DNA from: Chitinispirillales bacterium
GTDB lineage: Bacteria > Fibrobacterota > Chitinivibrionia > Chitinivibrionales > Chitinispirillaceae
Assembly (NCBI GenBank): GCA_031281485.1
Contig: JAITFI010000094.1
Span: 1-32,368, forward strand
Length of the DNA stretch: 32,368 nt
Direction: 5' to 3'
In this document: piece by piece, positions 1 through 32,368 of the stretch
Position numbering within the stretch: position 1 is the first letter of the stretch
How the letters are laid out: every line of letters starts with the position of its first letter
Position numbers and translations under genes: made by a program
Notes under the pieces: model-generated
The model's database searches: none
What the model was told of the DNA's origin: nothing
The model's input: the letters and a program-made list of their open reading frames with translations, nothing else

Positions 1-12
1 TATAAAGTCAAC

Positions 13-138
13 GTCAAAAGAAAAAAGCCTTTGACTTTGATTTTGATTTTATATGCGGGGTTTAGCCCCGCATATCCTATGAAGCCGAAGGCTTCGTCTA
101 AAAAAGATTTTAAAGAATTTAAAGATTTTAAAGATTTG
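13..138 (+). repeat. Intergenic repeat module, left copy (two hairpins plus 9-bp A/T repeats)
   Basis: The module has four parts in order. Positions 13-30 are a purine-rich block (GTCAAAAGAAAAAAGCCT). Positions 51-75 form a perfect hairpin with a 10-bp stem (ATATGCGGGG) and loop TTTAG. Positions 81-95 form a second hairpin (GAAGCC, loop GAA, GGCTTC). Positions 100-138 are an A/T-rich stretch of imperfect AAAGATTTT units. The same parts occur in the same order on the minus strand at 32110-32271, with 51-83 and 93-104 identical between copies but a different second hairpin. A 73-codon reading frame (31-252) crosses the module, but it is made of the repeat itself and is not called as a gene. The module probably belongs to a dispersed intergenic repeat family. 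Confidence 0.85.
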
Positions 139-229
139 GCTTTTAAATCAAAAATAGCATTTACGCCGCCCCAATATGTATATTATTTGTTTATCAATGA
201 ACAATATCATTCCAATACAGTAGGATATA

Positions 230-3200
230 ATGACCACTATCAGTACGGATAATACTATTGATACCGCCAATACCGTTCGCCGCGTTTATGTTGAGAAGCG
301 GCCTGAGTATGACGTCCACTCGGCTCGTTTGCTGACGGATTTGCGGGATAACCTCGGGATTTCGGGGCTTGACGGGGTTCGGACGCTTAACAGGTACGAC
401 GTGGAGGGGCTGACCGGCGATTACTACGCGGCGGCTCGGGACAGTATCTTCGCGGAGTTGCCGGTGGATTTGGTCTACGACGAGGAGATGCCCGTCCGTT
501 CCGGCGAGCGTGTTTTTGCCGTTGAGTATCTTCCTGGGCAGTACGACCAGCGGGCTGACGGGGCGGCGCAGTGCGTTCAGCTGTTGACGCACGCGGCGCC
601 GCCTAAGATCGCCTCGGCCCGTATTGTCGCCGTCAAGGGGGATATTGATGAGGATGATTTTAAGAGGATAAAGAGTTACTGCATCAACCCCGTTGACTCC
701 CGCGAGGCCTCGCTTGACAAACCTGTCAGCCTCGATATGCGAGCCGAATCGCCGCCGGACGTGGCGGTGCTGCGCGGGTTCGTTGATCTTGATAACGATG
801 GGATCGATAAGGTCAGGAAAGATCTCGGCTTGGCGATGAAGATCGAGGATTTGCTCTTTTGCCAACAATATTTTCGCGATACGGAGAAGCGCGACCCCAC
901 CATAACGGAGGTGCGCGTGCTTGATACATACTGGTCTGATCATTGCCGCCACACCACTTTTCTCACCGCCATAGAGGGCGTGGAGATAGAGGATACGGCG
1001 CTCAACGGCCCGGTCTGTACGGCGTTTGAGACCTATATGCGCGCCCGTGAGTTTATCTACGGCGACGACGCCGACGCGCGCGACATATCGCTGATGGATA
1101 TTGCGCTTATGGGTATGAGGGAGTTGCTGAAAAAGGGGGTTCTCAATGATTTGGACGCCTCCGACGAGGTGAACGCTTGCAGCATAGCGGTTCCCGCCGT
1201 TGTGGACGGCAAGGCGGAGGATTGGCTTGTGATGTTCAAGAACGAGACGCACAACCATCCCACCGAGATAGAGCCGTTGGGCGGCGCGGCGACCTGTTTG
1301 GGCGGCGCGATCCGCGATCCGCTTTCGGGGCGCTCCTACGTTTATCAGGCTATGCGGGTGACCGGGGCCGGCGACCCTCGCGCCGCGGTCGGCGACACGC
1401 TGCCGGGCAAGTTGCCGCAGCGCAAGATCACGACGCTCGCCGCGCAGGGGTACAGCTCTTACGGCAACCAGATCGGTCTCGCCACGGGCATTGTCTCCGA
1501 GGTGTACCACAAGGGTTACGTGGCCAAGCGTTTGGAGATAGGCGCGGTGGTCGGCGCCGTTCCCAAGTCGCACGTGGCGCGGCGCGAGCCCGAGGCCGGC
1601 GACGTCGTGGTGCTTCTCGGCGGCAGGACGGGGCGCGACGGGTGCGGCGGGGCGACGGGGTCGTCCAAGGAGCACACCGAGGAGTCGATACAGACTTGCG
1701 GCGCGGAGGTGCAGAAGGGCAACGCCCCCACCGAGCGCAAGATACAGCGGCTCTTCCGGGATCCGGAGGTCGGCAGGATGATCCGCCGTTGCAACGACTT
1801 CGGCGCGGGCGGGGTGGCCGTGGCCGTCGGCGAGCTGGCCGCCGGGCTTGATATTTATTTAGACGCCGTCCCCAAGAAGTACGAGGGGCTCGACGGGACG
1901 GAACTCGCCATCTCCGAGTCGCAGGAGCGCATGGCCGTTGTGATCAGTTCGTCGGATTTAAAAACTTTTCAGGCTAAGGCGGCCGGTGAGAATTTGGAGA
2001 CCGCCGTCGTCGCGACGGTGACGGACGCCGGCCGTCTCAGGATGTTCTGGCGGGAGACGGCGATCGTAGACATCAGCCGCGACTTTATAGACACGAACGG
2101 CGTATTGCAGAAAGCGGAGGTTTTTGTCAAGTCCCCGAAGGCGCTCTACCTGCCGAACGTATTGTCTATGACCTCTAAGTGCAGGGACGACGCCGGCGAC
2201 GTCGCGGGCGCTTTTTTTGATACGATGACGGACATCAACGCCTGCAGCCAGCGCGGTCTGAAGGAGATGTTCGACAGTTCCATAGGGGCCGGCACCGTGC
2301 TCATGCCCTTCGGCGGCAGGTACCAGCGGACGCCGGCGGAGGCGATGGTCGCGAAGTTGCCGGTGGCAAGCGGCGAGACGGTTACAGGAACGGCCATGAG
2401 CTACGGCTTCGACCCCTACCTCTCCTCTTGGAGCCCCTTCCACGGCGCGATTTACGCCGTGATCCAATCGGTGGCCAAAATAGTGGCGGCGGGCGGCGAT
2501 CACCGCAAGGCGCGCCTCACGTTGCAAGAGTATTTTGAGAAATTGGGAAGCGACAAAACGCGCTGGGGCAAGCCCTTCGCCGCCCTGCTCGGAGCGTATT
2601 ACGCGCAGGTTAAACTAGGCATCCCCGCGATAGGCGGCAAGGACAGCATGTCCGGCACGTTCAAAGACATGCACGTTCCGCCCACGCTTGTATCGTTCGC
2701 CCTCGCGCCGGTAGACGTAACAAAGGTAATATCGCCTGAGTTTAAGCGGATAGGCAGCGTGGTGGTCTTTGTGTCTATATGGGTTGACGAATTGGGAATG
2801 CCGGACTTCGAGGTGATTGACAAGTGCTACTCCGCGGTGCATGGCGGAATTGTCAACGGGCAGATTCTCTCTGTGCAAACGGTAGGGCGCGGCGGAATTT
2901 CGGAGGCCGTCGCCAAGATGTGTTTCGGGAACCGCATCGGCTTCAAGGTCGACGAGGGCGTCAACGCGGCGGAGCTCTTTAAACCCGATTACGCCGGATT
3001 GGTCGTTGAACTTGATAAAAGCGTAGATACGGATAGAAACGTTTTAGGTATCGGCGACAATTGCACTATTTTGGGAGTTACGATAGAGGAGAGAAAGATT
3101 GTTTGCCGTAACGCGCAGATTGACATTGATGAGCTGTACGAAAAGTGGGAGGGCGTCTTGGAGGGAGTTTTCCCGACGAGGGCGGGGACAGGGGAGTCGG

Positions 3201-4096
3201 GCGATAATATATATGAAAATTTGGGTGATGATATTAATGTTAATGCAAACACGAATGATCATTCATCATTTAAAAAAGCGAAGATAAAGGTTGCGAAGCC
3301 GCGTGTGCTGATACCCGTATTCCCCGGCATAAACTGCGAGTACGACAGCGCCCGTAAATTTGCCGAAGCCGGAGCGGAGTGCGATTTTTTTGTTTTTAAA
3401 AATATCAATCCGGGCGACATTGACGAGTCGGTGAAGATCATATCCGAAAAGATAGCGGCCTCTCAGATACTGATGATCCCCGGCGGCTTCAGCGCCGGCG
3501 ACGAGCCGGACGGCTCCGGTAAGTTCATTGCCGCCTTCTTTCGCAATCCGAGAGTGAAAGACGCCGTTTCGGAATTTTTGAATAACAGGGACGGATTGAT
3601 GCTGGGGATATGCAACGGCTTCCAAGCGCTTATCAAGTTGGGCCTTGTTCCGTACGGAGAGATTCGCGACCTTAAAGAGGACAGCCCCACGCTTACTTTT
3701 AATACGATAGGTCGGCACATATCAAGAATCGTATATACGAAGATCAGCTCCGTCAACTCCCCGTGGCTGTCAAACGTAAAAACAGGCGACATCCACGCCG
3801 TCCCCGTCTCCCACGGCGAGGGCCGCTTTGTGGCCCCGGTCGCCGAGATAAAAAAATTATTTATTAACGGGCAAGTGGCCGCGCAATACGTCAATTGCAA
3901 CGGAGAATACGAAGAGAGCATGGATGGCAACTGCAACGGCTCATACTGCGCGATAGAGGGAATACTCAGCCCCGACGGCCGTGTCTTCGGCAAAATGGGC
4001 CACAGCGAACGCATAGGGTGGAATAACGTGGCTAAAAATATTCATATTGATAAAGACCCTAAAATATTTGAAGCCGGGGTAGCATATTTTCTATAA
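230..4096 (+). CDS. purL: Phosphoribosylformylglycinamidine synthase, single-chain PurL
   Basis: This cytoplasmic enzyme of de novo purine synthesis converts FGAR, ATP and glutamine to FGAM. At 1288 aa it matches the long one-chain form in which the PurS-like, synthetase and glutaminase parts are fused. The N-terminal PurS-like part carries VRRVYVEKRPEYDV near residues 16-29. The linker motif LDTYWSDHCRHTTF is at about 231-244, and the synthetase motif NETHNHPTEIEPLGGAAT follows from about residue 337. The C-terminal class I glutaminase starts near 1025 (RVLIPVFPGINCEYD), with nucleophile Cys1128 in GICNGFQ and His1258/Glu1260 in GHSER. A low-complexity Asn/Asp-rich linker (about 985-1022) joins synthetase and glutaminase. 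There is no strong ribosome binding site before ATG 230, but no other in-frame start precedes the conserved VEKRPEYDV segment. The next gene starts 13 bp downstream with no terminator, so read-through into the TolQ-type operon is likely. Confidence 0.96.
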   Translation: MTTISTDNTIDTANTVRRVYVEKRPEYDVHSARLLTDLRDNLGISGLDGVRTLNRYDVEGLTGDYYAAARDSIFAELPVDLVYDEEMPVRSGERVFAVEYLPGQYDQRADGAAQCVQLLTHAAPPKIASARIVAVKGDIDEDDFKRIKSYCINPVDSREASLDKPVSLDMRAESPPDVAVLRGFVDLDNDGIDKVRKDLGLAMKIEDLLFCQQYFRDTEKRDPTITEVRVLDTYWSDHCRHTTFLTAIEGVEIEDTALNGPVCTAFETYMRAREFIYGDDADARDISLMDIALMGMRELLKKGVLNDLDASDEVNACSIAVPAVVDGKAEDWLVMFKNETHNHPTEIEPLGGAATCLGGAIRDPLSGRSYVYQAMRVTGAGDPRAAVGDTLPGKLPQRKITTLAAQGYSSYGNQIGLATGIVSEVYHKGYVAKRLEIGAVVGAVPKSHVARREPEAGDVVVLLGGRTGRDGCGGATGSSKEHTEESIQTCGAEVQKGNAPTERKIQRLFRDPEVGRMIRRCNDFGAGGVAVAVGELAAGLDIYLDAVPKKYEGLDGTELAISESQERMAVVISSSDLKTFQAKAAGENLETAVVATVTDAGRLRMFWRETAIVDISRDFIDTNGVLQKAEVFVKSPKALYLPNVLSMTSKCRDDAGDVAGAFFDTMTDINACSQRGLKEMFDSSIGAGTVLMPFGGRYQRTPAEAMVAKLPVASGETVTGTAMSYGFDPYLSSWSPFHGAIYAVIQSVAKIVAAGGDHRKARLTLQEYFEKLGSDKTRWGKPFAALLGAYYAQVKLGIPAIGGKDSMSGTFKDMHVPPTLVSFALAPVDVTKVISPEFKRIGSVVVFVSIWVDELGMPDFEVIDKCYSAVHGGIVNGQILSVQTVGRGGISEAVAKMCFGNRIGFKVDEGVNAAELFKPDYAGLVVELDKSVDTDRNVLGIGDNCTILGVTIEERKIVCRNAQIDIDELYEKWEGVLEGVFPTRAGTGESGDNIYENLGDDINVNANTNDHSSFKKAKIKVAKPRVLIPVFPGINCEYDSARKFAEAGAECDFFVFKNINPGDIDESVKIISEKIAASQILMIPGGFSAGDEPDGSGKFIAAFFRNPRVKDAVSEFLNNRDGLMLGICNGFQALIKLGLVPYGEIRDLKEDSPTLTFNTIGRHISRIVYTKISSVNSPWLSNVKTGDIHAVPVSHGEGRFVAPVAEIKKLFINGQVAAQYVNCNGEYEESMDGNCNGSYCAIEGILSPDGRVFGKMGHSERIGWNNVAKNIHIDKDPKIFEAGVAYFL

Positions 4097-4109
4097 ATAA
4101 GGAGGTTTT

Positions 4110-4754
4110 ATGTCGCATTACATTGAACAGCTGGCGAACTGGTTCCGCTCCGGCGGCCCGTTCATGTGGGTACTGCTCTTTTTCTCCGCCTGCGCCGTCG
4201 CGGTGGCCATCGAGCGTATGATCTTCCTCTACTTCATCTGCCCCCGCGATACCTCCGGTCTCGTGGGCAAACTGAAGACCGCGGTGGGGGAGGGCAGGGG
4301 CGACGACGCCGTCAAGATGCTGCAAGGCAAGGGCTCGCCGACTTTGGCGCTGCTGCATATCGCCGTCGACAGTTTCAACGCCGGTTACACCTCCTCCGAC
4401 ATTCAGGAGGACGTGGAGGAGGCTGCGATAAGCCAGATTCACCGCTTCTCAGTGCGGCTGAACTATCTGTCCCTATTTGCCAATGTGTCGACATTGATAG
4501 GGCTCTTGGGGACGATAACCGGATTGATGCAGTCGTTCACGTCCTTAGCCAGCGTCGACGCCGCTCAAAAGGCTTCAATGTTAGCCTCCGGCATATCTCA
4601 GGCGATGATCACCACGGCGGCGGGGCTGATAATCGCCGTACCGTGTATGGTGGTCTATACCATCTTTTCCAATAGGCAGAGCGTGCTGGTAAAAGATTTG
4701 GATGAATCGACTGTAAAACTGTTGAACTTTATGAAGAAGAAAAAAGCTCAATAA
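4110..4754 (+). CDS. MotA/TolQ/ExbB-family proton channel subunit
   Basis: This 214-aa inner-membrane protein of the TolQ/ExbB/MotA family is the stator subunit that, with ExbD/TolR partners, couples proton flow to work across the envelope. Three membrane segments are visible at about 18-42, 120-143 and 163-187. The family signatures STLIGLLGTITGLMQSF (127-143) and AMITTAAGLIIAVP (165-178) are intact. The start is well supported by GGAGG at 4101-4105, four bases before the ATG. Its stop overlaps the next gene's ATG by one base (TAATG), so the two are translationally coupled. The gene order, one TolQ homologue followed by two ExbD homologues and a TonB-like protein, fits either a TonB system or an Agl-like motor. 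The sequence alone does not decide between ExbB, TolQ and AglR. Confidence 0.93.
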   Translation: MSHYIEQLANWFRSGGPFMWVLLFFSACAVAVAIERMIFLYFICPRDTSGLVGKLKTAVGEGRGDDAVKMLQGKGSPTLALLHIAVDSFNAGYTSSDIQEDVEEAAISQIHRFSVRLNYLSLFANVSTLIGLLGTITGLMQSFTSLASVDAAQKASMLASGISQAMITTAAGLIIAVPCMVVYTIFSNRQSVLVKDLDESTVKLLNFMKKKKAQ

Positions 4755-5248
4755 TGAGAAACCTTTCTTTATATAAGATGACCCGCCCGCCCTCCGAGAT
4801 GTCCGAGGCTGACGTTGACGTCACCCCGGTGATGAACATGTTCGTCATCCTCATCCCGTTCCTCGTCTCCATGGCCGTCTTCACGCAGGTGGCGATCATA
4901 GACTTCTCCGTCCCGCCCGACGCCGGACAGCCGGCCGCTCAGCCGGCGGGCAAGCCCAAGCTCAAGCTCACCGTCCTTTTGACGGAGACCTTTTTGGGTG
5001 TCGCCGAGGGGGAGAACCTGTTAGACTCCTTGCCGCTTTTAGCCAACGGGGAGTATGCCTTCGATTCTCTGAAGCAGGCGCTCATAGTCCGCCGCCCGCA
5101 GTCGGAGTTTCCGGACGAGATCGTCGTGGCGGTACGCGACGGCGTCGCTTTCAAGCACGCCGTTAAGGCTATGGACGTGGGCCGGGAGAGCGGCTTTACG
5201 AAGATCGGCGTCTCCGGCGCCGCTGCCGATCCGTCCGCGGGCAAGTGA
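4754..5248 (+). CDS. ExbD/TolR-family protein 1, membrane Asp replaced by Asn
   Basis: This 164-aa protein has the ExbD/TolR layout: a short cytoplasmic N-terminus, one membrane helix (about 27-45) and a periplasmic domain. The family motif at the start of the helix is normally TP-x-x-D, where the Asp carries the proton. Here it reads DVTPVMNMFVILIPFLV (22-38), so Asn28 sits at the Asp position and a Pro follows in mid-helix. The periplasmic part (50-164) starts with a Pro/Ala/Lys-rich stretch and ends in an ExbD-like fold with a DEIVVAVRDGVAFKHAVKAM segment. It overlaps the TolQ-type gene by one base and lies 10 bp before a second ExbD gene that keeps its Asp. The pair probably forms a mixed complex in which only the second subunit carries protons. 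Confidence 0.9.
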   Translation: MRNLSLYKMTRPPSEMSEADVDVTPVMNMFVILIPFLVSMAVFTQVAIIDFSVPPDAGQPAAQPAGKPKLKLTVLLTETFLGVAEGENLLDSLPLLANGEYAFDSLKQALIVRRPQSEFPDEIVVAVRDGVAFKHAVKAMDVGRESGFTKIGVSGAAADPSAGK

Positions 5249-5258
5249 GGGCGGCGCG

Positions 5259-5732
5259 ATGCGGTTATTATCTCGCAGAGACGACGGCCACGAGAGCGGC
5301 GGCGGGGTCTTCCGCCCCCAGATAACCTCGCTCGTCGACGTTATGACGATCCTCTTGGTCTTCCTGATAAAGAACTTCTCTGTGGACAGCGACGTGGTCT
5401 CGCCGCCGCCCAATGTCGAATTGCCGCTCTCCACATCACAAAAACCCGCCCAGCCGCGTTGCGCGGTCACTATCACCAAGGAGGAGATCATAGCCGGCGA
5501 TAGGGCGGTGGCGGCCACCGCCGACGTGGAAAAGAGCGACTCCTTGGTCATAGAGCCGCTGCGGGTCATGATGACGGCGCTGCTGCCGGGCTGCATGGTC
5601 GACGAGAACGGGTCGGTGGTCATACTCTGCGACAAGGACGTCAACTTCGCCGTGGTTAAAAAGGTCATGTCTACGTGCAGCAAGGCGGGCGTCGTAGACT
5701 ATTCCATATTAGTATTGAAAGAGGGCGACTGA
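5259..5732 (+). CDS. ExbD/TolR-family protein 2, proton-carrying Asp intact
   Basis: This 157-aa ExbD/TolR-type protein has one membrane helix near 25-40. The motif ITSLVDVMTILLVFLIKNF (22-40) contains Asp27 at the expected proton-carrying position, in contrast to its upstream partner. The periplasmic part (about 45-157) has ExbD-like strands, ending in a segment (DKDVNFAVVKKVMSTCSKAG) that matches the usual C-terminal helix region. The ATG follows a GAGGG stretch and comes 10 bp after the first ExbD gene; the TonB-like gene starts one base after its stop. The tight spacing supports one protein complex made from one channel subunit and two different ExbD chains. Confidence 0.92.
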   Translation: MRLLSRRDDGHESGGGVFRPQITSLVDVMTILLVFLIKNFSVDSDVVSPPPNVELPLSTSQKPAQPRCAVTITKEEIIAGDRAVAATADVEKSDSLVIEPLRVMMTALLPGCMVDENGSVVILCDKDVNFAVVKKVMSTCSKAGVVDYSILVLKEGD

Positions 5733-5733
5733 T

Positions 5734-6525
5734 ATGGACAGGCTATTCTCCGTCATATTGGCGCTGACCGTCGCCGTATTCTTTACGGTTGGCGCGGTCC
5801 TTTATAAGATGGGAAGGGGAGACCTGCTGCTCGACGCGAAGGATCCCGAGGCGATAAGGGCGTCGTTCGTTATGGATGAACAGAAGCCGAAGGCCAAAGA
5901 GGCGGAGAAGCCGAAACCCAAACCCAAGCCCGAGGAAAAGAAGAAGTCGGAAGAGATAATCCCCGTAAATTTGACCAATAAGCCGGAGCCCGTCAAAGAG
6001 GAGGTTAAGGAAGAGGTCAAAGAGGAGCTGAAGCCCGAACCCAAGCCGGTGCGGCAGGTTTACGGGTTAAAGAAGGTCTACTCGCAGGGCTTGGGCGCCG
6101 CCGGAGACGCCGGGGACGCCATCGTGGGCAAGTTGGGCAACACATTAAACAAAGCCTACGACACGCTGACCGCCACTGCCGACGACCTGAAAAAGAGGCC
6201 GGGGTCGGGTCAGGGCGGAACCGGACCCGTCTCCTCCGCCGCCTCGGTCACAAAGTACCCGCGTCTAAAGGCCGGCTTCCGCAGCCTGAAGCCCCAGTAC
6301 TCAAAGGAGATGCTCCAAAACCGCGTGGAGGGCGCTGTCAAGGCCAAATTATTGATCGCCTCCGACGGAACGGTGAAGCAGGTGGAGATACTTAGCGACA
6401 TAGGCTACGATTCGGGCGAGATAGCCAAGGCCTTTTTGATGACGCTGGAGTTCGAGCCGGCCATGAAGGGCGAGGAGGCGGTGTCGGTGTGGATACCGTT
6501 TTCCATACGGTTTGAATTGATATAA
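5734..6525 (+). CDS. TonB-like energy transducer
   Basis: This 263-aa protein has an N-terminal signal anchor (about 4-24). A long Lys/Pro/Glu-rich spacer (about 50-110, including KPKPKPEEKKK and several KEEVKEE units) could span the periplasm. The C-terminal domain (about 185-263) has the TonB features: VKAKLLIASDGTVKQVEIL, then a basic/hydrophobic helix and a final strand ending IPFSIRFEL. It begins one base after the second ExbD gene, so it is almost certainly part of the same transcript. In a TonB system it would pass energy to outer-membrane receptors, but none is encoded in the window. In Agl/Glt gliding machinery, proteins with a similar C-terminal domain connect motor and outer envelope. 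The role of this one cannot be fixed from sequence. Confidence 0.9.
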   Translation: MDRLFSVILALTVAVFFTVGAVLYKMGRGDLLLDAKDPEAIRASFVMDEQKPKAKEAEKPKPKPKPEEKKKSEEIIPVNLTNKPEPVKEEVKEEVKEELKPEPKPVRQVYGLKKVYSQGLGAAGDAGDAIVGKLGNTLNKAYDTLTATADDLKKRPGSGQGGTGPVSSAASVTKYPRLKAGFRSLKPQYSKEMLQNRVEGAVKAKLLIASDGTVKQVEILSDIGYDSGEIAKAFLMTLEFEPAMKGEEAVSVWIPFSIRFELI

Positions 6526-6649
6526 ATGATATAAATGTTGATTTTTTACAAAAATCTTCGCATTAAAAGTTTCCGCATATTATATTTATTATATTATATC
6601 GTATTCTATTATATAGTACTGTACCGTACCTCAATATATGGAGGCAAAT

Positions 6650-7486
6650 ATGCGTATAAACACCAACGTTCCGGCGATAAACGCCCAGCGCAACCTGACC
6701 GAGACCCTGCTCTCGGGCGCAAGTACCAAGCAGAAGCTTTCGAGCGCCCTGCGTATCAACAAGGCCGGCGACGACGCCGCGGGGCTCTCCATCTCCGAGA
6801 ATATGCGTGGGCAGATAGGCGGGCTGAACATGGCCTCCCGGAACTCCTCCGACACCGTGTCGCTCATCCAAACGGCGGAGGGCGCCCTCACCGAGTCGCA
6901 CTCCATCCTCCAGAGGATGCGGGAGCTCGCCGTCCAGTCGTCGAACGACACCTACACCGACGCCGACCGCAACGAGCTGCAGGCGGAGGTCAAGCAGTTG
7001 CAATCGGAGCTGACCCGCATCGGGAACACGACGGAGTTCAACACCAAGGCGCTCCTGAACGGCAGCGCGGGCGGCGCGGGGGATGAGCTTGGGGACGCGA
7101 TCATGACGCAGACGGGCGCCAACAGCGGCCAGAATATGTTTTTGGGGATAGGCGACATGCGCGCCGGGGCGCTTGGTGTGGAGGGGGTGAACGTCGGCAC
7201 GAGGAACGGCGCGGCGGCGGCCATAGCCACGCTCGACAGCGCCATAGAGGCGGTGTCTCACCAGCGCGGGACGCTCGGCGCGGTTCAAAACGGTTTGGAG
7301 CACACGGTCAGGAGCATAGACGTGGCGGCGGAGAACACGCAGGCCGCGGAGAGCAGGATAAGGGACGCGGATATGGCCAAAGCCGTGCTGGAAAACACGA
7401 GGAACAACATAATGCGGCAGGCCTCGTTGGCGATGGCCGCTCAGGCGAACCAAAAGCAGCAAAACGTCATGTCGCTGTTAAAATAA
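6650..7486 (+). CDS. fliC: Short flagellin (D0/D1 only)
   Basis: This 278-aa flagellin is made almost only of the conserved helical ends. The N-terminal part (1-135) begins MRINTNVPAINAQRNL and includes RINKAGDDAAGLSISENMRG. The C-terminal part (about 165-278) includes SHQRGTLGAVQNGLEHT and ends AQANQKQQNVMSLLK. The short middle leaves no room for D2/D3 surface domains. An in-frame ATG exists at 6638, but GGAGG at 6640-6644 lies five bases before ATG 6650, and the protein then begins with the standard flagellin MRIN; 6650 is therefore chosen. The 124-bp leader (6526-6649) is extremely AT-rich, and I could not pick a confident sigma-28 or sigma-54 promoter in it. A second, far longer flagellin lies at 17550-19814 on the other strand. 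Confidence 0.95.
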   Translation: MRINTNVPAINAQRNLTETLLSGASTKQKLSSALRINKAGDDAAGLSISENMRGQIGGLNMASRNSSDTVSLIQTAEGALTESHSILQRMRELAVQSSNDTYTDADRNELQAEVKQLQSELTRIGNTTEFNTKALLNGSAGGAGDELGDAIMTQTGANSGQNMFLGIGDMRAGALGVEGVNVGTRNGAAAAIATLDSAIEAVSHQRGTLGAVQNGLEHTVRSIDVAAENTQAAESRIRDADMAKAVLENTRNNIMRQASLAMAAQANQKQQNVMSLLK

Positions 7487-7623
7487 GGTTTTTTAACATT
7501 GCAAAAAATTAATTAAACACTTGCTATTTGTTTAGAATCAATATAAATTATATGTAGGCGTAATAGTGAAATCGCCGTTATCGCGGCAATAAACACTTAA
7601 TATTTGGCAGGAGAGGCAGGTCA

Positions 7624-9591
7624 ATGAACAAATTGCCCGTATTTTTGTGTCGCGCGGCCGTATATGCCGGTATGCTTGTTTTCAGCCTTGGCCTTGTCGG
7701 TAAAGTCTCCGCCCAAAGCGAGAGTGAGATCAACAGTCTGTTCGGCACCATGCAGGATGAGCCGGAGCAGAAAGAGGAGGCTGCGCCCAAGCGCGTGCTT
7801 CCGACGTATACCGGCAACTACAAGGTGCTCGTGAGCAGGCCGATCTACGCGGTCTACGAGGCCGAGACCAAGACCAAGTGGATATCCGCTCTTGGGGAGC
7901 TTTACACGCACTACAGGGTTGGGGCCTTTCCGCGTACGTACGTGTACACCATGGAGCAGGTGAGCGGCGTTCTGCCCGGTTCGCGTGACTACGGGCGCCG
8001 CTTCAACAAGCAGCAGTACATAGAAGCGGCCAAGAAATTGGGTGCCACGCACTTGTTGTATCAGGAGTACCAGCCGCAAAAGGACGGTAAACGCGCCCGC
8101 TACGTGATGGAGTTGTATTGGATAGCGGAGGCGGCCGCCGTGGAACGGAACTCCGTTGACATTCCGTACGCTGATTTTGAGGGCGGGCTGAACGCTTGTT
8201 TGAACAAGATAGCCGACGCGATGGATCCCAAGGCCAAGAGCGGCGGCGTCGCCGGGGTGCAGGTTTGGGGTAAGGACATGAAGACGCTTGAGGCGTTCGG
8301 CAACGCTTTGGCCGCGGAGGAGCGCTTTGTCAAGGACAGGGCCGAGGTTACTTACGCCGCCATAGAGAAGACGGTGCAGAAGAATTCGTCGCTGGTGGGT
8401 TTCCAGTATGCCGCCGCGCTTGTCGCCGGACGCGCCGAGGAGTACGCCAAAGCCGTCAAGCACATAGAAACGGTGATAAGCAAGTCGAAAGACTATCCGG
8501 CGTTGCAGTTGCGTTTGGCGGAGTATCAGAGGGGGGCGCAACGCTACTCGGAGGCTGTGAAAGCGGCCGAGACGGCGGCCAAGAAAGACGCTCTGAAGGT
8601 CGCCGCGTCCATAGAGATGGCCATGATATCGCAGGCGCAGGGAAACCTTGACAGAGCGCGTTCCGAGTACGAAGCCGTTCTCAGGGACGGCGAAGCGAAC
8701 AGCCGTGTGCTATTTATGCTCGCGCTCCTGAGCATCCAGATGGGACGGACAACGGAGAGCGAGGATTACCTGCGTCGCGCCGAGGAGAGCGGACTGACGC
8801 TCGACGAGGGCGAGTACTTAGACCTTGGCCGGGCCTACGCTAACTCAAGCGGGAACGAAGACAAGGCGGTCGAGTACTTTAAGAAGAGCATGGGCCCCAA
8901 GCAGAGCAACGAAGACGCTTGGGAGGCCATCGCCGATCTGTACAAGAAGATGGGGAACGACTTGGACGCCGCGGAATCCTACGTAAACCTATTTAAGATC
9001 AACATGAACGCGCACAGCGGAAAACTGAGGCTCGCCGGCGAGACCTTTGAGAAGATGGGTATGACGGATAAGGCGAAGGACGCCTACGCGCTCTTCTTGG
9101 ACAGGCGTTTTGCCGACAAGGACGTTTCCATGAATTTGGCCCGTATATATTTTAATGATAAGGATTGCAAAAAGGTGAAAGATGTTTTGGAGGGCATGAA
9201 GGGGTACGAGTCTGTGGCGGAGGCCACGCAGATGCTTGCCGACTGCGGGCTTAAGGTGCGTAAGGTAGACGAGTCTCAGACTATGAAGACGAAGAAACTG
9301 TCGCCGCTGATGTTGACGGCGAGGATATCGGGGGGGACGTTTCTTGTGGGAGGGATTACTACCGGGCTTCTTATGAATAGCTGGGTGAGCGGTACCAACA
9401 AGAAATATCAAGATTGGAAAGAGTGGGACGCGAAGTACGCTACGAAACCGGAGGACGCGGGCGACGCGTACAAACCTGCCAAGGTGAAGGAGATGAGGGA
9501 AGATATGGACTTTGGCATTGCTATGCGCAATACAATGTACGTCTTGGCGGGCGTGGGTTTGGCCGGTTTTGCTGTGACGTTCTTTTTCTAA
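7624..9591 (+). CDS. Exported TPR protein with TolB-like N-terminal domain
   Basis: This 655-aa protein has a signal peptide with a probable cut after Ala30 (KVSA/QSES). Residues about 45-205 resemble the TolB/CsgG-type N-terminal fold, including YIEAAKKLGATHLLYQEY. Residues about 245-545 are tetratricopeptide-like helical repeats (for example AAALVAGRAEEYAKAVKHIE and DLGRAYANSSGNEDKAVEYF). The C-terminus has two hydrophobic segments (about 565-585 and 636-655, ending GFAVTFFF), so the protein is probably membrane-attached at its C-terminus. ATG 7624 is preceded by a GGAGAGG ribosome site. The next gene follows after 12 bp, so the two form an operon. It is likely a scaffold in an envelope complex; no specific family name is recognised. 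Confidence 0.8.
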   Translation: MNKLPVFLCRAAVYAGMLVFSLGLVGKVSAQSESEINSLFGTMQDEPEQKEEAAPKRVLPTYTGNYKVLVSRPIYAVYEAETKTKWISALGELYTHYRVGAFPRTYVYTMEQVSGVLPGSRDYGRRFNKQQYIEAAKKLGATHLLYQEYQPQKDGKRARYVMELYWIAEAAAVERNSVDIPYADFEGGLNACLNKIADAMDPKAKSGGVAGVQVWGKDMKTLEAFGNALAAEERFVKDRAEVTYAAIEKTVQKNSSLVGFQYAAALVAGRAEEYAKAVKHIETVISKSKDYPALQLRLAEYQRGAQRYSEAVKAAETAAKKDALKVAASIEMAMISQAQGNLDRARSEYEAVLRDGEANSRVLFMLALLSIQMGRTTESEDYLRRAEESGLTLDEGEYLDLGRAYANSSGNEDKAVEYFKKSMGPKQSNEDAWEAIADLYKKMGNDLDAAESYVNLFKINMNAHSGKLRLAGETFEKMGMTDKAKDAYALFLDRRFADKDVSMNLARIYFNDKDCKKVKDVLEGMKGYESVAEATQMLADCGLKVRKVDESQTMKTKKLSPLMLTARISGGTFLVGGITTGLLMNSWVSGTNKKYQDWKEWDAKYATKPEDAGDAYKPAKVKEMREDMDFGIAMRNTMYVLAGVGLAGFAVTFFF

Positions 9592-9603
9592 CGGAGGAGC
9601 GGT

Positions 9604-11172
9604 ATGAAGAAAATAATGTCGATTATAGTGTTGGCTGCGTTGCTTACGGCGGCGCTGGTGGTCTTTGTTTGCGAGAGTCCCGAGTTCAACAATCCGCTTG
9701 ATGAGAAGGGGACTAATTTCTTGGAAAATAGGGACAGCGCGAAGGCGCACAAGGACGAAGCGCTTGCCACGGACGAGAACGGCGTGGCGATGTTTTGGGC
9801 CGATAATACGGAAAAGTTTCGTCCGAATTGCGACGACGTCACTCCGACAATTGCGCTCGTTGGAGCTAGTCAGATAAATATAAATACACAGCAAGTACAG
9901 GAGTTCAGGAAGTGGATGCACTTTGACGACGGGCAGTGGGCCGAACTCATCACTTGGGGAAAGGGGCCGAATGGAAAAACGGAACCGGTTCCTAAAGAGC
10001 CGTGCCTGAAAAGGGGTACCGGCGATTGTATGCAATTCAGCGCGCAAGAGAAGAACAGGACGCCTGATCCTAACAACTATATCATTGAGTATAAGGTTGA
10101 AAAGCCGCTGTGCCGAGGCGCGACGCCTTATGCCACGGTGAACAGAACGCTTAACGTAACACAGTTTATTGCTGTAGATACCGGAAGGCCGGTAATTACA
10201 GTGACCGGTGGCTTGACTGCCGAAGTTAGGGTGGGTAATACCTATACGGATATGGGAGCGACTGTTAACATTGGGCAGGGTGGTCCGACTAATCCCGGCG
10301 CGCTTGACAGCGTTGTGGTCAAGGGTACCAATTCAGGCAACACGTATAGCCAGACAGTGAGAAAACCGGCGGCCGGGTCAATTGATTTCACGTCTATTGT
10401 TGTTCCTACCACTACCGCCAATAGTACGTTCTCCATCACGTATTACGCGAGTTACAGAGGGAATGACAATGTGGTCAGAACCTCCACGGCGATTAGAAAC
10501 GTTAAGGTGTTGGAACAACAGCAAAGCAATGTGGCGCCGATAATTGTTCTCAAACCGTACAAGCTCAAGGTGCCGTCGAGCGGGAAGATTATTGATTATC
10601 CCGATACTATGATTTACTTATCTTCTGCGACGAATGACAGCTATAGAGAGAAGGGTGTCGACAGGGTTTATTACGTTAGCGGCGGGAATGAGACGACCGT
10701 ATGCTCCAACGGTTGCGACGGCGTGGTGACGACGACCCGGCAGCCGTCTTTCATAACCGGGCAAAACGACCCCGCAAGAAAGACTGTTACATATGAGATT
10801 CCCGCCGGTACCGGATACGCGAGCGGGGCTGCGACCAGGAACGTGTTTTTGGTGTACACGGAAGCGCAGTGCGTTGCGGACGAAATCGCGCCTGTGGCGC
10901 CTATTGTAAGGAAGGCTACCGCTACCGCCAGTAATCCTAACTCCGACACGATACCGGCCGGCGTGATTTGGAAATACGATGATACTTGGACGGTGACGCA
11001 TTCGAACGCTTTAGGGTCCGCCGGATTCAAGTACATGATAGATTTCAACGGATTGGACCCCTATAAACCAGTTCCGAAGTCCGGCGGCGGCGGTTACGAG
11101 ATAACCTACGTCGGTTTGGGCAAGTGCGGGGAGACGGCTGAGTTAAAGAGGACTATTTTTGTTAAGCCGTAA
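9604..11172 (+). CDS. Probable lipoprotein with bacterial Ig-like (DUF5011-type) domain
   Basis: This 522-aa exported protein begins with a hydrophobic signal that ends at Cys23 (VVFVCESPEFNNPLDEKGTN). The context suggests lipidation, although VFVC is not a classic lipobox. Residues about 192-300 resemble the DUF5011/HYR-type Ig-like fold, with RPVITVTGGLTAEVRVGNTY followed by TDMGATV. The rest is strand-rich and Cys-containing with no recognised domain. A GGAGGAG ribosome site precedes the ATG, and the upstream TPR gene ends 12 bp before it. Base composition between about 9840 and 10700 is visibly less GC-rich than in neighbouring genes, which may mean fast divergence or transfer. It is probably a surface or periplasmic partner of the TPR protein; the function is unknown. 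Confidence 0.72.
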   Translation: MKKIMSIIVLAALLTAALVVFVCESPEFNNPLDEKGTNFLENRDSAKAHKDEALATDENGVAMFWADNTEKFRPNCDDVTPTIALVGASQININTQQVQEFRKWMHFDDGQWAELITWGKGPNGKTEPVPKEPCLKRGTGDCMQFSAQEKNRTPDPNNYIIEYKVEKPLCRGATPYATVNRTLNVTQFIAVDTGRPVITVTGGLTAEVRVGNTYTDMGATVNIGQGGPTNPGALDSVVVKGTNSGNTYSQTVRKPAAGSIDFTSIVVPTTTANSTFSITYYASYRGNDNVVRTSTAIRNVKVLEQQQSNVAPIIVLKPYKLKVPSSGKIIDYPDTMIYLSSATNDSYREKGVDRVYYVSGGNETTVCSNGCDGVVTTTRQPSFITGQNDPARKTVTYEIPAGTGYASGAATRNVFLVYTEAQCVADEIAPVAPIVRKATATASNPNSDTIPAGVIWKYDDTWTVTHSNALGSAGFKYMIDFNGLDPYKPVPKSGGGGYEITYVGLGKCGETAELKRTIFVKP

Positions 11173-11235
11173 AATTTTTTTACAAAGCGGCGCGGCTAAT
11201 ATTAGTTTATATGTATATTATGTTGTATAGGGGGC

Positions 11236-11249
11236 GGCGACCCGTCGCC
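11236..11249. other. Small hairpin upstream of the beta-helix gene
   Basis: GGCGAC-CC-GTCGCC forms a perfect 6-bp stem in the 114-bp space between the lipoprotein gene and the first beta-helix gene. It is followed by CGCTTTCG rather than a T-run, so it is a poor match to a classic terminator. It could be a weak terminator or a 5' leader structure. Confidence 0.4.
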
Positions 11250-11286
11250 CGCTTTCGTATGAATGAAAATCGAAGAGGATTATTTA

Positions 11287-12171
11287 ATGCGCATCACCCG
11301 TTCAACGTTTCTGCCGCTACTCGCCGCGCTTTTCGTGACGGTTTTCGCCGTCGCGTCGCCGCTTTTCGCCGATGAGGTCGCCGTTGCCGCCGTTGCCGCC
11401 GTTGGGCCATCGCAGCAGGCCAAGGGGCCCGGCGCGGTGATCGTTGTGCCGTCGCAGCAGGCCAAGAGCATAGGCGCGGCCATGGTGGTCGCCCGGCCCG
11501 GCGATACTGTAAAGGTGGGGAACGGCATATATAGGGAGAAGGTTTTCCTTACGCCAGGCGTCGTGCTTATCTCGGATAAGCTCTTCGGGGCGGTGATTGA
11601 CGGGGGCGGCAAGGGGACGGTCGTGACTATGGGTAACTCGTCTGAGATATCGGGTTTTGAGGTGCGCGGCGGGACGGTCGGCATCTTTTCGTCCACGGCG
11701 CAGGCGGTGATCCGCCGGTGTCGGGTTATGCACAATGTTCAGAGCGGGGTGATGTGCGTTGGCACGCTGCCCAAGATGGAGGACAACTTCATCGTGTTCA
11801 ACAAAGGGTCGGGCGTGCAGGGGTGGGATGTGCGCACCACCAGCGGGTCGATAAACCACAACACCATAGCGTTCAACGCCAATCACGGGATATCGCTGGG
11901 TGGCAGCACCTCCATCACGGTCGAGAACAACATCATCGCTTTCAACGATCAGTTCGGGGTGAAGCCGGCTGAGGAGACGGTGCGCGTGGTGCTCATCAAC
12001 AACAATTTTTACCAGAATGCCAGAATTTCGAGCAATTTGCCTTCGGACAACATATCAGCCGACCCGCTTTTTGAGGATGCAAAGCGTTTCAACTTCAACC
12101 TTATGAAGGAGTCGCGCAGCATAGGGCTTGGGACGGATAATCAGAATTTGGGTTCGAGGATATTGCATTGA
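11287..12171 (+). CDS. Exported right-handed parallel beta-helix protein A
   Basis: This 294-aa protein starts with a clear signal peptide (MRITRSTFLPLLAALFVTVF, cut near SPLFA). The remainder is a pectate-lyase/NosD-like right-handed beta-helix. The opening rung motif ARPGDTVKVGNGIYREKVFL is followed by IDGGGKGTVV and by rungs of ISGFEVRGGTVGIF, GSINHNTIAFNANHGISLGG and ITVENNIIAFND. A frame-compatible ATG at 11263 exists, but ATG 11287 has GAAGAGGA eight bases upstream and directly starts the signal peptide, so it is preferred. Near residues 40-65 the SQQAK segment is duplicated (VGPSQQAK, then VVPSQQAK), a recent small tandem duplication. The next gene is a close paralogue. The function may be carbohydrate binding or a structural surface role; no catalytic motif was identified. 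Confidence 0.83.
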   Translation: MRITRSTFLPLLAALFVTVFAVASPLFADEVAVAAVAAVGPSQQAKGPGAVIVVPSQQAKSIGAAMVVARPGDTVKVGNGIYREKVFLTPGVVLISDKLFGAVIDGGGKGTVVTMGNSSEISGFEVRGGTVGIFSSTAQAVIRRCRVMHNVQSGVMCVGTLPKMEDNFIVFNKGSGVQGWDVRTTSGSINHNTIAFNANHGISLGGSTSITVENNIIAFNDQFGVKPAEETVRVVLINNNFYQNARISSNLPSDNISADPLFEDAKRFNFNLMKESRSIGLGTDNQNLGSRILH

Positions 12172-12208
12172 AAATAAAAGTCAAACCATACCTGACGGGA
12201 GTTTTGCC

Positions 12209-13018
12209 ATGAATATCAGAAACAGTATCGCCGCGGTGTTAGCGTGCGCGGCGTGCCTTGTCGGCGTGTCGTCCGCCGAGGTAATCGAAGTGCCGGGGCA
12301 GGCCAAGACCATCTCCGGAGCAATGATCACGGCGCGTATGGGGGATACCGTTAAGGTTGCGCCGGGTGTTTACCGGGAGCTTGTGATCATGGCTCCTGGC
12401 GTGTTCCTCATTTCGACGTCGCTCTTTGACGCGAAGATCGACGGCGGCGGCCGGGGGACGGTCGTCACCATGTCAAAGAACTGCTCCATCTTCGGCTTTG
12501 AGATTACGAACGGCACGATCGGAATATTTTCCAGCGACATGGGCAACGAGATAGCCTCCTGCCGCATCGTGAACAATTGGATGACCGGCATCATCACGGT
12601 GCGCCACCTGCCCAAGATCCAAGACAACATTATCGCCTTCAATCGCGCGTCGGGCATACAAGGGTGGGACGTGCGCTCCACCGCGGCCACGGTGAACCAC
12701 AACTCCATAGCCTACAACGGCAACCACGGCATCGCTATCGGCGGTACGTCGGAGTTCATTATCGAGAACAATGTTATCGCGTTCAACGAGAAGTTCGGGC
12801 TTAAAATATTGGAGGCGCCGGAGAAGATTCAGGTCAGCGCCAACAATTTCTGGCGCAATCTGTACCAGCCGGGAAAGCCGCTTCCGGAGAACAACTTTGC
12901 CTTTGATCCGGCGTTTATCGCTCCGCGTTCCGGCCTGAACTTCAAGCCGGATCCCGGTCAGTGCTGTAAGTCTAAAGGGTCGGACGACGAAAACATTGGC
13001 GCAAGGCTGAACTATTAA
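12209..13018 (+). CDS. Exported right-handed parallel beta-helix protein B (paralogue of A)
   Basis: This 269-aa paralogue of the preceding protein aligns with it along its whole length: ARMGDTVKVAPGVYRELVIM, IDGGGRGTVVTMSKNCSI, GIQGWDVRSTAATVNHNSIA, NHGIAIGGTSEFIIENNVIA. The signal peptide is MNIRNSIAAVLACAACLVGV with a cut near VSSA. ATG 12209 is preceded by GACGGGA at 12194-12200. An upstream in-frame ATG at 12128 would overlap the previous gene and hide the signal peptide, so it is rejected. The intergenic gap to protein A is 37 bp, which suggests a tandem duplication transcribed together. The C-terminus carries a CC pair (GQCCKSKG) absent from protein A. Confidence 0.83.
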   Translation: MNIRNSIAAVLACAACLVGVSSAEVIEVPGQAKTISGAMITARMGDTVKVAPGVYRELVIMAPGVFLISTSLFDAKIDGGGRGTVVTMSKNCSIFGFEITNGTIGIFSSDMGNEIASCRIVNNWMTGIITVRHLPKIQDNIIAFNRASGIQGWDVRSTAATVNHNSIAYNGNHGIAIGGTSEFIIENNVIAFNEKFGLKILEAPEKIQVSANNFWRNLYQPGKPLPENNFAFDPAFIAPRSGLNFKPDPGQCCKSKGSDDENIGARLNY

Positions 13019-13052
13019 CAAAAAATTGATAAATCTAAGGGACGGGACGTAT

Positions 13053-15398
13053 ATGATGAGATTTTTTAAAAGCAGGATCGCAAGGTTCAAACTGGCGTTG
13101 GCCGCCGTCGGATTGATGGCCGTTGCAACGCAGGTGTGGGCGCAGAATGGCGGTTTGCCCGGCGGACACATTATCACAGACCGTTGGCGCCATGTGTACT
13201 CCCAGTATTCGGGCATAACGAACGCGGCGTTTATTAACGAGGAAAACTACATGTCGCTGCGATTCCTCTTCGCCAGCACGCTGGAGACGTTCTATACGCA
13301 GGAGGCCGGCTTCACAATGCCGATAGGCCTCTACGACGCGGCCGGCGTGTCATGGATCATGAACGGTACTTCGAGTTACGCGGCTACCAACGATACAGGC
13401 GGCCTGACCGGTAAAAACGTTGTCGACCAGGGCCACTTCATAGCCTTGACTTACGCGAACAATGTGTGGAAAGGGTTGACTGTCGGCGGTAACTTAAACA
13501 TCATAGCGCAAAGCGTCCCGGAGGGCGCCGGCAGCGCCAACAACGATACGAAGACCGCCACGAGGTTGGGTTTCGGCGTGGACGTCGGTCTCACATACAA
13601 AGTACTGCGCCACCAATTGTTGGGCAACCACATACTCGGTCTCGCTACGAACAACATTTTCAATATGATAATGGACGAAACCGACGAAAGGTTCGCCTCG
13701 GCGCTGCGCATTTCGTTGCTCTCCGACTTTTGGGAGAGGCGTATCTACTTCGGCGCGGACTTTGTCCTGAAAGATATCCTCGTCGGCGACGCTGATAGGA
13801 CGCCGAACTCTGTGGCGACGATGCCGTGGGAGAATACCTATAAAGTAGGCACCAATATTCTGCGTATCTTCAAGCTGTACGGGCTCGTCGGCTTCAACAA
13901 CGAGGGGATTGACCACTACGGGTTCGCTTTCGGCGCGAATATGCCGGGTTTCTTCAACGGCCGCGACATAGAGGGTATGATGCAGTTCGTCTCCATAGTC
14001 AACCCAACGGACGGCGTGGAGGAGGCCAACGCGAGCCACATAACGTTCTATGCCCGCACGGAGCTCGGAAAGCACAGGGAAGAGATATATGCCCGCAGGA
14101 TGGCCCGCCGCGGAACGCTCGGGCCCAACAACTTGTACAACCAAGCGCTCGACTTGTACTACAAGGGCGAGTACTACCGCGCTTACTGGATCTTCTCGCA
14201 GATCGCGGTGGAGTACCCCGACTTTTTCCGCAACGACATGGTCAGCTACTACCAAGGCGCTTGTATAGAGGGTATGGATATGCGCCAGAGCGCGGTCATG
14301 GCCTTCAAGCGCACCAAAGAGGAGCACTCGCGCAGCGTGGCCGTGCCGATGGCCGACTTGGGGTTGATGCGCGTCTTCTACAGAAGCGGCGACCTCGCGG
14401 CGGTGGAGAGCCAGTTTGAGGAGCTCAACGCCTTGGGCGTTCCCGACTCCATCAAGTACCACGCCTATTATATAATGGGTCAGGCCACAATGCAGCGCGG
14501 CGATTACCAAAAGGCGCGGCAGCTCTTCACAATGATTCCCGAAAACCACCCGGACTACGTGTTCGCGTATCACGCGGCGGCGGTGGCTAACGCAATGGCC
14601 GAAGACTATCAGGGCGCAATAGCCGACCTGGAATTCGTCATCCAAATCAAGCCCAAGAACAAGGCGCAGGAGGAGGCCATAAACCGCTCCTACGTCTTCC
14701 TGGGATTCCTGTATTACGAAGATCTCTCCACCGAAGGCGCGCTGGCCAGAGCGGTAACGGCGCTCCGAAAGGTGCCCAAGAACAGCTACTACTACCAAGA
14801 CGCGCTCTTGGGTCTCGGCTGGACAGGTCTGAAAGCGCGGCAGTGGAACGATTGCCAAAGCGCCGGCGCGGAGTTGGCCAAGGTATCCACCGACCCCGTC
14901 CTCCAAAGCGAGGGCAACCTGTTGCAAGCCTATGCGTATGCAATGCAGAAGAACTACAATCAGGCGGTCAGCCTGCTCGAAGAGGCCAGCAAGAGAATGG
15001 CGGCATACTCCGGCCCGAGCGAAGCTGATTTGGCCGCCAGCCGTAACGAGTACGAGAATGTAAGGAGCGACTACGAGAGCATGGGCGTCAGAATAGACGA
15101 ACTGGGTCAGGCGCGTCAATCGTCCGTAATCCAATCGTCGATCGACAGCCTCCAGGCTCCGCAGGCCAAGAACAAGACGTCCATCGACCAGCACTTTAAG
15201 TTTGAGGACGAGTTCAAACGCAAGACCTTCTTCAACCGCGAGAGCGCGCAGGTGAAGGAAGACATAGACTTCGCCATGGCGCGGTTCGCGAGGTACGCGG
15301 GTTCGTCGGGCGCCAGGGACGCGATCAAGAAGTCCGGCGGCGGGGCGATTGACGATGAGATTGAGAAGCTCAAGAAGGAGTTGGAGAAGGCGAAATAA
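13053..15398 (+). CDS. Outer-membrane barrel-type protein with C-terminal TPR array
   Basis: This 781-aa protein has a signal peptide ending QVWA/QNGG (around residue 30). Residues about 40-330 alternate polar and hydrophobic residues and are Gly/aromatic-rich (FTMPIGLYDAAGVSWIMNGT, GVDVGLTYKV, RIYFGADFVLKDILVG), resembling PorV/UPF0164-type outer-membrane barrels. Residues about 355-660 form TPR-like repeats (LYNQALDLYYKGEYYRAYWI, YIMGQATMQRGDYQKARQLF). The end (665-781) is a charged coiled-coil-like helix. An upstream in-frame TTG (13026) is rejected because AAGGGA at 13038-13043 serves ATG 13053, which leads into the signal peptide; ATG 13056 is an alternative. The gene begins 34 bp after beta-helix B. 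It is probably the outer-membrane anchor of the exported set at 7.6-15.4 kb. The barrel assignment is by pattern and not certain. Confidence 0.75.
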   Translation: MMRFFKSRIARFKLALAAVGLMAVATQVWAQNGGLPGGHIITDRWRHVYSQYSGITNAAFINEENYMSLRFLFASTLETFYTQEAGFTMPIGLYDAAGVSWIMNGTSSYAATNDTGGLTGKNVVDQGHFIALTYANNVWKGLTVGGNLNIIAQSVPEGAGSANNDTKTATRLGFGVDVGLTYKVLRHQLLGNHILGLATNNIFNMIMDETDERFASALRISLLSDFWERRIYFGADFVLKDILVGDADRTPNSVATMPWENTYKVGTNILRIFKLYGLVGFNNEGIDHYGFAFGANMPGFFNGRDIEGMMQFVSIVNPTDGVEEANASHITFYARTELGKHREEIYARRMARRGTLGPNNLYNQALDLYYKGEYYRAYWIFSQIAVEYPDFFRNDMVSYYQGACIEGMDMRQSAVMAFKRTKEEHSRSVAVPMADLGLMRVFYRSGDLAAVESQFEELNALGVPDSIKYHAYYIMGQATMQRGDYQKARQLFTMIPENHPDYVFAYHAAAVANAMAEDYQGAIADLEFVIQIKPKNKAQEEAINRSYVFLGFLYYEDLSTEGALARAVTALRKVPKNSYYYQDALLGLGWTGLKARQWNDCQSAGAELAKVSTDPVLQSEGNLLQAYAYAMQKNYNQAVSLLEEASKRMAAYSGPSEADLAASRNEYENVRSDYESMGVRIDELGQARQSSVIQSSIDSLQAPQAKNKTSIDQHFKFEDEFKRKTFFNRESAQVKEDIDFAMARFARYAGSSGARDAIKKSGGGAIDDEIEKLKKELEKAK

Positions 15399-15441
15399 GT
15401 TGGGGTTAAAGTCAAAGTATTTAAAGGCAAATTCGTTTAAG

Positions 15442-15564
15442 GGGAGGGCTTCGCCCTCCCTCGCTCCAACCAAAATGGCTTCGCCATTTTGTTTTCCGCT
15501 ACCCACCCTGCGGGGCTCTGCCCCGCAACGCCCCGTCAAATAAACATGCGCCGCTTCGCGTCGC
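15442..15564. repeat. Array of four short hairpins with TTC/TCT loops
   Basis: Four inverted repeats lie side by side in the 211-bp space between the barrel/TPR gene and argS. They are 15442-15460 (GGGAGGGC, TTC, GCCCTCCC), 15471-15491 (CAAAATGGC, TTC, GCCATTTTG), 15509-15527 (TGCGGGGC, TCT, GCCCCGCA) and 15548-15564 (GCGCCGC, TTC, GCGTCGC with one mismatch). The first could act as a terminator for the upstream operon, but none is followed by a clean T-run. Different stems share the same three-base loop and C-G closing pair, which suggests members of a genome-wide palindromic family related to the hairpins at the window ends. Confidence 0.8.
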
Positions 15565-15609
15565 GGTACGTCAAAATCAAATAATCAAAACGTATCAAGG
15601 GATAAAAAG

Positions 15610-17391
15610 TTGAAAGAGAAAATTGCAGAAGCTATATCAATATTATTAAAAGATCATCTCTCCGAATCGGATATTGAAAAAAATATCGCCGTCCCGCCTT
15701 CCGATGATTTGGGCGACTATGCGTTTCCTTGCTTCGCTTTGTCAAAGGTTCTAAAGAAGAATCCAGCTGTCATAGCTGCTGATCTTAAAGATCGGATTGG
15801 AACTATCGGTAACGACGGGAGCGTTCGGGTGGAGGCTTCGGGGGGGTATCTTAACTTCTTTGTTGATAAGCGGGAGTTGGCGGCGTCCGTTATTGGGAAT
15901 TACTCGAGCGCGATTCCTTCGAGTTTGGCGGACTGCGGCGTTGCTTCTATTGGGATTGCGGCGGATGGGCGTCCGTTGCGGATGGTGGTGGAGTTCGCCT
16001 CGCCGAATACCAATAAACCCTTGCATCTCGGCCACTTGCGCAACATGTCCATCGGCGACAGCGTCGCCCGTATCCTATCGTTTTGCGGGTGCGATGTCTT
16101 TAAGGCCAGTATAAATAATGACCGCGGCGTCCACATCTGTAAGTCTATGCTCGCTTATAAGCGTTGCGGGAACGGGGCCACGCCGGAGAGCGCGGGGGTC
16201 AAGTCCGATCATTTTGTAGGGGACTACTATGTGATGTTTAATGATAAATCCTCAGCCGACCCGTCTTGGGGCGACGATGCCCAGAAGATGCTCAAGGAGT
16301 GGGAGGAGGGCGAGTCGTCTACGGTTGAGCTTTGGAAGAAAATGAATAAGTGGGCGCTCGACGGGTTCAGGGAGACATACAAGCTCTTCGGGATATCGTT
16401 CGACAAGGAGTATTACGAGAGCGGCATCTACAAAAACGGCAAGGAGATAGTGGCGGAGGGGTTGGGCAAGGGTATTTTTTACAAACGGGAAGACGGCGCG
16501 GTGGCGGTCAACCTTGAGGAGGAGAAGCTCGGCGACAAGGTTCTGCTTCGCCCCGACGGCACGAGCGTCTACATAGTCCAAGACCTCTATTTGGCGTTGC
16601 TTAAGGACGAAGAGTTTAAATATGACAAATCGTTCTACGTGGTGGGCAACGAGCAAGATTACCACTTCGCGGTGCTGATAGCGATTTTCAAGAAGCTGGG
16701 CTACGACGTGGCCGGCAAGATGAAGCATCTGTCATACGGCATGGTTGAACTGCCTGAGGGAAAGATGAAGTCTCGCGAGGGGACTGTGGTGGACGCGGAC
16801 GACCTGATACTAGAAACGAAGGAGTTGGCGAAGCGGGAGGTGGTCGAGCGGTACGACGTCGCCGAGGCGGAAGCGGAGGGCAGGAGTCTGCGGATAGCGC
16901 TGGCGGCGGTCAAGTACCAACTGTTGAAGATCGACATCGCTAAAAATATGGTCTTTGACCCGAAAAAGGCGATCAGCTTTGAGGGCGATACAGGGCCGTA
17001 TCTGCTATACAGCTACGCGAGGGCGTCGTCGATACTGAGGAAAGCGGGATGGCGGGGAAATGTCGGTAATAATGGCGATGATAATAACAAGTGTCGTATT
17101 GACAGATCGCAACTGCCGGAGAGCTTTGAGGCGTCGGAGATCAGATTGTTAAAGAAGATAGCATTCTTCCCGGAGGCGGTTGGCTTTGCTTATAATCGCT
17201 TGGCGCCCTCCGTTATCGCGAATTACGCTTTTGATTTAGCGCAGTTGTTCAACGAGTTCTATCATTCAAGTCAAGTGATAGGAAGCGGGGGAGCGGTCGA
17301 GGCCTTCAGGGTCAATCTCGTGTCGTCGTTTCGTTCGGTTATTCGCGTATGTCTCGGGCTTTTAGGTATTGAGGCTATCGAGGAAATGTAA
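15610..17391 (+). CDS. argS: Arginyl-tRNA synthetase
   Basis: This 593-aa class I aminoacyl-tRNA synthetase charges tRNA-Arg in the cytoplasm, and its length is normal for ArgRS. The N-terminal Add-1 domain is about residues 1-115. The HIGH motif appears as ASPNTNKPLHLGHLRN (from about 127), and the KMSKS equivalent is KMKSREGTVV near 386-395. The C-terminal DALR anticodon-binding domain is about residues 460-593, with TGPYLLYSYARASSILRKAG before it. The start is TTG: AAGGGA at 15598-15603 is seven bases upstream, and no ATG lies before the conserved N-terminal region. It is unlinked in function to its neighbours and converges on the flagellin gene at 17550. Confidence 0.96.
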   Translation: MKEKIAEAISILLKDHLSESDIEKNIAVPPSDDLGDYAFPCFALSKVLKKNPAVIAADLKDRIGTIGNDGSVRVEASGGYLNFFVDKRELAASVIGNYSSAIPSSLADCGVASIGIAADGRPLRMVVEFASPNTNKPLHLGHLRNMSIGDSVARILSFCGCDVFKASINNDRGVHICKSMLAYKRCGNGATPESAGVKSDHFVGDYYVMFNDKSSADPSWGDDAQKMLKEWEEGESSTVELWKKMNKWALDGFRETYKLFGISFDKEYYESGIYKNGKEIVAEGLGKGIFYKREDGAVAVNLEEEKLGDKVLLRPDGTSVYIVQDLYLALLKDEEFKYDKSFYVVGNEQDYHFAVLIAIFKKLGYDVAGKMKHLSYGMVELPEGKMKSREGTVVDADDLILETKELAKREVVERYDVAEAEAEGRSLRIALAAVKYQLLKIDIAKNMVFDPKKAISFEGDTGPYLLYSYARASSILRKAGWRGNVGNNGDDNNKCRIDRSQLPESFEASEIRLLKKIAFFPEAVGFAYNRLAPSVIANYAFDLAQLFNEFYHSSQVIGSGGAVEAFRVNLVSSFRSVIRVCLGLLGIEAIEEM

Positions 17392-17468
17392 AAATCAATA
17401 ATGATTGACGGTGTTTTGATTTTTAATCCTATAATCTTTTTTTATAATCCTACTAATCCTAATAATAA

Positions 17469-17500
17469 ACAAGGGACGGCCGTCACTTGCCGTCCCTTGT
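17469..17500 (-). terminator. Probable terminator of the long flagellin gene
   Basis: A perfect 12-bp stem (ACAAGGGACGGC with GCCGTCCCTTGT) encloses an 8-base loop. It lies 50 bp beyond the stop codon of the minus-strand flagellin and 78 bp beyond argS. On the minus strand the stem is followed by TTATTATTAG, a partial U-rich tail; on the plus strand it is followed by CTCCCTGC. It is therefore better as a terminator for the flagellin, though it may also stop argS transcripts. Confidence 0.7.
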
Positions 17501-17549
17501 CTCCCTGCACCAATCACATCTGTCACATCAATCGTATAATCAATTTCAA

Positions 17550-19814
17550 TTAACGCAGTAGCTGTAGCACGCTCTCCGGTATCTGGTTCGCCTGCGCCAG
17601 CATAGCCTGCGCCGACTGCATGAGGATGCTGTCCTTCGTGTACTCCATGATCTCCTTGGCCATGTCGACGTCGCGGATGCGGCTTTCGGCGGCCTGTAGG
17701 TTCTCGGTGGAGGCGTCGAGGTTCTTTATCGTGTGCTCTAAACGGTTCTGCATCGCACCGAGCAGGGCGCGCTGGTGAGAGACGCGCTGTAAGGCGTTGT
17801 TCACCGTTTCTATGGCGGTGGCCGCGCCCCACTTGGAGCTGATGTCAATATTGTGCACGTTCAAGGCCACGGCTCTCATGTCGCCCATGGAGACGAAAGC
17901 GGTCTGACCGCTGTTGGCGCCTATCTGGGCCATCACGGAGTCTTTTAGGTTGCTCGACGCAGGTTCGTAGCGGGAGAAGATGTAGGTCATGCTCTCGCTT
18001 ACGGCCATGTCGTAGTAGCGGGCGCCTAAGCTGACGCTGGCGTTGGCGGAGAATTGGACGCTCCGGCCCTCGTGGGCTATGGTCACGCTGCCCGGATAGT
18101 ACTTGTCGGGGGTTGTGATTACGGTGCCGGCTCTTAATATCGTGCCGTCTTCTATCTTGGTCTTGGCGGCCATAATGCTGTCCTTCGCCAAGGAGAATCC
18201 GGCGACGTTTCCTGATATGGCGGTAATGTCTTCGGCCAAGGTTATGCGGCCCGTGTCCACGAAGATCCTGCCTGTCGCGTCGTTCTGCGACTCAATGTTG
18301 CTGGCGTGGACGAGAACAGTGCCGTCGTCGAGCGTTATGCTTCTGCCCGGAGCCACTATCTCGTTGCCCACTTTGAGAATTTTGTTGAGGGAGTCGTAAG
18401 ATATATTGAGCTCGTTGCCGCTCACCATTATTCGGATAGCGTTGGTTGAGGCGCCGTCGTCAATCATATCAATAAAACTGCCCTTTGTGAGCACGCTGGT
18501 CTCGGAGAGCATGATGATATCTCCATCCTTGCCGTCGGAACTTACGAGCGGCATACTGTTGCCGAGCGTGACGTTGTTGTTGAACTCGCCGGCGGCGACC
18601 AAGTAGTTGGACGCCGACACGATGTTCACGTTGGCCAGCGCGGTCGTGGTCGCCGTGGTTTCTAAGGTGCTTTGAGTGGCGATATAGTAATTGTATACGT
18701 TATCCCCTTTCTTAAAGTCTGTGTTAATCTCGAGACTGCCGTTCTCCACGCTGACATTACCTCCTCCGTTGTTCTTGATAACCGTGCCGTCGTCGAGCCT
18801 TACGCTTTTGCCTACCTCGACTTTGACAGGGCTTGTACCGGGGGTGAGGAGATTGAGTTTCAGCACGCCCTCGCTATCGTATTCTATAGACTTAACGCCG
18901 GTGGCGGCATTGAGAGCGATTTGTAATCCGCCCAGGGCCTTCATCGTGAAATTAGAGCCGGAGGCGAGAACGCTGCCCTTGCCGACGAAGTCAAGCTCGT
19001 GATCGCTGATAGCTTCGCCTAAGACTATAGGGGCGGTTCCGAGAACCGAGCTCAGTTTGGCTCCTTTATTCTCGATCAACGATACCGCCCCGCCGTCCGC
19101 CAGTATGGTCCCGGCCTCCAGTTCGCTGGCCTTGATCTTCGTATCGGCGCTCATAGCCCTGAAGTTGTAGATAGTCCCGTCCGGCCCGACCAACTTATAG
19201 TCGCTCGGATCGTAGACAGGTTCTCCGCTGTTAAATGTCTGGTTGGTCTTTATGAGCATATAAGCTCCGTCGAACGCCCAGCTCTTGTCGGTATTCACGG
19301 CTTCCATCATGGCTTTGCTCTTTATAGAGTCGATGGTTATCCTAGAGTTATTATTGTACCGCGCCGTTCCCTGCACCTCGTCGGCCACGCCCTTGGCGCT
19401 GCCTTCTAACAGTTTCCGAGTGTTGAACTCCGTGGTGTTCGCAATCCGGTCAATCTCGTACCGCAGCTGTGTGACTTCAGCTTGCAGTTCCGCCCGGTCG
19501 GCGTCCGTATTGGTGTCGTTCGCGGACTGCACCGAAAGTTCGCGCATCCTCTGCAGGATGTCCTGTGTCTCCGCCAGCGCGCCTTCCGCCGTCTGGATCA
19601 TGGAGATGGTGTCTTGGGCGTTTCTCGAAGCCATGGCGAGACCGCGGACTTGACCCCGCATTTTCTCGGATATGGCGAGTCCCGCCGCGTCGTCGCCGGC
19701 TCGATTGATACGATAGCCGCTGGAGAGCTTTTCCATCGACTTCGCGCCGGAGTTTTCACTAATACCCAGCTGCCTATGGGTATTAATCGCGATAAGGTTG
19801 TGGTTGATACGCAT
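17550..19814 (-). CDS. fliC: Long flagellin with a 480-residue variable central region
   Basis: This 754-aa flagellin has standard ends. Residues 1-139 (MRINHNLIAINTHRQL, YRINRAGDDAAGLAISEKMR, ANTTEFNTRKLLEGS) and about 628-754 (MGDMRAVALNVHNIDIS, LLGAMQNRLEHTIKNLD, ending LQLLR) resemble the short flagellin at 6650. Between them lies a strand-rich central region with recurring motifs: AGTILADGGAV (234-244), GSVLASGS (280-287), VGKSVRLDDGTVI (334-346), APGRSITLDDGTVL (488-501) and IEDGTILRAGTVI (554-566). These suggest a solenoid-like exposed domain on the filament. GGGAGG lies six bases before the ATG. A very good sigma-54 promoter sits about 100 bp upstream, and a terminator follows the gene. 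No dedicated chaperone gene is seen nearby. Confidence 0.93.
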   Translation of the reverse strand: MRINHNLIAINTHRQLGISENSGAKSMEKLSSGYRINRAGDDAAGLAISEKMRGQVRGLAMASRNAQDTISMIQTAEGALAETQDILQRMRELSVQSANDTNTDADRAELQAEVTQLRYEIDRIANTTEFNTRKLLEGSAKGVADEVQGTARYNNNSRITIDSIKSKAMMEAVNTDKSWAFDGAYMLIKTNQTFNSGEPVYDPSDYKLVGPDGTIYNFRAMSADTKIKASELEAGTILADGGAVSLIENKGAKLSSVLGTAPIVLGEAISDHELDFVGKGSVLASGSNFTMKALGGLQIALNAATGVKSIEYDSEGVLKLNLLTPGTSPVKVEVGKSVRLDDGTVIKNNGGGNVSVENGSLEINTDFKKGDNVYNYYIATQSTLETTATTTALANVNIVSASNYLVAAGEFNNNVTLGNSMPLVSSDGKDGDIIMLSETSVLTKGSFIDMIDDGASTNAIRIMVSGNELNISYDSLNKILKVGNEIVAPGRSITLDDGTVLVHASNIESQNDATGRIFVDTGRITLAEDITAISGNVAGFSLAKDSIMAAKTKIEDGTILRAGTVITTPDKYYPGSVTIAHEGRSVQFSANASVSLGARYYDMAVSESMTYIFSRYEPASSNLKDSVMAQIGANSGQTAFVSMGDMRAVALNVHNIDISSKWGAATAIETVNNALQRVSHQRALLGAMQNRLEHTIKNLDASTENLQAAESRIRDVDMAKEIMEYTKDSILMQSAQAMLAQANQIPESVLQLLR

Positions 19815-19915
19815 AAAAATCCTCCCTTAAAGGGTGTATGTGATTGGTTTTTTCCGGCTCCGTAAACAACATTTTTATTCCGCGACACTTTGCGGCGTTC
19901 ACGGGAAACATAAAG

Positions 19916-19932
19916 AGCAAATTGCGTGCCAA
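19916..19932 (-). promoter_or_regulatory. Sigma-54 promoter of the long flagellin
   Basis: On the minus strand the sequence reads TTGGCACGCAATTTGCT, which matches the sigma-54 consensus TGGCACG-N4-TTGCA/T at every fixed position with exact spacing. It lies 102 bp upstream of the flagellin ATG in an otherwise non-coding leader. Flagellar structural genes are commonly sigma-54 dependent, so the fit of position and gene is good. An enhancer-binding activator (FlrC/FleQ-type) would be needed, but none is in the window. Confidence 0.85.
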
Positions 19933-20089
19933 TCGCCTTATTTTGGCTAAAAAGGTGTTTTTTGTGTGATTTTGGGGGGTGGAAGGGGTAGAGCGGGAAA
20001 ATTTTGTCAGTCGTCGGGAAAAAAATGTCCGAACCAAAAAATCCTAAAAATCCTAGTTCAAAGAATGTGCCACATATTATATTGTATTC

Positions 20090-21748
20090 ATGGCTAAGAT
20101 ACCTAAACTAATGTCGATACTGGCCGTAACGGCGTTTTTGACGTTGCCATTACCGCCGTCCGCCGTCGCCCAGACCACCGCTCCGGCGCCGGCGAAACCG
20201 GCCGCGGCGCCGCCGACCGCCGCACCGTCGGCCCAACCGTCGACTTCGGCTCCGGCTCCGGCTGCGGCCCCGGCCGCCGCCAAGACCTATATGTCGCAGA
20301 CCTACGTGGATACTACCGTAATGCGCGCCCTCTACGTCCTAAACGAGGCCAGCACGCATTACAGCTTGAACAGCAGCGCGCAGGCCAACGCCGTCAATCG
20401 TGCCCGCTCGATCCTCAATGACCTCAAGCAGAAGGCCAAAGGCGACCCGAATGAGCGCTACGTCGCCATGAAGGTGCTGGAGGTCGAGGCGCAGATATAC
20501 CTTGAGGAGGAGGAGATGCGCCGCATCGCCGAGGACAAGCGCATACTTACGGCCAACGATCTTATAAGGCAGTACAACGGCGAGGCTAATAAGCTGCGGC
20601 CGGATTTTGCCATGGTGCGGGGGATTTTCAGGCGGATGCAGGAGGTCGACACGCGCCAAGCCAACAACATTGCAGACCACTACAACAAGCGCTACCGCCA
20701 AGTATCGCAGGAGGCGTTGTATTCGCTTGAGAAGGCGCTCAACTCCAACGACGTCTTCACGGCCCGGCGCGAGCTTGAGTACTGTGAGAAGAACAAGAAC
20801 TATCTTATGATAAGCAGCGCGCAGCTCGCGGGCCAGCGTACGCGCTTGGATAGGCTGCAAGGGGCAAGCACGGACATGCCGCGTGTGCTCGCCGCGCTCG
20901 ATGCGGGCGAGAAGGCCTATAGGGAGTACCGTCTCTCCGAAAGCCGCTCCAACCTCACTATGGCGCAGAACCGCCTGAACGAAATCCGCGAACACCTGCC
21001 TTCCAAGGAGGGATCGGAGGCCGCCGAGCGCGCCGAGCGCGCCATGAACGCCTTGAACTTTCGCGAAGACTCCCTCGTCAAGCTGAACTTGGCTGTTTTA
21101 GACAAGCAGGGACCCGACGCCGCCATCGAGTACCTGCAGGACGTCCTGCAGAAGCGGATGAACATATCCAGCGAGCGCTCGTCCGTCGTCGATCAGGCCA
21201 TTATGAGGGTGCGCCCCGATAGGGCGCTCGAATCCAAGGTCAAGATGGTGGAGGCCGATACCGTAGAAGGCTCGCGCAAGGACTACGAGGCGGTGCTCGG
21301 CGTACAGAACAAGGCTATGCGGCGGGCCCAGGAGAAGGCCGACAGCCTGCGCAAGGTGCGCGACAGGGTGGCCAACCTCAGCAACAACATCTACACGCTC
21401 TTGCAGCACAACAAGTCCAAGGACGCGACGCGCCTATTTAATAAGGAGAAGGGGTTTTTGTCGGGGGCGATGGAGAAGAGCGCCTTCGCGATGCTGGAGA
21501 GCTCCGTACAGAACGGAGACCGCGCCGCGGCGGCCGCCAGGGCCAATTTGGACAAAAACAGGGAGAAGGCCGAGGATTATATGGCGAGGATTTACGGGCT
21601 GGTAGAGCAAAATAACGTTAAAGAGGCCTACAAACGCTTCAACAAGTACCGGAAACCGCTCATCAAGTATTTGGACAGGGAGTCGTTTCAGATGCTTGAG
21701 ATTACGGTTACGCAGTCTTATGAGCAGACGTTTGCCAGGAAGAAGTAG
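20090..21748 (+). CDS. Exported helical protein with Pro/Ala-rich linker, unknown function
   Basis: This 552-aa protein has an N-terminal signal peptide with a cut near SAVA/QTTA (residue 28). A Pro/Ala/Ser linker (29-65) is followed by a long, mostly helical, charged region. Near the C-terminus a unit of about 42 residues occurs twice (about 434-475 and 501-542): IYTLLQHNKSKDATRLFNKE against IYGLVEQNNVKEAYKRFNKY, each ending with an FxMLE segment. No known family is recognised. There is no clear ribosome site before ATG 20090, nor before the alternative ATG 20111; 20090 is kept because it gives a complete signal peptide with a basic N-terminus. It stands alone between the divergent flagellin and the chemotaxis cluster. 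A periplasmic scaffold role is possible but not shown. Confidence 0.7.
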   Translation: MAKIPKLMSILAVTAFLTLPLPPSAVAQTTAPAPAKPAAAPPTAAPSAQPSTSAPAPAAAPAAAKTYMSQTYVDTTVMRALYVLNEASTHYSLNSSAQANAVNRARSILNDLKQKAKGDPNERYVAMKVLEVEAQIYLEEEEMRRIAEDKRILTANDLIRQYNGEANKLRPDFAMVRGIFRRMQEVDTRQANNIADHYNKRYRQVSQEALYSLEKALNSNDVFTARRELEYCEKNKNYLMISSAQLAGQRTRLDRLQGASTDMPRVLAALDAGEKAYREYRLSESRSNLTMAQNRLNEIREHLPSKEGSEAAERAERAMNALNFREDSLVKLNLAVLDKQGPDAAIEYLQDVLQKRMNISSERSSVVDQAIMRVRPDRALESKVKMVEADTVEGSRKDYEAVLGVQNKAMRRAQEKADSLRKVRDRVANLSNNIYTLLQHNKSKDATRLFNKEKGFLSGAMEKSAFAMLESSVQNGDRAAAAARANLDKNREKAEDYMARIYGLVEQNNVKEAYKRFNKYRKPLIKYLDRESFQMLEITVTQSYEQTFARKK

Positions 21749-21871
21749 GCTTTGGTTTCACTGATTTAAATCCTACTAATCCTTTAATACTATAAAAATC
21801 TTAATATCAAAATGAAAAATAATGATAAAGCCGAAAAAGTCAAAAAAATAATAAATACAATCAAAAAAAAA

Positions 21872-21898
21872 TATAGTTGTATTTGGTTGTGCGGATAA
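21872..21898 (+). promoter_or_regulatory. Possible sigma-28 promoter of the chemotaxis cluster
   Basis: TATA at 21872-21875, a 15-base spacer and GCGGATAA at 21891-21898 differ from the sigma-28 consensus TAAA-N15-GCCGATAA at only two positions. The site is about 95 bp before the cheA ATG in a 245-bp AT-rich gap that is otherwise featureless. Chemotaxis genes are often FliA-controlled. AT-richness makes chance matches to the -35 element easy. Confidence 0.45.
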
Positions 21899-21993
21899 AC
21901 TATATTAATATGTTATTTTCTGCGTCTGATTTTTGGGTTGTGTAACTTAAGAATAATTGAAGAAATTCGGCAGAGAGAAGAGGGGATGGCTCT

Positions 21994-24582
21994 ATGGCTA
22001 GCGAAGGCGGAGTGCAGGATGTCGTGAAGGCGGCGGAGGAGATCGCGGCGGCGTTGGCCGCTACGGACCCTGCCGACAATCAAGCGTTGGCTGTCAACGT
22101 TCACGCGAAGCTTGAGAAGCTGCGTGACGGTTCAAGCGACGCCGCCGTGCAGAACGGGGCGAACGAGTGTATCACGATTATCGAGAAGATAATCTTTCAG
22201 GAGATCTCTCCGGCGGACGGCAAGAAGCAGGTTGCCGAGGCGCTCTCCGCGCTTATCCGTAAGTGTAGCGGCGGCGGCGCGGCAGGCGGCGGCGACTCGA
22301 TGCAGGAGGTTATCGAGATTGTGGAGGATATCTCGGCGTCGCTTATCCTAGTCGATCCTACCGACAATCAGGCGCTCGCCGTAGGCATTCACTCCAAGCT
22401 CGAGAAGTTGCGCGGCGCCTCCGAAGACGCCAACGTGCAGGCGGCGGCGAGCGAATGTGTCGCGATGGTGGAGAAGATCATCTTCCAAGAGATCAAGCCG
22501 GAAGAGGGGATCGCGAAGATCGCGGAGAGGCTCACGACGTTGCGCCGCGGGTTCCAGTACGTGGAGGGCGCGTCTGTCCCGTTGGAAGAGGGAGGCGCCG
22601 GCGCGTCAGGCGGCGGCGACTTAGCCAAGGATTTGGATTTCGATATGGACGCCGACGAGGGCGATTCGACGCCCAAGACGGCGGCGGCGCCGCTCAAGCA
22701 GGACGCCGACGGTTTCTTCGTCGACACCTCGGCAAAGGCCAAGCCGGAGGTGAAGTTCAGAAGAGAGATCGACGTATCCACGCTTGACGCGTCGCTGCTC
22801 ACCGAGTTCATAGCCGAGGCGCAGGAGCACTTCGCGAACGCCGACGCGGCACTGCTCAGGCTTGAGGTCACACCCGCCGACGTCGACATCATAAACGAGT
22901 TGTTCCGCGTCTTCCACACCATAAAGGGCGTCGCCGGCTTCTTATCGCTCGACGCCATACAAGCGCTCGCCCACGCCACCGAGAGCCTCATGGACAAGGC
23001 GCGGGAGAAGGTCTTCGTGCTCAACAGCGCGGCCATAGACCTCATATTCTCCACGGTCGACACCCTGAAGAAAGAGGTGGAGTCGCTCACCTTGGCGCTT
23101 GAGAACAACACTCAGTATGTGGTCCAGGAGATCATGGACCAGATTATCGCCTCGGTTCACGCCATGAACGAGAGCCTGCTAAACAACAAACCCATGCCGA
23201 AGCTTGGCGAGATATTGGTCAAGGAGGGCAAGGTTTCGCCGGAGGAAGTGGAGTCCGTGCTGCACGAGCAGGAGCGCAGGCCCGGCACCAAGATGGGCGA
23301 GATATTGGTTGAGCGCGGCGCGGTCGGCCCCAACGACATTTCTCAGGCTCTTGAGAAGCAGGGCGCCCCCGTCAACAAGGGCGTGGTCGTTATCAAGGAG
23401 AGCGTGAAGGTCGATACCGATAAACTCGACAAACTCGTCGACATGATCGGCGAGCTCGTCATAACGGAGTCTATGGTGACCGGCGGGCTTGCCGGGAAGG
23501 ACTTGCAGAGCACGCGGCTTGGCGTCAACGCCCGCCAGCTCACGAAGATCACGCGGCAGTTGCAGGAGATCGGGCTCTCAATGCGTATGATGTCCCTCAA
23601 AGCCACCTTCAACAAGATGGCGCGCCTCGTGCGCGACCTCGCGAGGAAGGCCGACAAGGAGATCGCGTTTGTGAGCGAGGGTGAGGACACCGAGCTTGAC
23701 AAGTCTGTAATAGAGCATATATCCGATCCGCTTGTGCACATGATCCGCAACTCCGCCGACCATGGGTTGGAGCATCCCGACGAACGCGAGGCGGTCGGTA
23801 AGTCGCGTACCGGCACAATTACGCTAAGGGCCTACCAAAAGGGCGGCTCTATCTGCGTCGAAGTGCAGGACGACGGCAAAGGCCTCGACCGCGACGCCAT
23901 ATTCAAAAAGGCTGTGGAGAAGGGCTTATTAGCTCCCGACGCGCAGCTGTCCGACGCCGAGATCCACCACATGATATTCGCCCCCGGTTTTTCAACCGCT
24001 GCCCAAGTGACCGACATCTCAGGCCGCGGCGTGGGCATGGACGTGGTCAAGAAGAACGTTGAGTCGCTGCGCGGACGCATAGAGATAAATACTAAGCCGG
24101 GTCAGGGCACCACGTTCGTCATCCACCTGCCGCTCACGCTGGCGATCATGGACGGCATGATTGTCTGCGCCGGGGACGAGCGCTACATACTCCCCACATT
24201 CTCGGTTGTGGAAAACTTCAAACCGGCGAAGACCGACCTGACGGACGTTATGGGCACCCAGAAGATGGTGATGTGCCACGGCCAGCTGCTGCCGCTCTAC
24301 AGTTTGGCTGAGGTTATGGGCAAGAAGAACACCATATCCATAGATAACGGAATAGTGATGGTGGTCGAGGACGCCGGCAAACGTACCGGCCTGTTGGTAG
24401 ACAAAATCATAGGCCAGCAGCAGACGGTTATCAAGAAGCTTGGCGAAGGCGTGGGAAAGATAGACGGCGTTTCCGGCGGCGCGATCATGCCGGACGGCAA
24501 GGTCAGCCTGATCATAGACGTCGCCGAAACCGTAAAGTTGGCTATGAGGAGCGGAAGTACAATAGAAGATCCCGAGAATTGA
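21994..24582 (+). CDS. cheA: Chemotaxis histidine kinase CheA, unusual N-terminal and P2 regions
   Basis: This 862-aa kinase autophosphorylates and passes phosphate to CheY and CheB under receptor control. Two copies of an unknown helical domain come first (about 5-90 and 103-186; both contain DNQALAV and KLEKLR). Next come an acidic Gly/Ala linker and the HPt domain (about 264-390) with phosphorylatable His308 in FHTIKG. In place of the CheY-binding P2 domain there are two MshEN-like repeats (403-427 KLGEILVKEGKVSPEEVESV, 433-456 KMGEILVERGAVGPNDISQA). The P3 dimerisation segment follows (about 470-560), then the ATPase with Asn586, DDGKG (626-630) and GRGVG (677-681), then the CheW-like P5 domain (about 718-850). 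ATG 21994 follows AGGGG at 21981-21985; an ATG at 21986 is out of frame. Confidence 0.95.
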   Translation: MASEGGVQDVVKAAEEIAAALAATDPADNQALAVNVHAKLEKLRDGSSDAAVQNGANECITIIEKIIFQEISPADGKKQVAEALSALIRKCSGGGAAGGGDSMQEVIEIVEDISASLILVDPTDNQALAVGIHSKLEKLRGASEDANVQAAASECVAMVEKIIFQEIKPEEGIAKIAERLTTLRRGFQYVEGASVPLEEGGAGASGGGDLAKDLDFDMDADEGDSTPKTAAAPLKQDADGFFVDTSAKAKPEVKFRREIDVSTLDASLLTEFIAEAQEHFANADAALLRLEVTPADVDIINELFRVFHTIKGVAGFLSLDAIQALAHATESLMDKAREKVFVLNSAAIDLIFSTVDTLKKEVESLTLALENNTQYVVQEIMDQIIASVHAMNESLLNNKPMPKLGEILVKEGKVSPEEVESVLHEQERRPGTKMGEILVERGAVGPNDISQALEKQGAPVNKGVVVIKESVKVDTDKLDKLVDMIGELVITESMVTGGLAGKDLQSTRLGVNARQLTKITRQLQEIGLSMRMMSLKATFNKMARLVRDLARKADKEIAFVSEGEDTELDKSVIEHISDPLVHMIRNSADHGLEHPDEREAVGKSRTGTITLRAYQKGGSICVEVQDDGKGLDRDAIFKKAVEKGLLAPDAQLSDAEIHHMIFAPGFSTAAQVTDISGRGVGMDVVKKNVESLRGRIEINTKPGQGTTFVIHLPLTLAIMDGMIVCAGDERYILPTFSVVENFKPAKTDLTDVMGTQKMVMCHGQLLPLYSLAEVMGKKNTISIDNGIVMVVEDAGKRTGLLVDKIIGQQQTVIKKLGEGVGKIDGVSGGAIMPDGKVSLIIDVAETVKLAMRSGSTIEDPEN

Positions 24583-24613
24583 CGCTTTTCATTGTATTGG
24601 GGGGGCATAGGCA

Positions 24614-25087
24614 ATGGGCGAACTGCAACACCTATTAGAACGCGGCTGTATATATATCGCGACCGGCGAAGGCGCCGTTCAAACGGTATTGGGCAGTTGC
24701 GTCTCGGTGTGCCTGTGGGATGCGGAGGCGCATTGCGGCGGGATGAACCACTTCATCTACCCGCAGACTATGCGCAAGGAACAGGCGACGCCTAAGTACG
24801 GAAACGTGGCCACGATGGCGCTGATCAAGCTTATGTGCGAGGAGGGTTGCAACGTAAGCAGCCTTACGGCCCACATAATAGGGGGCGGCCATCCCGACGG
24901 CGCCACGGACAGCACGGGCATGAAAAACGTAGAGGTCGCCAGAAAGATTTTGAACGAAAAAGGAATAACCATAATGTCGGAAGACGTGGGCGGCAGGGTC
25001 GGGCGTAAGGTGGTATTCGACTTGTCTACCGGTCAGGTGGCGGTATTGAAAGTTATGAAATTGCGGGCGGAAGATTGGATTAATTGA
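24614..25087 (+). CDS. cheD: CheD-type receptor glutamine deamidase (copy 1)
   Basis: This 157-aa CheD-family protein belongs to the enzymes that deamidate receptor glutamines and, in some bacteria, act with CheC. The nucleophile Cys29 lies in VLGSCVSVCLWD and the catalytic His46 in GGMNHFIYP, 17 residues later as in known CheD proteins. The usual Thr six residues before the Cys is Gln23 here, with Thr24 adjacent. A GGGGGG run serves as ribosome site upstream of ATG 24614. It begins 31 bp after cheA. A second CheD follows cheR. Confidence 0.92.
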   Translation: MGELQHLLERGCIYIATGEGAVQTVLGSCVSVCLWDAEAHCGGMNHFIYPQTMRKEQATPKYGNVATMALIKLMCEEGCNVSSLTAHIIGGGHPDGATDSTGMKNVEVARKILNEKGITIMSEDVGGRVGRKVVFDLSTGQVAVLKVMKLRAEDWIN

Positions 25088-25113
25088 TTTTATGATTGCC
25101 TTTATGTTATAAT
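25084..25113 (+). promoter_or_regulatory. Possible housekeeping promoter upstream of cheR
   Basis: TTGATT (25084-25089), an 18-base spacer and TATAAT (25108-25113), with TG at 25105-25106 giving an extended -10. It begins in the last codon of the first cheD and lies about 70 bp before the cheR start. It would let cheR and the following genes be expressed apart from cheA. Confidence 0.5.
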
Positions 25114-25185
25114 TATATACATATTAGGTAAGAGATACCGGCAATAAAAAGAAAGATCAAAGCGAATAGGGAGGGGGAACCTGCT

Positions 25186-26001
25186 ATGGAGATGGATAGG
25201 CGGACATTTGACACGTTTCGTCAGTTGATCTACGACAAGAGCGGTATAACGCTCGGCGAGGGCAAAGAGGCGCTTGTCTCCGCCCGCGTAGGTAAGCGGT
25301 TGCGTGCACTTGGGTACGACAACTACAAGGATTACCTGCAATACCTGACCGGCACCAGCGAGGAGTCGGAGGCGGAGTTCATTGAGTTTCTCGACGTGAT
25401 CTCCACGAACGTTACTTCTTTCTTCCGTGAGAACGATCACTTTGTCTTTATGGCGGATTATGTCAGAAAGATGGTGGAAGAGGGGCGCGACAAGGTGCGT
25501 ATTTGGTGCGCGGCCAGTTCGAGCGGGGAGGAACCGTACACGCTCGCCATGACCTTCCTCGAGAACGCGCAGGGTTTCCGCGGCGATTGCAAGATATTGG
25601 CCACCGACATATCGACGAAAATATTGAAGATGGCCAGGGCGGGGCAGTACTCCGAGGCGAAAATGCAGGGGGTTAACCCGCAGTTGCGGAGCAAGTATTT
25701 TACCGTGAGCGGATCGGGCTCCAACAAGGTGTACACGGTGAACAACACGCTCGCGAACATGCTTACGTTCAAGCGGTTGAATTTATCGAAACCGCCGTTT
25801 CCTATGAAGGGTCCGTTCGATCTCATCTTCTGCCGGAACGTGATGATATACTTTGACAATATAGTAAGGAAGAAGTTGATGGACGAATTTTCCCGATTGC
25901 TGCGTCCGGGCGGTTACCTGATGGTGGGCCACTCGGAGAGTATGGCCGGGATGCTGTGCAATATGGATACCGTGCAACCGTCGGTGTATTTGAAATCGTG
26001 A
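25186..26001 (+). CDS. cheR: CheR chemotaxis protein methyltransferase
   Basis: This 271-aa enzyme transfers methyl groups from S-adenosylmethionine to receptor glutamates, opposing CheB. The N-terminal helical domain is about 1-70 (FRQLIYDKSGITL, VGKRLRALG). The methyltransferase part has the SAM-binding motif IWCAASSSGEEPYTLAM (about 105-121) and FDLIFCRNVMIYF (about 211-223), and ends with LRPGGYLMVGHSESM. The length is typical. A GGAGGGGG site precedes ATG 25186; ATG 25192 is a possible alternative. No MCP gene is present in the window to act as substrate. Confidence 0.95.
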   Translation: MEMDRRTFDTFRQLIYDKSGITLGEGKEALVSARVGKRLRALGYDNYKDYLQYLTGTSEESEAEFIEFLDVISTNVTSFFRENDHFVFMADYVRKMVEEGRDKVRIWCAASSSGEEPYTLAMTFLENAQGFRGDCKILATDISTKILKMARAGQYSEAKMQGVNPQLRSKYFTVSGSGSNKVYTVNNTLANMLTFKRLNLSKPPFPMKGPFDLIFCRNVMIYFDNIVRKKLMDEFSRLLRPGGYLMVGHSESMAGMLCNMDTVQPSVYLKS

Positions 26002-26122
26002 CGCGGCGGGTTGGCGGCCGGGGATTTTGGATGTGGCGTATAGATTTATAAAAATGGCGTGCCGTCTGCGGGTTGAGCTTGTTCGCGGGGCATACGTATA
26101 TGATTAAGAAACGATAAATACA

Positions 26123-26605
26123 ATGAGCAATATAACTGTCGGCATATCGGATTGGGCGTTGACCAAGAACGCGGATGATACGATCATCACGTATTCGCTT
26201 GGGTCGTGCTTGGGTGTGACCGTCTACGACGGGAAAGCGCAGGTCGGCGGCATGGTTCACTGCCAGTTGCCTAATTGCTCAACCGAGGATAAGAGCAAGG
26301 CAATACAAAATCCCGCGATGTTTGTTGACACGGGTGTTTCGTTGCTCTTCCAGAAGTTCTTCGAGGCGGGCGGCCAAAAGTCGCGTATGGTGGTGAAGGC
26401 GGCGGGGTGCGCGGCAATCTTAGATGCAAACGGTTTTTTCAGAATTGGCGAAAGGAACGTCACGCTCTTCCGCAAGTTGCTGTGGAAGAACGGGATTTTA
26501 CTTAACGGTTCGGAGGTGGGCGGCGATGTATCCCGTACGCTCGTCCTCGACATGGCTACGGGAAGAACACTAATCCGCTCTAAAGGCGAAGAGAGAGAAA
26601 TTTAG
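26123..26605 (+). CDS. cheD: CheD-type receptor glutamine deamidase (copy 2)
   Basis: This second CheD-family protein (160 aa) is only distantly similar to copy 1. It has the complete catalytic set at standard spacing: Thr23 and Cys29 in TYSLGSCLGVTVYD and His46 in GGMVHCQLP. The C-terminal part (VKAAGCAAILDANGFFRIGE, then NGSEVGGDVSRTLVLDMATG) fits the family. There is no clear ribosome site before ATG 26123, but no better start is seen. A 121-bp gap separates it from cheR. The two copies may act on different receptors, or one may act with the CheX-type protein. Confidence 0.9.
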   Translation: MSNITVGISDWALTKNADDTIITYSLGSCLGVTVYDGKAQVGGMVHCQLPNCSTEDKSKAIQNPAMFVDTGVSLLFQKFFEAGGQKSRMVVKAAGCAAILDANGFFRIGERNVTLFRKLLWKNGILLNGSEVGGDVSRTLVLDMATGRTLIRSKGEEREI

Positions 26606-26620
26606 TTAGGAGCTGTGACA

Positions 26621-27061
26621 ATGGCATACAATATTTTGATTGTAGACGATTCGCAGACGATGCGCGCTGTCTTGACGAAGACGATTTGCATGGCCGGCCT
26701 CGAGATCGGGACTGTCTTTGAGGCCGAGAACGGCCGTGAGGCGCTCGGCGTCCTAGAGAAGGAGTGGGTCGACATTGTCTTTGCCGACATCAACATGCCC
26801 GTGATGAACGGCGTGGAGATGGTTAAGGAGATGCAGAAGCTGGGGTATATGGAGTCTACGCCGGTGGTAGTCATCTCCACGGAGGGCAGCAAGACGAGAC
26901 TCGATACGTTGCGCGAAATGGGCGTGCGCGGCTTCCTGCGCAAGCCGGTCTCCCCGGAGCTCTTCAAGTCGGTGGTAGACGGCGTGCTTCAGGGCAGCGC
27001 CGACGAGGCCGCCGAAGAAGTCGCCGGCGGCGATGCCAACGCCGGCGCGGGGAGCGCGTAA
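26621..27061 (+). CDS. cheY: CheY-like response regulator
   Basis: This 146-aa receiver has a C-terminal tail. The acidic pocket is Asp9/Asp10 (IVDDSQTMR), the phosphate acceptor is Asp56 (FADINMPVMNG), the switch Thr is Thr87 (VISTEG) and Lys108 lies in FLRKPV. All are intact, so it should accept phosphate from CheA. A further 20-residue tail (about 126-146) is rich in Ala, Gly and Glu and looks disordered. AGGAG at 26608-26612 is eight bases before ATG 26621, so that is the preferred start over an in-frame GTG at 26615. The preceding cheD ends 15 bp upstream. It probably carries the signal to the flagellar motor. Confidence 0.93.
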   Translation: MAYNILIVDDSQTMRAVLTKTICMAGLEIGTVFEAENGREALGVLEKEWVDIVFADINMPVMNGVEMVKEMQKLGYMESTPVVVISTEGSKTRLDTLREMGVRGFLRKPVSPELFKSVVDGVLQGSADEAAEEVAGGDANAGAGSA

Positions 27062-27094
27062 CAAGCCCATGCGCGACGCCATTGAATAGTTATT

Positions 27095-27112
27095 TTGTAA
27101 AAATCGTTACAA
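27095..27112. promoter_or_regulatory. Inverted repeat between cheY and cheX
   Basis: TTGTAA-N6-TTACAA is a perfect 6-bp dyad in the 118-bp gap between cheY and cheX. TTGTAA could also be a -35 element (17 bases before ATTATA). It could be an operator or a promoter for cheX-cheB. Short dyads arise easily in AT-rich DNA. Confidence 0.25.
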
Positions 27113-27179
27113 TAATGATTATAGGAAAATAGTATTAATTATAGAGAATTGATTTTCCAAATAATGAAAGGCGGTAAAA

Positions 27180-28729
<1,550 letters not shown>

Positions 28730-28735
28730 TTTTAA

Positions 28736-30889
28736 TCATATCCAGTCCGTCAGCCGCCCAAGCCAGTCCTTGAGTTTCGAGCGTACTACGCTCTTTTTCT
28801 TATCAAGCGCGGTCGTCTCGTTTCGCCGCGCTATTTCCATACGTTCCGCCGCCTCCTTTATCAGTAATTCTTGGCTGTCCACCGGCTCGCCGTCGCGGTG
28901 TATCTTTTCGTAGAAGCCGTCGCTGCGCAGACGGCGCGCCTTCACGTTGTCGCATAGTTCCGTGTTGATCATCTTGTTTATGAGCGCCTTTATCTGCTCG
29001 TCGAAGATCGGGGCGGCCACCTCCACGCGGCGCGTCGTGTTCCGCGTCATCATGTCGGCGGACGCTATGTACATCTTCTGCGCCGCGCCTGCGCCGAAGC
29101 TGTAGACCCGCGAGTGCTCTAAGAAACGGCCCACTATGCTTATCACCGATATGTTCTCCGTCGCTCCGGGCAGTCCGGGAATCAGGCAGCAGATGCCGCG
29201 GATGATGAGGTCTACCTTCACGCCGGCGCATGAGGCCTCGGAGAGCTTTCGGATCACGTCTATGTCTGTCATGGAGTTGAGCTTCATGAGTATGCGCCCC
29301 TTTTCGCCCAGCGCGATCTGTTCGTCGATCAGAGCCAAGACGCCGCTTTTCAGGTTGGCGGGCGCTACCAGCAAGTGCTCGTAGTTGTCGTTCAGGTGCG
29401 CCACCGCCATGTTCCTGAAGAAACGGTTGGCCTCCGCGCCGATCTTCTGGTCGGCGGTGATGAGCGTGAGGTCGGTGTAGAACTCGGCGGTGACCTCGTT
29501 GTAGTTGCCTGTCCCCACCTGCGTGATATACTGTATCTCCCCGCGCTCTTTGCGTGTGATGAGGCACAGCTTGGCGTGCACCTTGATCTCGTCGAACCCG
29601 AAGATGAGCCGGCATCCCGCCTCTTCAAGCCTCTCCGACCAGTTGATGTTGTTCTGCTCGTCGAAGCGCGCCCGCAGTTCTATCAGCACGGTGACGTCCT
29701 TGCCGTTTTCGGCGGCGGCGCAGAGGTACTCTATCAGGCGCGCCTTCTGGGCCACGCGGTAAATGCTTATCTTTATGGATATGACGGTCGGATCGTTGGC
29801 GGCCTCCCTTATCATACGCAGGAACGGGTCCATGCTCTCGAACGGGTACATCAAGAGTAAGTCTTGTTTGCGTATCTGCCTCATTATGCTCTCATTAGGC
29901 GTTGATTGCAACGTGATCTGAGGGGTGAAGCTCTGATATGACATGGAGTGCTTGGCTTCCGGATTGAGCTTGCTTGTTATGAGCGAGATGTGCGAGAACT
30001 TCATGGGCGCTTTGGTCACGAAAATCTCGCGTTTCCCGATTTGCAATCTCTCGCAGAAGAGTTTCTCAAAATTCTCTTCCGGCGGGGATGTCATTTCCAA
30101 TCGGACGACGGAGAGGCGGCGGCGCTTCTTCAGCAGTTTTTTCATGAGAAAACGAAAGTCGCCCTCTATCTCCTCGCCCTCCTCCTCGTAGTCTATATCG
30201 GCGTTGCGCGTGACGCACAAGACGTTCTTCTCGGCTATTTCGTACATCTCGAATAGGGCGTCTATATTTTCGAGCACTATTTTGTCAAGCGTGATGTATC
30301 TGAGGTCGTCGCCGGGAAGGAAGAGCACCTCCGGCACGGTGTCGGGCAGCGCCGCGATGCCGATCATGGCGCTGTTTTTGCGTTGCAGCATGGCCGCGAC
30401 GTGAACCGCCTTGTTTAATAGGTGCGGAAACGGGTGATGCGAGCCCACGATCTGCGGCGACATGACCGGAAGCACCTCAAGTTTGAAGTAGTTCTTTACA
30501 AATTTCTTCTCCTCGGTTGTGAGGTCGGCTATGTCGAGCGAGCAGATACCGTATTGGCGTATCTGACTCCTGATTTCCGAGTATACCTCATCGCGTTTGG
30601 CGTAGAGCGGCCGCACGGCGTTGTAGACGACCTCAAGCTGACCGCTCGGAGTTAGCCCTGATTTGTTGTCTATGGCGTCGCCGTGCTCTATGGCGAGGTC
30701 GCACAGACTGCCTACGCGGACCATGAAGAACTCGTCGAGATTGTTCGTGAATATGGAAACGAATTTTAAGCGCTCAAGGATCGGTACGTTCGCGTCCTGC
30801 GCTTCTTCAAGGACGCGCTCGTTGAACTTAAGCCACGAGAGTTCGCGGTTCTGCGTGTAACGCAGGAGTGCGCTGGCGTTGGTGCTCAT
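28736..30889 (-). CDS. ppk1: Polyphosphate kinase 1
   Basis: This 717-aa enzyme reversibly polymerises the gamma-phosphate of ATP into polyphosphate. The domains are an N-terminal helical domain (about 8-110, YTQNRELSWLKFNERVLEEA), a head domain (about 120-320) and two phospholipase-D-like catalytic domains. The phosphorylated His438 is in KVHAKLCLI and the second catalytic His592 in FLEHSRVYSFG. The VGTGNYNEVTAEFYTDL segment (458-474) is conserved. The length is standard (690-720). The only purine-rich site (AAGGGA) is about 12 bases from the ATG. It lies 114 bp downstream of ppx, in the same direction, with a direct repeat resembling a Pho box between them. Confidence 0.97.
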   Translation of the reverse strand: MSTNASALLRYTQNRELSWLKFNERVLEEAQDANVPILERLKFVSIFTNNLDEFFMVRVGSLCDLAIEHGDAIDNKSGLTPSGQLEVVYNAVRPLYAKRDEVYSEIRSQIRQYGICSLDIADLTTEEKKFVKNYFKLEVLPVMSPQIVGSHHPFPHLLNKAVHVAAMLQRKNSAMIGIAALPDTVPEVLFLPGDDLRYITLDKIVLENIDALFEMYEIAEKNVLCVTRNADIDYEEEGEEIEGDFRFLMKKLLKKRRRLSVVRLEMTSPPEENFEKLFCERLQIGKREIFVTKAPMKFSHISLITSKLNPEAKHSMSYQSFTPQITLQSTPNESIMRQIRKQDLLLMYPFESMDPFLRMIREAANDPTVISIKISIYRVAQKARLIEYLCAAAENGKDVTVLIELRARFDEQNNINWSERLEEAGCRLIFGFDEIKVHAKLCLITRKERGEIQYITQVGTGNYNEVTAEFYTDLTLITADQKIGAEANRFFRNMAVAHLNDNYEHLLVAPANLKSGVLALIDEQIALGEKGRILMKLNSMTDIDVIRKLSEASCAGVKVDLIIRGICCLIPGLPGATENISVISIVGRFLEHSRVYSFGAGAAQKMYIASADMMTRNTTRRVEVAAPIFDEQIKALINKMINTELCDNVKARRLRSDGFYEKIHRDGEPVDSQELLIKEAAERMEIARRNETTALDKKKSVVRSKLKDWLGRLTDWI

Positions 30890-30970
30890 AAGTTGGTTTG
30901 TCCCTTATATCTGTTGTTTTTAAGTATCGGCTGCATAACCAACCATAAATACGTGTTGCTATACATATTA

Positions 30971-30987
30971 TTTACACTTTATTTACA
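30971..30987 (-). promoter_or_regulatory. Possible Pho box upstream of ppk1
   Basis: On the minus strand the sequence is TGTAAATAAAGTGTAAA: two TGTAAA units with an 11-base period, about one helix turn. It lies 82-98 bases upstream of the ppk1 ATG. PhoB/PhoP-type regulators bind direct repeats with an 11-bp period, and ppk genes are often phosphate-controlled. The same TGTAAA-N5-TGTAAA pattern recurs at 32093. Confidence 0.4.
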
Positions 30988-31003
30988 TTAAAAATCAAAG
31001 TCT

Positions 31004-31954
31004 TTATGAACCCTTACAACCGTAAGCCGTAAGCGTTACCGGAGACCCCGTTTTTCCTATGTCTCGGTGTAATATGTTCCTTATCAAATACCCTTCCCGC
31101 ACTCCTGATTCGCTGACGGAGATTGTTTTGCAATCGTACTTTTTTATGATCGTGTTCATGATGATTAACCCCGGCGTTATTGTGTGGATGCGTTCCGGGG
31201 CTATTTGCAGTATTCTGCCGACCATGAGCTTTGTGTCGGTGGCGATCATGCTGAGAATCTTTTTCGCGTTCTTCACGGGCACGGCGCGGTTGTCAGGCGG
31301 CGCTTCGAAGATTGAGTTGTTGAGCTTGTAGAGCGCCCGCATAGTCCCGCCCACGCCGCACATCGTGTGGAGCGCCTTGCCTTTGATTACCTCAAGTTTT
31401 TTGAGCGTTTCGGCGGCGATCTTCTCGCTTTGCGCTTTGGTGGGAAGGACGGCGCTGACGTACTTTGAGTACATGCTCAGCGCCCCGATGGGGATGGACG
31501 CGGCCTTATCGATACGCCCGCCCTTGCATATAACAAGTTCCGTGCTGCCCCCGCCGATGTCGATAAGAAGCCCGTCGCTCATGGACGCGCGGTTATTGGC
31601 CCCTATGTAGTCGCAGATGGCCTCCTCCTCGCCCGATATAATGATGACGTCGTACCCCGTCTCCCGCTTGATGTCCTCTATAACCCGCGAGGCGTTGAGC
31701 ACGTTGCGCAGCGACGCCGTGGCGAAGACGTGCGTCTCCGAGATGTTCATCCCGGAAACCGCCGCTCGGAAGCGGTTGAGCGCCGCGCAAGCCGTCCGCA
31801 CCCCCTCGTCCGTCAAGAAACTCCGCTTATCCACGTGTCCGGCAAGCCCGGCGACGCTCTTTTGCTTATAGGTCTGCTTGATATCTCCGGCGGAACTGAC
31901 GTCGTAGACCGAGAGACGTATAGTGTTTGAACCTATGTCTATTATTGCCACCAT
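31004..31954 (-). CDS. ppx: Exopolyphosphatase / GppA-family phosphatase
   Basis: This 316-aa protein of the Ppx/GppA family has the sugar-kinase/actin-like fold. The P-loop-like IIDIGSNTIRLSVYDV opens the protein (4-19). The catalytic acidic residues lie in ISGEEEA (106-112), and the second phosphate loop is LLIDIGGGSTELVI (129-142). It lacks the C-terminal HD-like domain of E. coli Ppx (513 aa), matching the short two-domain form common in many phyla. No strong ribosome site precedes ATG 31954. Being followed by ppk1 on the same strand supports a role in polyphosphate turnover, although pppGpp hydrolysis cannot be excluded. Confidence 0.92.
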   Translation of the reverse strand: MVAIIDIGSNTIRLSVYDVSSAGDIKQTYKQKSVAGLAGHVDKRSFLTDEGVRTACAALNRFRAAVSGMNISETHVFATASLRNVLNASRVIEDIKRETGYDVIIISGEEEAICDYIGANNRASMSDGLLIDIGGGSTELVICKGGRIDKAASIPIGALSMYSKYVSAVLPTKAQSEKIAAETLKKLEVIKGKALHTMCGVGGTMRALYKLNNSIFEAPPDNRAVPVKNAKKILSMIATDTKLMVGRILQIAPERIHTITPGLIIMNTIIKKYDCKTISVSESGVREGYLIRNILHRDIGKTGSPVTLTAYGCKGS

Positions 31955-32092
31955 AAATTATTAATCCGCCAATCTATGCACAGTTAAGGCATGTAGTTTG
32001 AATATTTGAATAAGTATAAACCGACGGGATAAAAATAGTTTATGCCATAGTAGATAAGTTAGCGTAAGAGTGTGAAATGTTTAGGTTGGGCG

Positions 32093-32109
32093 TGTAAATG
32101 GTGTGTAAA
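32093..32109 (+). promoter_or_regulatory. Second possible Pho box, upstream of ppx
   Basis: TGTAAATGGTGTGTAAA has the same TGTAAA-N5-TGTAAA pattern as 30971-30987, here on the plus strand and 139-155 bp from the ppx ATG. The orientation points away from ppx, so it may instead serve a gene beyond the window, or it may be chance. Confidence 0.35.
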
Positions 32110-32271
32110 ATCAAAATCTTTTAAAATCTTTAAAATCTTTAAAATCTTTAAATCATTTTTAGACGAAAGGGCGCGATAAATCGCGCCCTTTCATAGGATA
32201 TGCGGGGCTAAACCCCGCATATTAAGTCAAAATCAACGTCAAAGTCACCAAAAAGGCTTTTTTCTTTTGAC
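32110..32271 (-). repeat. Intergenic repeat module, right copy (inverted relative to 13-138)
   Basis: Read on the minus strand, the order of parts equals the left copy. The purine block is at 32254-32271 (identical 18 bases). The ATATGCGGGG hairpin is at 32198-32222. A second hairpin is at 32165-32192 (GAAAGGGCGCGA, loop TTTA, TCGCGCCCTTTC). Then come TTCGTCTAAAAA and four AAAGATTTT-like units (32110-32152). The first hairpin and its flank (32190-32222) match 51-83 without a mismatch, while the second hairpin is a completely different, longer palindrome in the same position. Confidence 0.85.
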
Positions 32272-32291
32272 TTTGATTTTATATGCGGGGT

Positions 32292-32368
32292 TTGGCTTCG
32301 CCGAGATAAACAAGTTGGCTTCGCCGAGATAAACAAGTTGGCTTCGCCGAGATAAACAAGTTGGCTTC
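32292..32368 (+). repeat. 23-bp tandem repeat, at least 3.3 copies, runs off the window
   Basis: The unit TTGGCTTCGCCGAGATAAAC plus AAG is repeated without change at 32292-32314, 32315-32337 and 32338-32360, with 8 more bases at the end. Each unit holds the palindrome GGCTTCGCC, the same core as the hairpins at 15442-15491. The unit length is not a multiple of three, so it is not a coding repeat. Confidence 0.95.

Follow-up and report, generated by a model that had tools for sequence, protein, structure and literature searches.

An Agl-clade motor with an aspartate-less ExbD subunit and a probable role in TonB-dependent transport in Chitinispirillales

Introduction

In current models, a 5:2 motor has two equivalent aspartate residues that alternate in proton binding. 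One motor of interest in this respect is AglRQS of Myxococcus xanthus, which works with Glt in gliding and with Nfs at the spore coat. It comprises one channel protein and two ExbD/TolR-type proteins, and AglR, AglQ and AglS have lengths of 245, 162 and 194 aa, respectively (PMC3169522). The D28N replacement in AglQ abolished proton conductance and paralyzed the machinery (PMC3858216), and a review lists as unknown whether AglQ and AglS assemble as homodimers or as heterodimers (PMC9389320).

Tandem exbD genes are also found in TonB systems. In the Ton-Oar system of M. xanthus, TonB1-ExbB1-ExbD1-ExbD2 is encoded with the TonB-dependent transporter (TBDT) Oar (PMC6434023), and Xanthomonas campestris and Flavobacterium psychrophilum have TonB-ExbB-ExbD1-ExbD2 loci, which we liken to the present locus from the literature and not by sequence (PMC3551730). 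Such TonB systems show that one channel gene plus two exbD genes is by itself not an Agl signature; a sequence-only reading of the locus described here had drawn on this gene set, among other features, for a possible Agl-like motor. TonB and TolA grip their motors by a mid-helix His/SHLS motif, which is essential (PMC12204202).

Here we describe a four-gene locus of a Chitinispirillales bacterium that shares features with both kinds of system.

Materials and methods

The window, 32,368 nucleotides in length, is a whole contig (C81) of a MAG of 2.28 Mb that is 68% complete. With the ExbD1 protein as a query, orthologues were found throughout the order and beyond, and 40 loci were examined. T1 designates loci with the fixed order ExbB-ExbD1-ExbD2-TonB, and T2 and T3 designate two paralogous motors of the phylum. 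The genus of the window is referred to as g1 and its sister genus as g4. Genes behind TonB were counted at the 25 T1 loci outside g1 and g4 at which 4 kb or more of sequence follows TonB.

References for ExbBD, TolQR and MotAB of Escherichia coli were taken from strain MG1655. For Myxococcota, a Myxococcus MglA sequence was used solely as bait; it led to named genomes, from which the ExbB family was collected. The AglRQS reference was recognized by the published lengths of its three proteins. The resulting ExbB reference set was small, consisting of Myxococcota, E. coli and a few plasmid records. The latter, used as a sample of other phyla, yielded distant ExbB matches only, of which one, on a Vibrio plasmid, was useful. 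For one record (L110; BNCN01000011.1), the title Comamonas sp. KCTC 72670 looks wrong: this 9.0-Mb genome contains AglRQS in full and an MglA that shares 99% identity with the Myxococcus bait.

Results

The sequence-only reading had noted one TolQ-type gene, two ExbD-type genes and a TonB-like gene in tight coupling, and the open reading frames and Pfam matches confirmed this (Table 1). The last base of ExbB is also the first of ExbD1, and gaps of 10 bp and 1 bp separate ExbD1 from ExbD2 and ExbD2 from TonB, respectively. Because this gene order is conserved across the phylum, the set is not a product of chance. The purL gene, which ends 13 bp upstream of ExbB and adjoins the motor operon also in two other genomes of the genus (G002 and G004), is possibly cotranscribed with the motor genes. 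In the assembly, the only two ExbD matches were ExbD1 and ExbD2 of the window, and the only MotA/ExbB-family proteins were the window ExbB and MotA, the latter a 256-aa protein encoded beside a MotB-like protein. The window ExbB retains the threonines equivalent to T148 and T181 of E. coli ExbB and has Gln at the position of E176. Both threonines of the ring are invariant, and the Glu176 equivalent varies in T1.

Table 1. Coordinates of the motor locus and of adjacent features in the window
Feature	Position	Strand	Remarks
purL	230-4096	+	Not part of the machine
ExbB/TolQ-type channel protein, 214 aa	4110-4754	+	AglR clade; Pfam MotA_ExbB, E 2.6e-27
ExbD1, 164 aa	4754-5248	+	AglQ-type, Asn28 for the transmembrane Asp; Pfam ExbD/TolR, E 1.1e-12
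Codon AAC, Asn28 of ExbD1	4835-4837	+	Aligns with ExbD D25, TolR D23 and AglQ D28
ExbD2, 157 aa	5259-5732	+	AglS-type, transmembrane Asp27 retained; Pfam ExbD/TolR, E 5.3e-12
Codon GAC, Asp27 of ExbD2	5337-5339	+	Sole protonatable ExbD-helix Asp in the set
TonB, 263 aa	5734-6525	+	One TM helix, Pro/Lys/Glu-rich linker, C-terminal TonB_C; Pfam TonB_C, E 9.1e-12
TonB_C domain of TonB	6292-6519	+	
Flagellin, TPR protein, Ig-type lipoprotein, two beta-helix proteins, TPR-containing protein	6638-15398	+	Not part of the machine
Flagellin	6638-7486	+	First gene of the downstream envelope run

In the ExbB trees, the window protein grouped with the T2 and T3 proteins, AglR, the Myxococcus M2 paralogue and the Vibrio plasmid homologue. 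This clade was split from Ton-Oar, TolQ and E. coli ExbB with support of 98/96 (97/97 after addition of T3), and T1 and T2 were each monophyletic in the tree that included T3. In the approximately unbiased (AU) test, T1 and T2 ExbB could be placed neither with the Ton-Oar type (p = 3.6e-4) nor with ExbB/TolQ of E. coli (p = 1.6e-15); both topologies were rejected. Placement of T1 and T2 inside or beside AglR and M2 gave p values of 0.46 and 0.17; owing to long, deep branches, the branching order within the Agl clade is unsure. In the ExbD tree, the union of AglQ-type and AglS-type proteins was separated from ExbD/TolR (100/95). ExbD2 grouped with AglS (93/73, within a 96/82 clade), and ExbD1 with AglQ on a weak branch (93/51) within a 98/83 clade. 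These trees support a one-to-one correspondence, by sequence, of ExbB to AglR, ExbD1 to AglQ and ExbD2 to AglS. As the sequence-only reading had surmised, all three subunits thus fall into the AglRQS clade; neither ExbB nor the ExbD proteins fell into the TolQR or classical ExbBD clades.

A Tol-Pal-like system that stabilizes the envelope is hardly credible. Although TolQ was the best NCBIfam model for ExbB, its score was far under the cut-off, and the AU test speaks against a grouping with TolQ. Moreover, a separate TolQ-TolR locus followed by TolA- and TolB-like genes is present in three relatives (G002, G004 and G007), and tolB and pal are absent beside the motor at the locus.

Alignment of the two ExbD proteins revealed an unexpected feature, which the sequence-only reading had not mentioned. 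At the position of E. coli ExbD D25 and TolR D23, ExbD1 has Asn28 and ExbD2 has Asp27; TPVMN and TPFID align here without gaps. The pattern extends over the three paralogous motors of the phylum: Asp was absent from 56/56 AglQ-type subunits (53 Asn, 2 Gly, 1 Ala) and present in 53/53 AglS-type subunits. At T1 and T2 loci, Asn was found in 41/41 ExbD1 and Asp in 38/38 ExbD2 proteins. Five further loci, four of them T2-like (family f11) and one T1 (f13), likewise pair a first ExbD with Asn and a second ExbD with Asp. The ten T3 loci have Asn (7), Gly (2) or Ala (1) in the first ExbD and Asp throughout in the second. At 30 Myxococcota AglR loci, on the other hand, Asp was present in 30/30 AglQ-type proteins and in all 29 AglS-type proteins found. 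In the Vibrio plasmid homologue, Ser stands in place of the Asp of the first ExbD, and the second ExbD has Asp. This homologue is part of an Agl-type set on the Vibrio alginolyticus plasmid pMBL96 (L237, positions 5995 to 7530), located beside beta-barrel and transglutaminase-like genes. An acidic residue that might compensate for Asn28 was sought nearby; residue 22, although Asp in the majority of relatives, is Asn in some and is therefore not fixed. An Asp-less ExbD in such pairs was not found in the literature searched, which lacked most subscription papers, so that this result proves little.

Since an ExbD1 homodimer would be devoid of a proton-binding residue, ExbD1 either pairs with ExbD2 or sits outside the axle. 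In the latter case, the locus would encode an ordinary TonB energizer with an ExbD2 homodimer as its axle, and ExbD1 would be an accessory protein (in assembly, regulation or peptidoglycan contact) whose Asp was lost because the protein was never a proton carrier in the pore. The strict distribution of Asp, always absent from ExbD1 and always present in ExbD2, agrees with such a division of labor, and in Xanthomonas exbD2 is dispensable for iron uptake, showing that tandem ExbDs can divide tasks (PMC3551730). However, the pore helix of ExbD1 is well conserved (TPxMN and a hydrophobic run) and in register with that of AglQ, whose Asp28 is essential in Myxococcus, and none of the three paralogous motors has dispensed with either ExbD. 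We therefore regard an ExbD2 homodimer as unlikely. Given the conserved pore helix, pairing of ExbD1 with ExbD2 appears the simpler option, and the Asp pattern predicts an obligate ExbD1-ExbD2 heterodimer with a single proton carrier.

The output arm differs between the paralogous motors. The T1 arm is of the TonB_C type, and the T2 and T3 arms match the GltG/AgmX-PglI tail. With the GltG/AgmX-type model NF033768, the window TonB gave an E value of 0.005 and 16.9 bits (cut-off 40); the T3 arm of L251 matched NF033760 with an E value of 1e-35. The TonB-like linker of the sequence-only reading is thus a TonB with a TonB_C domain, by Pfam and NCBIfam, and not a GltG/AgmX-type protein. It has the C-terminal TonB_C domain and the single N-terminal TM helix of TonB systems. 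By eye, the mid-helix His/SHLS motif was absent from the T1 TonB helices, and the T2 arms do have the His. Since the T1 TonB lacks this motif, its coupling to the motor must differ from that described for TonB and TolA. The distribution of arms indicates that, in a single phylum, this motor clade has been fitted with distinct arms according to the target.

The T2 arm (AgmX/PglI type) is encoded inside a polysaccharide locus with Wza/SLBB and Wzc-kinase genes (L057-L060, L285-L287 and L289), in a manner that resembles the Nfs/Exo pairing of Myxococcus. By analogy with this paralogue, T1 could be a motor for polysaccharide export or envelope assembly. However, no export genes were seen as conserved neighbors of T1, and T1 and T2 differ in their arms and are each monophyletic, making such a function very improbable.

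T3 is a third Agl-like locus, found phylum-wide (L248, L249, L250, L251, L252, L253, L254, L290, L291 and L292). It encodes ExbB, an Asp-less ExbD of 261 to 319 aa, an Asp-bearing ExbD of 163 to 167 aa, a GltG-like arm, large TPR proteins and a PopA-porin-like protein. Sibling genomes carry this locus, but it was not found in the 68% complete MAG of the window. For Glt-like gliding or surface transport, T3 is a better candidate in this phylum than T1.

We then turn to the genes behind TonB. Outside g1 and g4, TonB is followed by F4, a TonB-dependent receptor of approximately 950 aa, and then by F5, a putative lipoprotein of approximately 390 aa without a Pfam match. F4 was located within 3 kb past TonB at 23/25 T1 loci (21 genomes), in 22 cases on the same strand; the two loci without F4 in this range were L054 and L062. 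The domain order of F4 is N-terminal TonB_C, carboxypeptidase-like domain, TonB box, Plug and receptor barrel. The nearly invariant sequence [YF]E[IL]VVYG[KR] directly before the plug reads as the TonB box. The N-terminal TonB_C domain is shared with MxcH-type receptors (NCBIfam NF038079), but only the first 90 or so positions of that model match, and the score is far under the equivalog cut-off. A TonB_C domain ahead of the TonB box and plug was observed in the receptor at L045 (positions 8012 to 10861) and in 34 related receptors, nearly all of which have a putative lipoprotein gene beside them. The receptor's own TonB_C domain could pair with the C terminus of TonB.

The F4-F5 pair of g1 and g4 is located apart from the motor (L097 to L104). 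All seven other genomes of the window's genus carry an F4 relative. In the MAG of the window, neither an F4 relative nor a Plug match was found, which fits the incompleteness of this assembly. The statement of the sequence-only reading that there is no TonB-dependent receptor is thus correct for the window and for the 68% complete MAG, but would mislead about the organism, to judge from the homologous receptor in 7/7 other genomes of the genus. The orthologous TonB is retained in G005 and G006, where it lies at a contig end. In several MAGs the contig ends within exbD1 or exbD2; we attach no meaning to this, as by a rough estimate it is about as frequent as expected from fragmented assemblies.

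The sequence-only reading had also pointed to a run of envelope proteins downstream and had proposed, as an alternative to nutrient uptake, a force-generating machine that spans the envelope. On this view, the motor would serve gliding, adhesion or transport of the spore-coat kind, and the proteins encoded downstream would form the outer parts of the machine. The run is indeed present, starting with a flagellin gene. Within the genus, however, flagellin and TPR genes follow T1 only in G007 (L108), a very close relative. The motor's neighbors differ from those of the window in G001, G005, G006 and G010; a divergent FecCD-type permease (by eye) lies behind T1 in G001 and an InlB-repeat protein in G005. 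The TPR protein (positions 7624 to 9591) has orthologues on other contigs in G002, G004, G005, G006, G010 and G019. Since adjacency is confined to G007 and the TPR orthologues are elsewhere, the envelope run does not belong to the machine. After inspection of the neighbors in G001, G005 to G007, G010 and G019, we dropped a functional link between the motor and the flagellin, TPR and beta-helix genes. In related genomes it is the TonB-dependent receptor, and not the envelope genes, that is conserved next to the motor. The placement of the motor subunits in the AglRQS clade and the TPR and surface proteins downstream in the window do speak for a force-generating machine. Against these stand the TonB_C type of the arm, the GltG/AgmX type being found in T2 and T3 instead, the lack of conservation of the downstream genes beside the motor, and the receptor as the conserved neighbor in other genera. 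We conclude that gliding or a related surface function of this motor is quite unlikely.

Discussion

The locus works most like a Ton system, and its motor is a member of the Agl clade without being an AglRQS machine. With M. xanthus AglRQS it shares one channel protein and two ExbD/TolR-type proteins in one-to-one orthology, the gene order, the conserved Thr residues of the pentamer and the Asp of the AglS-type subunit. It differs in having Asn28 instead of Asp28 in the AglQ-type subunit and TonB instead of GltG/NfsG as the output protein, and in the TonB-dependent receptor as the partner in relatives; furthermore, no Glt model scored above the cut-off in the window and no conserved glt/nfs linkage was seen at the loci of relatives. 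Since AglQ Asp28, the GltG arm and the glt/nfs linkage are all lacking, we do not assign the locus to the AglRQS machines. Like Ton-Oar (PMC6434023), it combines TonB with one ExbB and two ExbDs and, in relatives, is encoded with a TBDT that bears an N-terminal extension. Unlike in Ton-Oar, the motor subunits belong to another clade and TonB is not the first gene; also, the Oar-type ExbD helices aligned here keep the Asp that ExbD1 lacks. By its motor clade and by the missing His motif of its TonB, the locus is not a classical Ton system either.

On balance, we consider it probable that this Agl-clade motor drives TonB-dependent transport and not gliding, and what it powers is most likely a nutrient-type outer membrane receptor. 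The sequence-only reading was thus right about the branch of the motor, as borne out by the trees and AU tests, and probably mistaken about the load, given the TonB arm and the receptor neighbor in 21 genomes. What counts against our interpretation is that the receptor is not beside the motor in the window or its genus and was not seen in the incomplete MAG, and that the T1 TonB is devoid of the His/SHLS motif. The long, deep branches and the small ExbB reference set also weigh against it. In addition, to our knowledge, the characterized members of the Agl motor clade move surface complexes and not receptors.

We infer the following mechanism. A proton-driven motor of the 5:2 type would act as the TonB energizer, its ExbB pentamer enclosing an axle, most likely in the form of an obligate ExbD1-ExbD2 heterodimer. 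Owing to Asn at the proton-binding position of ExbD1, all proton transfer would proceed via Asp27 of ExbD2, with one carrier per axle rather than two. The motor would move TonB, whose C-terminal domain would reach the outer membrane and open the cognate receptor for import of its cargo. The receptor may work together with the putative lipoprotein encoded beside it, and the pair would have moved away from the motor operon in the genus of the window.

That in one phylum AglQ-type subunits never have the Asp and AglS-type subunits always have it argues for heterodimers and is relevant to how AglQ and AglS dimerize (PMC9389320). The window ExbD1 carries by nature the very replacement that, introduced as AglQ D28N, paralyzes the Myxococcus motor. 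As an idea with slightly less than even odds, we entertain a phylum with three paralogous rotary-type motors, each with an obligate heterodimeric axle and a single proton-binding Asp on one helix, in which the replacement lethal to the Myxococcus motor (AglQ D28N) would have become fixed in nature and one of the motors would be wired to TonB-dependent transport. A natural one-Asp motor would be available for structural and single-molecule work. Moreover, the Agl motor lineage would not be tied to gliding, being coupled also to TonB and a receptor.

Of the two flagellin genes of the window, one opens the downstream run on the plus strand (Table 1), and the other, at positions 17550 to 19814 on the minus strand, encodes a protein of 754 aa with a large central insertion. 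A chemotaxis cluster at positions 21994 to 28729 comprises CheA, two CheD-like, CheR and CheB types (open reading frames assigned by eye). Past this cluster, genes of the polyphosphate kinase (28736 to 30889) and Ppx/GppA (31004 to 31954) types are located on the minus strand.
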